A DNA stretch of 64,000 nt from a virus, in the IMG/VR virus record IMGVR_UViG_3300023174_000087, positions 51,202 through 115,201 of that record; one strand, written 5' to 3'. The position numbers and the translations under genes were made by a program. A model generated the notes under the pieces. That model saw only the letters and a list, made by a program, of their open reading frames with translations, ran no database searches and had not been told where the DNA came from. Below are positions 1 to 64,000 of the stretch, in pieces; within the stretch, counting starts at the first letter, position 1; each line of letters begins with the position of its first letter.

Positions 1-3000
1 CATTTGGAAATACATTTTTAGGTTCAGATCTTGGTAAACAGGAAAAGAAAACATTTAAAGAAAACTCATCAAAGTTTGGTGTAGAGCAAGCAACCTCAGA
101 TCTTGCTCTTAAGTTATCTGCACAAGTCGCAGATGGAGTTCTTGGTAAAGACCAAGCAGAAAGCATCGCAGCAGCGCTTGCATTATCATTAAAAAATCAA
201 AAAATTGAAATGCAAGTAACTGGAAAAATGAGAACTATTTTGGGTCCAGATGGAGAAGATCTAAAAGATAAGCCATTAAAGACAAGAGTTTTACTTATTG
301 CTACAGCAAGACAAAGAAGCGAAAAAGCATTAAAAACAATTGAAACAAAAAGAGAAAATGGGGATAGCGCTAGAAAAGATATAGCAGCGCTTGCTGCATA
401 CAATATTAATAATCTTGAACTTGCAACAATGCAAGCAGACGCTGTTCAGTATGAATATGAAACACAAAAGAAGAAACTTGAAATTGAAATTGCTTCAACA
501 GCAAATGCTCAAAGAAAAGTAGAACTTGAAACTCAACTTGGTACACTAAACTCTAATAATCTTAAAAATACTGAAACAATGAACAACCAAGTTCTTATGA
601 ATATTAAACAAGCAGAACTTGATTTCCAAAAAGTTTATAGTGGATCTGTTTTGGGAAGTCAGGCAAATAGAGAGGACGCTTTCTTCGATGCCTCTAGAAC
701 TACAGTAACCAATGCTTATAAAGGTACAGATCAAGAAAAATCAGCATCCAATTTCTTAAAAAATACAAAGCAACTTGAGACTGGTGCAACATCTGGAACC
801 TATAATAGCAAAACAAGTTTATATGAAAAAAATGGTCTTGGAACTGCAAGAGCAGCACAAACATTCCAAGCAAAAATGGAACTATTGGTTGGCGGAAAAG
901 TAATTAGTCCAGATGAAGCAAATTCATGGATGAAGATGTTTAAGGGAAAACTAAATGAACTTGATTTAGCAATTAATACAAGCATTAAATTAAATGGCGC
1001 AGGTAAGACAAAAGAACTATTTAATATGTTCTCAGGATTTAGAAACAAAAAAGTTGCAACAAATATGATTCAACAGATTCTTTTAACAAAGAAAAATCCT
1101 GCAGAATTTGATGCAATTATGGAAACATTAAAGAATCTACAGGCACTTGATGGAACAGCAATAGATATGGAAGTTTTAATTAAATCTATTGGTTTATCTG
1201 GAGTAGATAAAATTAAAAAAGAATTTGAGCAAATTGAAGCATTAAAAGAAAAAGCAAAAAAAGAAGGCAAAAAGATAGACTTAGAAGAAGTAAAGAAAAA
1301 AGGCGGAACTGTAAATCCCGCAATTGAAGCACTTCAAAAAGATACTAAAGCCTATAAGAAATTTACTGACTTAAATGTAGAGCAACAGGGCGAGTACTTA
1401 CAAAAACTAACTGCTGCATATGCTTATCAATCACAATTAACAGACACACAACTTGAAGAAGAAGCAGCAACATGGGCTGCAGCACAGTTATGGGAAGAGG
1501 GAATTTCACAAGATGATGCAAAATACAAAGATTCATTAGCAGCAAAAATTGCAACCTATCTTTCAAAAGGACCCCAACAAAGAGCAGTTGATTCTTTAAT
1601 ACCATATCTAGATCCAACAATACCTTCAAAAACTGGAAATGGTGCAGGTGGTGGTGGTGGCGGAACAAGAGATGCAACTTATGATGATTTATTAAAGCGT
1701 TTGAGAAATGTTCGACTGGCTGCACTTAATGCAGCAGGAGGTTTTAAAGAACTTGAAAAAGCCATAGCAGCATCTGGAAGTAAAGCAATCAAGAATCAGT
1801 TTAATGGTTTAGAGCAACAACTTATTAAACTTGGAAAGTCTACTCAATTTTCTGATTATTTGGCGGGACTTGATCAAAAAGAATTAAATGTAATGGGCAA
1901 GGCTGCAACTAAAAATGGCATTGATCCAAATACAGGTAAAAAGAAAAAGGGTGTAAAGGCTGGAGACTTTATTCTTAGTGATAAAGGTCAAAAGATGGAA
2001 AAGGGCTTTGATAAAGCCGTTATAGGAGATTACAATAAAGAGCAGTTAAAATCTGTAACATTGGCCAAGCAGGAGATTGCAGCAAGAGGAAAACTTTTAG
2101 CACTGGGCTTTAAAGAAGTAGATATTCAGACAATGCTTGCAGATGAAAACTATAAGACACTTATTGCCACAGGCAAAGTAACTGATGCAGAATTAAAAAC
2201 AAATGCTGCACTAACCCAGCAAGCAAGAATTAGAAATCAAATTAATGGCGCAGTTGCTGGACAAAAAGAGTTGCAAAAAACTACAGAAAATCAAAAAAGA
2301 ATTCCAGAAGTTATAAAAATGATGCAACAGGCAGGAATGGATGCAGAAGCAATCCGTGCAGCAATATCAGATCCAGCAATGTTAGATACGTTAATAACTG
2401 GAATGGATAATTTTGCTACTTTGGCCAAAGATGCTCAAGCAGAATTTAATCATCTATTGTCACAGATTAATGAAATTCCAGAAAGAAAAATTGTTGAAAT
2501 TGCTTTTACTCAAACAAGAGAAGAAAAAATAATTAATGCTGCAAATGCCGCAGCAGAAATGTTTGATGCCTATAAGATGATTGATGAAAATACAATAAAG
2601 AATGCACAAGGAAATACTTATGCCAGCATTCAAACTCAGATGGATAACTTAAACAATCAAGCAAAAATTGTTCAAGACAGCATAAATATAACACAATCAC
2701 AGATTGATACTCTTCAGCAAGAAGTAGATAAAGATCAAAGAAATATAGAAACAAACTTTACTCGTCCAATTGAAGCAAAGCAAAGAGCAATTGAAAAACT
2801 AAATCGTACAGCAGAAATGAATTTTGTTCGTCCAATACAAACACTTCAAGATAGATCTGCTATTTTATCTCATGATTTAGAAGTAATGAGCCATGCAGCA
2901 GATCAGATTAATGAAAAATATGATAAGCAACAAGAAGCCCTTGCCAAGGTTTCTGAAATTAACCAACAAATTATTGAACAACAACAGCAACAACTTGGGT

Positions 3001-4364
3001 TAGCAGATGCATTATCCTCTGGAGATATTTCAGCAGCAGCAAAGGCTGTACAAGGAATGCGATCAACAAGTGCATCAAACTATGCACAAAATGCTGATAA
3101 GGCTTTGCAACAAGCAAGACAAAATGAAATTGATGGACTACGTGGTGGAGTAAGTGGAAAATCACAAAAAGATATTCAAGAAGAACAATATCAAATTGGG
3201 CAACAGGTTTATGATCTTGAACAAAAGAAGGCTGCCATTGATGTAGAGATACTTAAGATTCAGGATGAAATTTATAGTCTAGAGCAATCAAGACAAGTAG
3301 CACTTGATGCAATTCAAGTTAAAACAGATGCAATTGCTAAACTTCAATACGGAACACTTCTTGATCAGCAAAACCAACTTAAAACAATAAACGATCAAAA
3401 CCTTAAGTTACAGTTACAGAGTGATGTTCTTGCATTGCAAATAAGTCAAAATGATGCAAACAGAATTATTCAAGGCCAAACTAGAGCAGAGTGGGATCTT
3501 ACATTAAAAGCAGCCCAGGCCGCAGAAAAACTTGCAAAGGGGGATCTTGCTCTTGCACTTGCTGGAATCAATACGGTTTCTGGTACAGTAAAGGGCGCAT
3601 GGGACTCTATCAAATCATCTTATGATGCAATCAAAGATAAATCCATTACCATAACTCAACATATTGTTACTACATATGGAACAGCACTTGGTTTACCACC
3701 AGTCACACCAACAGTTCCACCGCCTTCAGGAGATCCAGCAAAGGCTCCAGGATCTGCTTGGGTTTCTGATGGCAACGGTGGCTGGAAGCAACCAACAAAA
3801 CCTGCTGGGGATTATGGTTGGGATGATAATCAAGGTTGGGTAAAGGGTTATTATAAAGATGATGCTAATATACCACAGCCAGGATCACAAACAGATTCAG
3901 CAGCAGAAGCAAATATGAGAGCAAAAGCACTTGAAGAAACAGCAAGAAGAGAAAAAGAAGCAGCAGACGCTAAAGTACAGGCAGAGGCTCTTGCATTGCT
4001 AAAAGCAAAAGAAGCAGCCTCAGCAAAAGCAGATCGCATTGCAACTGGATTTGGCTGGTATGGATTTGCTAAAGGTGGAATAGTTCCAAAATATTTTGCA
4101 TCAGGTGGTTTTGCTCGTGGAACAGATACAGTTCCAGCAATGCTAACCCCAGGAGAATTTGTAATGAGTAGATATGCTGTAAATAGCCATGGCATAAATA
4201 ATATGAGTGCTTTAAATTCAGGAACATCAATGGGCGATTCAGTGTATAATTATAACTTAAATGTAAGTGTAAGATCAGATGCTAGTCCAGACGAAATTGC
4301 AAGAACGGTAATGGCACAAATAAAGCAAGTAGACTCACAAAGAATTAAGGGGAATAGACTATAA
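1..4364 (+). CDS. Tail tape measure protein, 5'-truncated by window edge
   Basis: The reading frame is open from base 3 without a start, so the gene begins left of the window; about 1454 codons are visible. Tape measure proteins set tail length and help DNA passage. Most of the protein is long, polar, Lys/Gln/Ala-rich helix with coiled-coil character. Near the C-terminus it has a Gly-rich stretch with GTDTVPAMLTPGEFVMS, a sequence I know from the ends of many phage tape measure proteins. A Gly-rich linker (about base 1645-1665) and a Pro/Trp-rich stretch (about 3700-3850) break up the helices. The methionine at 210 is internal. The stop overlaps the next start (TAATG), as expected in a tail operon. 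Confidence 0.93.
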   Translation, partial: FGNTFLGSDLGKQEKKTFKENSSKFGVEQATSDLALKLSAQVADGVLGKDQAESIAAALALSLKNQKIEMQVTGKMRTILGPDGEDLKDKPLKTRVLLIATARQRSEKALKTIETKRENGDSARKDIAALAAYNINNLELATMQADAVQYEYETQKKKLEIEIASTANAQRKVELETQLGTLNSNNLKNTETMNNQVLMNIKQAELDFQKVYSGSVLGSQANREDAFFDASRTTVTNAYKGTDQEKSASNFLKNTKQLETGATSGTYNSKTSLYEKNGLGTARAAQTFQAKMELLVGGKVISPDEANSWMKMFKGKLNELDLAINTSIKLNGAGKTKELFNMFSGFRNKKVATNMIQQILLTKKNPAEFDAIMETLKNLQALDGTAIDMEVLIKSIGLSGVDKIKKEFEQIEALKEKAKKEGKKIDLEEVKKKGGTVNPAIEALQKDTKAYKKFTDLNVEQQGEYLQKLTAAYAYQSQLTDTQLEEEAATWAAAQLWEEGISQDDAKYKDSLAAKIATYLSKGPQQRAVDSLIPYLDPTIPSKTGNGAGGGGGGTRDATYDDLLKRLRNVRLAALNAAGGFKELEKAIAASGSKAIKNQFNGLEQQLIKLGKSTQFSDYLAGLDQKELNVMGKAATKNGIDPNTGKKKKGVKAGDFILSDKGQKMEKGFDKAVIGDYNKEQLKSVTLAKQEIAARGKLLALGFKEVDIQTMLADENYKTLIATGKVTDAELKTNAALTQQARIRNQINGAVAGQKELQKTTENQKRIPEVIKMMQQAGMDAEAIRAAISDPAMLDTLITGMDNFATLAKDAQAEFNHLLSQINEIPERKIVEIAFTQTREEKIINAANAAAEMFDAYKMIDENTIKNAQGNTYASIQTQMDNLNNQAKIVQDSINITQSQIDTLQQEVDKDQRNIETNFTRPIEAKQRAIEKLNRTAEMNFVRPIQTLQDRSAILSHDLEVMSHAADQINEKYDKQQEALAKVSEINQQIIEQQQQQLGLADALSSGDISAAAKAVQGMRSTSASNYAQNADKALQQARQNEIDGLRGGVSGKSQKDIQEEQYQIGQQVYDLEQKKAAIDVEILKIQDEIYSLEQSRQVALDAIQVKTDAIAKLQYGTLLDQQNQLKTINDQNLKLQLQSDVLALQISQNDANRIIQGQTRAEWDLTLKAAQAAEKLAKGDLALALAGINTVSGTVKGAWDSIKSSYDAIKDKSITITQHIVTTYGTALGLPPVTPTVPPPSGDPAKAPGSAWVSDGNGGWKQPTKPAGDYGWDDNQGWVKGYYKDDANIPQPGSQTDSAAEANMRAKALEETARREKEAADAKVQAEALALLKAKEAASAKADRIATGFGWYGFAKGGIVPKYFASGGFARGTDTVPAMLTPGEFVMSRYAVNSHGINNMSALNSGTSMGDSVYNYNLNVSVRSDASPDEIARTVMAQIKQVDSQRIKGNRL

Positions 4365-5023
4365 TGGCATCAGCATCATATTTATCGGGAAGAAAAAAAT
4401 ATGGCAGACCACAAGCAGCCTTATGGTCAAATAATGCTGGAACCCTAGTAAATGGTGTATATATACCAACAGGATATGAAATAGGTGCAGATCAAACTGG
4501 CGCTTTAAGTCAATCATATTTAGATCAATTTTTAATATTGTCTGATCACAATAGATCTCCAATTAATGTTGGAAATGAAAGAATTGAAAAACGTGAAAGA
4601 ATGATTAATGGAAGAATGCGCTCTTATCATGTTGCCGATAAACTTAAATTTGATTTTAGTTGGGATATGTTGCCATCCAGGTCTTATGCAGGAGTTCCTG
4701 AATTTAATAAAGATACTGGCAAAAGTTCTATGTTTGGTGGATCTGGTCTATCAACTGGGCCAGACTCAGAGTACACCATTGATGGTGGTGCAGGTGGAGC
4801 AGAATTATTAGACTGGTACGAAAATCATACTGGGTCATTTTGGATGTTTTTAGCATATGATAAATATACAAACTTTGGATCAGACGATAATGCATACGGA
4901 CATCTTGCACAGTATAATCAAATAGTTGAGGTTTTCTTTTCAAAGTTTGACTATTCTGTACAAAAAAGAGGAAATTCTAATATGGATCTTTGGAATGTAT
5001 CTGTGTCTTTGGAAGAAGTTTAA
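4364..5023 (+). CDS. Tail protein (distal-tail-like, unassigned)
   Basis: This 219-residue protein lies directly between the tape measure gene and the giant tail gene, overlapping both by TAATG junctions, which is where many long-tailed phages encode a distal tail or minor tail protein. The sequence is rich in Gly, Ser and aromatic residues, with no signal peptide or membrane segment, as for a beta-rich structural protein. I recognise no catalytic motif. The tail role comes from position; the distal-tail assignment is a guess. Confidence 0.7.
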   Translation: MASASYLSGRKKYGRPQAALWSNNAGTLVNGVYIPTGYEIGADQTGALSQSYLDQFLILSDHNRSPINVGNERIEKRERMINGRMRSYHVADKLKFDFSWDMLPSRSYAGVPEFNKDTGKSSMFGGSGLSTGPDSEYTIDGGAGGAELLDWYENHTGSFWMFLAYDKYTNFGSDDNAYGHLAQYNQIVEVFFSKFDYSVQKRGNSNMDLWNVSVSLEEV

Positions 5024-8000
5024 TGTTTGATAACAAAGAACTTCAAGATCACTTGGAACAATCATCAACAGTAAAAACCCAATCTGCTGTAATTGCAGAG
5101 TGGAACATGAATATTCCCACAAACATTTTAAAAATCGGAAACTATAGATATAGACCAACAGTTACAGATTCAAAATACTCACTATTACCTAACACATTTG
5201 ATCCAAATGATGCTGGAAATTATTACACAGATGCTACTGATGCAGATATCACCATTGACGGCGGTATTGAAGATTCAGGGCTTCCCATATCTTTAACCAC
5301 CAAAAAAGATAAATTAAAAATGTTATATTCATTAGAGGATTGTTTTAAACAATTTAGACCTAGATCTGGAATTAATAAGGCTAAGTATTTTAGTGGATTA
5401 TTCTTGCACCATGCCAATATGCAAATGGCTGATAGACCAAGATATTATATGTCAGATAGGCAAGACATTTTTAAATATTGGACATCCTTTAGAACTGAGT
5501 CTGGCAGCGAATATGGTATTGCAAATAAAACATCTAACGGACAAAGAATAATTGAAGACTCTGTTCCATTTGTTGTTTACAAAGAAACAATTCCAGCAAA
5601 CAGAATTGTTGTGAAGATGCAAACTCATATTGGAAGCGTTGATCTTGGAAATATTGTTTATAATTCAAAATCAATACCAGACCCACTATACGGAGATGCA
5701 AATAAATCAACCCCACTTAAATGGAAGATACAGGTGCTCAAAGGTTCTAACTGGGTAGATGGTTTATCTTTTGCTGTAGGAGAACTTAGAGCAAACGGAA
5801 AACCTATAATTGGTTCAGATGGATATGTAGAACTATCGTATGGTCTAAAGATTCCACAAAAATATAAAAGCAATTTTATTTTTGCAGAAAGGCTTTCTTC
5901 AGAAACACTTTTGCCAGAAACAAATATAGATGGATATGCCTATTTAATTGTTTCAAATAGCAATACTCGTGGTACATTTCATATTTGGAATAAAACAATG
6001 TATGAAACTTTTTCTCCAGAATATACTTGGCAATTAGCAGAAGATGTTGTTGATAGTTTTACAAACTTTGTCACAGACCTTACATCCCCAGACTATTATA
6101 ATTCAACCACTGATAATTCATTAAAGTACCGTGAGTTTGAATATATTCGTGGTGTTCGAGTTGTTGTTGATTCAATGACAAAAGCAGATGCAACATTTGA
6201 TTTGATTGAAATATCTCCAAGACTTTCAGTCAATTTAACAGATAAAGTTTTACAGTATTCTGTAAATAAAAGTGCATCAGATCTTGGAGTAAGCGGTTTA
6301 CCAGTTGGACAATTACTTGCTTCAACTGGAAGCATAAAACTTTTTGACTACGATGATTCATTTAATCAAAATAACTCTAATAGTATAATTAAAAACTATG
6401 TCTCAAGGCACATACAGTTTAAGTTATACGAAGTGATTGTAGATATAAATGGATACGATTATTATGTTCCATTAAAAACTTTGTATTCTGAAGACTTTCC
6501 AAAAATATCAAATGCTGATAGAACTGTAGAACTTAGTTTAAGGGATATGTTTTTTTATCTTGAGTCTATTACTGCTCCACAAATTTTAATGACAAATGTA
6601 TCTATAAGTTCTGCAGTCTCCCTTCTTCTTGACTATGTAGGTTTTTCAAATTATTCTTTTAAAAGGGTAAACGGAGAATCTGAAGTTACAATTCCTTATT
6701 TTTTTATTCCACCCGATATGACAGTTGCACAAGTATTACAAGACCTTGCTGTATCAACACAAACAGCAATGTTCTTTGATGAATATAATAATTTTATAAT
6801 GATGAGTAAAAATTATACTATGCCTTTAGAGTCAGAGAGATCAACAAGCATAACACTTTATGGAACTAAAGACTTTGAAGATCAAGGGGTTCGTGAAAAT
6901 TACCCATTAAATAATAAACTAACAAATATTATAGAATTAAGCAATCAAGACTCAAAAGTATATAATGATGGATCAATCAATTATACTTCAAGATATATTC
7001 AAAGATCTGTTGGTTCCATAAAACAGGCGGGATTAATTGATAATGAAAAAACATGGATATATAAGCCAGTATTGCTATGGGAAGTTACGGGAACAGATAA
7101 TACAAAATCCGTAAATGGTCAAGTTGGAAATCAGTCAACATATGTTCTTGGTGCTATTGCATTAAATTCTGATCTATCAAATTTGGTGCCATATGTTTCA
7201 AACAATAAAATTTTAAATAATACTATCGACTTTGGTGAGTCAGTGTATTGGATGACAAGATATAATGGGTATTTTTATGCAAATGGAGAAGTTATTAAAT
7301 TTGATGCAGTTGAGTATAATGTTGCTGGTGTTGGAAATGTTTGGATTTCGGATGTACAGGAGTATCAGACTTATTTTTCAAAAATACCATTTAACGGAAA
7401 AATTTATCCAACAGGTCTTGTAAGAATATACTCAGAGCCAAATTATCAAGAAGTAAATGGTGTTTTAAAATTTAAAAATGGTGACGTTGCAAAACATGGA
7501 CGAGGACAGTTTGGAACATCTATTGTAAATCATTATGCTGGACTATCTACACATTGGACAGACAGTGAAAATCTTCGTGGTTGCACCATGACTGGAGATG
7601 TTCTATTTAGTTCTATTGCAACAGAACTACCACAACCAGAAACAGGGCTATCAGTTGCAGCAGCAGGTCTTTCTACTTTTATAAATAGTGGCACACCACC
7701 TGAAACTGAACAGCCAACAAGTAATTCTATTTCTCAAAAAGCAACAAGAAATGGAATCATTAAAAACTTTTTGTCTTCAACATATATTGATCAATCAGTA
7801 ACGAATAGACTGCAAAGCACACAATCTGGATCAATTCAATCATCAGCATTTGTTATGAACGGTCCAGCACTTACAACCTCTCCAAGACCAAAAGACTTTA
7901 TTTCTTATGTATACAAACCATTAGAAGATAAATTTAAGCATTTTGGAACAAGGGTTAGAATTATTGGAAAGATAGAAAACAATATGGATCGTGGTCAAAG

Positions 8001-9354
8001 TGCTATAGGCAGTTCAAACTACTATATTATTCCAGGCACGACTCCAGAAAAAAGCATTAGCATTTCTGGTGGATCTGGTGGAATGGCAGTTATGATTAAC
8101 CCAGATACAAATATCGGTTATTATTTTGAAATTGCAGCACTTGGTATTTCAGACATAAAAAAAACAGATACAAGCAATGTAAATAATGTTTTCTTTTATA
8201 AACTTTTAAAAGATGCCAATGGCAATGCTGTACCAGTAAAACTGTGGGAAGGGCTGTCAAAGATTATTGTTGATGATGGAAATTTTGTTGGTCAATATAG
8301 GGTTGCTGCTGAAGAAAATCCAACGGTATACGATCTTTCAGTTGAATACCAAGATATAGGAAAGACAAGAAGGTTTTATTTATATATAAATAATACTTTA
8401 ATTAAGACTGTTGATGATACAAACCCACTACCTATATACAAAAATATGGCTCTTTTTGTAAGAGGGGCTTCTAGACTTATGTTTGAAAATGTTTATGCAC
8501 TTACAAATAATTACTCTCAAAACACTACTTTTGCTTTAGACACACCAGTAAATTCAATATTTGATGGAAAAGAAATTAATGCCAACGACTCATTTAGAAA
8601 ATATGCTATGAGTGGAATTGTGCAAGGAACTCACCTTTCGGGAATATCTTCTTCGGAGGGGCCAAAGTACAATATATACTTTGAAGAATTTGGAACAATT
8701 ATGAGAGAGGCAGCAGCATTTAACATTCGATACGATAAGGCATATCCTGCACTTTATGCAAAAATATCTCCAACTTTTAATAGGCTCAAAGGCTATACTG
8801 TTTCTGGTTTTAGATCTGGTTCTTATGGCGCAGAATTTTTAATATTTAATGCTACAGACACTGCTCTTAGTTTAGATGAAACATCTGGAAACTATTTAAG
8901 AATTCAGGGTATTACTTTTACTCAACAATCTCAAAATATTTTAAAGGTAGATGATTATTTTTCTAAATATTCAGATTTATCAGATCCAGATGTAAGTGGA
9001 ACCACCGTTATTACATCTCCATTTAAAATAGCAAAAGATTATGAAGATATAAAATTAAGTAGAATGACTTATGGAAATAAAGCATTTAGTTTAAATGTTC
9101 CATATGTTCAAACGACAGATGATGCCAACAACCTAATGAAGTGGATGATTTCAAAAATAATGAAACCAAGAAGATCCATTGGTGTAAAGATTTTTGCTAA
9201 CCCAATGATTCAATTAGGAGATATAGTTTCAGTAGACTATACTGAAAATGAAATAAAAAAGGGTGGACCTTCTAGATATGTTGTATACAATATTGAGTAC
9301 TCAAAAGATAAAAATGGACCAAGCATGCAATTATTTTTAAGTGAGGTAGTTTAA
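5023..9354 (+). CDS. Large tail hub/tip protein with internal jelly-roll-like region
   Basis: The protein has 1443 residues from the ATG at 5023, which overlaps the previous stop as TAATG; an upstream in-frame ATG at 4990 lies inside the previous gene and is less likely. It follows the tape measure cluster, where tail hub or baseplate proteins are encoded. The middle (about residues 410-640) and the end, with an 'LGDIVSVDYT' segment, resemble hub-type minor tail proteins in which a late domain sets ligand orientation. Residues about 945-1160 look like a concanavalin/LamG-type beta sandwich, which suggests glycan binding. Many Asn/Ser/Gly/Tyr residues and no signal peptide fit a virion protein. 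It probably contacts the host surface. Confidence 0.75.
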   Translation: MFDNKELQDHLEQSSTVKTQSAVIAEWNMNIPTNILKIGNYRYRPTVTDSKYSLLPNTFDPNDAGNYYTDATDADITIDGGIEDSGLPISLTTKKDKLKMLYSLEDCFKQFRPRSGINKAKYFSGLFLHHANMQMADRPRYYMSDRQDIFKYWTSFRTESGSEYGIANKTSNGQRIIEDSVPFVVYKETIPANRIVVKMQTHIGSVDLGNIVYNSKSIPDPLYGDANKSTPLKWKIQVLKGSNWVDGLSFAVGELRANGKPIIGSDGYVELSYGLKIPQKYKSNFIFAERLSSETLLPETNIDGYAYLIVSNSNTRGTFHIWNKTMYETFSPEYTWQLAEDVVDSFTNFVTDLTSPDYYNSTTDNSLKYREFEYIRGVRVVVDSMTKADATFDLIEISPRLSVNLTDKVLQYSVNKSASDLGVSGLPVGQLLASTGSIKLFDYDDSFNQNNSNSIIKNYVSRHIQFKLYEVIVDINGYDYYVPLKTLYSEDFPKISNADRTVELSLRDMFFYLESITAPQILMTNVSISSAVSLLLDYVGFSNYSFKRVNGESEVTIPYFFIPPDMTVAQVLQDLAVSTQTAMFFDEYNNFIMMSKNYTMPLESERSTSITLYGTKDFEDQGVRENYPLNNKLTNIIELSNQDSKVYNDGSINYTSRYIQRSVGSIKQAGLIDNEKTWIYKPVLLWEVTGTDNTKSVNGQVGNQSTYVLGAIALNSDLSNLVPYVSNNKILNNTIDFGESVYWMTRYNGYFYANGEVIKFDAVEYNVAGVGNVWISDVQEYQTYFSKIPFNGKIYPTGLVRIYSEPNYQEVNGVLKFKNGDVAKHGRGQFGTSIVNHYAGLSTHWTDSENLRGCTMTGDVLFSSIATELPQPETGLSVAAAGLSTFINSGTPPETEQPTSNSISQKATRNGIIKNFLSSTYIDQSVTNRLQSTQSGSIQSSAFVMNGPALTTSPRPKDFISYVYKPLEDKFKHFGTRVRIIGKIENNMDRGQSAIGSSNYYIIPGTTPEKSISISGGSGGMAVMINPDTNIGYYFEIAALGISDIKKTDTSNVNNVFFYKLLKDANGNAVPVKLWEGLSKIIVDDGNFVGQYRVAAEENPTVYDLSVEYQDIGKTRRFYLYINNTLIKTVDDTNPLPIYKNMALFVRGASRLMFENVYALTNNYSQNTTFALDTPVNSIFDGKEINANDSFRKYAMSGIVQGTHLSGISSSEGPKYNIYFEEFGTIMREAAAFNIRYDKAYPALYAKISPTFNRLKGYTVSGFRSGSYGAEFLIFNATDTALSLDETSGNYLRIQGITFTQQSQNILKVDDYFSKYSDLSDPDVSGTTVITSPFKIAKDYEDIKLSRMTYGNKAFSLNVPYVQTTDDANNLMKWMISKIMKPRRSIGVKIFANPMIQLGDIVSVDYTENEIKKGGPSRYVVYNIEYSKDKNGPSMQLFLSEVV

Positions 9355-9845
9355 TGGCAACAGATGCAGTAGCAAATCAAGCAGCAAGTACTCCAAGCAC
9401 ATCTTCTAATGGAGTAAAAATTGCAACACCAGATTTATTTATCTTTAAAGATGAAGTTGTACCTATTGAAATAATGACAGATCTTATTTTTGAAAATATT
9501 GGTGGTCAAGAATTAATTACAATTTCAAGAAATGATATAATTTCTGGTCAGTCAATATATTATCAGCCAATTAAAAATATTAGTCATCTTTATATTCAAT
9601 ATAATCCACAAAATATATTAAACTTGCAAGACACATCTGCAACCTTCTTTAAAAATTATCCTATTAAATTTGAAAAATCAATCCCAATATCGGGAACTGG
9701 CCCAAACGGTGAGATTGTTTATTTAGATCCAGTAACTGGTGATCTTGTGATAAACGTAATTAATCTTGAAAGTGATGAACAGGTAGATGTTCAAATTTTG
9801 ATTGATGGCAAACTACTTAATGGTACAATATATGGGGCGGTATAA
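9354..9845 (+). CDS. Tail-associated structural protein, unknown
   Basis: A 163-residue protein whose ATG overlaps the previous stop (TAATG). It starts with a Thr/Ser/Ala-rich tail of about 25 residues followed by an alternating, beta-rich region with many Ile, Asn and Gly residues. No catalytic motif or membrane segment is visible. Its place in the tail operon suggests a small virion or fibre component, but I do not recognise a family. Confidence 0.6.
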   Translation: MATDAVANQAASTPSTSSNGVKIATPDLFIFKDEVVPIEIMTDLIFENIGGQELITISRNDIISGQSIYYQPIKNISHLYIQYNPQNILNLQDTSATFFKNYPIKFEKSIPISGTGPNGEIVYLDPVTGDLVINVINLESDEQVDVQILIDGKLLNGTIYGAV

Positions 9846-9848
9846 AAA

Positions 9849-11006
9849 ATGATAACTAAAACAGGCAAAGGAATAATCACTAAATATCTTATTGGACAGG
9901 CACCAGCCTATGCTTCTTATGTTGCTGTAGGGTGTGGTCCTAATGCTATTAGCGGAAGTTTGGGTGATTACTCAGATCAGACATCCCTTGATTTTGAGAT
10001 GTTTCGTGTTCCAATTACATCAAGGGGTTTTGTAACTGAGGATGGCATAAATAAAGTTGTTTTGACAGCAGAACTACCTACAGAAGAAAGGTATGAAATA
10101 ACAGAAATTGGAATTTATTCTGCAGGATCAAATCCATCTGCTGGATCTTATGATAGCAGAAATCTTTTTTCTTTTACAGAAAATGAAAATTGGGAACATC
10201 ATACAAGCACGGCAGCAGGTGCAATTGATTCTATTACTACACCGTTAAATGAAGACAGTGGAAATAATACAATTACAACAACAAAAAAAGTTTTTCAAAC
10301 AAATGCAGATAATGTTGTCTTTACAAATACACAAAGACTAAACAGAAATGAAAGATGTAGGTTTTTAAATAATATTATTGTCATGTCTGGAGACTCATCT
10401 AAAATTGATTTGCTACCAAGCGGTAAACTTGATTTAGTATCTACATGGGGTACTGGACAAAATATTAAGAACTCTTCACATATACATCTTAATGGAACGC
10501 CTCCAGATTTTAATAAGCAATCTCCAAAAGATGAAATTCGTTTTGCATTTTCTGTAATTAATAAAAATGGAACAGATGGAACCAAGCCCAAAAAGATTAG
10601 ATTAATGGTAGAGTTTGCAGAAGATGATGCTTACAGCGTAGGACAATATGCAAGATTTGAAGTAGATATTTCTCATATTGATAATGATCCAGTTTATGAT
10701 TTTTCAGATAATAGATATTTTGTTGTATCTAAAAAATTAGAAGAACTAACAAAGACTTCTGCTTTTTCTTGGGGATCTATGAAACTTGTAAAAATACATG
10801 CATGCATTTTAGATCAAAACGATGAGCCATCTGAAAACTTTTTAGTTTGTCTTGATGCAATTAGATTAGAAAATACATATAGTCAAAATCCATTATATGG
10901 TCTTACAGGTTATTCTGTTGTAAAGAATACAAATGCAAGACCAATTATTAAGTCTGCAAACACATCAAATTTTATTGAGTTTAGATTTAATGTTGGTGTT
11001 GCGTAG
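9849..11006 (+). CDS. Minor tail / fibre-like protein
   Basis: A 385-residue protein in the tail operon. The N-terminal about 100 residues (ITKTGKGIITKYLIGQ, then LPTEERYEITEIGIYSAG) look like the attachment domain found at the start of phage fibre or baseplate wedge proteins, where a repeated EIGIY-type strand is typical. The C-terminal part (about 170-370) is beta-rich and could be a carbohydrate-binding sandwich. The fibre role is an inference from layout and these resemblances. Confidence 0.6.
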   Translation: MITKTGKGIITKYLIGQAPAYASYVAVGCGPNAISGSLGDYSDQTSLDFEMFRVPITSRGFVTEDGINKVVLTAELPTEERYEITEIGIYSAGSNPSAGSYDSRNLFSFTENENWEHHTSTAAGAIDSITTPLNEDSGNNTITTTKKVFQTNADNVVFTNTQRLNRNERCRFLNNIIVMSGDSSKIDLLPSGKLDLVSTWGTGQNIKNSSHIHLNGTPPDFNKQSPKDEIRFAFSVINKNGTDGTKPKKIRLMVEFAEDDAYSVGQYARFEVDISHIDNDPVYDFSDNRYFVVSKKLEELTKTSAFSWGSMKLVKIHACILDQNDEPSENFLVCLDAIRLENTYSQNPLYGLTGYSVVKNTNARPIIKSANTSNFIEFRFNVGVA

Positions 11007-11446
11007 TGGCAGACTCAAAAATAAAAAAGGTAGTTATACCAAAATCTAAACTACCATCAGTTAGTGGAAATGAAAAGGGCTATACTGTAAGATATAGAAT
11101 TGTTTCAGAAGATAAAAATAGAACATCTCACTGGTCAGCACAATATAAACTTGGTGTACAAAATCAAACTCCAATAGATTATGCAATATCTGTTGATACT
11201 ACTGGAAAAATAATCAATGTTGTTTGGACACCACCAACTGGATCAACAAGTATTTTTGATGTATATGTTAAATGGGATAATCAAGATTGGAAATCTGTTG
11301 GTCAGGTTTTATCTCCAAACTACTCTGCCCTAGTGCCAGTTGGGTCAACATCTGTAAAAGTTGCTGTTCAGATTCCAACATTTCCAAAAAGTAGATTTGT
11401 GTTTGCCACACTGTTTGAAACAACAGCAACCTCTGTAGTGGTATAA
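11006..11446 (+). CDS. Fibronectin-III-like tail protein
   Basis: The frame starts at GTG, sharing its G with the previous TAG stop. The 146 residues read like one Ig/fibronectin-III-type beta domain: YTVRYRIVSEDKNRTSHWS near residue 26, then NVVWTPPTGSTSIFDVYVKW near residue 72. Such domains commonly decorate phage tails and bind surface sugars weakly. It is co-directional with the tail genes. The fold call rests on pattern only. Confidence 0.6.
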   Translation: MADSKIKKVVIPKSKLPSVSGNEKGYTVRYRIVSEDKNRTSHWSAQYKLGVQNQTPIDYAISVDTTGKIINVVWTPPTGSTSIFDVYVKWDNQDWKSVGQVLSPNYSALVPVGSTSVKVAVQIPTFPKSRFVFATLFETTATSVVV

Positions 11447-11447
11447 T
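11442..11447 (+). promoter_or_regulatory. -10 box, leaderless start for 11453
   Basis: TATAAT lies here preceded by TGG (extended -10: TGGTATAAT). The ATG at 11453 is only 5 nt downstream, so the transcript would begin at or next to the start codon. The box overlaps the stop codon of the preceding gene. Confidence 0.55.
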
Positions 11448-11452
11448 AGATT

Positions 11453-11896
11453 ATGGCAAAAATTCCTGTACCTGACCGTGGTCAACCACTAGATGTTTCT
11501 TATATTTCTACATTAGCAGAAGCAGTTAATAGCCTTTCAGAGCAGATCACCCCAGCACTGTACAAGTATGTAACAGTAGACACTCCAAATGTCGGCAAGC
11601 AAAGTGTGAAGGCTTCTGAAGCACGTATTTTGGGTGGGTATGTAGAAGTTGTTAACAGTGCAGCAAAAACAAAAGGAGATACTGTAGCATTCTCATATGA
11701 TTTTGCAACAGATTTTAAGTATGCCCCGATTGCAACAGCAACACCTGTAAATATTGGAAATACATCTGCAGGTAAAAATGTTTCAGTAGTTTTAAAAACA
11801 GTAACGACATCAAAGGTTGAGGGTGTTGTTATTTTTAATGAAACTGGTGACCTAACAGTTGGAGTCAATCTAATAGTTGTTGGAATTCCTAATTAA
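11453..11896 (+). CDS. Small structural protein, unknown
   Basis: A 147-residue protein, beta-rich, with an N-terminal helix (about residues 15-33) followed by alternating Val/Thr/Ala strands. There is no recognisable catalytic motif. It ends the run of tail-like genes and has its own -10 box 5 nt before the ATG, so it may also be made independently. A fibre tip or decoration role is possible but unproven. Confidence 0.55.
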   Translation: MAKIPVPDRGQPLDVSYISTLAEAVNSLSEQITPALYKYVTVDTPNVGKQSVKASEARILGGYVEVVNSAAKTKGDTVAFSYDFATDFKYAPIATATPVNIGNTSAGKNVSVVLKTVTTSKVEGVVIFNETGDLTVGVNLIVVGIPN

Positions 11897-12087
11897 TGCT
11901 AAGATGCGACAAATGCAAAGGAAGAATGTTTCTTGATAGACAATACAGTAGCCCAGGTCATCTAGAATCTTACTGCATGATGTGTGGCAATAGAAGATTC
12001 TTTAATCCACCACAGAATTCATCGGAGGGAAGATGGCTCTTAAAAAAGGAAGTATCCAGAGCGAAGGCTACAATCTCGCCCCTGTAA
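11896..12087 (+). CDS. Zinc-ribbon protein (63 aa)
   Basis: This short protein carries CDKC near residue 4 and CMMC near residue 27, two CxxC knuckles that would bind one zinc. Its ATG overlaps the previous stop (TAATG), and its last 55 bases overlap the following HTH gene in another frame. Such zinc ribbons are common beside phage transcription or replication genes. The function is unknown; a nucleic-acid-binding role is inferred. Confidence 0.65.
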   Translation: MLRCDKCKGRMFLDRQYSSPGHLESYCMMCGNRRFFNPPQNSSEGRWLLKKEVSRAKATISPL

Positions 12088-12575
12088 TCCCAGGTAATAA
12101 AAAAGTTTGGTTTCTTAATGGAGACCTTGTTAGAGTTCATCACCTAAATAGATCTAATGGGATAATGTCTGTTTATAACATTACAAAAGATCAAATTGAA
12201 AGTTGCTTAATTGGTGATTTTAAGAAAAAAAGAGAAAGAGCATATACTGTTGGTGAAACTGCTACTCTTGTGAATAGACATAAAAAATATATGCCATCAT
12301 TAATGAAACGAGGAATCATTCCTTTTCCCACTGGGTCTCAAAAGGGAGGGGCAAGGGGATTTCAAGTAAGATCATACTATTCAGAATCACAAGTAAGGGC
12401 TATACGTGATATACTTGCTACGTACCATATTGGAAGACCAAGAAAAGATAATTTAATAACAAATGACATGACGCCAAGTGTGCAAGAGTTGACAAGGCGT
12501 ATGGGAGACGGTATACTTACATATGTAAGAACTGAAGATGGACGATTCATTCCAGTGTGGTCTGAGTCTATTTAA
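12033..12575 (+). CDS. MerR-like helix-turn-helix DNA-binding protein
   Basis: A 180-residue protein whose ATG follows a strong GGAGGGA ribosome site. Residues about 70-130 look like a winged-helix region of MerR type: AYTVGETATLVNRHKKY, then a basic loop and a YSESQVRAIRDILATYH helix. It sits at the junction between tail and replication modules and may regulate one of them. The regulator role is inferred from the HTH pattern only. Confidence 0.55.
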   Translation: MALKKGSIQSEGYNLAPVIPGNKKVWFLNGDLVRVHHLNRSNGIMSVYNITKDQIESCLIGDFKKKRERAYTVGETATLVNRHKKYMPSLMKRGIIPFPTGSQKGGARGFQVRSYYSESQVRAIRDILATYHIGRPRKDNLITNDMTPSVQELTRRMGDGILTYVRTEDGRFIPVWSESI

Positions 12576-12588
12576 CGAAGGGTATAAA

Positions 12589-12798
12589 ATGGAAAATGAT
12601 TTAACTAAGGTATCCGTAACACTAGGATATACACTCAATTTAGGAAATTTTCAGTCTTTGAGACTTGATCTTGGAGTTATTGATTCCAAGCGTGATGGTG
12701 AAAATACAGAGCAGGCTTTTGAGCGTGTATATAAGTTTGTTGAAGACAAACTAACTGATAAGATTAAAGAAGCGCAGTTAGAAGCATCTGATTCATAA
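12589..12798 (+). CDS. Small conserved-looking protein, unknown
   Basis: I chose the ATG at 12589 (69 residues); a longer frame from 12538 would overlap the preceding gene by 38 bases. The protein starts with a beta-like segment (VSVTLGYTLNLGNFQSLRLD) and ends in an acidic/basic helix. Its stop overlaps the next ATG. It may be part of the replication operon; I do not recognise the family. Confidence 0.55.
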   Translation: MENDLTKVSVTLGYTLNLGNFQSLRLDLGVIDSKRDGENTEQAFERVYKFVEDKLTDKIKEAQLEASDS

Positions 12799-13109
12799 TG
12801 GCAGAACGCAAAGACCGAATGGCTTTGCTTTCACGCTACAGCAAGTTACATACTGCAAAGTATGAGCAAAAGCCATCACTAAATCTTAATGTGGAGCAAT
12901 GGGCTTCCGATGCACTTATTGAATCATATGGAATTGGAGCCTGCTACGATGTTCTTGACTATTACTTTAGTGTTGCTCAGTCTCCCTCTTGGAATTACTT
13001 TGCATACAATACAGAAAAAATATTACAAGCAAGACTAGATAAACAACAAGATGATAAAGAAAGAGCAGAGCGTAGACAAATGGCAAAGGAGTGGTTGAAG
13101 AGTGAATGA
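12798..13109 (+). CDS. Unknown replication-operon protein, possible helicase loader
   Basis: A 103-residue, mostly helical protein immediately upstream of, and overlapping by 8 bases, the DnaB-type helicase gene. A central segment holds many aromatic residues (YGIGACYDVLDYYFSVAQSP), and the C-terminus is a charged helix. Small helical proteins just before phage helicases are often loaders, which is the only basis for that suggestion. Confidence 0.5.
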   Translation: MAERKDRMALLSRYSKLHTAKYEQKPSLNLNVEQWASDALIESYGIGACYDVLDYYFSVAQSPSWNYFAYNTEKILQARLDKQQDDKERAERRQMAKEWLKSE

Positions 13110-14322
13110 TACAGAGGCAAAATTAATTTCAGCAGTCCTAAATGATAAACAGGTTCATGTTCTTCTTCAAGCAAATGTCGATAATCTTTTAAGAACCCAT
13201 ACAGACGTATGGACATTTATTAGAAATTATTTTGAGGCTAATTCTGCAGTACCACCAACAAACCTTGTTGTTGAAAAGTTTCGTGACTTTCAGCCAATCT
13301 CTGGTGTTGGAGCAACAAAGCATCACTTAGAAGAACTTCAAACAGAATACCTAAATGATAGTTTAAAAGATATTCTTAGAAATGCTGCAGGAGAAGTTCA
13401 ACAAGGACAGGGTACAAAAGCATTAGACGAACTAATTACAAAAACATCAGAATTAAAAAAGAATACATCTGCTATTCGTGATATTGATGTTACAGACCTA
13501 GAGTCTGCAATAGCCTATTTTGAAAACATGAAAGAACAACAGGCACTTGGCAAGGTTGGAATTAAAACTAACTTACCAGGTTTTGATAACTACTTACCAG
13601 CAGGAATTATGCCAGGGCAGTTAGGAGTCTTTTTAGCATACCCAGGTATAGGAAAGTCATGGATGGCCTTATACTTTGCTGTACAGGCCTGGAAACAGGG
13701 TAAGACACCCCTTGTAATTTCACTTGAGATGTCAGAAACAGAAGTTCGTAATCGTGTTTTTACAATTATGGGTGAGGGTCTTTGGTCACATAGAAAGATA
13801 TCTAATGGGGAGATTGAGTTAGATATGTTGAAGTCGTGGCATGCTAAAAATCTTCAAGGAAAACCAGAGTTTCATATTATCTCAAATGATCAAGGTGGAG
13901 AAATAAACCCATCGGTTCTCCGTGGAAAAATTGATCAATATAAACCAGATTTTGTTATTGTTGATTACCTACAGTTAATGGCTCCAAATCAAAAGTCAGA
14001 CAATGAAACAGTACGAATGAAAAACCTTTCACGAGAACTCAAACTTATGGCTATTGGTGAAGAGGTTCCTATTATTGCTATCTCATCTGCAACTCCTGAT
14101 GATGTTAATGATCTTAGTGGTGTCCCAACACTTGGACAAACTGCTTGGTCAAGACAGATTGCATATGATGCAGACTGGGTAATTGCACTGGGTCGTGCTA
14201 CAAATAGCGATATTATTGAGTGTGCTTTTAGAAAAAACCGTAATGGATTTATGGGGGACTTTCTTGTCCAGGTGGACTTTGATAGAGGGTATTATAGATA
14301 TAAAGATTTTGAAGATAAGTAG
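13102..14322 (+). CDS. dnaB: DnaB-type replicative DNA helicase
   Basis: This 406-residue protein starts at GTG, overlapping the previous gene by 8 bases. Residues about 178-186 hold a Walker A loop, AYPGIGKSW, followed by VISLEMSETEVRNRVF, a segment typical of DnaB/RecA-fold helicases. A Walker B stretch, PDFVIVDYLQLM, sits near residue 290. The N-terminal 120 residues form the expected helical domain, shorter than in bacterial DnaB. It would unwind DNA at the replication fork as a hexamer, together with the primase and polymerase encoded just downstream. Confidence 0.92.
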   Translation: MNDTEAKLISAVLNDKQVHVLLQANVDNLLRTHTDVWTFIRNYFEANSAVPPTNLVVEKFRDFQPISGVGATKHHLEELQTEYLNDSLKDILRNAAGEVQQGQGTKALDELITKTSELKKNTSAIRDIDVTDLESAIAYFENMKEQQALGKVGIKTNLPGFDNYLPAGIMPGQLGVFLAYPGIGKSWMALYFAVQAWKQGKTPLVISLEMSETEVRNRVFTIMGEGLWSHRKISNGEIELDMLKSWHAKNLQGKPEFHIISNDQGGEINPSVLRGKIDQYKPDFVIVDYLQLMAPNQKSDNETVRMKNLSRELKLMAIGEEVPIIAISSATPDDVNDLSGVPTLGQTAWSRQIAYDADWVIALGRATNSDIIECAFRKNRNGFMGDFLVQVDFDRGYYRYKDFEDK

Positions 14323-14323
14323 T

Positions 14324-14329
14324 TATAAT
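14324..14329 (+). promoter_or_regulatory. -10 box, leaderless start for 14335
   Basis: TATAAT ends 5 nt before the ATG at 14335, so transcription would start at about the start codon. It lies in the 12-base gap after the helicase stop. Confidence 0.5.
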
Positions 14330-14334
14330 GTGAT

Positions 14335-14661
14335 ATGGAAAACTATCACCATAAGACTATAAAAAGGTTTAACCTTAACGGCATCATTCAGGATGAGGCT
14401 AGACTTGGTAGACTAAAAAATGAATACATTAGGTTGATAGAATCAGAAATGAGACTATCTGGATATGTACCAAGGCTTGACATAGAACCAGATTTTACGA
14501 TAGACTATAATGAAAGAAAGAAATATTTTGAGTTTGAATTAACATTATACGGGGTTCACATAGGGAGAAAGAAAAGCGAATGGATAGTAGGAATAGACGG
14601 AGCAAGACCAATAGTTACACTACAGAACAGATCAAAAGAGTTCTCACAGGAACAGGCGTAA
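14335..14661 (+). CDS. Unknown protein between helicase and primase
   Basis: A 108-residue protein with a helical N-terminal half and a beta-rich second half (YFEFELTLYGVHIGRKKSEW). The last 82 bases overlap the primase gene in a different frame. No known motif is visible. Its position suggests a replication accessory role, but nothing in the sequence proves it. Confidence 0.6.
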   Translation: MENYHHKTIKRFNLNGIIQDEARLGRLKNEYIRLIESEMRLSGYVPRLDIEPDFTIDYNERKKYFEFELTLYGVHIGRKKSEWIVGIDGARPIVTLQNRSKEFSQEQA

Positions 14662-15524
14662 CTATTGAGTCTGAGGTAGACTCCGATTATATAATTTTTT
14701 GTCCATTCCACAATAATAATAGAACACCTGCTGGTGAAATAGATAAAAGCAATGGAACGTTTTTTTGTTTTTCTTGCCACCATATTGCTGATTTAATTGA
14801 GTTTGTTATGCATATGTCTGGGCGAACATATTTTGAGGCTATTAGATTTATAAAAAGCAAAGAGGTTGAGGGCAACCTAGAAAGAGATATTAACAAGGCT
14901 TTTATTGTTAAGCCAGACTTTGTTACGTATGACGAATTAATATTAAAGCGTTTGTATAATAATTTAGTAACATCCGATAGAGCAAAAGATTACTTTAACT
15001 ATAGAAAAATCAACATCCAGTCTTGGTCAAAATTTTCTTTGGGTTATTCTGAAAAACAAGATATGGTTACCGTTCCAGTGCATAGTCCAGATGGAATGCC
15101 AATCGGATTTGTTGGCAGATCAATTGAGGGTAAAGAGTTTAAGAATACTCCAGGTTTGCCTAAATCAAAAACATTGTTTAATCTTCACAGAGTAAAAACA
15201 TCAAACAAGGTTTATGTTGTTGAATCTTCTTTTGATGCTATAAGGCTTGATCAGGTGGGTATTCCAGCAATTGCAACTTTAGGATCTAATGTTTCAAATA
15301 CACAGATAGAATTATTGCAAAAATGTTTTAATGATATAATTATAGTTGCAGATAATGATGAGGCTGGTGGTAATATGAAAACAAAAATAATTGAAAAACT
15401 TGGGTCTCGTGTGTCTGTAATACAGTTAGACAGTAAATATAAAGACATTGGCGACATGGAAGATTCTGCAATAATTAAATTAGAAAGCGATTTTACTAAA
15501 GATATTGTGGCCATGTTAAAATGA
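14580..15524 (+). CDS. dnaG: DnaG-type DNA primase
   Basis: The 314-residue protein has a zinc-binding domain near residues 39-65 (CPFH, then CFSCH about 20 residues later) and a Toprim domain in the C-terminal half: KVYVVESSFDAIRLDQVG near residue 210 carries the acidic Toprim Glu, and IIIVADNDEAGG near residue 255 the DxD. Together these make primers on single-stranded DNA. It is about half the length of bacterial DnaG and lacks the C-terminal helicase-binding domain, common in phages. The start overlaps the previous gene by 82 bases; no later start keeps the zinc domain. Confidence 0.9.
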   Translation: MDSRNRRSKTNSYTTEQIKRVLTGTGVTIESEVDSDYIIFCPFHNNNRTPAGEIDKSNGTFFCFSCHHIADLIEFVMHMSGRTYFEAIRFIKSKEVEGNLERDINKAFIVKPDFVTYDELILKRLYNNLVTSDRAKDYFNYRKINIQSWSKFSLGYSEKQDMVTVPVHSPDGMPIGFVGRSIEGKEFKNTPGLPKSKTLFNLHRVKTSNKVYVVESSFDAIRLDQVGIPAIATLGSNVSNTQIELLQKCFNDIIIVADNDEAGGNMKTKIIEKLGSRVSVIQLDSKYKDIGDMEDSAIIKLESDFTKDIVAMLK

Positions 15525-15814
15525 AAAATAAAGCACAATGGTTTTTACCTATAAAAAATATGAAAAATAAAACATATTGGAATAAACCAAATACTGTTGA
15601 ATTTTTTGCTTTTGCTACAAAGTTAGTTATTATTTTTCCAGGTTTGCTTTTTGGTAAACAAATTTGGTGGCTTTATATTTTTGCACTAGCGTCAAGCCTA
15701 TCTCTTATTTGGTCTTCAACAATAAAAACTTTGCCATCTATTATTTTATTTAATATTGGTTGGTCTATCCTTGCTACTTTAGCAATTTTAAAACACTTTG
15801 GAGCAATACTATGA
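15521..15814 (+). CDS. Small membrane protein
   Basis: A 97-residue protein with two or three hydrophobic stretches (about residues 28-45, 48-64 and 72-93), so probably embedded in the membrane. Its ATG overlaps the primase stop (ATGA), and its stop overlaps the halogenase start in the same way, so it is translated with both. The function is unknown. Confidence 0.6.
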   Translation: MKNKAQWFLPIKNMKNKTYWNKPNTVEFFAFATKLVIIFPGLLFGKQIWWLYIFALASSLSLIWSSTIKTLPSIILFNIGWSILATLAILKHFGAIL

Positions 15815-17331
15815 ACATTGTGGTGTTGGGGGGAGGGACTGCTGGATACATAAGTGCGTTAGCATTTAAAAAAAGATATCCAAACTATAATATAAAAATA
15901 GTTGATAGTTCAAAAATTGGAATTATTGGTGTTGGGGAATCAACAACCCCTCAGTTTGAAACAATGATCAAATATTTAGATTTGCCAATGAATGAATTTA
16001 TATCTGAAACTGGCGCAACTATTAAAAATGGTATAAAATTTACAAATTGGACAAATAACAAGCCACATTATTTTCATCCTTTCTATCAATATGTAGATAT
16101 GGATTATGTAACATATTTAGATAATGTTATGAAACAAAAAAACAAAGATAGTTTGGATTATACGTATAGAGATTTTAAGTTAAATGCTAATAAAGACTTT
16201 GTGCCTGTAATTATTAATGCACTATTGCTAGATGGAAACTTAGATAAAGTAAACCTACAAACAGAACTAAGTTATGAAAATAAAGTTTTAGATTCGGCAT
16301 ATGCTTGGCATATTGATGCAGCCCTAGTGATTAACTTTTTTAGAAAACATGCTAAGATAAGAGGCATTGATGTTATAGACGATGTACTCTTGAATGCAGA
16401 ATCAGATAATAGTGGCAATATTACAAAATTAATTTTAGAAAAACAGATTTTAAATTTAGACTTTGTTATAGATTGTTCTGGATTTTCTAGACTGCTTATT
16501 GGAAAACATTTTGATTCTGAACTTACCTATGTTTCAGATAGTTTGCCATGTGACAGTGGCATTGCTTTCCAGATGGATGGAGACCCAGTTCCATATACAG
16601 AAGCAATAGCAATGAATTATGGCTGGGCATGGAAGATACCTTTGCAACATAGGTATGGTTGTGGTTATATTTATGACTCAAAATACATTAATGATGAAGA
16701 TGCATTAGATGAAATTAAAAATAAGTTTGGCAATAACATACGTGTAATGAAAAACTATAAATTCAAGGCTGGATACTATAAAAAGCCTTGGGTAAATAAT
16801 TGTTTGGCTGTAGGAGTCGCAGCAAGTTTTTTTGAGCCACTAGAAGCAACATCACTTTTAAATTCAACAACCATGATTGAAATATTTTTAAAAGAATATT
16901 TTGATGAATACATAAAAGATAAAAAGAGTGTAGATTTAAATAAGTATAATAATTTAATTGAGCATAGGAATGAACACTTAAAGGCTTTTTTATATTTACA
17001 CTATACAACCAATAAAATAAATACTCCTTTTTGGAAAGACTTTAATCATTTAAATAAAATTCCAGAAATATTAATTTCTTTTATGGATGATATGAAAAAT
17101 CAATTTTATTCAAATAGTTTAATAGAAAAACGAGGTTCCATTTTTGGTTGGAGCAACTGGGCATCTGTTTATTTTGGCAATGAACTTTATGATTCAAGCC
17201 TGCTTAGTGATCAACTTGACAAAGATGGTGTAACAAGGTACAATATAATAAGAGAAAGAATAAATAAGTCAAAAAACTTAGGTATTCCAATTAAAGAATA
17301 TATAAACACACTAACAAAAAAAGGAGAATAA
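15811..17331 (+). CDS. Flavin-dependent tryptophan halogenase
   Basis: The protein has 506 residues from the ATG at 15811, overlapping the previous stop as ATGA. Residues 3-12 hold the FAD-binding loop VVLGGGTAGY. GVGESTTP follows near residue 50; in this family that region leads to the active site. NYGWAWKIP near residue 268 matches the WxWxIP signature that separates halogenases from monooxygenases. The family uses reduced FAD, O2 and halide to chlorinate, brominate or iodinate aromatic rings. A related cyanophage enzyme (VirX1) is known to iodinate varied substrates. A flavin reductase is not visible nearby. The substrate is unknown; it sits oddly inside the replication operon. Confidence 0.88.
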   Translation: MNIVVLGGGTAGYISALAFKKRYPNYNIKIVDSSKIGIIGVGESTTPQFETMIKYLDLPMNEFISETGATIKNGIKFTNWTNNKPHYFHPFYQYVDMDYVTYLDNVMKQKNKDSLDYTYRDFKLNANKDFVPVIINALLLDGNLDKVNLQTELSYENKVLDSAYAWHIDAALVINFFRKHAKIRGIDVIDDVLLNAESDNSGNITKLILEKQILNLDFVIDCSGFSRLLIGKHFDSELTYVSDSLPCDSGIAFQMDGDPVPYTEAIAMNYGWAWKIPLQHRYGCGYIYDSKYINDEDALDEIKNKFGNNIRVMKNYKFKAGYYKKPWVNNCLAVGVAASFFEPLEATSLLNSTTMIEIFLKEYFDEYIKDKKSVDLNKYNNLIEHRNEHLKAFLYLHYTTNKINTPFWKDFNHLNKIPEILISFMDDMKNQFYSNSLIEKRGSIFGWSNWASVYFGNELYDSSLLSDQLDKDGVTRYNIIRERINKSKNLGIPIKEYINTLTKKGE

Positions 17332-17332
17332 T

Positions 17333-17986
17333 ATGAGCGTAATTAAGGGATTAAAAGATATCAACGCCCTGCTCGAAAAACCAAAGTATGAAGGAACAGG
17401 GCAAAAGGTTCGTTGGGTAAAGTTAGCCGATGGACAATCAGCAAAGGTTAGATTTGTTGAAGAACTAGATCAAGATTCAGCACACTATGCAGAGGCTCGT
17501 GGTCTTTCTGTTGTAGTTGCAGAACATACAAACCCAAAGGACTATAAGCGCAAGGCTGCATGCACAATGGAATCAGAGGGCCGTTGCTTTGGTTGTGAGA
17601 TGGCAAAGAAAGAACCAAAATCAGGTTGGAGAGCACGACTTCGCTTCTATTGTAATGTATTGATCAATGATGGAACAGAAGATGCTTATATTGCTGTTTG
17701 GTCACAAGGCATTTCAAAGCAATCTGCATTTAATAATATTCGTGAATATGCACTTGACACAGGTAGCATTTCAAATCTTGAGTGGAAGTTAAAGCGCAAT
17801 GGTCAGGGAACTGAAACAAACTACACACTTCTTCCAAGTAAGCCAGATACAGAGCCATTCACTTGGGATGGCTTTGAATATTTCAACCTAGAAAAGGTTG
17901 TCCGTGAGGTTCCTTACCCAGAGCAAGAAGCATTTTACTTTGGGTTTGATACTCCTTCTGTTACCAGCACCAACATCGACTGGTAA
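17333..17986 (+). CDS. Single-stranded DNA-binding protein-like
   Basis: A 217-residue protein between primase and polymerase, with an AGGAGA ribosome site before its ATG. A Cys cluster (CTMESEGRCFGCEM near residue 77, with a further Cys near 105) could bind zinc in a way reminiscent of T4 gp32-type proteins, and the central part looks like an OB-type beta barrel (RARLRFYCNVLIND). The end is rather acidic and aromatic. The assignment combines these features with operon position. Confidence 0.65.
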   Translation: MSVIKGLKDINALLEKPKYEGTGQKVRWVKLADGQSAKVRFVEELDQDSAHYAEARGLSVVVAEHTNPKDYKRKAACTMESEGRCFGCEMAKKEPKSGWRARLRFYCNVLINDGTEDAYIAVWSQGISKQSAFNNIREYALDTGSISNLEWKLKRNGQGTETNYTLLPSKPDTEPFTWDGFEYFNLEKVVREVPYPEQEAFYFGFDTPSVTSTNIDW

Positions 17987-17989
17987 TAG

Positions 17990-20900
17990 ATGTCTTACGT
18001 AGGCTTACACGTACATACTCACTACTCGTTATTTGACGGGATTGCTACTCCAGAAGAATACATTGACCGTGCAGTTGAGTTAGGGATGACAGCAATTGCC
18101 ATCACTGACCACGGTACTTTATCTGGGCATAGGGAACTGCACCGTATTGCAAAAGCAAAGGGTATTAAGCCTATACTTGGTGTAGAAGGCTATATGTGTC
18201 AGGATAGATTTGATACAAGAGATAAGTCGGAAAGAGACGGCGATCTTGATTTAATTTATAACCATATAGTCCTTCTCGCCAAGAATCAAATTGGTTTAGA
18301 GAATCTAAATAAAATTAATGAAATTGCATGGACAGAGGGTTTTTTCAAGAAACCAAGGTTTGATTTTGAGATACTAAAAAAGTATTCAGAAGGAATTATT
18401 GTAACATCAGCATGTCCAAGTAGCGTACTTGTAAAAGCACTTGAGAACAATGAGTTTGCTATTGCAAAAAAGCATATTGAATGGTTTAAGCGTGTATTTA
18501 ATGATGACTACTACATTGAAGTAATGCCTCACAATCCTGCAGAAATTAATAAACAATTAATTGCTTTAGCAGATGAGTTTGGTGTTCAAGTTGTTGTTAC
18601 TCCTGACTGTCATCACAGTTCAACAGATCAAAAAGAAATACAGGAGTTTAAACTTCTTTTGAATACACATGTAAAGATTGACAAAGAACATACTTTTGAA
18701 AAATCTAAAAAGCACACAGACATGATGAAGCGTCTTGATTATTTGTACGGAGAAGACCGTCAGATTACTTTTAATAAGTTTGATATTCACCTTCTTTCTT
18801 ATGAAGAAATGAAGGCTGCAATGGAAGCACAAGGTGTTGACCGCCCAGATATTTATTCTAATACATTATCTATTGCTGATAAGGTAGGGGATTATGGAAT
18901 TCAAGAAGGATTAGATCTTTTACCAGTTCAATACAAGAACCCAGATAAAGAACTTAAAGAATTAGCCCTTGTTGGATTAAAAGAACGAGGAGTAGATTCA
19001 CAAGAATATCTAGATAGATTAGATGAAGAACTAAAAGTAATTAAAGATAAAAAGTTTGCACCTTACTTTTTGGTTGTTAGAAGCATGATTAACTGGGCTA
19101 AAAAAGAAGATATTATGGTTGGACCAGGCCGTGGATCTGCTGCAGGTTCATTGTTGTGTTATGCACTAAATATAACAGACATTGATCCAATAAAGCATGG
19201 TCTTTTGTTTTTCCGTTTTATTAACCCAGATCGTAACGACTTTCCAGATATTGATACTGATATCCAAGACACTCGTCGTGAAGAGGTAAAAGATTATTTG
19301 GTTAGACAGTATCGACATGTTGCATCTATTGCTACTTTTTTATCATTTAAGGATAAAGGAGTAGTAAGAGATGTTGCACGAGTTCTTAATATTCCACTTC
19401 CAGATGTAAACAAAGTATTAAAGTTGGTTGATACATGGGATGATTTTTGCAACTCAAAATCAACAAGGGAGTTTCGTGAAAAATATCCAGAGGTAGAAGT
19501 TTATGGAGAACAACTGCGTGGTCGAATTAGAGGTACTGGCATTCATGCTGCTGGTGTTGTAACTAGCAAAGAACCAATTTTTAGATTTGCTCCAATGGAA
19601 ACTAGATCTGTTACTGGCCAAGATGGAAGAATTCCTGTTGTTGCTGTTGATATGGAAGAGGCAGAGAAAATTGGATTAATTAAAATTGATGCATTAGGAT
19701 TAAAAACTCTTTCAGTGCTAAAGGACACCCTTGACATCATTAAAGAAAGAGATGGTAAAAAGATTGATCTTCTTAATATTAGTATGGACGATGCAAATGT
19801 ATATCAAATGCTTTCTGATGGATACACAAAGGGTGTGTTTCAGTGTGAAGCAGCACCATATACAAATCTTTTAGTTAAAATGGGTGTAAAAAACCTTTCA
19901 GAACTTGCTGCATCTAATGCACTTGTTCGTCCAGGTGCAATGAATACTATCGGTAAAGACTATGTTGCTATTAAGCATGGTCGCCAAAATCCAGATTATA
20001 AGCATCAAGTAATCAAATCATTTACGGAGGAAACCTATGGTTGTATTCTTTACCAAGAACAGGTTATGCAAGCATGCGTACAACTTGGTGGTATGTCCAT
20101 GTCGGAAGCAGATAAAGTTAGAAAGATCATTGGAAAGAAAAAAGATGCTAAAGAGTTTGATATCTTTAAGGATCAGTTCGTTAAAGGGGCTTCTCAATAC
20201 ATTTCGCCGAATCAAGCCCTAGATTTGTGGCACGACTTTGAGGCTCACGCAGGGTATTCATTTAACAAGTCACACGCCGTAGCATATTCAACACTATCAT
20301 ATTGGACAGCATGGTTAAAGTACCACTATCCACTAGAGTTTATGTATTCACTATTAAAAAATGAAAAGGATAAAGATGCACGTACTGAGTACCTTATTGA
20401 GGCAAAAAGAATGGGGATTGTTATTAAATTACCTCATATTAATGATTCCGATATTGATTTTAAAATTGAGGGTAAGGGCATTAGGTTTGGTCTTACTGGT
20501 ATTAAATACATTTCCGACAAGATTGCAGAAAGATATATTGCTTCTAGACCTTTCTCTACGTATGCTGAAGTTGAAGCGTTTACATTTACAAAAGGAAATG
20601 GCGTTAACTCTCGTGCTCTTCAAGCATTACGAGTTGTCGGAGCAACGACTTTTAATGACAATCCAAGAAACGATCAAGAGATTAAAGAAAATATCTACGA
20701 ATATTTAAATCTACCAGAATTTAACATAACAGTTCCATCTCATTATCATGCATTTATAACTGATACAGAAGACTATGAAGAAAAAGGTTCTTTTATTTTA
20801 ATGGGTATGGTAAAATCTATTAAAAGAGCAAAGGGTTGGTCAAGAGTAGAACTACTAGACAAAACAGGAAGCATAGGTGTATTTGATGATGAAAACACAA

Positions 20901-21262
20901 CTATCGAGGCTGGTACTTCGTATATCATTCTTGCTAATGATAATAGGATTTTATCTGCTGTGCCTGTTGATTCAATAAAGACTGCTGATAGCGCATTGAT
21001 TAAATTTTTAAACTATAAGATGTTGCCATATAAAGATGATGACATGTTTGTTGTATCATTTAAACCAAGAATTACTAAAAATGGTAAGAAGATGGCATCT
21101 CTTACACTTGCAGATGCTTCAAGAGATTTACATTCCGTTACTGTATTTCCTACAACATTTGCAAAAGCCTATATGAAACTTGAAGAGGGTAATGTGTATA
21201 AATTTAGTTTTGGAAAAACAAAAGATGGAACTGTTATATTGGAGGATATAAATGTCGGTTAG
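17990..21262 (+). CDS. dnaE: DNA polymerase III alpha subunit (DnaE-type)
   Basis: This 1090-residue protein begins with a PHP domain: GLHVHTHYSLFDG at residues 5-17 and AIAITDHGTLSG near residue 37, the metal-binding His/Asp motifs. The C-family polymerase core follows, with GPGRGSAAGSLLCYAL near residue 379 and the catalytic acidic motif NDFPDIDTDIQD near residue 416. AYSTLSYWTAWLKYHYPLEF near residue 764 belongs to the fingers region. The end (about 920-1090) looks like the OB-fold part. It replicates phage DNA. Phages with C-family polymerases are less common than those with A- or B-family enzymes. Confidence 0.95.
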   Translation: MSYVGLHVHTHYSLFDGIATPEEYIDRAVELGMTAIAITDHGTLSGHRELHRIAKAKGIKPILGVEGYMCQDRFDTRDKSERDGDLDLIYNHIVLLAKNQIGLENLNKINEIAWTEGFFKKPRFDFEILKKYSEGIIVTSACPSSVLVKALENNEFAIAKKHIEWFKRVFNDDYYIEVMPHNPAEINKQLIALADEFGVQVVVTPDCHHSSTDQKEIQEFKLLLNTHVKIDKEHTFEKSKKHTDMMKRLDYLYGEDRQITFNKFDIHLLSYEEMKAAMEAQGVDRPDIYSNTLSIADKVGDYGIQEGLDLLPVQYKNPDKELKELALVGLKERGVDSQEYLDRLDEELKVIKDKKFAPYFLVVRSMINWAKKEDIMVGPGRGSAAGSLLCYALNITDIDPIKHGLLFFRFINPDRNDFPDIDTDIQDTRREEVKDYLVRQYRHVASIATFLSFKDKGVVRDVARVLNIPLPDVNKVLKLVDTWDDFCNSKSTREFREKYPEVEVYGEQLRGRIRGTGIHAAGVVTSKEPIFRFAPMETRSVTGQDGRIPVVAVDMEEAEKIGLIKIDALGLKTLSVLKDTLDIIKERDGKKIDLLNISMDDANVYQMLSDGYTKGVFQCEAAPYTNLLVKMGVKNLSELAASNALVRPGAMNTIGKDYVAIKHGRQNPDYKHQVIKSFTEETYGCILYQEQVMQACVQLGGMSMSEADKVRKIIGKKKDAKEFDIFKDQFVKGASQYISPNQALDLWHDFEAHAGYSFNKSHAVAYSTLSYWTAWLKYHYPLEFMYSLLKNEKDKDARTEYLIEAKRMGIVIKLPHINDSDIDFKIEGKGIRFGLTGIKYISDKIAERYIASRPFSTYAEVEAFTFTKGNGVNSRALQALRVVGATTFNDNPRNDQEIKENIYEYLNLPEFNITVPSHYHAFITDTEDYEEKGSFILMGMVKSIKRAKGWSRVELLDKTGSIGVFDDENTTIEAGTSYIILANDNRILSAVPVDSIKTADSALIKFLNYKMLPYKDDDMFVVSFKPRITKNGKKMASLTLADASRDLHSVTVFPTTFAKAYMKLEEGNVYKFSFGKTKDGTVILEDINVG

Positions 21263-22262
21263 TATAGAGCAAGCATTAGCACAACTTGATCCAAAGTTAA
21301 GGAAAAGACTTGGAAGTGGTGTTGGTATTAATTATGAGTATCAGCCAACTCCCAGTTTTGGTTTAAATCGTGCTTTAGGTGGTGGACTTCCTTATGGTAG
21401 ACAAGTTCTTATTTGGGGTTCAAAGTCGTCTGCAAAGTCCTCCATGTGCCTTCAGATGATTGCTCTAGCACAAGCAGAAGGAAAGTTGTGTGCATGGATT
21501 GATTCAGAAATGTCATACTCAGAAGATTGGGCTAGAACTCTTGGGGTAGATCCAGAAAAATTAATCTACTCACAAGCAAGAACTATTAGCGATATGGTTG
21601 ATGTTGGTGTTGGATTAATGAATGCTGGAGTTGACTTAATTGTGGTAGACTCTATTACATCAATGCTTCCAGCAATTTATTTTGAAAAAGATACAGATGA
21701 AATGAAAGCATTAGAAAATACTAAGCAGATTGGAGCAGAGTCCCGTGACTTTAGTAATGCATGGAAAATGCTTAATTATGCTAATAACAAGGTTAAGCCT
21801 ACTCTTCTTGTTCTTATTTCCCAGTCTCGTAATAATATTAATGCTATGTATACTAGCCAGCAGCCTTCTGGTGGTCAGGCTACTAAGTTTTATTCTTCTT
21901 GCATCATTAAGTTATTTAGTTCCGAATCCGACAATCAAGCGATTAAAGGAAAAATTCAAGTAGGAGATAAACTAATTGAAGAAAAAATTGGAAGAACTAT
22001 TCGTTGGGAACTGCAATTTTCAAAAACCTCTCCAGGGTTTCAGTCTGGTGAATATGATTTTTATTTTAGAGGTGATGATATTGGTCTTGATACCATTGGT
22101 GATTTGGTTACTACCGCAGAATTAAACGGTATTGTAGAACGCACTGGTGCTTGGTACATACTACCTGATGGATCAAAAGTTCAAGGTAAAGAAGCATTTA
22201 TTAATCGTGTTAGGGAGGATCTTGATTTGCAAGAATCAATCAAGTCTAGATTGAATGCCTAG
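21252..22262 (+). CDS. RecA/UvsX-like recombinase
   Basis: A 336-residue protein whose start overlaps the polymerase gene by 11 bases after a GGAGG site. The P-loop GSKSSAKSS (about residues 56-64) is in RecA position but has Ala where the second Gly of GxxxxGK[ST] is expected. VDLIVVDSITSMLP near residue 129 is the Walker B, and LLVLISQSRNNINAMY near residue 188 resembles RecA loop L1. It would catalyse strand exchange in recombination-dependent replication or repair. Confidence 0.88.
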   Translation: MSVSIEQALAQLDPKLRKRLGSGVGINYEYQPTPSFGLNRALGGGLPYGRQVLIWGSKSSAKSSMCLQMIALAQAEGKLCAWIDSEMSYSEDWARTLGVDPEKLIYSQARTISDMVDVGVGLMNAGVDLIVVDSITSMLPAIYFEKDTDEMKALENTKQIGAESRDFSNAWKMLNYANNKVKPTLLVLISQSRNNINAMYTSQQPSGGQATKFYSSCIIKLFSSESDNQAIKGKIQVGDKLIEEKIGRTIRWELQFSKTSPGFQSGEYDFYFRGDDIGLDTIGDLVTTAELNGIVERTGAWYILPDGSKVQGKEAFINRVREDLDLQESIKSRLNA

Positions 22263-22431
22263 TTATACAGTATATAATGGTAAATTTGTTTGCCATGAAT
22301 GCAAGATTGAGGTCAGATCATTAAGGCTTTATGCAGAAACAAAGACTGCAACATGGATGTGTAAAGATAAACACCTAAGCACTGTTAAGTTTGGAAAACA
22401 AAAAAGGAAAAATAATGACAGAGAAGAGTGA
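22255..22431 (+). CDS. Small zinc-finger-like protein (58 aa)
   Basis: The frame runs ATG to TGA through the interval after recA, starting inside the last codons of that gene and ending inside the next. It has CHEC at residue 13 and a later Cys at 36 and His at 40, a plausible single zinc site, and a basic C-terminus. Without it the gap would be unexplained, which supports it as a gene. The function is unknown. Confidence 0.5.
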   Translation: MPSYTVYNGKFVCHECKIEVRSLRLYAETKTATWMCKDKHLSTVKFGKQKRKNNDREE

Positions 22432-22699
22432 GTCAAAGAGAATAGGTGCTAAGCAGCATAAGAACTCTGGTCGTAATACTCAAAAAGGTGATGCCACTTG
22501 GAACAACTTTGTCGTAGATTTTAAAGAAGTCAGCAAATCTTTTACATTAAATAAAGATGTTTGGGCAAAAGTAACAACAGATGCTATCAAAAATAGCAAA
22601 GACCCAGCAATTATTGTTGTTCTAGGAGAGGGTAACTCAAAAGTTAGGCTTGCAATAATAGAACTAGAAACATTAGAACAATTAACAGATAGGGTATAA
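22415..22699 (+). CDS. Possible PDDEXK-type nuclease / resolvase
   Basis: I use the ATG at 22415 (94 residues), preceded by AAAGGA; a TTG start at 22391 is less likely. The pattern GDATWNNFVVDFKEVSKSF near residue 24 followed by a strand and helix (AIIVVLGE near 70) resembles the D-x(n)-[DE]-x-K core of small restriction-like nucleases and Hjc-type Holliday junction resolvases. A recombination role fits the neighbouring RecA, Cas4-like and RuvC-like genes. The match is by eye and may be wrong. Confidence 0.5.
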   Translation: MTEKSESKRIGAKQHKNSGRNTQKGDATWNNFVVDFKEVSKSFTLNKDVWAKVTTDAIKNSKDPAIIVVLGEGNSKVRLAIIELETLEQLTDRV

Positions 22700-22700
22700 T
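22695..22700 (+). promoter_or_regulatory. -10 box, leaderless start for 22707
   Basis: TATAAT overlaps the previous stop codon and ends 6 nt before the ATG at 22707; no ribosome site fits in between. Confidence 0.55.
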
Positions 22701-22706
22701 AGTATT

Positions 22707-23432
22707 ATGGATACAGGATACGCACCAAAAAATAAGATTGTCCCCCACATTGTAAAGGGGTTCTTCACAGAAGAAGAGATTTCTGAAATTCTTGCTATTG
22801 TGGAAAGACAAAAAACAGACGAGTCATTAGATTCTTTTTATAGACCCTTTATGCTGCCAAAGATGTCAAGAATGCAAATTGAGGTAATGTACCCAGATCA
22901 TATAGTGGAAAAACTTGAACGATTTGCTTCAGAAGTTGCTGGAGAAGAATTAAAAATGTACCATAATAGTTATTTAAGTTATAACCTAGAACACACAGAA
23001 ACAAAAGATGCAAATCCAAAACTTCCTCCACACTATGATTCAGATAATTATTTTTCTAAGTTGACATTAGACTATCAATTAAATAAAACCCTTGATTGGA
23101 CAATTCATATTGAAGAAGATAAATTTGATCTTGAGTACGGAGACTTGCTTGTATTTTGGGGTGCAGGTCAGGTTCATTGGAGAAATCCAGTTTTATTTAG
23201 AGAAGGAGATAGCACAGAAGTTTTAACTATGCACTTTTCAAACAAAGAAGATTTTGAAAATTTAAATGATCTTGCAAGAAAAGTAGAGGAAAGAGAAGCA
23301 AGACTTGAAAAATGGGGTCAAATTCCAGAGTATGTAGAATACTGGCAGCAATATGAAAAACAAAATGATCTTGTTGTAAAAAGAAAAAAATTAATGCAAA
23401 TTATAAAACAAAACACCAAAACAACGGAGTAA
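22707..23432 (+). CDS. 2OG-Fe(II) oxygenase-like protein
   Basis: A 241-residue protein with the jelly-roll iron-binding pattern: H-x-D in LPPHYDSDNY near residue 107 and the distal His in GAGQVHWRNP near residue 155, separated by the expected beta strands (LDWTIHIEEDKFDLEYGDLL). N-terminal IVKGFFTEEEISEIL is the usual opening helix of prolyl-4-hydroxylase-like proteins. The C-terminal 50 residues are a charged coiled-coil-like extension. Such enzymes hydroxylate proteins, small molecules or nucleobases. It stands alone in the replication module with its own leaderless promoter. Confidence 0.75.
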   Translation: MDTGYAPKNKIVPHIVKGFFTEEEISEILAIVERQKTDESLDSFYRPFMLPKMSRMQIEVMYPDHIVEKLERFASEVAGEELKMYHNSYLSYNLEHTETKDANPKLPPHYDSDNYFSKLTLDYQLNKTLDWTIHIEEDKFDLEYGDLLVFWGAGQVHWRNPVLFREGDSTEVLTMHFSNKEDFENLNDLARKVEEREARLEKWGQIPEYVEYWQQYEKQNDLVVKRKKLMQIIKQNTKTTE

Positions 23433-23437
23433 AAAAA

Positions 23438-23743
23438 ATGGAAAAAGAAGTAACAACGCTAGACATGGTAAATGGTTTAGCAGAAATTGCCGACTACATG
23501 GAAGATGAAGAACTTACTCAGGCACTAACCTTTATTGCCAAGATCATAATTAAACCAGATATACCGCTAAATGTAGCAACTGTTGAGATTGTTAGACTTC
23601 AGGCAATTGCAGCAAAGATGTCTTTTAAAGCAACCTGGATGGCCAATGTTGACAAGTCTGACAGAGGAAAGAAAAATCTTTATTACACTGCTGCTGAATC
23701 AATCAACAATCTTGTTTCTGCTCTAAAATATATAACACGCTGA
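23438..23743 (+). CDS. Small helical protein, unknown
   Basis: A 101-residue, mostly helical protein with no cysteines or membrane segments. It follows the oxygenase gene after five bases and may share its transcript. Nothing in the sequence identifies a function. Confidence 0.6.
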   Translation: MEKEVTTLDMVNGLAEIADYMEDEELTQALTFIAKIIIKPDIPLNVATVEIVRLQAIAAKMSFKATWMANVDKSDRGKKNLYYTAAESINNLVSALKYITR

Positions 23744-23750
23744 TATATGC

Positions 23751-23756
23751 TATACT
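23751..23756 (+). promoter_or_regulatory. Extended -10 promoter for 23781
   Basis: TGCTATACT lies in the 37-base gap. The predicted start would give a leader of about 18 nt before the ATG at 23781. Confidence 0.45.
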
Positions 23757-23780
23757 TAATAGAATAGAAATGGAATAATA

Positions 23781-24575
23781 ATGACAAAAAGTTTATTGCA
23801 ACAGATTATGATAAAAAAAGATACACTTCCCGCACATCCACTAGAAGTTGATGCTTTGGTTGAAAAAATTAAAACTGGATATACAGTTAATCGCATTGAT
23901 AAGCATACTCAAAAGAAAACATTTGCGCCTTCTACTATCGCATATGGTCATGGAGAATGTCCTAGATATTGGTACCTTGCTTTTGATGGTCAAACATTTG
24001 AAGATAATGCAGATGCTTATGGAGCAGCAAATATGACTGCTGGTACAAAATCTCATGAAAGAATTCAAGATGCTATGGGAAATGTTCCAGATTTCCTTAT
24101 CGACTCTGAGTTTAAGATTACATATCCAGATCCTCCCATCTTTGGATATGGAGACGTAATGCTTAACTGGCAAGGAGAACCTTTGCTTGGCGAAATTAAA
24201 ACAATGATGAATGAGGGTTTTGAATATCGTAAAGCGCATATGAAACCAAAGACTGGTCATCTAATTCAATTATTAATTTATATGAAGATTTTAAAGAAAG
24301 CAAAAGCAGTATTAATTTATGAAAATAAAAATAACCACGAACTATTAGTTTTGCCAGTAGAAGTAAATGATCATTACCGTCAATGGGTAGATCAGGCTTT
24401 TGAGTGGATGCGGACAGTTAGAAAGGCTTGGATAGATAGAACTTTGCCCAAGAAAAACTATAGGTCTAATTCAAAGATTTGTAAAAATTGTCCAATTCAA
24501 AAGGCTTGTTCAGCAGCAGAGGTTGGGGATCTTAAAATTAATTCCTTGGAGCCTTTGACTGATGAAGCATTGTAG
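23781..24575 (+). CDS. Cas4/RecB-like exonuclease
   Basis: A 264-residue protein with the PD-(D/E)xK core: GYGDVMLNW near residue 121, then GEPLLGEIKT near 131, and HLIQLLIYMKIL near 160 as the Q-x3-Y helix of the RecB/Cas4 group. One Cys in GHGECPRYWYL near residue 60 plus CKNCPIQKAC near 235 give the four Cys that hold an Fe-S cluster in Cas4-type proteins. Likely role: 5' or 3' end resection feeding the RecA-like protein. No CRISPR array is present, so this is a phage recombination nuclease. Confidence 0.85.
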   Translation: MTKSLLQQIMIKKDTLPAHPLEVDALVEKIKTGYTVNRIDKHTQKKTFAPSTIAYGHGECPRYWYLAFDGQTFEDNADAYGAANMTAGTKSHERIQDAMGNVPDFLIDSEFKITYPDPPIFGYGDVMLNWQGEPLLGEIKTMMNEGFEYRKAHMKPKTGHLIQLLIYMKILKKAKAVLIYENKNNHELLVLPVEVNDHYRQWVDQAFEWMRTVRKAWIDRTLPKKNYRSNSKICKNCPIQKACSAAEVGDLKINSLEPLTDEAL

Positions 24576-24846
24576 TTGGTGTGACAATCAATTTTCAACG
24601 GCAATCTCTTACCAGATATACTGTTCTCCTGAATGTAGAGAGTCAGCAACAAAAGAAAAAATTGCTGCAAGATACATGCATTCAAGAAGACAAAAAAGAA
24701 AAGGTAAGGATAGGCGTTGCAAGTCTTGTGACAAACAACTATCAATTTATAATGATGATGCATTATGTGCTGAATGTAACATAAACCCAATGGTGGTGGC
24801 AAAAGTTATTAAACAGATTAAAGGAATTGCAAATGGTAAAGAATAA
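24562..24846 (+). CDS. Double zinc-finger protein (94 aa)
   Basis: Two CxxC...CxxC sets are visible: CSWC with CSPEC in residues 4-25, and CKSC with CAEC in residues 53-72. The region between is strongly basic (Arg/Lys), suggesting nucleic-acid binding. It overlaps the end of the nuclease gene and the start of the resolvase gene. The function is unknown. Confidence 0.6.
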   Translation: MKHCSWCDNQFSTAISYQIYCSPECRESATKEKIAARYMHSRRQKRKGKDRRCKSCDKQLSIYNDDALCAECNINPMVVAKVIKQIKGIANGKE

Positions 24847-25417
24847 ATGGGGTATTGAAATTATTCCACAAATTATATGCTCTATTGATGCAAGTACTAA
24901 TAATCTTGCTTTTGCTATCTTTAATACTAATAAAAAAACTTTAGAATCAGTTGGTAAGATTAATTTTGAAGGTAGTAATACCTATGAAAAAGTTATGGAT
25001 GCTGGGCAAAAAGTTAAGGCATTCCTTGACATTTATGGTGGGTTTGAAGCGATAGTTATTGAGCATACAGTATTTATGAATAGCCCTAAGACTGCTGCGG
25101 ATCTAGCATTAGTTCAAGGAGCCATTCTTGGCGCTGCAGGACAATCAGGCACTAAGGTAATAGGTAGGGTTGCTCCAATAACTTGGCAAAATTTTATTGG
25201 TAATAAAAAAATATCCAAAGATGAAAAACTATATATTCGATCACAAAATCCAGATAAGTCAGATTCATGGCTTAAGGCATATGAAAGAGAACTAAGAAAA
25301 CAAAGAACAATAAATTTTATTAATATTCAGTATGATAGAACAATAAACGACAATGATGTCGCAGATGCTTGTGGAATTGGTCACTGGGCAATGAAAAATT
25401 GGGACAAAGCAATATGA
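24833..25417 (+). CDS. RuvC-like Holliday junction resolvase
   Basis: From the ATG at 24833 the protein has 194 residues. RNase-H-fold acidic residues are placed as in RuvC: ICSIDASTNNLAFAIF near residue 17 (first Asp), FEAIVIEHTVF near residue 75 (Glu), and INDNDVADACGIGHW near residue 170 (paired Asp). It would cut branched DNA during recombination or before packaging. The stop overlaps the glycosyltransferase start (ATGA). Confidence 0.82.
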   Translation: MVKNKWGIEIIPQIICSIDASTNNLAFAIFNTNKKTLESVGKINFEGSNTYEKVMDAGQKVKAFLDIYGGFEAIVIEHTVFMNSPKTAADLALVQGAILGAAGQSGTKVIGRVAPITWQNFIGNKKISKDEKLYIRSQNPDKSDSWLKAYERELRKQRTINFINIQYDRTINDNDVADACGIGHWAMKNWDKAI

Positions 25418-26469
25418 GGATATTAGTATCAATAATTTCTTATAAAGAGGGAGATCTTCGTGGAACAGTTTTAGATTGCTACAACAAAGCAAAAAATAAA
25501 GAAGATTTAATATTTTCTATAGTAGAGGAACACTATCCAGAATTTTATTCAGATTTAAGTTTTATTCCAAAGAAACAAATAATATATAGGAAATATGATC
25601 TTTCTAAATATAGGGGAATTTTATGGGCAAGAAATTTAACAACAAAAAATATTTTTGTTAACTACGATTATGTATTATATATTTGTGGTCATACGAGGTT
25701 TGAGGAAGACTGGGATGTTACTTGTTTACAGGAATACGCAAAAGCAAAAGCAAAATCTGAAACAGGTAAAGCAATTTTAACATTTTGCAGTCCAGATTTT
25801 GAGTACAATAATGACTGGTCTATTAGATATAAAGATAAAGTTAAAACAAACTTATATCATCCGTCAATAAATGGTTACGATCCAAGGTCTCAGTCTCCAT
25901 CAGATTTTATTCCAGGCTATTGGTTTCCAATTGGTCATGCTCCACCCGAAGATGATGATGTTCATGAAAACTATTGGGTTCATTTCACTTGGTGTTTTGC
26001 AGAAAAATCTTATGTGGAGGAAGTTCCATTAGATCCAGAGATGAATTTTAATGGAGAAGAACCCTATGTTTCTTTGCAATCCTGGGGTCGTGGTTGGAGA
26101 ATGTATGCAACATCTAAAATATTTTATTATCACCATCTTTCAAGATCTTATCCAGGAGAAAAAGAAAGCAGATATAGAACTGCAAGACCATGGGCAGATG
26201 ACAAAAAGAAAGAACACTGGGAGCACTCAAGAAAGGCAATGTTAAAACTCAATATGTTATTTTCTGGAAGGTTAGATGGCAAGTATGGTGGAATATCATT
26301 AAAAACAGCAACTGAATATTGCAAAAAAAGTGGTATTAATTTAAAGTGGACAGAATATGATCCAGAGTATGACAAGATTGATGGATACCAACATATGATG
26401 TGGATAAAAAATGATGAGCCAATTAAGAGAGAAGATTTAGATTGGAAAATTCCAGAGGTTGACAAATAG
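25414..26469 (+). CDS. GlcNAc-transferase-like glycosyltransferase (GT60-like)
   Basis: From the ATG at 25414 the protein has 351 residues. It opens with MRILVSIISYKEGDL, then a TVLDCYNKAKNKEDLIFSIV helix, which is how the GlcNAc-transferase family related to Dictyostelium Skp1 Gnt1 begins (that enzyme adds GlcNAc to hydroxyproline). RGILWARNL near residue 65 and ICGHTRFEEDWDVTCL near residue 85 match the donor-binding region, but the usual Asp before the x-H seems replaced (CGH where I recall DSH). NGEEPYVSLQSWGRGW near residue 210 and a later YHHLSR resemble the rest of the catalytic site. The acceptor could be a phage or host protein. Confidence 0.75.
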   Translation: MRILVSIISYKEGDLRGTVLDCYNKAKNKEDLIFSIVEEHYPEFYSDLSFIPKKQIIYRKYDLSKYRGILWARNLTTKNIFVNYDYVLYICGHTRFEEDWDVTCLQEYAKAKAKSETGKAILTFCSPDFEYNNDWSIRYKDKVKTNLYHPSINGYDPRSQSPSDFIPGYWFPIGHAPPEDDDVHENYWVHFTWCFAEKSYVEEVPLDPEMNFNGEEPYVSLQSWGRGWRMYATSKIFYYHHLSRSYPGEKESRYRTARPWADDKKKEHWEHSRKAMLKLNMLFSGRLDGKYGGISLKTATEYCKKSGINLKWTEYDPEYDKIDGYQHMMWIKNDEPIKREDLDWKIPEVDK

Positions 26470-26473
26470 GATT

Positions 26474-26629
26474 ATGGCTGCTAAACTATATACATCAGAA
26501 GTTTTTATGCGTAAGAGATATCTCATAGATAAAAAGACTCCAGAAGAAATTGCAAAAGAATGCGGAGTAAGTCTAGAAACTATCTATGTGTATCTTGCTA
26601 AATTTGGATTAAGGAAGTCAAGAAGATGA
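26474..26629 (+). CDS. Small helix-turn-helix protein (51 aa)
   Basis: This short frame reads as one HTH: TPEEIAKECGVSLETIYVYL is a typical helix-turn-helix, followed by a basic tail. It sits between the glycosyltransferase and a run of tiny genes, and its stop overlaps the next ATG (ATGA). It may be a small regulator. Confidence 0.6.
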   Translation: MAAKLYTSEVFMRKRYLIDKKTPEEIAKECGVSLETIYVYLAKFGLRKSRR

Positions 26630-26748
26630 ATAAGATTCAAAAAACATTTGCTGTTATAACTATTGCTAGTGCAGTGGGAATTTCCTATGCACTATATACT
26701 CTTAGGGGTTTGCCAGAAGCATTTGATTGGGAGGAAGATGATGAATAA
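26626..26748 (+). CDS. Tiny membrane protein (40 aa)
   Basis: The ATG overlaps the previous stop (ATGA). One hydrophobic segment (about residues 7-23) is followed by a strongly acidic end (DWEEDDE). The gene junctions on both sides overlap by a few bases, which supports translation. The function is unknown. Confidence 0.5.
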   Translation: MNKIQKTFAVITIASAVGISYALYTLRGLPEAFDWEEDDE

Positions 26749-26902
26749 AATTAAACATTTTATGTATTTTGGAAAATTAAAATTTAAGCAGATGACTTGC
26801 AAGCATTTAGATTCATCAATTTCTTCATGCCCTTTTACAGAAAGAACATATACAACATGTTTGTTGTGTTTCAAACAATTAAATGTTGAGGTTACAAAAT
26901 GA
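26741..26902 (+). CDS. Small Cys-rich protein (53 aa)
   Basis: Four cysteines (MTCKH, SSCPF, TTCLLC) could form a zinc site. The start could also be the ATG three bases earlier. It overlaps the tiny membrane protein by 8 bases and the next gene by 4 (ATGA). The function is unknown. Confidence 0.5.
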   Translation: MNKIKHFMYFGKLKFKQMTCKHLDSSISSCPFTERTYTTCLLCFKQLNVEVTK

Positions 26903-27141
26903 GCAATAAGTTAAATATAACAGTTGACCAAGTAAATAATCCATTGCATTATACATCGGATCCCTCTGGCATTGAGTGCATTGAGATTACTAGACATAGA
27001 AATTTTAATGTTGGAAATGCATTTAAATATCTTTGGAGAGCAGGTCTTAAAGATGAAGCAAAAACTATTCAAGATTTAGAAAAAGCAATTTTTTACATTA
27101 AAGATGAAATTAATAGACTAGAGGGCAAGTATGTCAACTGA
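26899..27141 (+). CDS. DUF3310-like protein
   Basis: An 80-residue protein matching the phage DUF3310 pattern: VNNPLHYTS near the start, then IECIEITRHRNFNVGNAFKYLWRAG read across residues 28-52, and a final DLEKAIFYIKDEINRL helix. The family is widespread in phages and sometimes labelled nucleotide kinase-like, but its function is not established. Confidence 0.85.
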   Translation: MSNKLNITVDQVNNPLHYTSDPSGIECIEITRHRNFNVGNAFKYLWRAGLKDEAKTIQDLEKAIFYIKDEINRLEGKYVN

Positions 27142-27664
27142 AGATGATGTTGTTAAGCATTTAGACCAAGTAAATCTTGTTGTTGAAGAATACCTAAAGG
27201 GCAATGATCCAACACAAATATCTAAAGAACTTTCTATACCAAGACAAAGAGTTGTTGCGTATATAGATGAGTGGAAAGTTAGCGCATCAAATAATGCTGC
27301 AATTAGAGCAAGAGCAAAAGAAGCACTTGCTGGAGCAGACCAACACTACGGATTACTAATATCCAAATCGTATGAAGTTATTGATGAAGCGTCAATGACT
27401 AATAATCTTAGTGCAAAAACTGCTGCAATTAAACTTGTTATGGATATTGAATCAAAGCGAATTGATATGCTTCAAAAGGCTGGTCTTCTTGAAAATAAAG
27501 AACTTGCTGACGAAATGGTTGAAATTGAAAAGCGTCAAGAAGTTTTGGTTGGAATTCTTCGTGAAATTGCTTCATCTCATCCAGAAGTTCGTGACCTTAT
27601 CATGCGTAGGCTTTCTGATATATCAAAAGAAAATGAAGTTATAACGGTAATTGCAGATGTATGA
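27131..27664 (+). CDS. Terminase small subunit-like protein
   Basis: A 177-residue, almost fully helical protein just before the large terminase gene. The N-terminal part contains an HTH (PTQISKELSIPRQRVVAYI, residues about 27-45) suitable for recognising phage DNA, and the rest is helical and would oligomerise. Its end overlaps the large subunit start. The call rests on HTH plus position. Confidence 0.78.
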   Translation: MSTEDDVVKHLDQVNLVVEEYLKGNDPTQISKELSIPRQRVVAYIDEWKVSASNNAAIRARAKEALAGADQHYGLLISKSYEVIDEASMTNNLSAKTAAIKLVMDIESKRIDMLQKAGLLENKELADEMVEIEKRQEVLVGILREIASSHPEVRDLIMRRLSDISKENEVITVIADV

Positions 27665-29426
27665 TGAATTTTTAGATGTACTTAAAGACAATAACTTTAG
27701 AGAGATGCCTGTAAATGCTAAAGCATTTGTTGAGGGTGAAAATTATTTGGGTCAGCCACCACTATCAGATATTCAGTATGACATTGTAGAAGCAATGAGT
27801 CAAATATATAAATTAGAAGATGTTATTGATATCTTGGGTGAAGCAGAAGGAACTAGGTATTATAAAAAATACACTAAAAATGAAATTATTTTACAACTTG
27901 GCAAGGGATCTGGAAAAGATTTTACATCTACGGTAGCCTGTGCATATATAGTTTATAAACTACTATGTCTTAAAGAACCAGCAAGATATTTTGGAAAACC
28001 ACATGGAGATGCTATTGATATTATCAATGTGGCTATTAATGCTCAACAAGCAAAGAATGTTTTTTTTAAAGGTTTTAAAACAAAAATTGAAAATTCTCCA
28101 TGGTTTGCAGGAAAATATAACGCAAAGGCTGAGTCTATAGAGTTTAATGATTCAATTACGGTTTACTCTGGTCATTCAGAGCGTGAGTCGCATGAAGGCT
28201 TAAACCTTATTCTTGCTGTTCTAGATGAAATATCTGGTTTTGCACAAGAGGTAGCAACTGGAAACGAACAAGGAAAGACTGCAGACAATATCTATAAGGC
28301 ATTCCGTGCATCAGTAGATTCTCGTTTTCCAGATCTTGGAAAGGTTGCTCTTCTTTCTTTTCCTAGATATCCTGGAGACTTTATTTCACAAAAGTATGAT
28401 GATGTAATTGCAGAAAAAGAAGTTATAAACTACACTCATAATTTTATTATGAATCCAGATCTTCCAGAAGATGCTACGGGAAACTCACTTGAAATCAATT
28501 GGGACGAAGACACAATCGTTTCATACAAGTACCCAGGTGTGTTTGCTTTAAAAAGACCAACATGGGTTGTAAATCCTACTAGAAAAATTGATGACTTTAA
28601 GTTAGCATTTTATACAGATCTTGGTGATGCTATGCAAAGATTTGCATGCGTACCAACATATTCTTCTGATGCATTCTTTAAACAAATTGAAAAGGTTAGG
28701 TCGTGCATGACACTTCGTAACCCATTGGATAATTTTAGAAGGTTTGATGAAACATTTAAACCAGATCCAGAAAAAATTTATTATATACATGCTGACCTAG
28801 CCCAAAAACATGATAAGTGTGCTGTTGCAATTGCACATGTTGATAAGTGGGTAAATATTCAGGTAATCAAAGATTATCAGCAAGTAGCACCAGTAGTAGT
28901 GGTAGATGCAGTTGCTTATTGGGAACCAAAAGTAGAAGGTCCAGTAAACCTATCAGAAGTTAAACAATGGATTCAAAACTTAAGAAGGCTTGGATTCAAT
29001 ATTGGGATGGTTTCTTTTGACCGTTGGCAATCATTTGATATTCAGAATGAACTAAAGCAGGTTGGAATGAGAACTGAAACTGTTTCTGTTGCCAAAAAGC
29101 ACTATGAAGATATGGCTATGCTTGTGTATGAGGAAAGACTTGCAATGCCTGCTATAGATCTTTTGTTTGAAGAACTTACAGAACTTAAGATTATGAAAAA
29201 TGACAGAGTTGACCACCCCCGCAAAAAGTCTAAAGACTTGGCAGATGCGGTTTGTGGTGCAATTTTTGGAGCAATATCACACACTCCAAAAAACATGGAT
29301 CAAGAAATTGAGATCCATACCTTTAGGGATAGACCTAAAGTTGACATGAATCAAGACAATGTGATACACTATAAACCTATGCCAGATGATGTAAAAGATT
29401 ATTTGGATAGATTTAATCTACTATAA
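27657..29426 (+). CDS. terL: Terminase large subunit
   Basis: From the ATG at 27657 the protein has 589 residues. The packaging ATPase has a Walker A variant, LGKGSGKDF near residue 81, and Walker B LILAVLDEISGF near residue 185. The RNase-H-like nuclease part begins with IYYIHADLAQKHDKCAVAI near residue 372 (first Asp), continues with MVSFDRWQS near 452, and ends with KSKDLADAVCGAI near 529. It drives DNA into the prohead and cuts genome ends. No portal or capsid genes follow, so the module is split. Confidence 0.93.
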   Translation: MYDEFLDVLKDNNFREMPVNAKAFVEGENYLGQPPLSDIQYDIVEAMSQIYKLEDVIDILGEAEGTRYYKKYTKNEIILQLGKGSGKDFTSTVACAYIVYKLLCLKEPARYFGKPHGDAIDIINVAINAQQAKNVFFKGFKTKIENSPWFAGKYNAKAESIEFNDSITVYSGHSERESHEGLNLILAVLDEISGFAQEVATGNEQGKTADNIYKAFRASVDSRFPDLGKVALLSFPRYPGDFISQKYDDVIAEKEVINYTHNFIMNPDLPEDATGNSLEINWDEDTIVSYKYPGVFALKRPTWVVNPTRKIDDFKLAFYTDLGDAMQRFACVPTYSSDAFFKQIEKVRSCMTLRNPLDNFRRFDETFKPDPEKIYYIHADLAQKHDKCAVAIAHVDKWVNIQVIKDYQQVAPVVVVDAVAYWEPKVEGPVNLSEVKQWIQNLRRLGFNIGMVSFDRWQSFDIQNELKQVGMRTETVSVAKKHYEDMAMLVYEERLAMPAIDLLFEELTELKIMKNDRVDHPRKKSKDLADAVCGAIFGAISHTPKNMDQEIEIHTFRDRPKVDMNQDNVIHYKPMPDDVKDYLDRFNLL

Positions 29427-29441
29427 AGAAAAGAGAAATGA

Positions 29442-30569
29442 ATGAATTCATTTAAGAAAATTGCACTAGCCATGGTTGCAGCCATGACTTTGGGCACAAT
29501 CGTAGCAACACCTGCAAGTGCTGCTGTAATGACAGTCGCTGTATCGCTTGACTCTGTAGCAAACACTACAGCATCAGCAATCGCTACACCTGCATCATTG
29601 CCAGTCCCTGCAGACAACTCTGTTGATGCTGCTGATGCACTAAAGTTCGTTGCAACAGTTGACGTAGGAACAAGCGTAACTGTTTCAGCAACAAATGCAA
29701 CAATCGTGTCTGCACTACACACATCTGCTGCACCAGTAGGAGCAACATCAGGATCATCATCTTTGACAGTTGCAACTGGTACAGGAACAACAGCAACATT
29801 TTATGTCTACACAAAGACAACAGCAATTGGTACAGTTGTAATCAACAACCAGGGAACAACTCTTACATACTATGTACAGGGAACTGCTGGTAAGATTAAC
29901 TCTCTTACAGTCTCTGCACCAACATCAGGCGCTGCTGGCACAAAGCAAGACATCACAGTAACTGCAACAGATACTTTTGGTAACAAGGTTTCTGGTAAGT
30001 CAATTACTGCAACAGTATTCGCTTCAACAGCAACACTAGATACAGCAACAGCAACAACTGGTGCTACACTTTCAGACTTTGGAGTTGCTACATTTAAGGC
30101 AACACTTCCAACAACTGGAACACGCTCACTAATCACATTTGCACCAACAACTTCAACAGATGCAACATCTGCAGATGTAGTCGGACTTCCTGCTCGTGCC
30201 CTTGCACCATTTGCAGAAATCGCAGTTCGTGATCTAGTATCAGAACTTGCTGCACAAGTTGCTGCTAAGGATGCAGCACTTGCTGCAAAGGCAATCGCAG
30301 ATGCTGCAGTTGTAAAGGCTAACGCTGATGCTTCTGCTGCTAAGGTTGCTTCAGATGCTGCTCTTGCAGCAGAAAAGGCTGCTTCTGCAAAGGCACTTGC
30401 TGATGCAAAGACTGCACATGATGCAGTTGTAGTTGCTAAAGATGCACAGATTGCAAAGTTGACTGCAGATAATGCTGCTACAATTGCAAATCTTAAGGCA
30501 TCATTTAATGCACTTGCTAAGCAGTGGAATGCAAAGAATCCAAAGGCCAAGGTTACTTTAGTTAAGTAA
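29442..30569 (+). CDS. Secreted or surface protein with Ig-like and coiled-coil parts
   Basis: A 375-residue protein with a clear signal peptide: MNSFKKIALAMVAAM, then a hydrophobic run and ATPASAA as the cleavage site near residue 28. Residues about 30-230 are Thr/Ser/Ala/Val-rich beta strands, including an Ig-like segment (TVTATDTFGNKVSGKSI). Residues about 250-350 form an Ala-rich coiled coil, and the end is basic. Actinobacterial cell-wall and S-layer-like proteins have this design. The codon choice looks more optimised and less AT-rich than in neighbours, suggesting strong expression or host origin. A strong terminator follows. Function: possibly alters the host surface; unproven. Confidence 0.75.
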   Translation: MNSFKKIALAMVAAMTLGTIVATPASAAVMTVAVSLDSVANTTASAIATPASLPVPADNSVDAADALKFVATVDVGTSVTVSATNATIVSALHTSAAPVGATSGSSSLTVATGTGTTATFYVYTKTTAIGTVVINNQGTTLTYYVQGTAGKINSLTVSAPTSGAAGTKQDITVTATDTFGNKVSGKSITATVFASTATLDTATATTGATLSDFGVATFKATLPTTGTRSLITFAPTTSTDATSADVVGLPARALAPFAEIAVRDLVSELAAQVAAKDAALAAKAIADAAVVKANADASAAKVASDAALAAEKAASAKALADAKTAHDAVVVAKDAQIAKLTADNAATIANLKASFNALAKQWNAKNPKAKVTLVK

Positions 30570-30582
30570 TTAGTCCAACATT

Positions 30583-30615
30583 AAAGGGGTTACCAATTAC
30601 GGTAGCCCCTTTTTT
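30583..30615 (+). terminator. Rho-independent terminator
   Basis: AGGGGTTACC (30585-30594) pairs with GGTAGCCCCT (30601-30610) around a six-base loop, with one G-U pair, and extends by flanking A-T pairs into a run of six T. It ends the 29442-30569 transcript. Confidence 0.9.
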
Positions 30616-30626
30616 GTGGAATAAAA

Positions 30627-30635
30627 TGGTATAAT
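30627..30635 (+). promoter_or_regulatory. Extended -10 promoter for 30675
   Basis: TGGTATAAT just after the terminator would start a transcript with a leader of about 30 nt. The leader has a short AGACA/TGTCT inverted repeat (30644-30656) and then a purine-rich AGGGGGAAAGG ribosome site. Confidence 0.6.
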
Positions 30636-30674
30636 CATCCTAGCAGACATCTTGTCTCTAAGGGGGAAAGGTAA

Positions 30675-32813
30675 ATTAAAAGATTAATACGCATAACAAT
30701 AGCGTCAATATTGGCTTTTGGATGGCTACTAATATCCCCACAAGATGCTCACTCTGACGATCCCTTAACAGTAGCAGCAAAACAAATTGAAAACCTCAAT
30801 AGCGCAGTAGATAAATTAGACTACAAAGATGGTCTAATAAACCTAATTGATATAGCAGAGAATAAGTTTATGTATGCTAAAAATCTACGGGATGTCAGAG
30901 ACCTAACAATTAAAAATTATGATGATGCAGTAGACGCAGAATACCTAGCATTGGAAGCAAAAGATCTTGCCCAGTCTAATGTAGATGGGCAGACAGCAAC
31001 AGTAGCCTTAGCCTTTGAACACAAGAATGATGCTTATGATGCCCTTGGGGTAGCCAACATTAATCTATCTAATGCCCAGCAAGCCTTAAATGGTGCTGGT
31101 GGAGAGGGTTTAAGATATGATGTTTATAGCCTGATTAGAGTTAATGGGCAAGCAGCCACAGATCAATTGCTATGTAGTGGTACATGGAATTCAAACTATA
31201 TGCAACTGCCAGTTTGTGGAAATCGGTATCAGAATTTCATTGTTAAATTTACTGGACAGATAACAGTTCCTTCATGGTTTACACAGGCATACTTTGCAGG
31301 ATATACAGATGATGGTTTTAGAATGTACATTGATGGGGAACTTGCCATTAATAATTGGCGGGAGCAGGGAACAACTTGGAGTGCTTATTCTCCTATATAC
31401 GATGTAACAAGTGATAAAGTTTTTGATGTAGAGATTTGGTGGTACAACGGTGGAGGACCAGGATCCTATCATCTTGGATGGGGAATTCCTGGAGGATGGA
31501 CTGGAGCAGGTTGTGACTATGCTGGAAATCCAAGAGTATGGGGACAAAACTTTAGTTGTAACTTAAACACATTTTCTTCTGGTTCTGGACCAAGTGCAAC
31601 ACAGACTGCAGAATACCAAGCAGCACTAAGTAAAAAGAATGCAGCACAGCAAGAATATAATGACAAACTAAATGTTTATAATCAAGCAGTTGCAACACTA
31701 AATTCATATAATCAAGAGTTAACTAATAAAACATCTGCGTATGAAAATGCTGTTAACGATACAGAAGATGCTTTATCTGAAAAGAATAATGCTATATCTA
31801 ATTTTAATAACGCAATCCTTGATGTTAATAGTGCCATTGATGACGCATGGCGTTACTATGATGAGCAATCACAAAGAGAAATTCAAAGAGCAATTGCTCA
31901 AGCAGCAGCCAATGCTGCAGCAAATCAACCTACACCAGAGCCAAAGCCAACTGTTGAACCAGAAAAGCCAAAGCCTTCCCCACCACCAACAGATAAGCCA
32001 GAACCAAAGCCAACTAACAATACCGCTACAGAAGAACCAGGAACAAAGCCTACACAGCCAGGACCAAAGCCTACAGAGCCTGGACCTAAACCAGAACCAA
32101 CAGACAAGCCAAAGCCAGATCCTACTGATAAGCCAAAACCAGAAGAGCCTAAGCCTACACCTTCCCCAAACCCTGAACCAAAGCCAGAGCCTACTCCAGA
32201 GCCTTCTGTAGAGCCTTCCCCAGAACCTAAACCACTTCCAAGACCAGACTTTAAGCCAGCAGAAAATATTGATCCAGTAATCAAGGATGCAGCATTAGCA
32301 GCACTTATCCCACAAAAGGGTACAGGAAATGCAGAAGATCTATCTGGGGTTATTGCAAACCTTACAAGCAAGGATAATAAATTAGTTAAACTTTCTGTAG
32401 AGCAGACTGCAGCAGTTAGTCAAACATTAAAGGCTTTAACACAGGAAGCAAAAACACAAGTCGCTGAAAACCTTGGTATTTCTGCATCAGAAGTTGCAAA
32501 GGTTGCAGATCAAATGAAATCTAACCCAGCACTTGCTGCTGCATTCGTTGCTTTTAATGATAAAGCAGAAGAAGCAGGAGATACTCCAATGCCATTTACA
32601 TTAGCAGATGCAGTAACAGAAGTACAAACAGATGAATTTTTAGCAGACCCACTTGCAGCAGTCTTTGCAGTGGATCCACTAGAACTCCTATCCAATTTCT
32701 CTGAGTTGGGTATGGACATGACAGATGATCAGAGAGAAAAAGCACAAGAAGTAATTGTCCCAGTGGTCATTGCATCACAAATTGCAGGGGCAATGATAAG
32801 GAGGAACAAATGA
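30675..32813 (+). CDS. Secreted PA14-domain protein with proline-rich stalk; likely ATT start
   Basis: In this frame a stop lies at 30672, and the first in-frame possible starts are ATT at 30675 and TTG at 30711. ATT sits 3-7 nt after AGGGGGAAAGG and adds KRLIRITIASILAFGW, giving a good signal peptide ending near DAHS; the TTG start would lose the basic head. The mature protein (about 712 codons in all) has a coiled coil, a PA14/GLEYA-type domain near residues 160-300 (AGYTDDGFRMYIDGELAIN, SYHLGWGIP), a second coiled coil, a stalk of PKP/PEP repeats (about residues 415-530) and a helical C-terminal domain. It looks like a carbohydrate-binding surface or virion protein. Confidence 0.78.
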   Translation: MKRLIRITIASILAFGWLLISPQDAHSDDPLTVAAKQIENLNSAVDKLDYKDGLINLIDIAENKFMYAKNLRDVRDLTIKNYDDAVDAEYLALEAKDLAQSNVDGQTATVALAFEHKNDAYDALGVANINLSNAQQALNGAGGEGLRYDVYSLIRVNGQAATDQLLCSGTWNSNYMQLPVCGNRYQNFIVKFTGQITVPSWFTQAYFAGYTDDGFRMYIDGELAINNWREQGTTWSAYSPIYDVTSDKVFDVEIWWYNGGGPGSYHLGWGIPGGWTGAGCDYAGNPRVWGQNFSCNLNTFSSGSGPSATQTAEYQAALSKKNAAQQEYNDKLNVYNQAVATLNSYNQELTNKTSAYENAVNDTEDALSEKNNAISNFNNAILDVNSAIDDAWRYYDEQSQREIQRAIAQAAANAAANQPTPEPKPTVEPEKPKPSPPPTDKPEPKPTNNTATEEPGTKPTQPGPKPTEPGPKPEPTDKPKPDPTDKPKPEEPKPTPSPNPEPKPEPTPEPSVEPSPEPKPLPRPDFKPAENIDPVIKDAALAALIPQKGTGNAEDLSGVIANLTSKDNKLVKLSVEQTAAVSQTLKALTQEAKTQVAENLGISASEVAKVADQMKSNPALAAAFVAFNDKAEEAGDTPMPFTLADAVTEVQTDEFLADPLAAVFAVDPLELLSNFSELGMDMTDDQREKAQEVIVPVVIASQIAGAMIRRNK
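31929..32262 (+). repeat. Proline-rich PEPKP-type repeats in the PA14 protein
   Basis: This stretch encodes many short units of the form P-x-P-K-P, with Glu, Lys, Thr and Asp between prolines, forming a stiff extended stalk. Repeated CCAAAGCC and CCAGAACC words are visible in the DNA. Confidence 0.8.
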
Positions 32814-33037
32814 AAATAATCAATAAAGCCATCAACCTGGTAGGCAAAATGCTCAAGGGATTAATTAAATGGTTTAAAGACGCAGGAATGGAATTAATTG
32901 CACAGGCATTCACCCTCCTTGGCTTCTTTATCGCATGGCTAACTTTGACGGGATCAGCAAGAGACATTGTTGGACTTGCAGTACTTGCAACCACAGTAAT
33001 CTGGCTTATTACAATCCCGCTAAGAAAGGAGGACTAA
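32810..33037 (+). CDS. Small membrane protein, holin-like
   Basis: A 75-residue protein with an amphipathic basic N-terminus and two hydrophobic segments (about residues 30-45 and 50-68), ending in charged residues. It starts at an ATGA overlap with the previous gene. Size and layout fit a holin or antiholin, but the endolysin is about 9 kb away, so this is tentative. Confidence 0.5.
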   Translation: MKIINKAINLVGKMLKGLIKWFKDAGMELIAQAFTLLGFFIAWLTLTGSARDIVGLAVLATTVIWLITIPLRKED

Positions 33038-33039
33038 GT

Positions 33040-33324
33040 ATGGCAACTAAAAAGGTAGTAGAGCCTCCTAAGAAAGAGCACCCACAAAAGGCAATCACAA
33101 ATATCTTGATGAGAATCGTAGCAGTCTTTGCAGCATCTGGTCTATCAGTACTTGGTGCTGGAGCAGTTGTAGGAATTGACACAGTTCAGGCAGTATTCTT
33201 AGCAGGACTATTAGGCGTAGCGACAGTCATTGAAAGACTTGCAAGGGCTTTTTTGGACGATGGAAAACTCACATTGGCAGAGATCAATGATGCGTTTAAG
33301 ACAGTAGACAAAAAGGCTAATTAG
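33040..33324 (+). CDS. Holin-like membrane protein (94 aa)
   Basis: I use the ATG at 33040, which follows AAAGGAGG; a longer frame from 32935 lies inside the previous gene. A charged N-terminus is followed by two hydrophobic segments (about residues 25-48 and 50-65) and the charged end DDGKLTLAEINDAFKTVDKK, a tail I associate with actinophage holins. It would permeabilise the membrane at lysis. Confidence 0.6.
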   Translation: MATKKVVEPPKKEHPQKAITNILMRIVAVFAASGLSVLGAGAVVGIDTVQAVFLAGLLGVATVIERLARAFLDDGKLTLAEINDAFKTVDKKAN

Positions 33325-33326
33325 TA

Positions 33327-33370
33327 TTTTCCCCTACTTAGATGATATACTTATTCTGAGTAGGGGAAGA
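33327..33370 (+). promoter_or_regulatory. Promoter enclosed by a 15-bp inverted repeat
   Basis: TTTTCCCCTACTTAG (33327-33341) is matched by CTGAGTAGGGGAAGA (33356-33370) with two G-T positions. The space between holds TGATATACT, an extended -10 box (33346-33351). There is no T run, so it is not a normal terminator. It looks like an operator around the promoter of the gene at 33372. Confidence 0.6.
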
Positions 33371-33371
33371 T

Positions 33372-33953
33372 ATGAACAAAATTATTGAGCAGCAGTTTAC
33401 AAATATATATAATAATAATAAAAATGCTGATGAAGAAACTGTTTCTGGCATTGGATCAAAAATAGAAAATGCAATAGACTTAATAAATACACTTCCAGAT
33501 ATATTAAAAAAATACGAAATATCAAGCATTTTTGATATAGGCTGTGGAGATTTTAACTGGATGAAAAATATTGACATTTCAGGAATTAATTATACTGGCG
33601 GAGAAATAGTATTAGATGTTTTTAAATCAAACAAAAAATATGAAAGTGATACGATAAACTTTATACATTTTGACATAACTTCAGATAGCATACCTAGGTC
33701 AGACCTGATTATATGTAGAGGGGTTCTTTCATTTTACAATACAAAAACAATATTAAATATAATTAATAAAATAATTAATAGTAAATCTTTGTATATCCTG
33801 TTAACAAATTTTCCAAAATCTACTGACACAAAGATAGATTTTTTGCAACCACCATATAGTTTTCCAGATCCAATAATCTCAATAAAAGATGGAGTAAACA
33901 AAGAGATTGGTTTATGGAAAATAAGTGATTTGCTAATACAAATAGATCAATGA
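33372..33953 (+). CDS. SAM-dependent methyltransferase
   Basis: A 193-residue protein with the class I glycine-rich motif ISSIFDIGCGDFNWM near residue 50, and later strands (INFIHFDITS near 94, SDLIICRGVLSFY near 107) in the right order. The substrate is unknown. It is preceded by the repeat-enclosed promoter and followed by the first of a run of oxygenase genes. Confidence 0.75.
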   Translation: MNKIIEQQFTNIYNNNKNADEETVSGIGSKIENAIDLINTLPDILKKYEISSIFDIGCGDFNWMKNIDISGINYTGGEIVLDVFKSNKKYESDTINFIHFDITSDSIPRSDLIICRGVLSFYNTKTILNIINKIINSKSLYILLTNFPKSTDTKIDFLQPPYSFPDPIISIKDGVNKEIGLWKISDLLIQIDQ

Positions 33954-33954
33954 T

Positions 33955-33960
33955 ATACTT
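33955..33960 (+). promoter_or_regulatory. Extended -10 promoter for 33986
   Basis: TGATATACT overlaps the end of the methyltransferase gene. The predicted leader is about 18 nt and contains GAAAGG before the ATG. Confidence 0.45.
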
Positions 33961-33985
33961 ATATTACAAATGAAAGGTTTTATAT

Positions 33986-34714
33986 ATGGCAATAGAAAAT
34001 AAAAAAGTACAAGAATTGCATGGTCGTGAGCATAAGTTTTTTTATAGAGATTTAAACTTAGATCTAGATGATATAACTAAAATTTTAGAGACTGAGTATG
34101 AAAGAATCCAAAAGGGAGAAATGCGTGGTGTAACTCCAGTAAATGTAGATGTGCCAAGACAAGAAATATTTTTAGAGTCAAACTCTGTTTCTACAATTAA
34201 ATCTAGAGAGTATAATGCTTTTCAAATGTACTACCCATTTTTACACGATCTATACTCTGAGGTAGTTGATATGACAATAGAAGCATGCGAATATTATGGT
34301 ATTGATTATAATGAACAAAAATATGTCTGTCAGGCCTGGTTTAATATAAATAATACAAGCAAGGGTGGAAAGTTAGATTGGCATGACCATGTTCCAATGG
34401 GAATGCTTAGTTCCACAGCATTTCATGGTTATTATTCTGTTAGTGCAGAACCATCTAAAACTCATTACCTTATTGATGGTGTAGAAAAAATTAACAACAA
34501 TAAAAATAATCGTGCAATACTTTCAAGAGTTGGCTATCCACACGCCATGGCAGATTGGAATTGGGAAGGACAAAGAATTACAATTGCCTATGATGTTGCA
34601 CCATTAAAATATTCATTACAAAAAGATTTTTTAAAATTTAAGCAACCAGAATATGCTTCATTTTGGGAACAACATTATTTCCCATTGCCACAATTAAAAT
34701 CATTAACAAAATAA
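33986..34714 (+). CDS. 2OG-Fe(II) oxygenase-type jelly-roll protein
   Basis: A 242-residue protein. AWFNINNTSKGGKLDWHDH near residues 113-131, a GYYSVSAEP strand near 150, GYPHAMADWNWEGQRITIAYDV near 182-203 match the pattern W-x-N...H-x-H...GYY...H...R seen in the TIGR02466-like branch of 2OG oxygenases. The first metal ligand pair reads HDH rather than HxD. It is a clear paralogue of the protein at 37900. The substrate is unknown. Confidence 0.7.
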   Translation: MAIENKKVQELHGREHKFFYRDLNLDLDDITKILETEYERIQKGEMRGVTPVNVDVPRQEIFLESNSVSTIKSREYNAFQMYYPFLHDLYSEVVDMTIEACEYYGIDYNEQKYVCQAWFNINNTSKGGKLDWHDHVPMGMLSSTAFHGYYSVSAEPSKTHYLIDGVEKINNNKNNRAILSRVGYPHAMADWNWEGQRITIAYDVAPLKYSLQKDFLKFKQPEYASFWEQHYFPLPQLKSLTK

Positions 34715-34730
34715 TTACTCTTAAGGTTGC

Positions 34731-34759
34731 TTGACAGTTCCCCGTAGTGATGATATACT
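34731..34759 (+). promoter_or_regulatory. Sigma70-type promoter for 34791
   Basis: TTGACA, exactly 17 nt, then TATACT. The predicted leader is about 25 nt with GAAAGGG before the ATG at 34791. Confidence 0.85.
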
Positions 34760-34790
34760 TAAATATAAACTATTTAGAAAGGGCTTTACG

Positions 34791-35315
34791 ATGACCTGCA
34801 TTGCCGTAGTAAAACATGAAGACAAAATTTACATGGCTGGAGATCGTGGCGCATCAGATGATGGAACAATTTTAGCACTTGAAGCACCAAAAGTTTGGAA
34901 AATAGGTCCATATTTAATTGGATATGCGGGAGCAATGGACGGAGAAAGAATCCGTTACAACTTTAAACCAACCGCGCCCAACATTAAAGACACAGATAGA
35001 TTTATGCAAACAAGGTTTGTGAAAGAACTTCGTGAGTTTTATAATGAATTTTGGGTAGACACATCTAAAGATGGAGATCTTGGTTTGATTATTGCAGTTC
35101 GTGGAGAAATATACGAACATAGTTCTGCAGACATGTCTTTATCTAAATATACATTGCCATATCTTGCTATGGGATCTGGAGCAGAATATGCATTTGGTGT
35201 TTTATATGCAACAGACAAGCAAAAAAATGCAAGAAATAGAGTCATGCAAGCGGTAAATGCTGCTATTAAATTTAATCCATCATGCATGGGTCCAGTTGAC
35301 ATTGTCAGTCTTTAA
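34791..35315 (+). CDS. Proteasome/HslV-like Ntn hydrolase
   Basis: The start is the ATG at 34791; a TTG at 34731 lies in the promoter. The 174-residue protein begins MTCIAVV, placing Thr at position 2 as the nucleophile after Met removal, then IYMAGDRGAS near residue 12 with the Asp seen in proteasome beta and HslV proteins, and a Lys near residue 34. YLIGYAGAMDG near residue 41 and LPYLAMGSGAEYA near 122 are also typical. It may be a peptidase acting on phage or host proteins. No unfoldase partner is visible. Confidence 0.72.
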   Translation: MTCIAVVKHEDKIYMAGDRGASDDGTILALEAPKVWKIGPYLIGYAGAMDGERIRYNFKPTAPNIKDTDRFMQTRFVKELREFYNEFWVDTSKDGDLGLIIAVRGEIYEHSSADMSLSKYTLPYLAMGSGAEYAFGVLYATDKQKNARNRVMQAVNAAIKFNPSCMGPVDIVSL

Positions 35316-35324
35316 GGATATACT
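35296..35324 (+). promoter_or_regulatory. Sigma70-type leaderless promoter for 35331
   Basis: TTGACA, 17 nt, TATACT, then 6 nt to the ATG at 35331. The -35 box lies inside the end of the Ntn-hydrolase gene. Confidence 0.85.
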
Positions 35325-35330
35325 TAATAT

Positions 35331-35534
35331 ATGAATCACACGCATGATGATTTATCACTAGAAGAACAAGAGTTTGGCATCTGGCTTTCAAATGGTATTG
35401 ACAGGGGATGGGTTACACCACCATACTGCAACACTCATGATGGCGGATATGAGTACATGAGTGAAGAAGAAAGCGATGAATGGGACCAAGGCGGAGACCC
35501 GTGTTGTCATGTCATCAGATTGATGATATCATAA
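35331..35534 (+). CDS. Small acidic protein, unknown (67 aa)
   Basis: An acidic protein with a His/Asp-rich start (MNHTHDDLS) and a central YCNTHDGGYEYMSEEESDEWDQG, then CCH near the end, which might bind metal. It is read from a strong leaderless promoter. Similar short acidic proteins occur in many actinophages, with no known function. Confidence 0.6.
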   Translation: MNHTHDDLSLEEQEFGIWLSNGIDRGWVTPPYCNTHDGGYEYMSEEESDEWDQGGDPCCHVIRLMIS

Positions 35535-35551
35535 AAATGAAAAGGAATAAA

Positions 35552-36361
35552 ATGAAAAAGATCGTAGCATTAGTAGCAGTACTGTTTTCAGTAATCACAC
35601 CAGTGCAATCACAAGCAGCGGTTGGAGAACGAATTGTAATTATTGACAGTTATTTTGATAAGACAAAAATTTCTGGAAGCATTGAGTTTGTGTGTCTTGC
35701 ATCCGATGGTTGCGTAAAAACAGCAATCCTAAAGCCAGGAATGGGAACTGATCCTGCAAACCATGGTACAGTTATGGCAAACATTGCTCGTCAACAAAAC
35801 TTAACAGCAACATTAGTTCTTATTCAAACAGAAGAAGTTTTGGTTAGCAATAAAGGTGTTGTATCTATTACAACTCTAGATGGCTCAGACTTCATTAAGG
35901 CTTTAGAATGGGTTAATTTAAATAAAAACAATGTATCAGCAGTATCATTTTCATATAATTTAACAAATTCAAATGCCAAGGTTGGTGAGTGTAAGATTTC
36001 TGCACAAGGTGGAGCAGTTACAGTCATGGATACATCAATTAAGTCTTTGGTTGCTTCCCTAAAGTCTTCAGGCATTCCAGTTCTTGCAGCAGCAGGAAAT
36101 GATAATAAAAAGCCATTGCAGTATCCAGCATGTCTTAATGATGTTGTTTCAATTGGATCAACTGGATCTGCAGCCTATCATCAAAATAACGTAAAAATTC
36201 TTGCAACAATTATCAATCCAGATAAGGCTTCATACATGAAGTCTGTTGCTCCATGGTTTGGATCTGTAGAATTTACTACTTCTGCAGCAACTGTTGCCGT
36301 AGCATCTAACTGGAAATCAATTCCAACAGGTACTACAAAGGTAAATATTCTCTCTAACTAA
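35552..36361 (+). CDS. Secreted subtilase-family (S8) serine protease-like
   Basis: From the ATG at 35552, with AAAGGA 5 nt before, the protein has 269 residues. MKKIVALVAVLFSVITPVQSQAA is read as a signal peptide. The catalytic triad is visible in order: Asp in RIVIIDSYFD near residue 30, His in NHGTVMANIA near 72, and Ser in TTSAATVAVAS near 250; VLAAAGND near 180 fits the oxyanion-hole Asn region. The usual GTS is TTS, so activity is uncertain. It may process surface proteins. Confidence 0.75.
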   Translation: MKKIVALVAVLFSVITPVQSQAAVGERIVIIDSYFDKTKISGSIEFVCLASDGCVKTAILKPGMGTDPANHGTVMANIARQQNLTATLVLIQTEEVLVSNKGVVSITTLDGSDFIKALEWVNLNKNNVSAVSFSYNLTNSNAKVGECKISAQGGAVTVMDTSIKSLVASLKSSGIPVLAAAGNDNKKPLQYPACLNDVVSIGSTGSAAYHQNNVKILATIINPDKASYMKSVAPWFGSVEFTTSAATVAVASNWKSIPTGTTKVNILSN

Positions 36362-36369
36362 GAGGGTAG

Positions 36370-36442
36370 TGGCCCATAACTCAGTTGGTAGAGTGCCGAA
36401 CTGTTAATTCGGATGTCCCAGGATCGAAACCTGGTGGGCCAG
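36370..36442 (+). tRNA. tRNA-Asn (GTT)
   Basis: A 73-base cloverleaf: acceptor TGGCCCA/TGGGCCA, D loop with GG, anticodon arm CCGAA-CTGTTAA-TTCGG with anticodon GTT, and T arm CCAGG-ATCGAAA-CCTGG. The T loop begins with A instead of T. CCA is not encoded. It is the only plus-strand tRNA in the window. Confidence 0.92.
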
Positions 36443-36455
36443 CAAATATATAGAT

Positions 36456-36464
36456 TGGTATAAT
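36456..36464 (+). promoter_or_regulatory. Extended -10 box, leaderless start for 36471
   Basis: TGGTATAAT ends 6 nt before the ATG at 36471. Confidence 0.6.
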
Positions 36465-36470
36465 GTTTTT

Positions 36471-37130
36471 ATGGATCCAAATAATTTTTTAAACAAGGGA
36501 AGACTTGGATCAAAATATTGGATAAACTCTGAACTAAAAACATTTGAAGAGTTGTGCAAAGATAATATCCTACAACACTCAAAATGGAAAAACTCTAAAA
36601 GTTTATTAAGTGTTGGTTTTGAAAATAAAATATTAAAACCAGCAAACGAATATGCAAGAATATTTTCAAATAAACCAGAAATAATTCAAGAAAATGATCA
36701 ACTAAGATTAAGATATAAAACCCATGCAGAAATATGGTTTGAGAAAAAGTCAGATGGATTTTATTGTTTAGACAAGGTGATGCAGCGACAATTCTATCCA
36801 TCTGAATTAGACATAAAAGTATTAAAAACAAACTTTGATGCCTTGTATAAATTTTACACGCCATGGATAATTGATTTAAATAAAAGTTTTTTAATAGAGC
36901 AAATTGATTCTTCTCCATTTTTCATACATAGCAAAGAAATTTTTTTCAATGAAATAAAAAAAGATAAAGATATTTGGGATATAGGTTTTGTTCATTTTTC
37001 TATTAAGAATATTGGAGATCACATAAAAAATTTCAATGGTGATTTTTTTGGGATAATAGATGCTCAAACACCCATGTATGATATAATCGTTGAAGATAAA
37101 GAAATAATAAAAAGGATACTAAGTGAATAA
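36471..37130 (+). CDS. Unknown protein paired with 37123
   Basis: A 219-residue protein, AT-rich codons, many Lys, Asn, Ile and aromatic residues, no signal or membrane segment. The last 8 bases overlap the following gene, so the two probably work together. I recognise no motif. Confidence 0.55.
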   Translation: MDPNNFLNKGRLGSKYWINSELKTFEELCKDNILQHSKWKNSKSLLSVGFENKILKPANEYARIFSNKPEIIQENDQLRLRYKTHAEIWFEKKSDGFYCLDKVMQRQFYPSELDIKVLKTNFDALYKFYTPWIIDLNKSFLIEQIDSSPFFIHSKEIFFNEIKKDKDIWDIGFVHFSIKNIGDHIKNFNGDFFGIIDAQTPMYDIIVEDKEIIKRILSE

Positions 37131-37860
37131 AAAAAATAAAATAAAATTTTCTCCAAGTTTGCAAAATACAGAAAGTTTATCTTATCAAAATCCACCAGTT
37201 GAATCTTCAAGAGTTATACCAGATTGGTACAAAGATTTATCTGGATTTAAAAATTCATCAAGTACAAATATTAGATTTTTAAACCCAGTAAATGATCGAG
37301 GACAAGATGGTTCTGATGTATCAACAAAACTATGTCCACCATATCTAGATGCAATAATTTCTGGATACATGCACACAGCACCAGAGGATATATTTGTTGA
37401 AATTTTAGAAGAAGAAAAACCAATAATTAGTTGGAAAAGCAATGAACACCTGATTGATACAAGGCCAAAAGTTGATGTTCCTATTCCAAAAGAATGTTAT
37501 CCTGTTCAGTTTGGTTGGAAGATGACTTGGTATTATGAAACACCGCCAGGATATTCTTTATTATTTACCCATCCACTTAATAGATACGATCTTCCATTTT
37601 ACAATGCTTCAGCGATTGTAGATAGTGATATCTGGGGACTTCCAGCATTTATGCCATTTTTTTTAAAGCGAGGATTTTCTGGGGTTATTCCAAAGGGCAC
37701 ACCACTTTTTCAAATGATACCAATAAAAAGAGATAACTGGGAATTAGATATAGATATGTCTGATGAAAAATATTGGAAAAATAAAGAAAGAGAAGAAAAA
37801 AGAAGAACAGACATAACTGGACACTACAAAAAAACAACATGGCAAAAAAAGCAATACTAG
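37123..37860 (+). CDS. Conserved phage protein of unknown function
   Basis: A 245-residue protein starting at GTG. The pattern SSRVIPDWYKDL near residue 27, LDAIISGYMHTAPEDI near 76, PPGYSLLFTHPLNRYDLPF near 140, and GFSGVIPKGTPLFQMIPIKR near 186 resembles a family I recall from cyanophages and other aquatic phages, without a known function. The C-terminal 35 residues are highly charged. Confidence 0.65.
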   Translation: MNKKNKIKFSPSLQNTESLSYQNPPVESSRVIPDWYKDLSGFKNSSSTNIRFLNPVNDRGQDGSDVSTKLCPPYLDAIISGYMHTAPEDIFVEILEEEKPIISWKSNEHLIDTRPKVDVPIPKECYPVQFGWKMTWYYETPPGYSLLFTHPLNRYDLPFYNASAIVDSDIWGLPAFMPFFLKRGFSGVIPKGTPLFQMIPIKRDNWELDIDMSDEKYWKNKEREEKRRTDITGHYKKTTWQKKQY

Positions 37861-37864
37861 TATA

Positions 37865-37873
37865 TGGTATAAT
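37865..37873 (+). promoter_or_regulatory. Extended -10 promoter for 37900
   Basis: TGGTATAAT just after the previous stop. The predicted leader is about 20 nt and includes GAGATAGGA. Confidence 0.5.
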
Positions 37874-37899
37874 TATTTTAACGAGAGATAGGATATAAA

Positions 37900-38559
37900 A
37901 TGCAAAACGCAATGCGTCCAATACCAAAAAGATATGACAAGCCACATAAGTTTTTTGAAAAACATCTAGACAATGATTTAGACAAGTTGGCTAACTTTTT
38001 AGAATTAAAGTACAAGCAAATAGAAGAAGCAAAAGTTCCAGGCGTAAGCAAGTTGGGCGAGAATGGAAGAGAGATTTGGCTTGAAAGCGGTAGTCTTTCA
38101 ACTGTAAAATGGAAAGAATATAATGTTTTTCAATTTTACAATGAAGAAATTTACAACCTGTTTGTGGGCATTAGAGAAACCGTAAAAGAAGCATGTGACT
38201 ACTATGGTATTGACTTTGATAAAGAAAAATATATGATTCAGGGTTGGTTTAATATTACACATAAGGGTAAGGGCAAACTAGATTGGCATGATCATGGTGG
38301 ACCATGGGCACCCTTTTTCCATGGATACTATTGTGTAAAAGCAGAACCATCATCTACATGGTACAAAATTGATAACAAAGATGAAAATGTTTTTGAAAAC
38401 AAAAATTTAGACAATCGACTTATAATTTCTGAAATGGGGCACCCACATGCGATGGCAGACTGGGACTGGGATGGATCAAGAATTACTATTGCTTATGATG
38501 TAATGCCACTAAGAGCATTACGAGGAGAAGTAAACGAACAACACTACTTCCCATTATAA
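37900..38559 (+). CDS. 2OG-Fe(II) oxygenase-type jelly-roll protein, paralogue of 33986
   Basis: A 219-residue protein. It shares KLDWHDH, FHGYY, KAEPSSTWY, GHPHAMADWDWDGSRITIAY and the final EQHYFPL with the protein at 33986, in the same order, so the two arose by duplication. The metal ligands would be the His pair in WHDH and the His in HPHAMADW. The substrate is unknown. It is followed two bases later by a glycosyltransferase-like gene. Confidence 0.72.
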   Translation: MQNAMRPIPKRYDKPHKFFEKHLDNDLDKLANFLELKYKQIEEAKVPGVSKLGENGREIWLESGSLSTVKWKEYNVFQFYNEEIYNLFVGIRETVKEACDYYGIDFDKEKYMIQGWFNITHKGKGKLDWHDHGGPWAPFFHGYYCVKAEPSSTWYKIDNKDENVFENKNLDNRLIISEMGHPHAMADWDWDGSRITIAYDVMPLRALRGEVNEQHYFPL

Positions 38560-38560
38560 T

Positions 38561-39385
38561 ATGAACACCATCAATGTATTTATTTATTCTTATAAAGTAA
38601 AATCTTTAATAGAAAACATAACTGACATTGTTAATAAACAAAGCAATAAAAATAAAATAATATATCATATTTTTGACCAAAGCACTACTGATAAAACTAT
38701 TAGTTTTAAAAAAAGAGACAATGTTTTTTATAGATACATATCGTGGGATGACACAAAAGGGGTTCCATATTATAGAAAACATGTTTTGTTTGATCAAAGC
38801 GCTAAATACTTTTTAGAGTTGTCACCAAACATATCTTTGTCAAAAAACTGGGACAGCGTTTTAATTGAATCATTAATGCCGAATACAATAATATCTGGTA
38901 ACTCAATAAAAAAAATTAAAATAGATAAAACACATACTTATATTCATGAAGAAAAAATAGATAATATTTCTGAGTCAAACTTTATAGACACAAACTTATT
39001 ATTTTTAAAACAAAAAGATTCAATATTTTTAAATCAGTTATCATTTTTAAAATATTACGGACAAGATTTATTTGCCTCAATATTGTCTGTTGCCAGAGGT
39101 ATTAAAATTTTTTCCATGAATTCTGATTTTTATACAGTAGATTCAAAAAATATAGATATGCTATATTATCCGTATTCAAAAATGCATGGATATAATAAAA
39201 TGATTGACACCATCAATTCATTTAAAAATAACACATTTGAAAGTTTTCACAACATAAAGGTTTCAGAAATACCTAAAATGTATTATCAGGTGGATGATGT
39301 TCCTTATCATGATGCAAGAACATCTATAGATGTCTCAGCATCAACAAAATTTCATAATGGATACAATAGTATAAGGGTGCTGTAG
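38561..39385 (+). CDS. Diverged GlcNAc-transferase-like protein
   Basis: A 274-residue protein. The start INVFIYSYKVKSL and KGVPYYRKHVLFDQ near residue 67, then KYFLELSPNISLSKNWDSVL near 83, follow the same layout as the GT60-like protein at 25414 (opening strand, donor helix, then the W-D pair), but the acidic and His residues of the donor-binding loop are missing (LSPNISL). It may be inactive, or use a different donor. The homology is an inference from order and spacing. Confidence 0.5.
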   Translation: MNTINVFIYSYKVKSLIENITDIVNKQSNKNKIIYHIFDQSTTDKTISFKKRDNVFYRYISWDDTKGVPYYRKHVLFDQSAKYFLELSPNISLSKNWDSVLIESLMPNTIISGNSIKKIKIDKTHTYIHEEKIDNISESNFIDTNLLFLKQKDSIFLNQLSFLKYYGQDLFASILSVARGIKIFSMNSDFYTVDSKNIDMLYYPYSKMHGYNKMIDTINSFKNNTFESFHNIKVSEIPKMYYQVDDVPYHDARTSIDVSASTKFHNGYNSIRVL

Positions 39386-39396
39386 TATAATATAAT
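39386..39396 (+). promoter_or_regulatory. Tandem -10 boxes for 39408
   Basis: Two TATAAT hexamers overlap by one base (39386-39391 and 39391-39396), 11-16 nt before the ATG. Confidence 0.45.
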
Positions 39397-39407
39397 ATGG
39401 TGATAAT

Positions 39408-39995
39408 ATGAACAGAATTACGGTTATTGATAATTTTATAAGCGAAAAAGATGCAAACATCTTAATCTCTGAACAGTTAAACCCAAGTGAAATAAATCAA
39501 TACCCAGAGCATTATAAAAGTAGATATGGCGGAACTGCCTTTCCATATAACAATATTGTCATGAGTATTTTAAAAAAATATGGATACCTATCTAGCGCAA
39601 AACACAAAGATTTAAATTCTTTTATTAATCCTATATATGTTTTTAAAGCATTTGGTTCTTGCTGGCTTCCAGGCACAAAGGGGGAACTTCATATTGATGC
39701 ACAAGGACCAGAGCCATGGATTGAGTTTAGTACAATTATTTATTTAAATGATGAGTTTGATGGAGGAGAACTTTATTTTCCAAATCAAAACTTAGTGTAT
39801 AAACCAAAAAAATATTCTGCTGTATTTTTTCCAAGTGCTGGTTCTGAATATATTCACGGGGTAACTACTGTTTCTTCTGGAATAAGACACACCGCTTTAT
39901 ATATGCACACAAGTTTGCCAAATAACGCAGATCCTGATTTTCATCCTAATAAAGAAAACTGGAAAGCATTGGAGCACTCGCATGTTGGATTATGA
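39408..39995 (+). CDS. Prolyl-4-hydroxylase-like 2OG-Fe(II) oxygenase
   Basis: A 195-residue protein with VIDNFISEKDANIL at the start, H-x-D in GELHIDAQG near residue 95, IIYLNDEFDGGELYFP near 110, distal His in YIHGVTTV near 145 and Arg in GIRHTALY near 156, the complete set for iron and 2-oxoglutarate binding. It would hydroxylate a protein or small molecule. It overlaps the next oxygenase gene by 14 bases. Confidence 0.83.
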   Translation: MNRITVIDNFISEKDANILISEQLNPSEINQYPEHYKSRYGGTAFPYNNIVMSILKKYGYLSSAKHKDLNSFINPIYVFKAFGSCWLPGTKGELHIDAQGPEPWIEFSTIIYLNDEFDGGELYFPNQNLVYKPKKYSAVFFPSAGSEYIHGVTTVSSGIRHTALYMHTSLPNNADPDFHPNKENWKALEHSHVGL

Positions 39996-40644
39996 AATTT
40001 TAGATCTTGGCTTAGTTTATTATAAAAATATTATTAAAAATCCAGAAAAACTCATTGAAGAGATTGAGTCTTTAGATGAAAAGTATAACAATAATATTGA
40101 AAATACAAATACACTAGTTGAGCCTTGGATAAAATGGAAATACAATTCTGGAGAAAAAGAGTTAATGTTCTGTTGGCAAAAATTTATACCACAAGTAGTT
40201 GATATTCCAGATTCTGATTTATACAAAGATGAGCAAACAAGTATCTCTTCTCAATTATTTGGAGCAATAGATAAAACTTTTGATCACTATACAAAAGAGT
40301 TGTACCCATTTGCTGAAAGAAATATAAAATCTAGAGAAAAAACCATGCACTTGTTAAAATATAATACTGCTGGACACCTACCAGCACATCAAGATCAAGG
40401 TATGAGTAGCAGAGTTTTATCAGTCCTTGTTTATTTAAACGATGATTATATAGGTGGGGATATAGAGTTTAAGCATTCTGGTGTAAGAATTAAGCCAAAG
40501 GCTGGAAGTCTATTGTTCTTTCCATCAAATTTTTTGTATGTACATGAGGTCCATCCAGTATATAAAGGTCCAAGGTATGCTCTTCCTAACTGGTTTCATA
40601 ACATACCATTTGAAAACAAAAGAGACTCTAATGGTGAAGAATGA
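39982..40644 (+). CDS. Prolyl-4-hydroxylase-like 2OG-Fe(II) oxygenase
   Basis: A 220-residue protein. HLPAHQDQGM near residue 132 supplies H-x-D, VLVYLNDDYIGGDIEF near 148 and LYVHEVHPV near 188 supply the strand and distal His, and GPRYALPNW the Arg. The region between residues 50 and 90 has a WxKW/W motif pattern seen in phage members of the family. Co-translated with the preceding oxygenase. Confidence 0.83.
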   Translation: MLDYEILDLGLVYYKNIIKNPEKLIEEIESLDEKYNNNIENTNTLVEPWIKWKYNSGEKELMFCWQKFIPQVVDIPDSDLYKDEQTSISSQLFGAIDKTFDHYTKELYPFAERNIKSREKTMHLLKYNTAGHLPAHQDQGMSSRVLSVLVYLNDDYIGGDIEFKHSGVRIKPKAGSLLFFPSNFLYVHEVHPVYKGPRYALPNWFHNIPFENKRDSNGEE

Positions 40645-40727
40645 AAAAAATAATAAAAAGAATTAAGTCGTATTTTATATTAAGAAAGATTAAAAAAAAT
40701 GGCAACAATGATAGATATATATACTAA
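40641..40727 (+). CDS. Tiny basic protein (28 aa)
   Basis: The frame starts at an ATGA overlap with the previous stop. MKKIIKRIKSYFILRKIKK is strongly basic and amphipathic, ending DRYIY. Similar short basic proteins ending in D-R-F/Y-I-Y occur in aquatic phages as I recall them. Coding is plausible but small. Confidence 0.4.
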   Translation: MKKIIKRIKSYFILRKIKKNGNNDRYIY

Positions 40728-40736
40728 GGATAAACT

Positions 40737-42161
40737 GTGATAATACTTGGAGTAAACGAAACCAGTCATGACGCCTCTGTATCTTTAATCAAAGACGGAG
40801 AGATACTTTTTGCGGGGCATGCCGAAAGATATAGCAAGCAAAAAAATGACTGGTATGTGAATGATAGTTTAATAAAAGATGCTTTACAATATGGTACACC
40901 AGATCACATAGCCTACTATGAAAAGCCTCTTCTAAAGGCCTCTAGGCTGGCTTTAAAGGGTGGTTCTGGAGAATGGAAGCCAAGGTTTGAACTTTCTGGG
41001 ATTCCAAGAAAATCTTTTACTCATCACTATTCTCACGCAGCAGCAGGGTATTATACAAGTGCATTTAATGATGCAGTGATTGTAGTTCTTGATGCAATTG
41101 GTGAATATAACACCTCCACAATTTGGGTGGGTGAAGGCGATAAAATTAAATTAAAATATAAGCAAAATTATCCTGTTAGTTTTGGATTGTTTTATTCAGC
41201 ATTTACTCAACTCATAGGTCTGATGCCAAACCAAGAAGAATATATTATGATGGGAATGGCTGCTTATGGGGACTGGACAAGATATTATAAAGAAGTAGAC
41301 GAATACTTTCCAAAATATGACAGACAAAAATATAACTTTCATAAGGGAATTAGTGACTGGGGCATTGAGATTACAGATCAGGACAGGTTTGATATTGCAG
41401 CAGCAGTTCAAGTTGTTTATGAACAAAGACTAAATGATTTTATGCGTATGGCAAAACATATTACTGGGAAAAAGAACTTAGTATTTATGGGAGGGTGTGC
41501 CCTCAACTCATCAGCAAATACATTACTTTGGAATATATTTGATATGATTTGGATCATGCCAAACCCTGGTGATGCTGGCAGTTCTTTGGGAGCAGCAGCA
41601 GCACTATACGGAAAGCATCTTGATTGGAAGACTCCATATCTTGGCTATGATCTTGGAGGAGAGTACCCTGTTCAGCAAATTGTGGACGGCATACTAAAAA
41701 ATGGAGTAGTGGCAGTAGCAACAGGAAGAGCAGAGTATGGCCCAAGAGCATTGGGTAATAGAAGTATTCTTGCTGATCCAAGAGACCCATTGATCAAAAA
41801 TAAAGTTAATCTAATTAAACAAAGAGAGTTGTTTAGACCATTTGCCCCAGTTGTTATGGAAGAGTGTGCATCTAAATGGTTTGATATGGACTTTACATCA
41901 CCATATATGCAGTACACAGTAAAGTGCTTACAGCCAGAAAAAATACCATCTGTTGTTCATGCTGATGGAACATCTAGAGTGCAAACAGTAAACAGAGATC
42001 AGCATCGTGGATTGTGGAGAACAATTAACAAGTTCTATCTTCAAACTGGCGTTCCAGTTTTATTAAATACAAGTCTTAACATTAAAGGCCAGCCATTGCT
42101 TAATGATGAAACAGATATTATTGAATGGGAAAAAGAATATAACTTCAAAATATGCAGGTAA
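40737..42161 (+). CDS. NodU/CmcH-type carbamoyltransferase
   Basis: A 474-residue protein starting at GTG. MIILGVNETSHDASVSLI begins the ASKHA-fold N-domain; FTHHYSHAAAGYYTS near residue 95 is the HxxH metal-binding motif; VFMGGCALNSSAN near 249 and PGDAGSSLGAA near 277 are the nucleotide site; EYGPRALGNRSILADPR near 332 is a hallmark of the C-terminal domain. The family moves carbamoyl from carbamoyl phosphate to hydroxyls, for example on sugars or antibiotics. It is shorter than the usual 550-600 residues. The substrate is unknown. Confidence 0.88.
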   Translation: MIILGVNETSHDASVSLIKDGEILFAGHAERYSKQKNDWYVNDSLIKDALQYGTPDHIAYYEKPLLKASRLALKGGSGEWKPRFELSGIPRKSFTHHYSHAAAGYYTSAFNDAVIVVLDAIGEYNTSTIWVGEGDKIKLKYKQNYPVSFGLFYSAFTQLIGLMPNQEEYIMMGMAAYGDWTRYYKEVDEYFPKYDRQKYNFHKGISDWGIEITDQDRFDIAAAVQVVYEQRLNDFMRMAKHITGKKNLVFMGGCALNSSANTLLWNIFDMIWIMPNPGDAGSSLGAAAALYGKHLDWKTPYLGYDLGGEYPVQQIVDGILKNGVVAVATGRAEYGPRALGNRSILADPRDPLIKNKVNLIKQRELFRPFAPVVMEECASKWFDMDFTSPYMQYTVKCLQPEKIPSVVHADGTSRVQTVNRDQHRGLWRTINKFYLQTGVPVLLNTSLNIKGQPLLNDETDIIEWEKEYNFKICR

Positions 42162-42163
42162 GG

Positions 42164-42172
42164 TGCTATAAT
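42164..42172 (+). promoter_or_regulatory. Extended -10 promoter for the endolysin
   Basis: TGCTATAAT overlaps the end of the previous gene. The leader carries AAAGGAGG just before the ATG at 42199, the strongest ribosome site in this area. Confidence 0.65.
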
Positions 42173-42198
42173 AGATTGTATACAAAAGGAGGCCAATA

Positions 42199-42747
42199 AT
42201 GGCAGAAAAAGGAACACTACAGGCAATCGTCGAGGTTGCAAAGAAAGAAATTGGAACCATTGAAGGTCCAAAAGATAATGAAACAAAATATGGTAAGTGG
42301 ACAGGGGCAAATTTCCTTCCATGGTGCCAATCATTTGTTTCTTGGTGTGCATTTACTGCAGGACTTGATGCAAAAAAGTATCCAAAAAGCGCAGCAACAG
42401 TCGCAGCATCTGATTGGTTTAAAAAGAATAACCGTTGGTCTGATGCTCGTAATGATGATCCAACTCCAGGTGATTGGATTTATTTTGATTTTCCAGATGA
42501 TGGAGTAAATCGTATTTCACATGTTGGTTTATGTATCAAGAATAACGGCGATGGAACTATCCAAGTTATTGAAGGAAACACATCTGGAACAGCAAAGGGA
42601 GATCAACGCAACGGAGGAATGTGCGTTGAAAAAACTCGTGGTTATGTAAAGAATAACAAGAAGAAATTAATCAATGCTGTAGTTGGCTGGGGTCGTCCAG
42701 TATATGTTGGAGAAGAAGATGCTCCATTGTTAAATAAGGTTAAGTGA
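42199..42747 (+). CDS. CHAP-domain endolysin
   Basis: A 182-residue protein. The CHAP Cys is in PWCQSFVSWCAF near residue 42, preceded by a helix (AKKEIGTIEG), with the catalytic His in ISHVGLCIKN near residue 108 and VIEGNTSG near 124 providing the third residue region. CHAP enzymes cut peptidoglycan peptides or amide bonds at lysis. There is no signal peptide, so release needs a holin. A membrane protein follows at once. Confidence 0.88.
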   Translation: MAEKGTLQAIVEVAKKEIGTIEGPKDNETKYGKWTGANFLPWCQSFVSWCAFTAGLDAKKYPKSAATVAASDWFKKNNRWSDARNDDPTPGDWIYFDFPDDGVNRISHVGLCIKNNGDGTIQVIEGNTSGTAKGDQRNGGMCVEKTRGYVKNNKKKLINAVVGWGRPVYVGEEDAPLLNKVK

Positions 42748-42965
42748 TGGAATCAAACAAAAGAAGTTTATATAAATCAATTACTTGGCCAGCAGTGCAT
42801 ATTGGATTTGTTGGCACACTAATATATTTCTTTGAAAAAGCAATTACTGGAGAAGCACACTGGGAATACGCTGGATCATTTGCATTAATTTATACAGTAT
42901 GCGAAATGATTGGTTATTTTTTACATGAAAGAGCATGGTCAAAATTTGGAAAAAAGATAAACTAA
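42747..42965 (+). CDS. DUF2061-like membrane protein
   Basis: Residues about 7-65 match the DUF2061 pattern: SLYKSITWPAVHIGFVGTL near the start, then two membrane segments, ending in FLHERAW. It overlaps the endolysin stop (TGATG). The second copy at 46894 is more canonical. Next to the endolysin it could aid lysis, but the family's function is unknown. Confidence 0.7.
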   Translation: MESNKRSLYKSITWPAVHIGFVGTLIYFFEKAITGEAHWEYAGSFALIYTVCEMIGYFLHERAWSKFGKKIN

Positions 42966-42995
42966 TCTTTTATAAAAAATGAGAGGTTATTGTTT

Positions 42996-43583
42996 ATGAG
43001 TGAAACTTTTGATTTTATTGAAGACTTTATTGAAGAATCAATTCAAAAAGATTTTTCAGAAAAAATTTTTAATTCTAAATCTATTAAATGGAGACTTTCT
43101 AACATAAAAACATTTTTAAATAACCAAGAAAATTTTTTTATTCCAGAAAAAACACCTACAACTATTGTCTCTAAAAACTCAAAACCAATCTTTCAAATTA
43201 TTGGTGATTTAGAAAATAATGAGTATCAAGATTTATTTGCTTATTTTTGTAAAAAACATAATATTGATGTTGATACTGTATTAAGGGCAAGGGTTGTTGT
43301 TACAACAAATAGTCCTGAAAAAGAAAAACACTCTTATCCACATATAGACCATATATTAGATCATAATGTATTCCTATATTATTTAAATACAACAGATGGA
43401 GATACCGTATTCTTTGATAAAGTTTTTGGAGAAGACGTATCAGATATGAAAATAATTAAAAGGTCAACACCTACTGTTGGAAAAGCCATTAATTTTAATG
43501 GAAAAAGGTTTCATGCCCTATTTCAAACAAGCACTAAAACAATTAGGTGTATACTAAACATAGAATATAGAATAAAAAAATGA
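42996..43583 (+). CDS. 2OG-Fe(II) oxygenase-like protein
   Basis: From the ATG at 42996, following GAGAGG, the protein has 195 residues. SYPHIDHILDHN near residue 115 gives H-x-D, FLYYLNTTDGDTVFFD near 128 the strands, FNGKRFHALFQ near 168 the distal His, and KTIRCILNIEY near 182 the Arg. The layout resembles a 2OG oxygenase group I recall from T4-like cyanophages. The substrate is unknown. Confidence 0.75.
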   Translation: MSETFDFIEDFIEESIQKDFSEKIFNSKSIKWRLSNIKTFLNNQENFFIPEKTPTTIVSKNSKPIFQIIGDLENNEYQDLFAYFCKKHNIDVDTVLRARVVVTTNSPEKEKHSYPHIDHILDHNVFLYYLNTTDGDTVFFDKVFGEDVSDMKIIKRSTPTVGKAINFNGKRFHALFQTSTKTIRCILNIEYRIKK

Positions 43584-43599
43584 AAGGAGGAGTTGGATT

Positions 43600-43710
43600 A
43601 TGCGTATTAAAATTATTAAGTTTGTAGTTAAAGTTTTGGGATACGAATGGGGTGGAGAAAACCTTAAGTTGCCTTATTGGACAGTTAAAGGAAAGAAAAG
43701 GAATAAGTAA
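43600..43710 (+). CDS. Tiny basic protein (36 aa)
   Basis: The ATG follows a strong GAAAGGAGG ribosome site, and the stop abuts the next ATG. The sequence is basic with two Trp. The ribosome site makes coding likely; the function is unknown. Confidence 0.55.
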   Translation: MRIKIIKFVVKVLGYEWGGENLKLPYWTVKGKKRNK

Positions 43711-43896
43711 ATGGCTTTATATGAATATGATTGTATGCCGTGTGCAAAAAGGTATACTAAAGAAAGGTCTATCAAAGACAATGACCCTGGCTATCATTGT
43801 GAAAATTGCAATGCGCCTTTAGTTCGTGTATATTCTAATGTAGGAGCAGTTTTTAACGGCAGTGGATTTTATTCCACAGATAATAGGAAAAAATGA
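43711..43896 (+). CDS. FmdB-like zinc ribbon protein
   Basis: A 61-residue protein: LYEYDCMPCAKRYTKERSI at the start, CENCNAPLVRVYSNVGAVF in the middle, and GSGFYSTD near the end, which is the FmdB-family zinc-ribbon layout, including the GFYxTD ending. These are often called regulators, without strong evidence. It overlaps the next gene by 4 bases (ATGA). Confidence 0.85.
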   Translation: MALYEYDCMPCAKRYTKERSIKDNDPGYHCENCNAPLVRVYSNVGAVFNGSGFYSTDNRKK

Positions 43897-44504
43897 TAAC
43901 AAGCATACCAGAAGGACAGATCTGTCAATCGTTTGATCCAAAAATGCACCTGTCTAAAGAAATATTAGAAAGACAGGGAGTAACTGAGAACGGTAATGTG
44001 TCTTGTGTTGCCCCAGCATACGTTTACATAGAAGGAATTCACGGTAAAAAGTTTTTGTGTGATTATCATTATCATTATGAAATATATATGACTACAAATG
44101 GATACTCAGAGCCTAATATTTCTTGGAAAAACATTCAAGAGTTTGTTATTGATGAAAGAGAAAGAGTAAAAGAAACATTTGCAAAAGATGTAACAACTAC
44201 AGAAACATCAGGACACAAATGCTCATTAATTAACTCATATGATAAAAGGTTTGGGTGCACTGCTGATGCTCTTGTAAAAGTCATACCGACTGGCATTGTT
44301 CCTAATAAGATAAATTTTACAGCAATAAAAGATAAAAACAATATTTCAGAAGGTATTTTTTATTGTAATTTTCACTTTAGAAGAGAATATTATAGATATT
44401 GTAGCAATGGAGTTATTTATGAAGATTTTCATAAAATAATAGATGAAAGATATAGAATGACATTTACTCTTGCTAATGAAGCGTTAAACTTAAAGTATGT
44501 ATAG
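43893..44504 (+). CDS. Duplicated Cys/His-rich domain protein
   Basis: A 203-residue protein with two copies of a pattern C..C...A-x-V/A-x-V...FLCDYHYHYE (first copy, residues about 11-65) and C...CTADALVKV...FYCNFHFRREYY (second, about 110-170), each followed by a helix containing IDERER/IDERYR. The same unit appears once in the 44568 protein. Zinc binding is likely; the function is unknown. Confidence 0.55.
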   Translation: MITSIPEGQICQSFDPKMHLSKEILERQGVTENGNVSCVAPAYVYIEGIHGKKFLCDYHYHYEIYMTTNGYSEPNISWKNIQEFVIDERERVKETFAKDVTTTETSGHKCSLINSYDKRFGCTADALVKVIPTGIVPNKINFTAIKDKNNISEGIFYCNFHFRREYYRYCSNGVIYEDFHKIIDERYRMTFTLANEALNLKYV

Positions 44505-44506
44505 CC

Positions 44507-44535
44507 TTGACATACTGGCTGTAGTAGTATATAAT
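44507..44535 (+). promoter_or_regulatory. Consensus sigma70 promoter for 44568
   Basis: TTGACA, exactly 17 nt, then TATAAT: both hexamers are perfect. The leader is about 25 nt with GGAAGG before the ATG. It may drive the kinase-fusion and sulfotransferase genes as well. Confidence 0.92.
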
Positions 44536-44567
44536 TAAGTATACATCAAATAATTGGAAGGTATAAT

Positions 44568-44819
44568 ATGTTTACAATGATTAAAGACGAAGTTAAGCAG
44601 GAGTGGCAACTATCTCCACAGGATCGTTGCGATAAATGCAACGCTGAGGCTTTAGTAAAAATTACTGGAATTAGTGGAGACCTTTTGTTTTGTGGTCATC
44701 ACTACAATAAGATAATGTCTATTCCAGATGGATACAATAGCATGATGTCTTTCATGATTAGCATTGTTGATGAACGAGAAAAACTTGTTGAAAACAAGTC
44801 AAAGGGTAAGGACTACTAA
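44568..44819 (+). CDS. DUF7455-like Cys/His protein
   Basis: An 83-residue protein: LSPQDRCDKCNAEALVKI near residue 15 and DLLFCGHHYNKIM near 40, then a helix with VDEREKL. I recognise this as the small actinobacterial/actinophage family called DUF7455, probably zinc-binding. Its strong promoter suggests early or high expression. Confidence 0.7.
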   Translation: MFTMIKDEVKQEWQLSPQDRCDKCNAEALVKITGISGDLLFCGHHYNKIMSIPDGYNSMMSFMISIVDEREKLVENKSKGKDY

Positions 44820-45580
44820 TGATTATTCAGATTATCGGTCTTCCAGGTTCTGGGAAAACAGAATTAGCGAAGGCATTAAAAGAACGTATTAACGCTATCC
44901 ATCTCAATGCAGATGAGGTTCGTGCAACGGTAAACTCAGACCTGGGGTTTACACCAGAGGATCGACTTGAACAGGCCCGTCGCATGGGAGAGATGGCTCG
45001 CCTTATCTCTAAGCAGGGGGTTGCTCCAGTAATCGTGGACTTTGTTTGTCCTACAGAATTAACTCGTGCAGCATTTGGAAAGCCAGATGTTCTTGTCTAT
45101 ATGGATACAATTAAAGAAGGTCGTTTTGAAGATACAAACAAGATGTTCGAAGCACCTACAGAGTATGATTGGTCATTTTTAAATCACACGATAGATCCAA
45201 ATGAAAAGTCTTCTATCCTTATTGAAGAGTTTGGACTACATGATTGGTCAGCACCCACAACGCTAATGCTTGGTCGCTACCAGCCATGGCACGAAGGTCA
45301 CCATGCTCTCTACAAAGAAGCGGGAAAGAGAACAGAGCAGGTACTGCTTGGAGTCCGTAATACATACAACACAAGCGAAAAGGATCCGCTTACCTTTGAT
45401 CAAGTAAAGGGTTACATTGCTAAGGACGATTTTATGGATGGTGCATTAGTACTAAGACTACCCAATATAACAAATATTGTATATGGTCGTGATGTAGGAT
45501 ATAAGATTGAGCAAGTAGATTTAGGGGCAGATATTCATGCTATTTCTGCAACGGAAAAGCGTAAAGAACTAGGAATCTAG
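44819..45580 (+). CDS. APS-kinase-like / nucleotidyltransferase fusion
   Basis: A 253-residue protein with two parts. Residues 1-130 are a P-loop kinase like CysC: IIQIIGLPGSGKTELAKAL at the start, HLNADEVRATVNSDLGF near 28, GVAPVIVDFVCPT near 65. Residues about 140-253 are an HIGH-type nucleotidyltransferase: TLMLGRYQPWHEGHHALY near 144 holds HxGH, and HAISATEKRKEL near the end the second motif. NMN adenylyltransferases have such motifs; ATP sulfurylases have related ones but are much longer. One reading is a minimal PAPS-making enzyme, since a sulfotransferase gene overlaps its stop codon. Confidence 0.75.
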   Translation: MIIQIIGLPGSGKTELAKALKERINAIHLNADEVRATVNSDLGFTPEDRLEQARRMGEMARLISKQGVAPVIVDFVCPTELTRAAFGKPDVLVYMDTIKEGRFEDTNKMFEAPTEYDWSFLNHTIDPNEKSSILIEEFGLHDWSAPTTLMLGRYQPWHEGHHALYKEAGKRTEQVLLGVRNTYNTSEKDPLTFDQVKGYIAKDDFMDGALVLRLPNITNIVYGRDVGYKIEQVDLGADIHAISATEKRKELGI

Positions 45581-46218
45581 TGTTGTACTCGTCAGACCAC
45601 AAGTTTTTATTAATTAAAAACATGAAGGTTGGAAGCACATCCTTAGAGGTAGAACTTTCTAAAATTTTACCAAAGAATGCCATTGTTACAACGATTAATC
45701 CTCCAAACATGAGTCATCAGCCTAGAAACTATGGAGAGTTTAGGAATCATGAATCATTTTCTAGTATTTCATCAAAGATTGATCTATCTGGTGTAACTTC
45801 CTATGTCTTTGTAAGAAACCCTTATGAGTGTGTGTTGTCAGATTTTTTCTTTAGGCCAGACATTAAAAAACTTTCTAGTCAGTGGGAGTCTATCAAGAAG
45901 TATGAAAGAATAAAAATGGTAGACAACTACTTTAAAGGAAAACTAACATATGGGCCTTTCATGAGAAGTACAAAAATGCTTTACTCTGATGGAAACACTG
46001 TGCTTGTAGATCATTTGTTGAGGTATGAAAATGGTATAGAAAGTGAAATAAATAAATTTTTACCAATACATGGACTACCTACAATTACTATTAACACTTT
46101 TGAAAAGGCTCATAGGCCCAAACATATTATATATAGTGACATATTTACCAATAATCAAAAAGAACAAATTCAAGAGGAGTGGTTTTGGGAATTTGACAAC
46201 TTGGGGTATAATAGATAA
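45580..46218 (+). CDS. Sulfotransferase-like protein
   Basis: A 212-residue protein starting at GTG, which shares one base with the previous TAG. KFLLIKNMKVGSTSLEVEL near residue 8 is the 5'-phosphosulfate loop and SYVFVRNPYECVLSDFF near 71 the 3'-phosphate loop of PAPS-dependent sulfotransferases, as in the carbohydrate sulfotransferase branch. It would transfer sulfate to a sugar or protein. Tight coupling to the kinase fusion is notable. Confidence 0.8.
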   Translation: MLYSSDHKFLLIKNMKVGSTSLEVELSKILPKNAIVTTINPPNMSHQPRNYGEFRNHESFSSISSKIDLSGVTSYVFVRNPYECVLSDFFFRPDIKKLSSQWESIKKYERIKMVDNYFKGKLTYGPFMRSTKMLYSDGNTVLVDHLLRYENGIESEINKFLPIHGLPTITINTFEKAHRPKHIIYSDIFTNNQKEQIQEEWFWEFDNLGYNR

Positions 46219-46782
46219 ATGATAACAAAAAAAGAAGAAAGTTTTAATTTTAATTTTATTGGCTCTTACAATGTGTCTAATATTAATAAAATTATTGAGA
46301 CTTTTTCTAATGAGTGGACATTAAATACATCAAGACAGTCGATGTTTGATGAAACACATAAATATACAAATACATACTTTCTTCGTGTACTAGACAATAA
46401 ATGGGAACCAAACCAAGAACTAAGATCTTTTCCAATTGCAACAAATACACAACTTCTTGCAGAAATAGATACAATTGTTGCAGATCTTGAAAAGTATCAC
46501 AATGGCAAATGTGGCGCAGCAATGATTGTTAAACTATTTTCAGATAACAATGTTTTGCCACATTCAGATAATTCCCCATACCTGTCTGCAGCAAGAAGAC
46601 ATCATATACCGTTAAAAACAAATAAAGATGTTATATTTTTTGTAGGAGATGAAACAATGCATTTAGGTGTAGGGGAATGTTGGGAAATAAATAATAACAA
46701 AATCCATGCAGTGACAAATCATTCAGAAGAGGATAGGATACATTTAATAATTGATATTATTCCTAATAGGTTTATTAAATGA
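46219..46782 (+). CDS. Aspartyl/asparaginyl beta-hydroxylase-like oxygenase
   Basis: A 187-residue protein. VLPHSDNSPYLSAARRHHIPL near residue 113 supplies the first His and the RRHH-like strand, MHLGVGECWEINNNKIHAV near 146 the W-x-x-x-N and second His, and RIHLIIDI near 174 the Arg. This order is that of the Asp/Asn beta-hydroxylase family, a 2OG-dependent group. Substrate unknown. It begins right after the sulfotransferase stop. Confidence 0.8.
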   Translation: MITKKEESFNFNFIGSYNVSNINKIIETFSNEWTLNTSRQSMFDETHKYTNTYFLRVLDNKWEPNQELRSFPIATNTQLLAEIDTIVADLEKYHNGKCGAAMIVKLFSDNNVLPHSDNSPYLSAARRHHIPLKTNKDVIFFVGDETMHLGVGECWEINNNKIHAVTNHSEEDRIHLIIDIIPNRFIK

Positions 46783-46907
46783 TAATTTTAAAAATATTTA
46801 AATTTATTTTTCTGCAATTTAAAAAATCTTCAAAAGGAATTGCAGATGCAGAAGACAGATTTGTAGCATCTATGTTTAAAGAAAAGGATAAAGATGAAAG
46901 TAACTAG
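46779..46907 (+). CDS. Small membrane-like protein (42 aa)
   Basis: The ATG overlaps the previous stop (ATGA). A hydrophobic N-terminus (IILKIFKFIFLQF) precedes a charged end. It fills an otherwise empty gap and overlaps the next gene start. Function unknown. Confidence 0.45.
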   Translation: MIILKIFKFIFLQFKKSSKGIADAEDRFVASMFKEKDKDESN

Positions 46908-47097
46908 GCAAAGATCATTTGTTAAATCTTTAAGTTATCGTGTATTTGGCACTCTGTCATCATTTGTAGTTGCATATGTAATTACTGGTAAGGGCAGTCT
47001 ATCTGCTCTAATTGCTATGTGGGAAACAATAGTTAAGGTTGGAATTTACTATTGGCACGAAAGAATTTGGGATAAAATTCGTTGGGGGAGAAAATAA
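46894..47097 (+). CDS. DUF2061 membrane protein
   Basis: A 67-residue protein with the full DUF2061 pattern: SFVKSLSYRVFGTLSSFVVAY, VITGKGSLSALIAMWETIVKV, and YYWHERIWDKIRW at the end. Two membrane segments are likely. The family is widespread, function unknown. The stop overlaps the nuclease start (TAATG). Confidence 0.85.
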   Translation: MKVTRQRSFVKSLSYRVFGTLSSFVVAYVITGKGSLSALIAMWETIVKVGIYYWHERIWDKIRWGRK

Positions 47098-47504
47098 TGT
47101 ATGAATACTATGTAAGAAAAGTAGAGAATGTCGTAGATGGAGATACCATTGATGTTCTTATTGATTTAGGGTTTGATATCCTATTTGCATCTCGTGTAAG
47201 ACTGGCTGGTATTGATACCCCTGAGTCTCGCACAAAGGATCTTGCTGAGAAGGCCCTTGGTCTTGAGGCTAAGGAGTACCTAAAGAAGCATCTCAAGGAT
47301 GCTAAGTCTGTTGTAATTAAGACTGAAAAGATGGACTCATCTGAGAAGTATGGTCGTATTTTGGGCTGGGTATATGTAGATGGTAATACCATTTCCCTTA
47401 ATGACATGATGATTAACGATGGTTATGCATGGGGATACCTGGGAGATACTAAGGTTAAGGACTTTGAAGCACTTGCAAAGGCTAGAAAGAAGTCTGGAAA
47501 GTGA
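47097..47504 (+). CDS. Thermonuclease-like nuclease (SNase family)
   Basis: From the ATG at 47097 the protein has 135 residues. VVDGDTIDVLIDLGF near residue 11 (catalytic Asp), VRLAGIDTPESR near 34 (Arg and Glu), and KYGRILGWVYV near 79 (second Arg) are the staphylococcal nuclease active-site set. No signal peptide, so it acts in the host cell, perhaps degrading host DNA or RNA. It overlaps the thioredoxin gene by 4 bases. Confidence 0.9.
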   Translation: MYEYYVRKVENVVDGDTIDVLIDLGFDILFASRVRLAGIDTPESRTKDLAEKALGLEAKEYLKKHLKDAKSVVIKTEKMDSSEKYGRILGWVYVDGNTISLNDMMINDGYAWGYLGDTKVKDFEALAKARKKSGK

Positions 47505-47758
47505 AACATGTTTTATATTTTACTGCAGAATGGTGCAATCCTTGCAAAAAGGTAAAGCCAATTGTTGAAGAAATAAACCGTGAATACTCAGATGCTAAAT
47601 TTATTGTTGTTGACGCCGATTCAGAAATAGAATTAGCAAGCAACTTTGGTGTAAAATCTATTCCTACTTTTATTTTAATTAAAGATGGAGAAGAAATGTC
47701 CAGACTTACTGGAGCAAAGACAAAAGAAGAACTACTAAGTTTTATAACTGGAGAATAA
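47501..47758 (+). CDS. Thioredoxin-like protein
   Basis: An 85-residue protein starting at GTG. AEWCNPCKKVKPI near residue 9 is the redox motif (WCxPC), and VKSIPTFILIKDGEEMSR near 51 contains the cis-proline. It is short for a thioredoxin (about 105) but covers the core. It may keep phage enzymes reduced. Confidence 0.87.
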   Translation: MKHVLYFTAEWCNPCKKVKPIVEEINREYSDAKFIVVDADSEIELASNFGVKSIPTFILIKDGEEMSRLTGAKTKEELLSFITGE

Positions 47759-47759
47759 T

Positions 47760-47981
47760 ATGAATCCTAAAACTGATGCAATGATTGAGCATCTTGTTAA
47801 TCAAGGTGCAGTAGAAATGCATAGTCTTGACAATGATGGGCATATTCTTTACAGAATTACAGAAAAACTACAGCATGTTAGTCCAGAATTATATGAAGAT
47901 CTTCGTGATCAATATGAGGATCATATGTTTAAACTTATAGATAGAGGTCCGTCAACTATGGTTTGGAAATTAAATGGATGA
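47760..47981 (+). CDS. Unknown protein, paralogue of 47974
   Basis: A 73-residue helical protein. The pattern IEHLVNQGAVEMHSLDNDG, YRITEKLQHVSPELYEDLRD closely follows the next protein's EDLILSGAIEASGIDIDSG, YNFTHKLESVNPELHNEFSR, so the two are tandem duplicates. Function unknown. Confidence 0.6.
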   Translation: MNPKTDAMIEHLVNQGAVEMHSLDNDGHILYRITEKLQHVSPELYEDLRDQYEDHMFKLIDRGPSTMVWKLNG

Positions 47982-48303
47982 TGAAAAGATGTTTGAAGAT
48001 TTAATTTTATCTGGAGCAATTGAGGCTTCTGGAATAGATATAGATTCTGGAGAAATGCTTTATAACTTTACACACAAACTTGAATCAGTTAATCCAGAAC
48101 TACACAATGAGTTTTCAAGATATTTTTCAACCGAGGTTTATGGACTTTGGGAAAATGGATTTTTAGATATGGATGTTACAGATAAAAATCCTAAAATATC
48201 TATAACGCAAAAGGCTCTTGATCCAAAACAAGTTGCAAAACTTGATAAAGATAGACAGTATACGTTAAAAGAAATTATAAGAATTATTTTAGGTAAAAAA
48301 TAA
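47974..48303 (+). CDS. Unknown protein, paralogue of 47760
   Basis: A 109-residue protein overlapping the previous gene by 8 bases. Its first 60 residues match the upstream paralogue; the last 40 are extra and end in a basic helix (TLKEIIRIILGKK). No motif identifies a role. Confidence 0.6.
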   Translation: MDDEKMFEDLILSGAIEASGIDIDSGEMLYNFTHKLESVNPELHNEFSRYFSTEVYGLWENGFLDMDVTDKNPKISITQKALDPKQVAKLDKDRQYTLKEIIRIILGKK

Positions 48304-48309
48304 AGTATC

Positions 48310-48732
48310 ATGGATTTTTTATTAGGTTGCTTAATTACTTTAATTGTAACTTTTATAACATTTAAATATTATATTTATTTAGATACAATAAGATCTACAG
48401 AACAAAGGTATAAATTTTCTCAAAGTTCTTTGCATGAAATGATAAAACCTTTGCTTCCACCAGATCTTTTTAAACCTATAATAAAAAAAACTCAGTCTAG
48501 GGTATATGAAGAAAGAACAAATCTTCGTGTGATTATATTAGATGGATATGCTTATTGGATTAAAGATAATAAATTTTATAAAGCGCCAACAATAGGTCAA
48601 AACATAGACAAAGACTCTGCAGTTGTAGTTGACACAATGGGCTTAGATAGAGTACAATTAGATAAGATGTTGTTTATAATGGATAGATTAAGAGAAGGGT
48701 TAGATAATGATAGTGGGAGTACAGGGAACTAG
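48310..48732 (+). CDS. Membrane-anchored protein, unknown
   Basis: A 140-residue protein with one N-terminal membrane segment (DFLLGCLITLIVTFITFKYY) and a soluble part with a short beta region (NLRVIILDGYAYWIKDNKFY). No catalytic motif is visible. It overlaps the next gene by 26 bases. Confidence 0.5.
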   Translation: MDFLLGCLITLIVTFITFKYYIYLDTIRSTEQRYKFSQSSLHEMIKPLLPPDLFKPIIKKTQSRVYEERTNLRVIILDGYAYWIKDNKFYKAPTIGQNIDKDSAVVVDTMGLDRVQLDKMLFIMDRLREGLDNDSGSTGN

Positions 48733-49057
48733 TGGTTTTAACGACTACCAGGTCTTTCTTCGTTCCATGGGTGTAGCAATGTCTATGCTAAAAGATGAAG
48801 ATAAAGAGTTTAACATTTATTCAGCAGGTCCTGGAAATATTAATGACATGGTCTCTGAGTTTACAAACCTTTCTGAGCGTGGAATGAAGTCTCGTGGGAA
48901 AAAGATTAAGTTTTATAAAGTAGCACCATCATGGATTGTTGAAAATGTAAATGATTTTAATTATATTGCATATTTATCTTTACCAAATGAAGGAAATTCA
49001 AAACTAGTTAATCAAGCACAAGATCATAAAGTTGAAGTTGGAATTTTTAAATACTAA
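48707..49057 (+). CDS. Small Rossmann-like (SLOG-type?) protein
   Basis: A 116-residue protein. IVGVQGTSGFNDYQVFL at the start and FNIYSAGPGNINDMVSEF near residue 38 have the look of a nucleotide-binding Rossmann fold as in SLOG proteins. KVAPSWIVENVNDFNYIAYL completes alternating strands and helices. The call is weak. Confidence 0.5.
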   Translation: MIVGVQGTSGFNDYQVFLRSMGVAMSMLKDEDKEFNIYSAGPGNINDMVSEFTNLSERGMKSRGKKIKFYKVAPSWIVENVNDFNYIAYLSLPNEGNSKLVNQAQDHKVEVGIFKY

Positions 49058-49068
49058 TAGGGGGAAAA

Positions 49069-49278
49069 ATGATTATTAAATCATTAGAAAAAATGGAAAA
49101 GATTGTATCAAGCAATAGTTCTTTAAGTTGGAATGGATGGACTGTTATACAGTCATATGTTTCAGATAAAGCAAGAACATCTAAAGATGGTGTACTTCGC
49201 AATGGCAAGTGGCAAATTCAAAAAAGATTTGAGCCTTCAAGAACTGGGTGGGATATACCAGATAAATTTGTGAGGTAA
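49069..49278 (+). CDS. Small protein, unknown (69 aa)
   Basis: The ATG follows GGGGGAAA. The protein is basic, with SWNGWTVIQSYVSDKARTS in the middle and a Trp near the end. Function unknown. Confidence 0.5.
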   Translation: MIIKSLEKMEKIVSSNSSLSWNGWTVIQSYVSDKARTSKDGVLRNGKWQIQKRFEPSRTGWDIPDKFVR

Positions 49279-49280
49279 AA

Positions 49281-49562
49281 ATGAAACACCATTGGAAAGA
49301 CAATGCCGCATGTTTAGATTATGATACAAATTTATTTTTTGATAAATATGAAGAAGATGAGGTTCTGCGACCTGCAATAGATAAACTATGCTCAACATGC
49401 CCAGTAAGCAAGACATGCTTTGCTGTTGGAATTTCACAAAAAGAATGGGGCATTTGGGGTGGTGTATACTTAGAAGGTGGATCTATTTCAAAAGAATTTA
49501 GCAAGCACAAGAGTAAATCTGACTGGGCAAACACTTGGCAGCATTTGACAATGGAAAATTAA
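49281..49562 (+). CDS. WhiB-family transcriptional regulator
   Basis: A 93-residue protein. Four cysteines, in NAACLDYDTNLFF near residue 11 and KLCSTCPVSKTCFAVG near 36, are spaced as in WhiB proteins that hold a 4Fe-4S cluster, and EWGIWGGVY near 55 is the family's G[VI]WGG turn. WhiB proteins occur only in actinobacteria and their phages, so this is strong host evidence. It could redirect host sigma-factor use or block superinfection. Confidence 0.95.
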   Translation: MKHHWKDNAACLDYDTNLFFDKYEEDEVLRPAIDKLCSTCPVSKTCFAVGISQKEWGIWGGVYLEGGSISKEFSKHKSKSDWANTWQHLTMEN

Positions 49563-49801
49563 TGTATACTGAACAAAATAAAAAAGCATTTCACTCTCTT
49601 TCACATTATTCACCAAAAGGCTTTGCTTTGCAAATAGTTGATAATGAGAATTTTTTAACAGTAAAAGCAAATGAAAAACAGTTTATGATTTTGTCTGATG
49701 ATGGCAAAAGACAAGCAATAGAGTACATGGCAAGAGTGAAAAAGGCGCTTGAAGATACAGGAGCAATTGTGCTTCTTGTTAGAGAGGGTGGAAAAGAATA
49801 A
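49562..49801 (+). CDS. Small protein, unknown (79 aa)
   Basis: From the ATG at 49562, overlapping the previous stop as TAATG. Beta-rich first half (GFALQIVDNENFLTVKAN) and a helical C-terminal half. It probably shares a transcript with WhiB. No motif recognised. Confidence 0.5.
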   Translation: MYTEQNKKAFHSLSHYSPKGFALQIVDNENFLTVKANEKQFMILSDDGKRQAIEYMARVKKALEDTGAIVLLVREGGKE

Positions 49802-50448
49802 TGGATATAGAAAAATTTAGAAAGCATATTGATTTAGAAAAAGATGAAGTTTATATAAACAATGTTGCAAAATTGGGAAGTTCTGCAAAAAATGTATATG
49901 TTGTAGATAATTTTTTATCTAATGAAGAGCATCAATCATTATATAACTTTGTAAATAATAATGATCAGATTTCTTGGATTAAAGAGCCATGGACTACAGA
50001 AAGAACTCCAAAAGACTCAATTCCAAAAGACATTATGAAACTTTTAGAAAAAATATTTAAAACTAGCAGATTAAAATGTATAAATTATTATGATATAGAA
50101 GTAGACGATAATTTTATCGGCGAATATCTTTTAACAAAATGGAGCAGTGGAGATGTAATGCAACCACATGTGGATACAGATTCTCAAAAACATCAACATA
50201 TTGTTTGTATGTACTATATCAATGATGAATACGATGGGGGAGAACTTGTATTTCCAGACTATAATTTAAAAATTAAACCTAAGTCAAATAGTTTGATTAT
50301 GTTCCCTGGTAATGAAAACTACCTTCACGCAGTACTTGAAGTTTCAAAAGGTTTTAGATATACTTTTGGTATGAGGTTTGCTTTTTCAGGATCTAAATTT
50401 TTAGGATCAACTGGAATTAGGGAATGGGCGGAAAAAAACTATGGCTAA
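49801..50448 (+). CDS. Prolyl-4-hydroxylase-like 2OG-Fe(II) oxygenase
   Basis: A 215-residue protein: VYVVDNFLSNEEHQSL near residue 32, MQPHVDTDSQ near 120 (H-x-D), MYYINDEYDGGELVFP near 136, NENYLHAVLEV near 174 (distal His), GFRYTFGMRF near 187 (Arg). All metal and 2OG ligands are present. It is the first of three similar oxygenase genes within 2.3 kb, all in the same direction. Confidence 0.85.
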   Translation: MDIEKFRKHIDLEKDEVYINNVAKLGSSAKNVYVVDNFLSNEEHQSLYNFVNNNDQISWIKEPWTTERTPKDSIPKDIMKLLEKIFKTSRLKCINYYDIEVDDNFIGEYLLTKWSSGDVMQPHVDTDSQKHQHIVCMYYINDEYDGGELVFPDYNLKIKPKSNSLIMFPGNENYLHAVLEVSKGFRYTFGMRFAFSGSKFLGSTGIREWAEKNYG

Positions 50449-50506
50449 CTTAATTTTTACATGTGATAGAGGCGCAATTTTTAGTAAAGTTGGAAAAGAA
50501 AAATGA
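50441..50506 (+). CDS. Tiny protein (21 aa), possible
   Basis: A 21-codon frame starting within the end of the previous gene and ending in an ATGA overlap with the next gene. The overlap at both ends suggests translation, but it is very short and could be chance. Confidence 0.25.
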   Translation: MANLIFTCDRGAIFSKVGKEK

Positions 50507-50919
50507 TTTTAACAATATTTTTAGTAATTTTAATTAGCCTTTTAACATCTTTGTCTGGTTTTCTTGGTATAAAGATAATCATAATGAAAAACTATGTTGC
50601 AGAATTAAATCTTAGGGTTGCTTTAACAGAGCAAAAAATTAAAGATCAGTTTGAAAATGACCCTGGTTTAATAGAAAATACGGAAGGATTTCTTCGTTTT
50701 ATCTCAGAGTCTCGTGACTGGGCGTTTAAATATATAGAAAATGTTCAATTTGTGCTTAATAAATTTATTAAAGATATTGAGCCAGAGATTAATTATTTTA
50801 AAGAGTATGGGGATCTTGGTTCAATGGCACCTAACTACTACTCTATGAAAAAAATTACTGGGGAATATGAAGAGTTAAAGAAACTACTTCCAGAAGACTA
50901 TGGTAGAATAGATACATGA
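50503..50919 (+). CDS. Membrane-anchored helical protein
   Basis: A 138-residue protein with one N-terminal hydrophobic segment (about residues 2-28), then a mostly helical, acidic soluble part. Overlaps the next oxygenase by 4 bases (ATGA). Function unknown. Confidence 0.5.
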   Translation: MILTIFLVILISLLTSLSGFLGIKIIIMKNYVAELNLRVALTEQKIKDQFENDPGLIENTEGFLRFISESRDWAFKYIENVQFVLNKFIKDIEPEINYFKEYGDLGSMAPNYYSMKKITGEYEELKKLLPEDYGRIDT

Positions 50920-51524
50920 TTACTAACCCTTCAAAAAAAGATGACATCTATTTAAAAAATGTTGAAAAAATAGGAAAATCTCCAGAAAACATAAAGTTTA
51001 TAGAGGATGTACTATCTAAAGAAGAACATGCAACTTTGCTTGATTACGTAAATAAGCGTGAGTTGTGGATTCTTGAGCCTTGGGATTGCTATTCTGTTGG
51101 TATGGATCAGTTACCAGTTAATATTTTAAATATGCTAGAAAAAATATTTGCTATTGTTCACAAAAATGCTACAGAGGCTTATGGAGTAGACATTAATTAT
51201 TTTCAAAAAGAAAATATTGCATTATTTAAATTTGCAAAAGGTCTTGTTTTGCATCCACATATAGATACTGATTCCGCCGAATCAAACCATATTGCTTCAA
51301 TATATTATATTAACGATGAGTTTACTGGTGGCGAATTGTATTTTTCAGAACTTGATATAAATATTAAACCAAAGCCAAACAGTTTAGTATTTTTCCCTGG
51401 CAATGAAAACTATTTGCATGAAGTCAAAACAATTACAGGTGGAAATAGATATAGTTCGTCAATGTGGTTTCAGTTTACTGGTTCTTCTTTTAACAAGAAT
51501 GCAGAATGGTACAATAAAGAATGA
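50916..51524 (+). CDS. Prolyl-4-hydroxylase-like 2OG-Fe(II) oxygenase
   Basis: A 202-residue paralogue of the 49801 protein: FIEDVLSKEEHATLLD near residue 29, LHPHIDTDSAE near 112, IYYINDEFTGGELYFS near 129, NENYLHEVKTI near 166, GNRYSSSMWF near 179. All ligand residues are intact. It overlaps the next oxygenase by 4 bases, so the two are translated together. Confidence 0.85.
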   Translation: MITNPSKKDDIYLKNVEKIGKSPENIKFIEDVLSKEEHATLLDYVNKRELWILEPWDCYSVGMDQLPVNILNMLEKIFAIVHKNATEAYGVDINYFQKENIALFKFAKGLVLHPHIDTDSAESNHIASIYYINDEFTGGELYFSELDINIKPKPNSLVFFPGNENYLHEVKTITGGNRYSSSMWFQFTGSSFNKNAEWYNKE

Positions 51525-52096
51525 TTGAAATTACCTCAGAAAATTCTATAGATAACATACAGGTTGTAGAAAATGTTTTACTAGAAGAAGAGCACAAAAA
51601 ATTGCTTGATTATGTAGTTAATGTTGAGGGGTGGCAAAAACAGCCTTGGGGTGTGAAGTTTTTTAATTCTGAAAAAGGACTATCTTCGGAGATTTCTGAC
51701 ATATTAGACAAGGCTATTCGAATTGCTTGGCAAAAATGTATAGATAAACATAATGTAAAACTTCGTGTTTTTGAAAAATCAGAAGTTCACTTAGTTAAAT
51801 TTGAAAAAGATTATTTAATGAACAAACATGTAGACACGGCTGGAGATTTTGCAGTTATTTATTATATTAATGATAACTACGATGGAGGAGAAATAAATTT
51901 CCCATGGCATAATTTAACAGTTAAGCCAAAGGCTAATAGTTTTATTTTATTCCCTAGCAACGAGCATTATTTGCATGAAGTGTTAATAAATAGTGCAGAT
52001 AGATACTCATCTCCTTTGTGGTTTAATATTGAAGGCACTCCTTATCGTGGAAATATAAATGAAACAGAAGGAACCGCTAGGACTGTTCAATATTAA
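51521..52096 (+). CDS. Prolyl-4-hydroxylase-like 2OG-Fe(II) oxygenase
   Basis: A 191-residue paralogue: VVENVLLEEEHKKLLD near residue 15, MNKHVDTAGD near 100 (H-x-D), IYYINDNYDGGEINFP near 113, NEHYLHEVLI near 149 (distal His), DRYSSPLWF near 162 (Arg). The region between first helix and HxD differs from its neighbours, which suggests a different substrate. Confidence 0.85.
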   Translation: MIEITSENSIDNIQVVENVLLEEEHKKLLDYVVNVEGWQKQPWGVKFFNSEKGLSSEISDILDKAIRIAWQKCIDKHNVKLRVFEKSEVHLVKFEKDYLMNKHVDTAGDFAVIYYINDNYDGGEINFPWHNLTVKPKANSFILFPSNEHYLHEVLINSADRYSSPLWFNIEGTPYRGNINETEGTARTVQY

Positions 52097-52097
52097 A

Positions 52098-52256
52098 ATG
52101 AAAGATATTATAATGTCAATAATAACAGGTTTTGGATGTGGTGTAGTATTTGCTGCATTCAAATTGCCAGTTCCAGCACCACCAGTTTTTGCGGGAGTCG
52201 CAGGAATTATTGGGTTATGGATTGGTTTTACATTAATAACAAGAATTATATCCTAG
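52098..52256 (+). CDS. XapX-domain membrane protein (52 aa)
   Basis: From the ATG at 52098. Two hydrophobic segments joined by KLPVPAPPVFAGVAGIIGL, the XapX (DUF1427) signature with its P-x-P-A-P-P turn. Small bacterial membrane family of unknown role. Confidence 0.8.
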   Translation: MKDIIMSIITGFGCGVVFAAFKLPVPAPPVFAGVAGIIGLWIGFTLITRIIS

Positions 52257-52266
52257 GAGGAATAAT

Positions 52267-52548
52267 ATGAATACAACACAACTAAAAGCAATGCTTGCAT
52301 CATACGGAAGATCAGTTCTTGGTGCTGCTATTGCTCTTTACGCTTCTGGCGTAACAGATCCAAAAACACTTGCTTATTCATTGCTTGGAGCCATCGTGCC
52401 CGTTGCATTGAGAGCGGTTAACCCTAATGATAAAGCGTTTGGCAAGTTGCCATCTGCTGAAGAAGTAGAGGTAGCCGTAAAGACTGCTAAAGTAGTCAAG
52501 AAAACTGCTAAGAAGACTCCTGCTAAAAAGGCAGCAGCAAAGAAGTAG
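52267..52548 (+). CDS. Small membrane protein with histone-H1-like basic tail
   Basis: A 93-residue protein preceded by AGGAGGAA. Residues 15-50 are hydrophobic and helical; the last 24 residues alternate Lys and Ala with Thr and Pro (KKTAKKTPAKKAAAKK), the composition of linker-histone tails. It may sit in the membrane and bind DNA or cell-wall polymers. It could also be a holin. Ends before a terminator. Confidence 0.55.
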   Translation: MNTTQLKAMLASYGRSVLGAAIALYASGVTDPKTLAYSLLGAIVPVALRAVNPNDKAFGKLPSAEEVEVAVKTAKVVKKTAKKTPAKKAAAKK

Positions 52549-52558
52549 ACCATTAGAT

Positions 52559-52591
52559 TGGCAGGTCTGTTTATTTGACAGGCCTGCTTTT
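52559..52591 (+). terminator. Terminator overlapping the next promoter
   Basis: GCAGGTCTGT (52561-52570) pairs with ACAGGCCTGC (52578-52587) with one G-U, loop of seven, then TTTT. The -35 box TTGACA of the next promoter lies in the loop and 3' arm. Confidence 0.85.
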
Positions 52592-52603
52592 CTATGCTAT
52601 AAT
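52575..52603 (+). promoter_or_regulatory. Consensus sigma70 promoter for Hsp20
   Basis: TTGACA, exactly 17 nt, TATAAT, with TGC before the -10 box. The 5' leader is about 50 nt and contains a GGGGGG run and a GAAAGGGGA ribosome site before the ATG at 52661. Confidence 0.92.
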
Positions 52604-52660
52604 ATTTATACCTGCCCAACAGGGGGGTAAATTAACTTATTCGCTTGAAAGGGGAATAAA

Positions 52661-53065
52661 ATGGTAAAAACAGCACTGGATCTTTTTAATGATCCATTTT
52701 TTAATACCTTCTCAAATCTACAAAAAGTAACAACAACAACAAACTATCCACCTTATAATCAGATCAAACTAAATGATAAAGAGTATATTCTTTCATTTGC
52801 TTTGGCTGGCTTTTCTAAGGATGATGTCTCAGTATCGCTAGATAATCGCAAACTTACAATCAAGGGCGAGAAGCAGGACGCTGAGTTGCCAGAGGGAGCA
52901 GAGTATCTACACAAAGGCATTGCAGCCCGTAAATTTACAGATATCTTCACCCTTCCCGAGTTTGTTGAAGTTGTTGGGGCTGAATTTAAAGACGGTATCC
53001 TAGATATCAAACTTGAAAAGCAGATCCCAGAAGACAAACTTCCAAAATCTATTGAAATTCAGTAG
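52661..53065 (+). CDS. Hsp20-family small heat shock protein
   Basis: A 134-residue protein with an alpha-crystallin domain: YILSFALAGFSKDDVSVSL near residue 42, NRKLTIKGEKQ near 62, and EFKDGILDIKLEKQIP near 107 (the A/G-x-L-x-I/V motif). It prevents aggregation of unfolded proteins without ATP. Hsp20 genes are common in aquatic phages and may help assembly. Its own strong promoter implies high expression. Confidence 0.92.
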   Translation: MVKTALDLFNDPFFNTFSNLQKVTTTTNYPPYNQIKLNDKEYILSFALAGFSKDDVSVSLDNRKLTIKGEKQDAELPEGAEYLHKGIAARKFTDIFTLPEFVEVVGAEFKDGILDIKLEKQIPEDKLPKSIEIQ

Positions 53066-53198
53066 TATAATGGATAACATTCCGCTATAAGACCTTAAGA
53101 AAGTTTTAGCAACGGATGCTCCTTTGAGTGGAGAGTTAGCAGGAGTCGAACCTTCGTGGCTAATAGACCTGAGCAGTCGTCTATAAACTGCTCATTTA
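53066..53198. other. 133-bp non-coding stretch with overlapping hairpins
   Basis: No convincing frame fills this gap between convergent genes. It starts with TATAAT (53066-53071) and holds a TTAGC...GCTAA hairpin whose loop includes GAGTCGAACC, which in reverse resembles a tRNA T arm. It ends in two interleaved inverted repeats (ATAGAC/GTCTAT and GAGCAGT/ACTGCTC). A small RNA or a degraded tRNA-like element is possible. Confidence 0.5.
53171..53198. terminator. Possible terminator between convergent genes
   Basis: GAGCAGT (53171-53177) pairs with ACTGCTC (53187-53193), followed by ATTTATT. It could stop transcripts from the Hsp20 side. The T run is weak. Confidence 0.5.
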
Positions 53199-53888
53199 TT
53201 ATGAATTTCTTTTTATATATACTTCATGAAATCCAAGTTCATTTAATACAATACCGTCAACAGACCAGTTTTTGTTAAAATGTAAAAACTCGTTTACGCT
53301 TTGATATATTCCTACAGACATGTCGTAATGAATAGCATCATAATTTATGTAAGAAGTAAACCCTACAACTCCATTAACATTAACTATTTGATTACAATGT
53401 TTTAATGCATTTCTTATCATAAGCCTTCCTGATATTGCATCAAAAAGAATAAGGTCATATTTCTTATCTAAGGTAAAGAAAATATTTCTTGCATCGCCTT
53501 TTATTATAGTTATATCAGGATGATAAGAGAATTTATTTTTTATGTATTCTTCATGTGTCATTGAACTATCTTTTGGAGCAAGGCCTCCTGGATGTCTAAC
53601 TCCAGCAGCATTATCATATAAATCCATAAGATCTGCACTTTTGGCCTCTGTTGTGTCTATAAACATTTGAGCACTTTCCCCATAAGCAACACCTATTTCT
53701 AAGTACGATACATTTTTATTTAATGTTTTTGCATATTCATATTTTGAATTAAATAGTTTTGCACCGTTTAACTGATTTTGAGATATAGGTATTGCTCGTT
53801 CGATTTGGTCGTCATCGTATACATTTTTTTCGTCATACCCAATAGGCTCCATTATTTCTTTACCAGTGGACCATTTTTTATTTATCAT
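53199..53888 (-). CDS. SAM-dependent methyltransferase
   Basis: A 229-residue minus-strand protein. VSYLEIGVAYGESAQMF near residue 60 is the class I motif I; SADLMDLYDN near 84 carries the acidic residue of motif II; ITIIKGDARN near 126 and YDLILFDAIS near 143 follow in order. It resembles the Methyltransf_24-type group that modifies sugars, peptides or metabolites. It has its own leaderless divergent promoter shared with Dps. Confidence 0.78.
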   Translation of the reverse strand: MINKKWSTGKEIMEPIGYDEKNVYDDDQIERAIPISQNQLNGAKLFNSKYEYAKTLNKNVSYLEIGVAYGESAQMFIDTTEAKSADLMDLYDNAAGVRHPGGLAPKDSSMTHEEYIKNKFSYHPDITIIKGDARNIFFTLDKKYDLILFDAISGRLMIRNALKHCNQIVNVNGVVGFTSYINYDAIHYDMSVGIYQSVNEFLHFNKNWSVDGIVLNELGFHEVYIKRNS

Positions 53889-53895
53889 ACAGACA

Positions 53896-53904
53896 AGTAT
53901 ACCA
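53896..53904 (-). promoter_or_regulatory. Extended -10 box, leaderless start for 53888
   Basis: On the minus strand TGGTATACT ends 7 nt before the ATG at 53888. Confidence 0.6.
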
Positions 53905-53945
53905 TTGACACCCTATAATATAGGCGTATAGCAGTCTAAACCGCA

Positions 53946-53954
53946 TGGTATAAT
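53946..53954 (+). promoter_or_regulatory. Extended -10 box, leaderless start for Dps
   Basis: TGGTATAAT ends 6 nt before the ATG at 53961. Confidence 0.62.
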
Positions 53955-53960
53955 CATTAG

Positions 53961-54410
53961 ATGGAAGAATTAATAAACCTGTTAAAAGTCCTACTGGCAG
54001 ATAACATTACCCTTAAACTTAAGTCTCATGGGTATCACTGGAATGTAGAGGGAGATGATTTTCCTCAGTTTCATGAATTTTTTGGGGATATATATGCAGA
54101 CTACGAACAAGCAACAGACTCATATGCAGAGTTCTTACGTAAACTAGATACTTATGCACCATTTAAACTATCAAGGTTTATTCAACTAAATGAAGTTGGC
54201 GAGCCAGATATAAGTTCTGATCCAGTAGAAATGTCTAAAGATTTGCTTATGGCAAACGATATGGTTTTAACAAAATTAGTTGATGCAGTTGAACTTGCTA
54301 CAAAAAATAGACAACATGCACTTGCAAACTTCTTTGCAGAGCGTATGGACATGCACCAGAAATGGCACTGGATGCTCACTGCAGCCACCAAAGAAGTAGG
54401 TATGGACTAA
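53961..54410 (+). CDS. dps: Dps-like ferritin
   Basis: A 149-residue four-helix protein. KLKSHGYHWNVEGDDFPQFH near residue 20 and FFGDIYADYEQATDSYAEFL near 40 give the Dps ferroxidase pattern (His, Asp, Glu), and MDMHQKWHWMLTAA is the closing helix. Dps stores iron, removes peroxide and shields DNA. Phage Dps may protect the infected cell from iron or oxidative stress, which could also serve the many iron-dependent oxygenases here. Confidence 0.9.
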   Translation: MEELINLLKVLLADNITLKLKSHGYHWNVEGDDFPQFHEFFGDIYADYEQATDSYAEFLRKLDTYAPFKLSRFIQLNEVGEPDISSDPVEMSKDLLMANDMVLTKLVDAVELATKNRQHALANFFAERMDMHQKWHWMLTAATKEVGMD

Positions 54411-55063
54411 TGTCTGATACACCAATGGATGTTTCTTACAATGCAATCGTAACTGATCCAACACCAGCAAACCCTTCATCAAATATTAATCCATCTGTTG
54501 GCATGAAGAAGCCACAATATAGTTTAAATCAATCAAGACCTGCAGGACCTGGAATACATAATAAGCCTGGTGTAAGTATTTGGGCTGGTTCTGCGTTTGG
54601 TAAATCAATTACTGCAGAAGTGGTTGCACCATCAACATATCAAGGGTGCGATTGCATGACTTGTAAAGAAATGAATGTGGATTGTCCAGACTGTCCTGTT
54701 TGTGCTAATCCAATTGCAGAGTCTATGGAAACGAAAGCAGATGCACCAATGCCAGAAAATCCAATAATGCCAACTAACACTTATCAAAAGTGTGAATGCG
54801 AAATGTGCATGGAACAAAACATTCCTTGCTCATCTTGCCCTGAATGTAGCGGGGGATTAGATGCAGAAACTCAAATGGCTATGTATGATTCATCAATTGG
54901 AAAAGCAGATCCATGCTGGGAAGGTTATGTTCAAAGAGGAATGAAACCAGGAGCAGATGGAAAACCAGTACCAAACTGTATACCAGTAGAAAAAACAGAA
55001 TCAATATTGTTTTCAGCAAAAGATTATACAAAACAAACACAAGTAGATAGGTTATTTAGGTAA
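54410..55063 (+). CDS. Cys-rich protein with two CxCxxC repeats
   Basis: From the ATG at 54410 (TAATG overlap) the protein has 217 residues. Two copies of TYQ-x-C-x-C-x-x-C-x(6)-C-x-x-C-P-x-C occur near residues 76-98 and 124-146. The end carries DPCWEGYVQRGMKPGADGK, then VPNCIPVEK, a motif often found in phage structural precursor proteins. N-terminal part is Pro/Asn-rich and disordered. It may bind metal; its role is unknown. Confidence 0.6.
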   Translation: MSDTPMDVSYNAIVTDPTPANPSSNINPSVGMKKPQYSLNQSRPAGPGIHNKPGVSIWAGSAFGKSITAEVVAPSTYQGCDCMTCKEMNVDCPDCPVCANPIAESMETKADAPMPENPIMPTNTYQKCECEMCMEQNIPCSSCPECSGGLDAETQMAMYDSSIGKADPCWEGYVQRGMKPGADGKPVPNCIPVEKTESILFSAKDYTKQTQVDRLFR

Positions 55064-55200
55064 TGCCAAAAAAGAAATCACACGCATTTAATCCAATGCA
55101 AATTAAAGATGGTTGGATTGTTAGACTATATAAAGATGGTCGAATTAAATCTAAAATAGAACCATATTTACCAAAGCATAAGCCATCAACTAAAGCCTAA
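55063..55200 (+). CDS. Small basic protein (45 aa)
   Basis: ATG overlaps the previous stop (TAATG). Basic protein with a KDGWIVRLYKDGRIKSKI core and a Pro/Lys-rich end. Probably coding because of the overlap; function unknown. Confidence 0.5.
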   Translation: MPKKKSHAFNPMQIKDGWIVRLYKDGRIKSKIEPYLPKHKPSTKA

Positions 55201-55203
55201 TTG

Positions 55204-55274
55204 CTTCCAGACATAGACTCGAACTATGATTCACGCCTTCAAAGGGCGTTGTCCTGCCATTGGACGATCTGGAA
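55204..55274 (-). tRNA. tRNA-Gln (TTG)
   Basis: 71 bases on the minus strand: acceptor TTCCAGA/TCTGGAA, anticodon arm ACGCC-CTTTGAA-GGCGT (anticodon TTG), T arm CATAG-TTCGAGT-CTATG, discriminator G as in bacterial tRNA-Gln. Confidence 0.9.
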
Positions 55275-55278
55275 CTAG

Positions 55279-55351
55279 TATCCCCAACGGGATTCGAACC
55301 CGTGTTGCCACCGTGAAAGGGTGGAGTCCTAGGCCTCTAGACCATGGGGAC
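55279..55351 (-). tRNA. tRNA-Glu (TTC)
   Basis: 73 bases: acceptor GTCCCCA/TGGGGAT, anticodon arm CCACC-CTTTCAC-GGTGG (TTC), T arm ACGGG-TTCGAAT-CCCGT. Confidence 0.93.
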
Positions 55352-55352
55352 T

Positions 55353-55426
55353 TGGAGCGAGTGACCAGAATCGAACTGGCACAACCAACTTGGAAGGATG
55401 GTGCACTACCATTATGCAACACTCGC
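55353..55426 (-). tRNA. tRNA-Gly (TCC), CCA encoded
   Basis: Acceptor GCGAGTG/CACTCGC, anticodon loop CTTCCAA (TCC), T arm GCCAG-TTCGATT-CTGGT, then T and an encoded CCA. The anticodon stem has one mismatch. Confidence 0.9.
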
Positions 55427-55430
55427 TTTG

Positions 55431-55503
55431 TACCCCTGGCAAGAATCGAACTTGCGACGCATGGCTTAGAAGTCCATCGTTCTGTCCACTGAACTACAGA
55501 GGT
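55431..55503 (-). tRNA. tRNA-Arg (TCT)
   Basis: 73 bases: acceptor ACCTCTG/CAGGGGT with one G-U, anticodon loop CTTCTAA (TCT), T arm GCAAG-TTCGATT-CTTGC. Reads AGA, a common codon in this AT-rich genome. Confidence 0.9.
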
Positions 55504-55507
55504 TTAG

Positions 55508-55578
55508 TAGGCCTAGAAGGTAATGCTCCTTCTTCTCAGGATTAAAAGTCCTGAGCATCACTTTAATGCTTTAGGCCC
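55508..55578 (-). tRNA. tRNA-Lys (TTT), unusual D and T loops
   Basis: A complete 71-base cloverleaf with acceptor GGGCCTA/TAGGCCT, D arm GCAT-TAAAGTG-ATGC, anticodon arm CAGGA-CTTTTAA-TCCTG (TTT), T arm GAAGG-AGCATTA-CCTTC. All stems pair, yet the T loop lacks TTCGA and the D loop lacks GG, so the normal loop-loop contact cannot form. Confidence 0.7.
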
Positions 55579-55582
55579 ATTG

Positions 55583-55656
55583 TACACCAGGTAGGACTTG
55601 AACCTACGATCTTCAGTATATAAGACTGATGCCTTAACCGACTTGGCTACTGGTGC
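55583..55656 (-). tRNA. tRNA-Ile (TAT)
   Basis: 74 bases: acceptor GCACCAG/CTGGTGT, anticodon arm TCAGT-CTTATAT-ACTGA (TAT, reads AUA), T arm GTAGG-TTCAAGT-CCTAC. AUA is frequent in these genes, so the tRNA likely helps phage translation. Confidence 0.9.
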
Positions 55657-55662
55657 TAGATA

Positions 55663-55800
55663 TTATTTAATTAGTAATCCAAAAAATGTACCTAACAAAA
55701 AAGCACCAATTCCAACTGTCCAATGATAATACTTAAACATATAGTCTTTAATGATTGCATCTTTTACTTCTTGCTCAATATCATCAATATCAATCTTCAT
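55663..55800 (-). CDS. Small membrane protein (45 aa)
   Basis: Acidic N-terminus (MKIDIDDIEQEVKD), one C-terminal membrane segment (VGIGAFLLGTFFGLLI). Overlaps the next upstream gene by 11 bases. Probably cotranscribed with the tRNA cluster. Function unknown. Confidence 0.5.
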   Translation of the reverse strand: MKIDIDDIEQEVKDAIIKDYMFKYYHWTVGIGAFLLGTFFGLLIK

Positions 55801-55885
55801 TTTGATCTACTCCATATGTCATTTGAATATAACAAACAATCCATCCTGCTAAAAATGCAGGTATTAAAAATAATGCATGTACCAT
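55790..55885 (-). CDS. Tiny membrane protein (31 aa)
   Basis: The ATG follows a perfect GGAGG, which makes coding likely. One hydrophobic segment (about residues 3-21) and an acidic end (DQNED). Function unknown. Confidence 0.55.
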   Translation of the reverse strand: MVHALFLIPAFLAGWIVCYIQMTYGVDQNED

Positions 55886-55908
55886 AATTACCTCCAGTCT
55901 ATATAATA

Positions 55909-55937
55909 ATTATACTGAAGTAAATGCTAAAAGTCAA
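55909..55937 (-). promoter_or_regulatory. Sigma70-type promoter on minus strand
   Basis: On the minus strand TTGACT, 17 nt, TATAAT, before the GGAGG-led small gene at 55885; it would also drive the tRNA cluster. The -35 lies in the end of the upstream sulfotransferase gene. Confidence 0.8.
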
Positions 55938-56520
55938 GTTGTCTTTTATATATAGCATAACGAGATTCTTCATATATATTTATTAATTCATCTAAACCAC
56001 TAATGCTATTGTATAAAATATCATAGGAACTCAAATCTTTTGATGTTGGAAATACATACATATTTTTGTTTTGAGCATAATTGAATCTAAGCATTTTTTC
56101 TACTTTTACATCAGGAAATATAAAATCTTCTTTATATCCACAATAATTTAAAAATATACTAAAACTTTTTTTAGGATTTTCAGTTATTTGCTCAAATGTA
56201 AAAGGCACTATGTTTTCAATATTGTCAACCATCAACAACATATATTTTTTAAAATCTTCAATAGATTTGGAGTGATCTATTTGTTCTAAATCTTCTTTAG
56301 AATATTTTTTATCTTGCAACCCCATAGCGATGTCGGATACAATTACATCTTTTGGGTTTCTTAGAACAGAAATAACCACAGAGTTTTCTACTTCTTTGTC
56401 TATTTTCCACCAAGGACTCTTATGTATAATCATTTTTGGGTTTATCACAGCAACATTATTAACTATAAAATTACTGGCAGATCTAGCATAACTTCTAACA
56501 AATAACTGCTTATACGTCAT
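55927..56520 (-). CDS. Sulfotransferase-like protein
   Basis: A 197-residue protein. QLFVRSYARSASNFIVNNV near residue 5 is the phosphosulfate loop, and SVVISVLRNPKDVIVSDIA near 47 the 3'-phosphate loop with Arg. The layout is compact, as in other phage sulfotransferases. It overlaps the next upstream sulfotransferase gene by 11 bases. The two are distant relatives; substrates unknown. Confidence 0.72.
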   Translation of the reverse strand: MTYKQLFVRSYARSASNFIVNNVAVINPKMIIHKSPWWKIDKEVENSVVISVLRNPKDVIVSDIAMGLQDKKYSKEDLEQIDHSKSIEDFKKYMLLMVDNIENIVPFTFEQITENPKKSFSIFLNYCGYKEDFIFPDVKVEKMLRFNYAQNKNMYVFPTSKDLSSYDILYNSISGLDELINIYEESRYAIYKRQLDF

Positions 56521-57082
56521 TTAATATTACACATTTCTTTAAAGCCATACTGTATAAATCATTGCATTCTGAAAGGTCTAAACTAGAAACAATAACTCTT
56601 ACTTCATTGTAATACTTAGATTTTTTAGAACTTTTTAAAAATTTTTGTTTTGGATCGTCTAAAACTATGTCTTTAAGATTATTGTTTTTAACCTCATAAC
56701 CAGTCAGTCTTGATACATACAATATAACTTCTTCAGTGTTTGCCACAATATCGTTAAAATTAATAAAGTTATTTGAATTTTTTAAAATAAAAGAATAAAA
56801 ATCGCAATACTCTTCTATTCTAATTTTAATTAAATCTTCTATAATTAAACTCTCATTAAACTCCATTTGCATAGCAACAATAGATGATATAGAGTCAACA
56901 GGATTTCTTACTAAACTAATTATATGATCATAATTTTTTAGTTTTTCTTTTTCTCCTGGCTTATTTAAATGAGAATAATAAAACATGTTAGAAAAAGCAA
57001 GTGTGAGCATAGATTGTAAATAACTTTTGCCAGATCTAGGATAAGCAATGATTATTGGATTCAAGACAAATCTCTTTTCCAA
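56510..57082 (-). CDS. Sulfotransferase-like protein
   Basis: A 190-residue protein from TTG at 57082 (no nearby ATG; a second TTG lies six codons later). IIIAYPRSGKSYLQSML near residue 10 is a clear 5'-PSB loop (PRSG-x-[ST]), and HIISLVRNPVDSISS near 53 the 3'-phosphate loop. It overlaps the membrane-protein gene upstream by 22 bases and the other sulfotransferase downstream. Confidence 0.78.
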   Translation of the reverse strand: MEKRFVLNPIIIAYPRSGKSYLQSMLTLAFSNMFYYSHLNKPGEKEKLKNYDHIISLVRNPVDSISSIVAMQMEFNESLIIEDLIKIRIEEYCDFYSFILKNSNNFINFNDIVANTEEVILYVSRLTGYEVKNNNLKDIVLDDPKQKFLKSSKKSKYYNEVRVIVSSLDLSECNDLYSMALKKCVILNDV

Positions 57083-57273
57083 TGAAGAAAAGATTTAATA
57101 TACACAGCAGCATAAGCAATAGCCATTGCAATAAAGCCGTACTGATCTGTTGCAAGAGCATATAATATCCAAAGGCATTCATTTGCACAAAGTATAAGCC
57201 ATCCCCATATGGTCTTGCGACCAACAAGGAATATGCCTGAAACGCCTATAACGGCTAGAATCCAGGACCACAT
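57061..57273 (-). CDS. Small membrane protein (70 aa)
   Basis: Two or three hydrophobic segments cover most of the protein; the C-terminus is basic (WKRDLS). Part of the sequence (LILCANECLWILYALATDQYG) is reminiscent of PnuC-like small membrane proteins of actinophages. Function unknown. Confidence 0.6.
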   Translation of the reverse strand: MWSWILAVIGVSGIFLVGRKTIWGWLILCANECLWILYALATDQYGFIAMAIAYAAVYIKSFLHWKRDLS

Positions 57274-57276
57274 AAA

Positions 57277-57402
57277 CTATCCTACATGTAGTGGCATAAC
57301 GGCGTCACAGGGGCACACAATGGCTTCTGGAAGGTCATGTACGGATGTCTCAATAGTAATAACGGTTTTGCATTCTGGACAAGAATAAGAGTTTTTAGTC
57401 AT
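57277..57402 (-). CDS. Zinc-ribbon protein (41 aa)
   Basis: CPEC at residue 8 and CPC at 30 could bind zinc. It has a leaderless divergent promoter shared with the plus-strand gene at 57439. Function unknown. Confidence 0.5.
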   Translation of the reverse strand: MTKNSYSCPECKTVITIETSVHDLPEAIVCPCDAVMPLHVG

Positions 57403-57408
57403 AAGTCA

Positions 57409-57417
57409 ATCATACCA
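57409..57417 (-). promoter_or_regulatory. Extended -10 box, leaderless start for 57402
   Basis: On the minus strand TGGTATGAT ends 6 nt before the ATG at 57402. Confidence 0.5.
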
Positions 57418-57423
57418 TACCTG

Positions 57424-57432
57424 TGCTATGAT
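57424..57432 (+). promoter_or_regulatory. Extended -10 box, leaderless start for 57439
   Basis: TGCTATGAT ends 6 nt before the ATG at 57439. Only 36 bp separate it from the opposite gene. Confidence 0.5.
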
Positions 57433-57438
57433 ATATAA

Positions 57439-57603
57439 ATGGAATGCATACATGAAAATAAAAAACCATATTATTATGGATATTTAAATAGTGATTTTAT
57501 TAAAAATCAATGGGACCAGTCTTCGGCATATGGGGGAACTATTTATTCAACAGATTTGCCTGAGTTTTTTTGTCCTGATTGTTTAGAAGATTTGTTTGAA
57601 TAG
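57439..57603 (+). CDS. Small Cys-containing protein (54 aa)
   Basis: Cys and His near the start (MECIHE) and CPDC near the end suggest a zinc site; the centre is Tyr/Ser-rich. Its 3' part is antisense to the minus-strand gene 57539-57721. Function unknown. Confidence 0.45.
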   Translation: MECIHENKKPYYYGYLNSDFIKNQWDQSSAYGGTIYSTDLPEFFCPDCLEDLFE

Positions 57604-57721
57604 CCAACAACCCATCATTAATAATTTTATTTCTTATTTTTTGCTGCTGTCTTTCAAATTTAGACAAATTTTTTTTATTTGATTTTCTTTTAATATTTTT
57701 TATATGTCTTTTTTGTGTCAT
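57539..57721 (-). CDS. Small very basic protein (60 aa)
   Basis: Lys/Asn/Gln-rich, helical, nucleic-acid-binding in character (MTQKRHIKNIKRKS). The ATG abuts the stop of the gene upstream. Its last 65 bases are antisense to 57439-57603, so one of the two may be shorter or not real. Confidence 0.4.
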   Translation of the reverse strand: MTQKRHIKNIKRKSNKKNLSKFERQQQKIRNKIINDGLLAIQTNLLNNQDKKTQANLLNK

Positions 57722-58015
57722 TTACTCAAAATCCCAATAAGCCTTACCAAACTCATCATAGTCGTCCCAACCTGCACCATCTAGGTCATCTATCATTCCT
57801 TTAATATCAAGTTCGTAGTATGTGCCCCACCATGTATAAGGTTTATTAAGATACTTCCAGCATTTTGCGTGGTACTTAAACTTAAAGCCTAAATTATTAT
57901 CTTCATCCAGATTAATAGCCTTAACTAAATGATTCCCAGCGTATTCACCAAGAAAATTTCCTATCCATCGTAATGGAATAATGTTGGTTTTTTCAATCTT
58001 TATTATATTATTCAT
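57722..58015 (-). CDS. Unknown acidic protein (97 aa)
   Basis: From the ATG at 58015, overlapping the SGNH gene by 8 bases. The sequence has many Trp and Tyr (YLNKPYTWWGTYYELD) and an acidic end. No motif recognised. Confidence 0.55.
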   Translation of the reverse strand: MNNIIKIEKTNIIPLRWIGNFLGEYAGNHLVKAINLDEDNNLGFKFKYHAKCWKYLNKPYTWWGTYYELDIKGMIDDLDGAGWDDYDEFGKAYWDFE

Positions 58016-59015
58016 TGTTTTGTTTTGATAGATTATAAAAAAAATCTGCCATATGCTCGTGAAAATGAATTCCTGGATGAGCACGACCAGTTACCATTTT
58101 TTTGCTGTCTACTATTGAGTAATCAGATCCAACAGTCCAGCAAATATTATCTTTAAAATCAGAGTTGTGATCTGATTTACAAGAATCTGATATAAAAGTG
58201 TTTATTTGAGTTTTTGTTTTAGGTGGAAAAAATGGTGTATAGTTTTTTAATTTAAAGTCTTTAAGTTTGACTAAGTTTTCCATAACCAAAGCACTTGCTA
58301 AGTCCCATGTTGTCCAGTTTAAATTTATATTATTTGATAAACAAAATGATTCTAAAACATAAATTGCGTTTACAGAGTTTAAAATTAATTGATGTGGAGA
58401 AACTGAGTCTTCTATATATTTTTGGTCTTCAATTTCCATAAAAATAGAATCGCTATCTAAAACGCTAACTTTTGGATTAGAAAAAGTATATGATAAATTA
58501 TTTAGTTTTTCTGCCCATTTATTTCCTTTTGTTTTATAAAATTCTTTATCTGCCACAACCATTTTTCTAAAAAAATCTGGGAATAAACAAAAAATTTCTT
58601 TTGGCATTTTATTATTTAGGCAGTATTGAATAATGTTAGCAGACATACTTTCTACAGAAGCACCAGGACTTCCTAAATTCATAATATTTTTATTGATTTT
58701 ATTACTTAGAAGACTCCCCCATCTGCCTGATTCTGGTACACCTATACCAAAAGTTATAGAGCAACCAGATACAATTATTTCAGAATCTTTGTAAGCCTTT
58801 CCACGAAAACCAAATTCATTAATATTGTATGTATTAATTTCATCAATTGTTCCAATATAGGGATCTTTTTCATTCCATTTGGAGTCAATAGCATTTTGTG
58901 CAAATGGCTGATAATATCCTAAGTTGTCTGTGTTTGTAAACATTTTTTTTAAATATAAAGTATTTGATTCATTTTCTTTATAAAAATTTAAAATATTTCT
59001 TGTAAGGGTTGTCAT
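58008..59015 (-). CDS. SGNH/GDSL-type hydrolase-like protein
   Basis: A 335-residue protein. IIVSGCSITFGIGVPESGRW near residue 79 has the block I Ser (G-C-S-I-T instead of GDS), NLGSPGASVESMS near 112 is block II/III-like, and GRAHPGIHFHEHMADFF near 310 is the C-terminal D/H-x-x-H block. Such enzymes remove or add acyl groups on sugars and lipids. No signal peptide. Related proteins occur in cyanophages. It has a leaderless promoter. Confidence 0.72.
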   Translation of the reverse strand: MTTLTRNILNFYKENESNTLYLKKMFTNTDNLGYYQPFAQNAIDSKWNEKDPYIGTIDEINTYNINEFGFRGKAYKDSEIIVSGCSITFGIGVPESGRWGSLLSNKINKNIMNLGSPGASVESMSANIIQYCLNNKMPKEIFCLFPDFFRKMVVADKEFYKTKGNKWAEKLNNLSYTFSNPKVSVLDSDSIFMEIEDQKYIEDSVSPHQLILNSVNAIYVLESFCLSNNINLNWTTWDLASALVMENLVKLKDFKLKNYTPFFPPKTKTQINTFISDSCKSDHNSDFKDNICWTVGSDYSIVDSKKMVTGRAHPGIHFHEHMADFFYNLSKQNNE

Positions 59016-59020
59016 AATTA

Positions 59021-59026
59021 ATTATA
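59021..59026 (-). promoter_or_regulatory. -10 box, leaderless start for 59015
   Basis: On the minus strand TATAAT ends 5 nt before the ATG at 59015. Confidence 0.55.
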
Positions 59027-59573
59027 GCGCAATCTTTTTTTCTAAAACTTTATTGTAATAGAAATTACATAAACCAAGATCAAAACCATCTAAAAGATTT
59101 GCACTATAAGATGGCAAAACTTTGCTTGATGGAAGATATTCTTTTTCATACCAATAGTTACCTCTATCAAAAAACTTATAATCTTCTTCATTTATTTCTA
59201 GCAGGCTTATAATTTTTTTAGCAATAGAATCAGGATATGTTACAAGATCATTAAAATCTATAACATAGTCTGCATACTGATACAAAAAATTATTGAAAAG
59301 TATATATTCTGAAATGGCTTCCCTAGTCCTAGTCTTTTGAGCAGACTCAGGTGGAATATATTTTCTTAATTCGCTTGCTCTATACGATACAAGAGTGTCT
59401 ATTGGATTTCTAACTATTGTGATTATTTTTCTTTTTTTTTGATTGTTTTCATCAAAAAGTTCAGATACAAAGTGAGATTTTTCAATATGAATTCCTATCT
59501 TTTTATAAATGATTTCGTCAAAATAATGAGAACCACTTCTAGGAAATGTCAAAAGGTAGGGCAAATTTTTCAT
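59022..59573 (-). CDS. Sulfotransferase-like protein
   Basis: From the ATG at 59573 the protein has 183 residues. YLLTFPRSGSHYFDEIIY near residue 5 is the 5'-PSB loop, RKIITIVRNPIDTLVSY near 47 the 3'-phosphate loop. DRGNYWYEKEYLPSS near 135 is a family-like acceptor region. The start overlaps the preceding zinc-finger gene (ATGA). Its stop lies in the promoter of the SGNH gene. Confidence 0.8.
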   Translation of the reverse strand: MKNLPYLLTFPRSGSHYFDEIIYKKIGIHIEKSHFVSELFDENNQKKRKIITIVRNPIDTLVSYRASELRKYIPPESAQKTRTREAISEYILFNNFLYQYADYVIDFNDLVTYPDSIAKKIISLLEINEEDYKFFDRGNYWYEKEYLPSSKVLPSYSANLLDGFDLGLCNFYYNKVLEKKIAL

Positions 59574-59695
59574 GATACTAAACTCATAGATAAGTGAAAA
59601 AAGCATACATCAGCAACAATATATTTCCCACAATTTACTACAATATCAAAATGAGTTGCGTCATTTTTACAAAAGAAACATTTACTTTTTTCCAT
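59570..59695 (-). CDS. Zinc-finger-like protein (41 aa)
   Basis: CFFC at residue 6, then Cys at 22 and 31, are spaced for one zinc. Stop overlaps the sulfotransferase ATG. A leaderless promoter precedes it. Function unknown. Confidence 0.5.
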   Translation of the reverse strand: MEKSKCFFCKNDATHFDIVVNCGKYIVADVCFFHLSMSLVS

Positions 59696-59701
59696 ATAAC
59701 A

Positions 59702-59710
59702 ATTATATCA
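59702..59710 (-). promoter_or_regulatory. Extended -10 box, leaderless start for 59695
   Basis: On the minus strand TGATATAAT ends 6 nt before the ATG at 59695. Confidence 0.58.
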
Positions 59711-60262
59711 TTAAATAAAATCAAACCAGACAGGCATTATGTACCTTGATCCATTTGCGGGAGCAATATCATAAATATAATGAACATTTCCAGGAAACAT
59801 AACTAGATCACCAGTTTTGGGCTTAAATGATACTCCTTGATTGATAAAGGATAGGTCTCCGCCATCATAATTATCGTTTAAGTAAACCCATCCAGCCATG
59901 TGATTTGAGTCTTTATGACCTAAATCATCTATTGATATTGTTCTGCTATTTACATGTTGCCATTGAGCAAAGCGAGAATGCCTTGGTTTTAGGCTAACAC
60001 TATATTCTTTTTCTACAATAGAGTGAATTGTTGGAATATAGGTCTCTGCACGATGAAGTGAGTCGTAATATAACAAAGACAATATTGGATTATTAAAAGA
60101 GTCGGACTGCAATAACCTATTATTACTTGTTTCTGTTTTTTTGATTAATCCAATAATTTTGTCACACTCATACATACTTAAGTGATTGCTTATAACCTTG
60201 ATGTTATTGGGATTGCTGCCAATATTGTTAAAATTTTCTTTAGTTAATTCTGATATCTCCAT
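59711..60262 (-). CDS. 2OG-Fe(II) oxygenase-like protein with altered distal His
   Basis: A 183-residue protein aligned in its core with the P4H-like paralogues: DLGHKDSNHM near residue 113 (H-x-D), WVYLNDNYDGGDLSF near 124, SRYIMPVWF near the end (Arg). Where paralogues read NYLHEV or NYPHEV, this one reads VHYIYDI, so the distal iron ligand appears as Tyr, with a His three residues earlier. Activity may be lost or altered. It is followed by the monooxygenase operon. Confidence 0.72.
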   Translation of the reverse strand: MEISELTKENFNNIGSNPNNIKVISNHLSMYECDKIIGLIKKTETSNNRLLQSDSFNNPILSLLYYDSLHRAETYIPTIHSIVEKEYSVSLKPRHSRFAQWQHVNSRTISIDDLGHKDSNHMAGWVYLNDNYDGGDLSFINQGVSFKPKTGDLVMFPGNVHYIYDIAPANGSRYIMPVWFDFI

Positions 60263-60263
60263 A

Positions 60264-61115
60264 TTAATTAAACTCCCTTACTAGTTTTAATAACTGACTA
60301 ATATCTTCTTGATCTGTGTGAATCATAAAATCATATATGTTAAGTTGTCTTGACATGTGCTTTATTTGATCTATGACTTGTTGCTTTGTTCCTTTTACAT
60401 GATGGTGTTGTTTTCTTGGAGCAGCATTTTTATCATACCTAACATTTTGTTCATCTTCGGGACTATTAATAATAAGTGGATCAATGATCATGATTGGTTT
60501 AACACGACTTAGATCAATTTTTTTAAACTGTTCCCTAAACACTAAATTATCATCTACATATATATATTCACAATGCTTATTTGCTATACCAATTGTTGTA
60601 TCTGAAGAACCAACAACTGCCATATGAGTTTTGTATTGATGAGTTTTCATTAAATTTATAAAATTGTCCATCCAAACTGCAGATATTGCTACTCTTTTTT
60701 CTAAAGTATCAATCAAACTTGAATCATGCATGTAGTGATCTAAGACTAATTTTTCAGAAGGACCATTTCCTTCGTCCCCCCATCTTCCAGCAACAAGGTT
60801 CACGCCAATTCTTCCAGGTGCAAATCGATTTAAGGTATCAACAATTTTAGCAGCATAATCTGGACTTGTTCCGTATGATGGTAAAGCAATAGTCATTATT
60901 AATTGATTTGTTTCTTCTAATGCTTCTTTTATAACTAAAGAAAAATCAATGCCACCTGGACCATATGGAAGCAAAACAGATTTTACATTTGCACCGTCTA
61001 ACTCTTTTGCCATAGCCATAATCCCATTGAGATCTAGGTGTTCAGTGCTATCATTTATTTGCCAGTGCCTTCTCCACATCCAGTGAAAAGTTATAGGCTT
61101 ATTAGTGTTTTCCAT
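60264..61115 (-). CDS. Luciferase-like (SsuD-type) flavin monooxygenase
   Basis: A 283-residue protein. The TIM-barrel start ITFHWMWRRHWQ, TIALPSYGTSPDYAAK near residue 73, and NRFAPGRIGVNLVAGRWGDE near 95 resemble alkanesulfonate monooxygenase and related bacterial luciferase-like enzymes. These use reduced FMN (or F420) and O2. SsuD releases sulfite from sulfonates. It is shorter than SsuD (about 380) and no flavin reductase is near. It overlaps the upstream gene by 14 bases. Confidence 0.72.
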   Translation of the reverse strand: MENTNKPITFHWMWRRHWQINDSTEHLDLNGIMAMAKELDGANVKSVLLPYGPGGIDFSLVIKEALEETNQLIMTIALPSYGTSPDYAAKIVDTLNRFAPGRIGVNLVAGRWGDEGNGPSEKLVLDHYMHDSSLIDTLEKRVAISAVWMDNFINLMKTHQYKTHMAVVGSSDTTIGIANKHCEYIYVDDNLVFREQFKKIDLSRVKPIMIIDPLIINSPEDEQNVRYDKNAAPRKQHHHVKGTKQQVIDQIKHMSRQLNIYDFMIHTDQEDISQLLKLVREFN

Positions 61116-61374
61116 TATTAACTGCTCTTCCTTTAGTTTTAAACCATGAACCTATTTTAGACTTAGATACTTTTTCACGCAAAATTTCTCCAAATGTTTC
61201 ATGAGATATATCTGATCCAAGATACTCTTGACCTGTTTCAAGGTCAATTAGTTTCCATTTGGCTGGTGCTTTTGTGTGTAAAATTAAATCAATTGGGGAA
61301 TCATAATCATTTACTTCAGATCCATCTAAAAGTTTTCTTTTCTTTTGGTTTTTCCCTGAAGCATTGTTTGTCAT
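61102..61374 (-). CDS. Small basic protein, unknown (90 aa)
   Basis: Disordered basic start (MTNNASGKNQKKRK), then a beta-like KWKLIDLETGQEYLGSD and a basic helix. Such K-W-x-L-x-D-x-x-T-G patterns are common in small actinophage proteins, function unknown. Leads the monooxygenase operon from a leaderless promoter. Confidence 0.55.
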   Translation of the reverse strand: MTNNASGKNQKKRKLLDGSEVNDYDSPIDLILHTKAPAKWKLIDLETGQEYLGSDISHETFGEILREKVSKSKIGSWFKTKGRAVNNGKH

Positions 61375-61380
61375 TATTCA

Positions 61381-61386
61381 ATTATA
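61381..61386 (-). promoter_or_regulatory. -10 box, leaderless start for 61374
   Basis: On the minus strand TATAAT ends 6 nt before the ATG at 61374. Confidence 0.55.
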
Positions 61387-61388
61387 CA

Positions 61389-62036
61389 CTATACTATTGA
61401 AAACCATAAAGCAACGGTATACCTGGTTCCAGATAAAACTTCTTTTACTTCATGCGGATAGTTGAGGCTTCCTGGAAAAATTAACAAAGAACCCACTTCG
61501 GGTTTAATGCATAAGTCATGTGTTGGAAAATTGATTTCTCCCCCCTCATAATCATCATTAAGATATATTAAAACTGCAATATTGTTGTGTGGCACATATC
61601 CAAGGTCATCGGCATGCAGGGTAAGGTATGATCCTTTATCCCATCTAACAATACTTATTCCTCTTTCTTCCACAGCCTTAATATTTTCAATTTCATATGC
61701 TTTAATAACTTCTTTTTTTACTTTATCTATAGTTTTAAAAATATCTTTCATATAATAACGATTTAGTGAAACCAGCGCTTCGCCTTTGTCATCTTTTTGA
61801 GCAACAAAGGTTGAAAATTTAGCATTAGGTATGCCACTCATTAAAAGTTGAATTTCTCTTTTATTTAAAAAATTATTAATTATTTTTATATTATTTTTAG
61901 AATCACCAATTTTACTATAAAAGTTAGAGTATGCCTGATCTCTTTCAATATTTTCAGGGTTTAATCCAATAATTTGACCATTTACCCAATAGGTGTCTTT
62001 ACGGGCACCAGTAAAATTATCACTACCATCCATCAT
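61389..62036 (-). CDS. Prolyl-4-hydroxylase-like 2OG-Fe(II) oxygenase
   Basis: From the ATG at 62036 (215 residues), 6 nt after a TATAAT box; a longer frame to 62102 lies inside the upstream gene. IINNFLNKREIQLLMS near residue 52, LTLHADDLGY near 136 (H-x-D), LIYLNDDYEGGEINFP near 155, NYPHEVKEV near 191 (His), GTRYTVALWF near 202 (Arg). It is a close paralogue of the 62044 protein. Confidence 0.87.
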   Translation of the reverse strand: MMDGSDNFTGARKDTYWVNGQIIGLNPENIERDQAYSNFYSKIGDSKNNIKIINNFLNKREIQLLMSGIPNAKFSTFVAQKDDKGEALVSLNRYYMKDIFKTIDKVKKEVIKAYEIENIKAVEERGISIVRWDKGSYLTLHADDLGYVPHNNIAVLIYLNDDYEGGEINFPTHDLCIKPEVGSLLIFPGSLNYPHEVKEVLSGTRYTVALWFSIV

Positions 62037-62042
62037 ATAATG

Positions 62043-62051
62043 ATTATAGCA
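62043..62051 (-). promoter_or_regulatory. Extended -10 box, leaderless start for 62036
   Basis: On the minus strand TGCTATAAT ends 6 nt before the ATG at 62036. Confidence 0.6.
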
Positions 62052-62661
62052 TATCTGGTATTGTAAACCAAACTGAAAGAGTATATCTTGTGCCAGATAC
62101 AACCTCTTTTACTTCATGCGGGTAATGCATATTGCCAGGGAAAATTATAAGATCACCCCTTTTTGGTTTAATATTTAAATTATGAGTTGGAAAACTTAAG
62201 TGTCCTCCTTCATAATCATCATTTAAATAAACAAGCGCTGGAATATGATTTTCTGTTAAATATCCAAGATCATCAACATGTAAAGACAACTTAGTTCCAG
62301 CATCCCATCTTGCTATATTAAGGCTAGTATACTTTGGCTTTATATTTTGATAATTGTATGATTTTTTAATTTCATCTAATATTTTTTTAAATATATTGTA
62401 TTTATCTATAATTCCTTCGTAGTTGTGTATCCACGATGTAGGATTACCTTCATTGTCTTTTTGAGAAACAAAACTTACCATTCTTTTTTCATCTACATGG
62501 CTCATCAAATAATCAATTTCTTTATCTGAAAGAAAGTTTGATACAACTACTATATTTTCTTTAGAGTTTCCAATTTTTTCAAAAAACTCAATATAAGATG
62601 GTGCTCTTTTAATCTCATTTGGGTGATGACCTACGGACTGATTATTAACTATGTATGGCAT
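62044..62661 (-). CDS. Prolyl-4-hydroxylase-like 2OG-Fe(II) oxygenase
   Basis: From the ATG at 62661 (205 residues), 6 nt after TATAAT; the ATG at 62679 would overlap the promoter. VVSNFLSDKEIDYLMSHV near residue 39, LSLHVDDLGY near 126 (H-x-D), LVYLNDDYEGGHLSFP near 143, HYPHEVKEV near 178 (His), GTRYTLSVWF near 189 (Arg). Tandem duplicate of the 61389 gene; both keep SYIEFFEKIG/SNFYSKIG-type N-termini. Confidence 0.87.
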   Translation of the reverse strand: MPYIVNNQSVGHHPNEIKRAPSYIEFFEKIGNSKENIVVVSNFLSDKEIDYLMSHVDEKRMVSFVSQKDNEGNPTSWIHNYEGIIDKYNIFKKILDEIKKSYNYQNIKPKYTSLNIARWDAGTKLSLHVDDLGYLTENHIPALVYLNDDYEGGHLSFPTHNLNIKPKRGDLIIFPGNMHYPHEVKEVVSGTRYTLSVWFTIPDML

Positions 62662-62667
62662 ATAATT

Positions 62668-62673
62668 ATTATA
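62668..62673 (-). promoter_or_regulatory. -10 box, leaderless start for 62661
   Basis: On the minus strand TATAAT ends 6 nt before the ATG at 62661. Confidence 0.58.
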
Positions 62674-62690
62674 CACCATAGGAAATAAAG

Positions 62691-62696
62691 TATAAT
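62691..62696 (+). promoter_or_regulatory. -10 box, leaderless start for 62703
   Basis: TATAAT ends 6 nt before the ATG at 62703. Divergent with the oxygenase promoter within 41 bp. Confidence 0.58.
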
Positions 62697-62702
62697 AGAA
62701 TC

Positions 62703-63020
62703 ATGAATGAAGCCATACTTTACATACTTTATAGCCCAATACACAATGCAGTAAAGATAGGCATATCAGATATATCTGGGCAAAGATTTGCAAAACACAG
62801 AACTAAAGGTTGGTTGCTTGTATCTTATTGGCATTTTTTTCAAGGGGAAAAAGCAAGATCTGTAGAATCTAAAATACTAAAAACACTAAGAGACAAACAC
62901 GGACACTTTTTAAATAAAGAACAAATGCCACAAGGAGGTTATACTGAAACCTTTGATGCATCTAAGATAACTCGTAAAGGTTTAATTCGTATGGTCAACA
63001 AGGCTATAAAGGAGTCTTAA
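62703..63020 (+). CDS. GIY-YIG/T5orf172-like protein
   Basis: A 105-residue protein. AILYILYSPIHNAVKIGIS near the start, QRFAKHRTKGW near residue 27 and ARSVESKILKTLRDK near 51 follow the GIY-YIG-related T5orf172/Meiotically-up-regulated layout (Y-x-L...KIGI...R...E). GGYTETFD near 77 is common at the domain end. It could be a nuclease or homing-type protein. Confidence 0.65.
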   Translation: MNEAILYILYSPIHNAVKIGISDISGQRFAKHRTKGWLLVSYWHFFQGEKARSVESKILKTLRDKHGHFLNKEQMPQGGYTETFDASKITRKGLIRMVNKAIKES

Positions 63021-63114
63021 TGCCCTGGCATTTTGGACATTGCTTAGTAGGGTTTGCTGTTTCATAGGATACCTCAAAGGTTCCTCCACAATCAAAGCAT
63101 AGGACTATAGGCAT
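63004..63114 (-). CDS. Zinc-ribbon protein (36 aa)
   Basis: CFDC at residue 6 and CPKC at 26 form a rubredoxin-like zinc ribbon. ATG overlaps the stop of the upstream gene (TAATG); its 3' end overlaps the GIY-YIG gene on the other strand by 17 bases. Confidence 0.5.
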   Translation of the reverse strand: MPIVLCFDCGGTFEVSYETANPTKQCPKCQGIKTPL

Positions 63115-63302
63115 TACTTACAGTTCAAACAATAAAATGGATTTCTTAAGTTGCTTATATGAGTATATATGATTTGAGAACAGTTTGAACATTTAGCATG
63201 TGCCATATCAGGATCTGAAGTAGGAATTGAGATTTTAAAGTTTTTTGTATAATATGCCTTTGTAGCATACCAAGTAATCAATATCAAAGTTAATGTTATC
63301 AT
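63114..63302 (-). CDS. Membrane zinc-ribbon protein (62 aa)
   Basis: N-terminal membrane segment (ITLTLILITWYAT), then a soluble zinc ribbon with CSNC near residue 38 and CLNC near the end. It may anchor something at the membrane. Function unknown. Confidence 0.55.
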   Translation of the reverse strand: MITLTLILITWYATKAYYTKNFKISIPTSDPDMAHAKCSNCSQIIYTHISNLRNPFYCLNCK

Positions 63303-63308
63303 TATACT

Positions 63309-63317
63309 ATTGTATCA
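63309..63317 (-). promoter_or_regulatory. Extended -10 box, leaderless start for 63302
   Basis: On the minus strand TGATACAAT ends 6 nt before the ATG at 63302. A nearby TATAAT overlaps the ATG itself and is less well placed. Confidence 0.45.
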
Positions 63318-63355
63318 GAGCCATTACTCAAAGTCAACCTAAGAGTCAAACATTT

Positions 63356-63364
63356 TGCTATAAT
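63356..63364 (+). promoter_or_regulatory. Extended -10 box, leaderless start for 63371
   Basis: TGCTATAAT ends 6 nt before the ATG at 63371. Confidence 0.62.
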
Positions 63365-63370
63365 AGTAGT

Positions 63371-63649
63371 ATGATAATTCCAGAGTACACACCAGAAATA
63401 TTGGCTGCAAACGAACTATACAAAAATGCAATTACAAACGACGAAAAATTTGCTGCTAGACAAGCATTAAAGTTAGCATATCTTGGAACAAATCCACAAT
63501 ATAATGCAGAACAACTTGCTGCTAACGAACTTCGCAAAAATGCAATTACAAGAGAAGAAAAAGATATTGCAACAAAAGCATTAAAGTTGGCATTTTTAGG
63601 TTTAAGGCCAGGAATTGCAGCATTTACTGATGGCGAAGAAATAATTTAA
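63371..63649 (+). CDS. Tandem-repeat helical protein (92 aa)
   Basis: From the ATG at 63371. Two copies of LAANELxKNAITxxEKxxAxxALKLAxLG (about 37 residues each, starting near residues 9 and 46) make up most of the protein. Helical repeat, perhaps a binding scaffold. Function unknown. Confidence 0.6.
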   Translation: MIIPEYTPEILAANELYKNAITNDEKFAARQALKLAYLGTNPQYNAEQLAANELRKNAITREEKDIATKALKLAFLGLRPGIAAFTDGEEII

Positions 63650-63715
63650 TTATAATATTCTTTAAGTTTCGCCGCAAAATAGAAGTAATAAACCTTTCCA
63701 TGCCCTACACGGGCA

Positions 63716-63820
63716 CTATCGGTGATCTGCCTTCATATGCCTGTATAGGCTATCGTGGGCAAAACCTACTCTAAAGTCCCATTCTTTCTTACAGACAGGA
63801 CAGATAATAGTTCTAGCCAT
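63716..63820 (-). CDS. C2H2-type zinc-finger protein (34 aa)
   Basis: CPVC at residue 7 and His residues near 22, 28 and 32 (FAHDSLYRHMKADH) give a C2H2-like finger. Its 5' end overlaps the upstream gene by 8 bases. The 63650-63715 stretch before its stop contains only a short TGCCC/GGGCA hairpin. Confidence 0.5.
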   Translation of the reverse strand: MARTIICPVCKKEWDFRVGFAHDSLYRHMKADHR

Positions 63821-63932
63821 TTGAATCCTCCACCTTATCTTTAGGCACCCATACTTTCTTTCCATCTTTCCATACAGGCCAATAGCCAAGGCTACGCCAG
63901 TCCATACTCATAACTTTAGGATCTTTTGGCAT
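63813..63932 (-). CDS. Small protein (39 aa), unknown
   Basis: Trp-rich and basic (MDWRSLGYWPVWKDGKKVWV). Overlaps genes on both sides by 8 and 17 bases, in the way of this operon. Function unknown. Confidence 0.45.
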   Translation of the reverse strand: MPKDPKVMSMDWRSLGYWPVWKDGKKVWVPKDKVEDSNG

Positions 63933-64000
63933 TTACGCACCAAATCTTTCCATCACTCATGGTCTGGTGTGCTTCCCAGAACCACTCTGATTCTTTAGAT
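63916..64000 (-). CDS. C-terminal fragment of a gene cut by the window edge
   Basis: A minus-strand frame is open from the right edge to a TAA at 63916; 27 residues are visible (SEWFWEAHQTMSDGKIWC inside). Too short to identify. Confidence 0.35.
   Translation of the reverse strand, partial: SKESEWFWEAHQTMSDGKIWCVNAKRS

Follow-up and report, generated by a model that had tools for sequence, protein, structure and literature searches.

A phage kinase/nucleotidyltransferase fusion as a probable miniature PAPS synthase with a new type of ATP sulfurylase

A 253-residue protein of a freshwater phage, in which an APS-kinase-like P-loop domain is joined to an HxGH nucleotidyltransferase (NT), is probably a miniature bifunctional PAPS synthase with a new type of ATP sulfurylase, judging from its relatives in marine bacteria, haloarchaea and numerous other phages. 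Two ATP sulfurylases that are unrelated to each other, Sat and CysDN, are known to activate sulfate, and PAPS is the donor needed by sulfotransferases. On balance, we favour the broader reading that the NT represents a third class of ATP sulfurylase, of about 115 residues, that evolved independently of the other two from a NadM-like ancestor and would serve SAR11, SAR86, other marine alphaproteobacteria, haloarchaea and many phages. If this third class makes APS and PAPS, sulfate can be activated by organisms believed to lack this ability. No such enzyme was described in the open-access titles and abstracts that literature searches listed.

Domains and motifs of the fusion protein

The fusion lies in a viral record of 115,201 bases, 64 kb of which were analysed here as one stretch (the window). 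The presence of a WhiB gene and of a DUF7455 protein in the window suggests an actinobacterial host for this phage. The kinase half matched Pfam APS_kinase over residues 2-85 only, with 56.4 bits compared to a gathering score of 21.1 bits, and phrog_10255 was matched over the whole length of the protein (Table 1). The NT half is of the HIGH type, spans residues ~146-250 (about 110-115 residues) and carries the motifs GRYQPWHEGH, YGRDVGY and ISATEKR. Its match to Pfam CTP_transf_like was under the cut-off (0.0023), and NMN adenylyltransferase (NMNAT) profile models matched it at 9e-6. As GRxQPxHxGH was kept in all but one of the homologues, chance was ruled out for this motif. An earlier note on this DNA had claimed that a CysC-like P-loop kinase is fused here to a short HxGH nucleotidyltransferase, and this was borne out by the PF01583 match and by the conserved NT motifs.

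Table 1. Positions of the fusion, its motifs and the genes discussed, numbered from the first base of the window
Feature	Position	Strand	Basis
Kinase/NT fusion, proposed miniature PAPS synthase	44819..45580	+	PF01583 4.7e-15 (kinase half); phrog_10255 6e-62
P-loop GLPGSGKT, kinase residues 7-14	44837..44860	+	P-loop pattern in 235/237 homologues
Kinase D32..R35, APS-kinase catalytic Asp region (DGDxxR)	44912..44923	+	Alignment to APS kinases
C-terminal HIGH-superfamily NT, proposed sulfate adenylyltransferase	45233..45577	+	Alignment; model pLDDT 89; Foldseek nearest NadM
GRYQPWHEGH (HxGH) of NT	45272..45301	+	GRxQPxHxGH in 231/232 homologues
GRDVGY of NT	45485..45502	+	GRxVGY in 230/232 homologues
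ISATEKR of NT	45542..45562	+	[IV]x[AG]TxxR in 226/232 homologues
Sulfotransferase-like gene, GTG start	45580..46218	+	PF00685 18.4 bits, cut-off 22
Aspartyl/asparaginyl beta-hydroxylase-like gene	46219..46782	+	PF05118 3.2e-14
DUF2061 small membrane protein	46894..47097	+	PF09834 1.1e-17
Second DUF2061 gene	42744..42965	+	PF09834 8.3e-9
Further sulfotransferase	55927..56520	-	PF00685 24.1 bits, above the 22-bit cut-off
Further sulfotransferase-like gene	56510..57082	-	PF00685 20.6 bits, just below cut-off
Further sulfotransferase	59022..59606	-	PF00685 26.9 bits, above cut-off

Nature of the nucleotidyltransferase

When the NT was used in a profile search, archaeal NadM-type NMNATs were the closest matches (2qjt, 6e-11), in partial alignment only. 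The nearest folds found by Foldseek with the NT's own model were also NadM NMNATs (1ej2/4yp7), and phosphopantetheine adenylyltransferases were among the weaker structural and profile matches. With the NadM equivalog model TIGR01527, the window protein reached 18.7 bits and thus missed the cut-off of 181.2 bits. Sat (PF01747) was not matched by the fusion in the Pfam search, and it was absent from the matches of the NT by profile search or Foldseek. The structural comparison with ATP sulfurylase and NadM that the earlier note had proposed therefore placed NadM nearest, and no homology of the NT to ATP sulfurylase was found by fold.

The HxxH site and the C-terminal SxTxxR of the HIGH superfamily are present in the NT (as HEGH and ISATEKR), and being common to the entire superfamily they are not diagnostic of Sat. 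A kinship between the GRD of GRDVGY and the GRDHAG of Sat was also considered and dropped, because the D is variable among the NT family. By sequence and predicted structure, the NT is a truncated NadM-like domain, homologous to neither Sat nor CysDN; as an ATP sulfurylase, it would be of a new kind and not a reduced version of a known one.

The likeness to NadM could also be read as evidence that the NT is an NMN adenylyltransferase, the fusion then being a NadR-like enzyme of NAD salvage (nucleotide kinase plus NMNAT). The NadM-type profiles and folds nearest to the NT fit this reading, as does a NADAR-domain gene located directly upstream of the fusion in Casjensviridae relatives. However, the kinase is APS-kinase-like, and NadR structures matched through their NMNAT half only; the NT has ~115 residues compared to ~168 in NadM, with a partial alignment; and the neighbouring genes are sulfotransferases and cysI/cysH, not NAD genes. 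The alternative raised in the earlier note, that of an NMNAT-like domain, therefore held for sequence and fold, whereas an enzyme acting on NMN is disfavoured by the kinase type, the NT length and the sulfur neighbours, and we regard NAD salvage as quite improbable.

The kinase half and its haloarchaeal relatives

The best 50 Foldseek matches listed for the model of the whole fusion were all APS kinases or bifunctional enzymes containing them. The kinase residues D32, R35, F44 and R49 were invariant in the homologue alignments, where they aligned to the catalytic Asp, the APS-binding Arg and the first stacking Phe of CysC. The catalytic role of Asp480 and the site residues are known from the M. 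tuberculosis CysC (PMC4373884). With the APS kinase model TIGR00455, the window kinase scored 57.5 bits and missed the curated cut-off of 138.7 bits. The usual lid motif, FTGIDxPYE, is replaced in the phage kinase by GR[FY]xDTN..F..P, for which two alignments are possible. No residue could be safely assigned as the second stacking Phe of the lid, and none is conserved clearly enough to be placed with confidence as the ATP-stacking Arg or the catalytic Lys that CysC has there. As far as the phage protein specifically is concerned, the case for a PAPS synthase is weakest at this shortened lid.

Haloarchaeal plasmids encode a 284-residue fusion of a full APS kinase with the same NT. Its kinase half matched the full PF01583 domain with 152-155 bits, and the haloarchaeal homologues passed the TIGR00455 cut-off with 158.3 and 147.8 bits. 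The window and haloarchaeal fusions aligned end to end (31% identity, E 2e-31), with a gap of ~20 residues at the lid, which is shorter in the window kinase. An annotated sulfotransferase was located one or two genes upstream of the haloarchaeal fusion in all five annotated regions examined, which belong to four genera. A gene of the YqcI/YcgG family was also observed beside this fusion and its sulfotransferase, downstream in L271-L274 and, as YcgG, upstream in L275.

Cellular relatives in marine bacteria

A genome scan gave cellular homologues in various alphaproteobacteria as well as in SAR11, SAR86 and SAR116. The kinase and the NT are encoded by separate, usually overlapping genes (~135 and ~124 residues) in SAR11 and SAR86, and in a gammaproteobacterial contig (L201) both are fused in the reverse order. 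Domains that are fused in some genomes and separate in others are a classic sign of one shared pathway. Therefore, the split overlapping genes and the reversed fusion argue that the two domains act as a functional pair.

In a family of marine alphaproteobacteria (the L210 family), the NT was present in five of six genomes, and all five had cysH, DUF2061, kinase and NT in that order. Upstream of cysH, the genes for siroheme methyltransferase and sulfite reductase (cysI) were found in L210 and L207; in L210 the curated models gave 701 bits for sulfite reductase, 250 for CysH and 281 for siroheme methyltransferase. In the sixth genome, without the NT, cysH is at a contig end. Each NT-bearing genome of the family has a single PAPS_reduct-family gene above the cut-off, which is the cysH of the operon. 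CysD was found in none of these five metagenome-assembled genomes and Sat was not found in four of them, the genomes being incomplete, a caveat lessened by the repetition over five of them. In the fifth genome (G098), Sat is present on a different contig, beside pyruvate kinase.

The CysH of all five genomes carries the CC...CxxC signature, which is a mark of APS reductases, so APS must be made somehow in them. From their gene content, these genomes apparently reduce APS without a recognised APS-making enzyme save the kinase-NT pair. As the pair is in the cysH operon, CysD was not found and Sat is mostly missing, the pair is the best candidate for sulfate activation there. Sat was detected in only four of the 49 genomes that have the pair or the kinase, and where SAR11 and SAR86 have the genes split, neither a Sat nor a CysD candidate was found.

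Next to the SAR11/SAR86 pair, no partner that uses sulfate could be identified; the neighbours of the pair include GcvT-like genes. In the SAR11 and SAR86 loci L202, L213 and L199 the split genes lie near a GcvT-family gene (GCV_T, DmdA-like by reading), and this neighbour may point to a connection with methylated sulfur or C1 metabolism.

The pair could, in principle, use an acceptor other than sulfate, with adenylyl transfer followed by 3'-OH phosphorylation. Formally the same two-step chemistry is carried out by CoA synthase (PPAT plus dephospho-CoA kinase) and in the Campylobacter phosphoramidate pathway, which has a CysC-like kinase. This identity, the phosphopantetheine adenylyltransferases among the weaker NT matches and the SAR11/SAR86 neighbourhood of GcvT-like genes with no obvious sulfate user speak for such an acceptor. 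However, the kinase matched APS kinase and not CoaE, the haloarchaeal members passed the APS-kinase equivalog-domain cut-off, and the gene contexts, a cysIH operon and neighbouring sulfotransferases, are specific to sulfur, so that another acceptor is considered improbable.

Among the cellular fusions, L173, L180, L181, L189 and L197 have sulfotransferase neighbours with Pfam support. Relatives consisting of the kinase only were also found (L164-L169, L194, L196, L198 and Methylosinus). In a Microvirga lotononidis plasmid (L270:7001-7762), the kinase half is intact and the NT motifs are decayed (HESH, HGLDLGY, SPTAVQ); the NT motifs also deviate in L181 and L191.

Kinase-only relatives and decayed motifs such as those of Microvirga would be expected if the kinase were a genuine APS kinase and the NT were regulatory or acted elsewhere, PAPS being boosted only from the APS of the host. 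In contrast, the catalytic motifs of the NT are all preserved across ~230 homologues, organisms with split genes and without Sat and CysD retain the NT, and the cysH-linked genomes would otherwise be without an APS source. Moreover, the kinase-only L194, L196 and L198 have extra PAPS_reduct-family genes, as expected if CysD is present in them. A regulatory or unrelated role of the NT is thus highly improbable, and sulfate adenylylation by the NT remains the preferred reading.

Sulfotransferases and other genes around the fusion

The TAG stop of the fusion and the GTG start of the following ORF overlap by one base (TAGTG), as the earlier note had pointed out in describing that ORF as a sulfotransferase gene. 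The overlap was confirmed, although the assignment was less firm: the PF00685 score of the ORF is under the gathering score, whereas a phosphosulfate-binding-like KVGSTSLE motif is present and relatives of the ORF adjoin the same kinase in loci L038, L043 and L138. By sequence, the ORF is a plausible, if weak, sulfotransferase candidate. The window contains four sulfotransferase candidates in all, and two of the three besides this ORF pass the Pfam cut-off.

A scan of viral contigs yielded at least 597 relatives of the fusion, from which 80 close relatives were kept (84-90% identical). When the scan was started from a Stenotrophomonas phage protein, divergent viral fusions at about 40-60% identity were detected, and no matches were obtained in the viral scan with the Suzuki protein as query. 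A sulfotransferase directly 3' of the fusion was present in none of the 80 close relatives, and the one-base overlap was therefore rejected as a conserved coupling. The hydroxylase and sulfotransferase pair stands upstream of the kinase in L043, and the G+C content is 32% in the sulfotransferase and 29% in the hydroxylase compared to 42% in the fusion. These data point to insertion of a sulfotransferase/hydroxylase cassette at this place, the one-base coupling being specific to this phage. The overlap is thus a local arrangement, probably recent, and what recurs is the presence of some sulfotransferase.

This recurrence was assayed in 50 fusion-bearing viral records, which were searched whole with three sulfotransferase families (E<=1e-3). 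Of the 27 sulfotransferase loci detected, 8 were within 1 kb of the fusion compared to 1.5 expected under random placement (p~1e-4, an approximate value as some of the records are related), and 11 were within 2.5 kb compared to 3.7 expected. Five or more distinct lineages are represented among the near cases, as are several families of sulfotransferase. In L094, L099, L096 and L137 the neighbours are sulfotransferase-like by motif reading only, without Pfam support.

The sulfotransferase-like ORF of the window could be an accidental neighbour in a cargo hot spot instead of a partner of the fusion, and its absence from that place in the close relatives, its low G+C content and the position of the same pair on the opposite side of the kinase in L043 would agree with this. 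Nevertheless, differing sulfotransferase families repeatedly adjoin the fusion or the kinase in phages, SAR11, alphaproteobacteria and haloarchaea, and this repeated arrival argues for a functional pull, even if this particular ORF could still be a passenger. We therefore regard a purely accidental association as unlikely, and a partnership of the fusion with sulfotransferases is preferred.

In the Casjensviridae relatives L001-L005, the NADAR gene runs into the beginning of the fusion gene, with a MazG-like gene nearby. One of these is recorded as a phage of Clavibacter (Gram-positive), with a locus closely like those of Xanthomonas/Stenotrophomonas phages. A role in NAD/ADP-ribose chemistry suggested by these NADAR neighbours was set aside, as the link is absent elsewhere among the loci examined.

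DUF2061 is the usual gene 3' of the fusion in actinophages and is also its downstream neighbour in the divergent phages L123, L129 and L137. In five marine genomes it lies between cysH and the kinase (L210:4865-5125; L250-L254), where it encodes a predicted small membrane protein. In Caulobacter, DUF2061 is among the iron-responsive genes (PMC3751524). DUF2061 may be a sulfate-related membrane protein.

The window is also unusually rich in 2OG-oxygenase-like genes (33986-40644 and 59711-62679) and has a NodU-type carbamoyltransferase (40737-42161), which together suggest that the phage has an extensive repertoire of modification enzymes. Six tRNA genes (Gln, Glu, Gly, Arg, Lys and Ile) are clustered on the minus strand at 55203-55656. 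Luciferase-like monooxygenase-type genes were seen near the fusion in L027 (5179-8004) and near the sulfotransferase cluster of the window (60264-61115); a desulfonating role is conceivable for these genes, with a weak Pfam match (0.045) in the case of the window.

Proposed reactions and their meaning

In the proposed mechanism, sulfate would attack the alpha phosphate of ATP in the C-terminal HxGH domain to give APS and PPi, an unfavourable reaction that pyrophosphatase and the kinase would draw forward. The N-terminal kinase would then use a second ATP to phosphorylate the 3'-OH of APS, yielding PAPS, with D32 as the putative base (the equivalent of Asp480 of the M. tuberculosis CysC) and R35, F44 and R49 in the APS site. 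The PAPS would feed the sulfotransferases of the phage. From gene neighbourhoods and fusion partners, we infer that sulfate is the substrate, that the phage kinase with its short lid acts on APS, and that the PAPS reaches the adjoining sulfotransferase. The idea of the earlier note, a minimal PAPS-making enzyme at the service of sulfotransferases, was strengthened by the haloarchaeal fusions, the cysH operons and the sulfotransferase neighbours, whereas the coupling by one base proved specific to this phage and the activity is still a presumed one.

If true, a very small third ATP sulfurylase would alter the reading of genomes for sulfur metabolism. Many environmental viruses would then carry every step needed to get from ATP and sulfate to a sulfated product, together with a range of sulfotransferases, and phages may add sulfate to their own virions or to the surface of the host. 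DUF2061 would gain a lead as a membrane protein tied to sulfate activation. The DNA needed for testing the reading is about 750 bases.

Comparison with known systems

The NT shares with NadM the GRxQPxHxGH motif, the C-terminal [ST]xTxxR and the overall Rossmann HIGH fold, and differs from it in being about 50 residues shorter, in aligning only in part and in having neighbourhoods related to sulfur and not to NAD. With Sat (PF01747) and CysDN it has in common the proposed reaction, and it would fill the missing sulfate-activation slot of the cysIH operon. Unlike Sat, to which it is related at the superfamily level only, it has neither a profile nor a fold match to that enzyme, and CysD, of a PAPS-reductase-like family, is an altogether different protein.

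The phage kinase aligns with CysC and other APS kinases at the P-loop, D..R, LGF, R49 and FxxP, and departs from them in its TIGR00455 score and its shortened lid. The window protein is a full-length member of phrog_10255, a family labelled just 'kinase', in which the NT half and a role in PAPS synthesis are not described. Finally, the animal PAPS synthases (PAPSS1/2) have the same order of kinase and then adenylyltransferase and the same proposed two-step product, and the kinase fold matches that of PAPSS1. However, their second domain is a full Sat-type ATP sulfurylase, whereas that of the phage protein is a NadM-like domain of ~110 residues within a total of 253.
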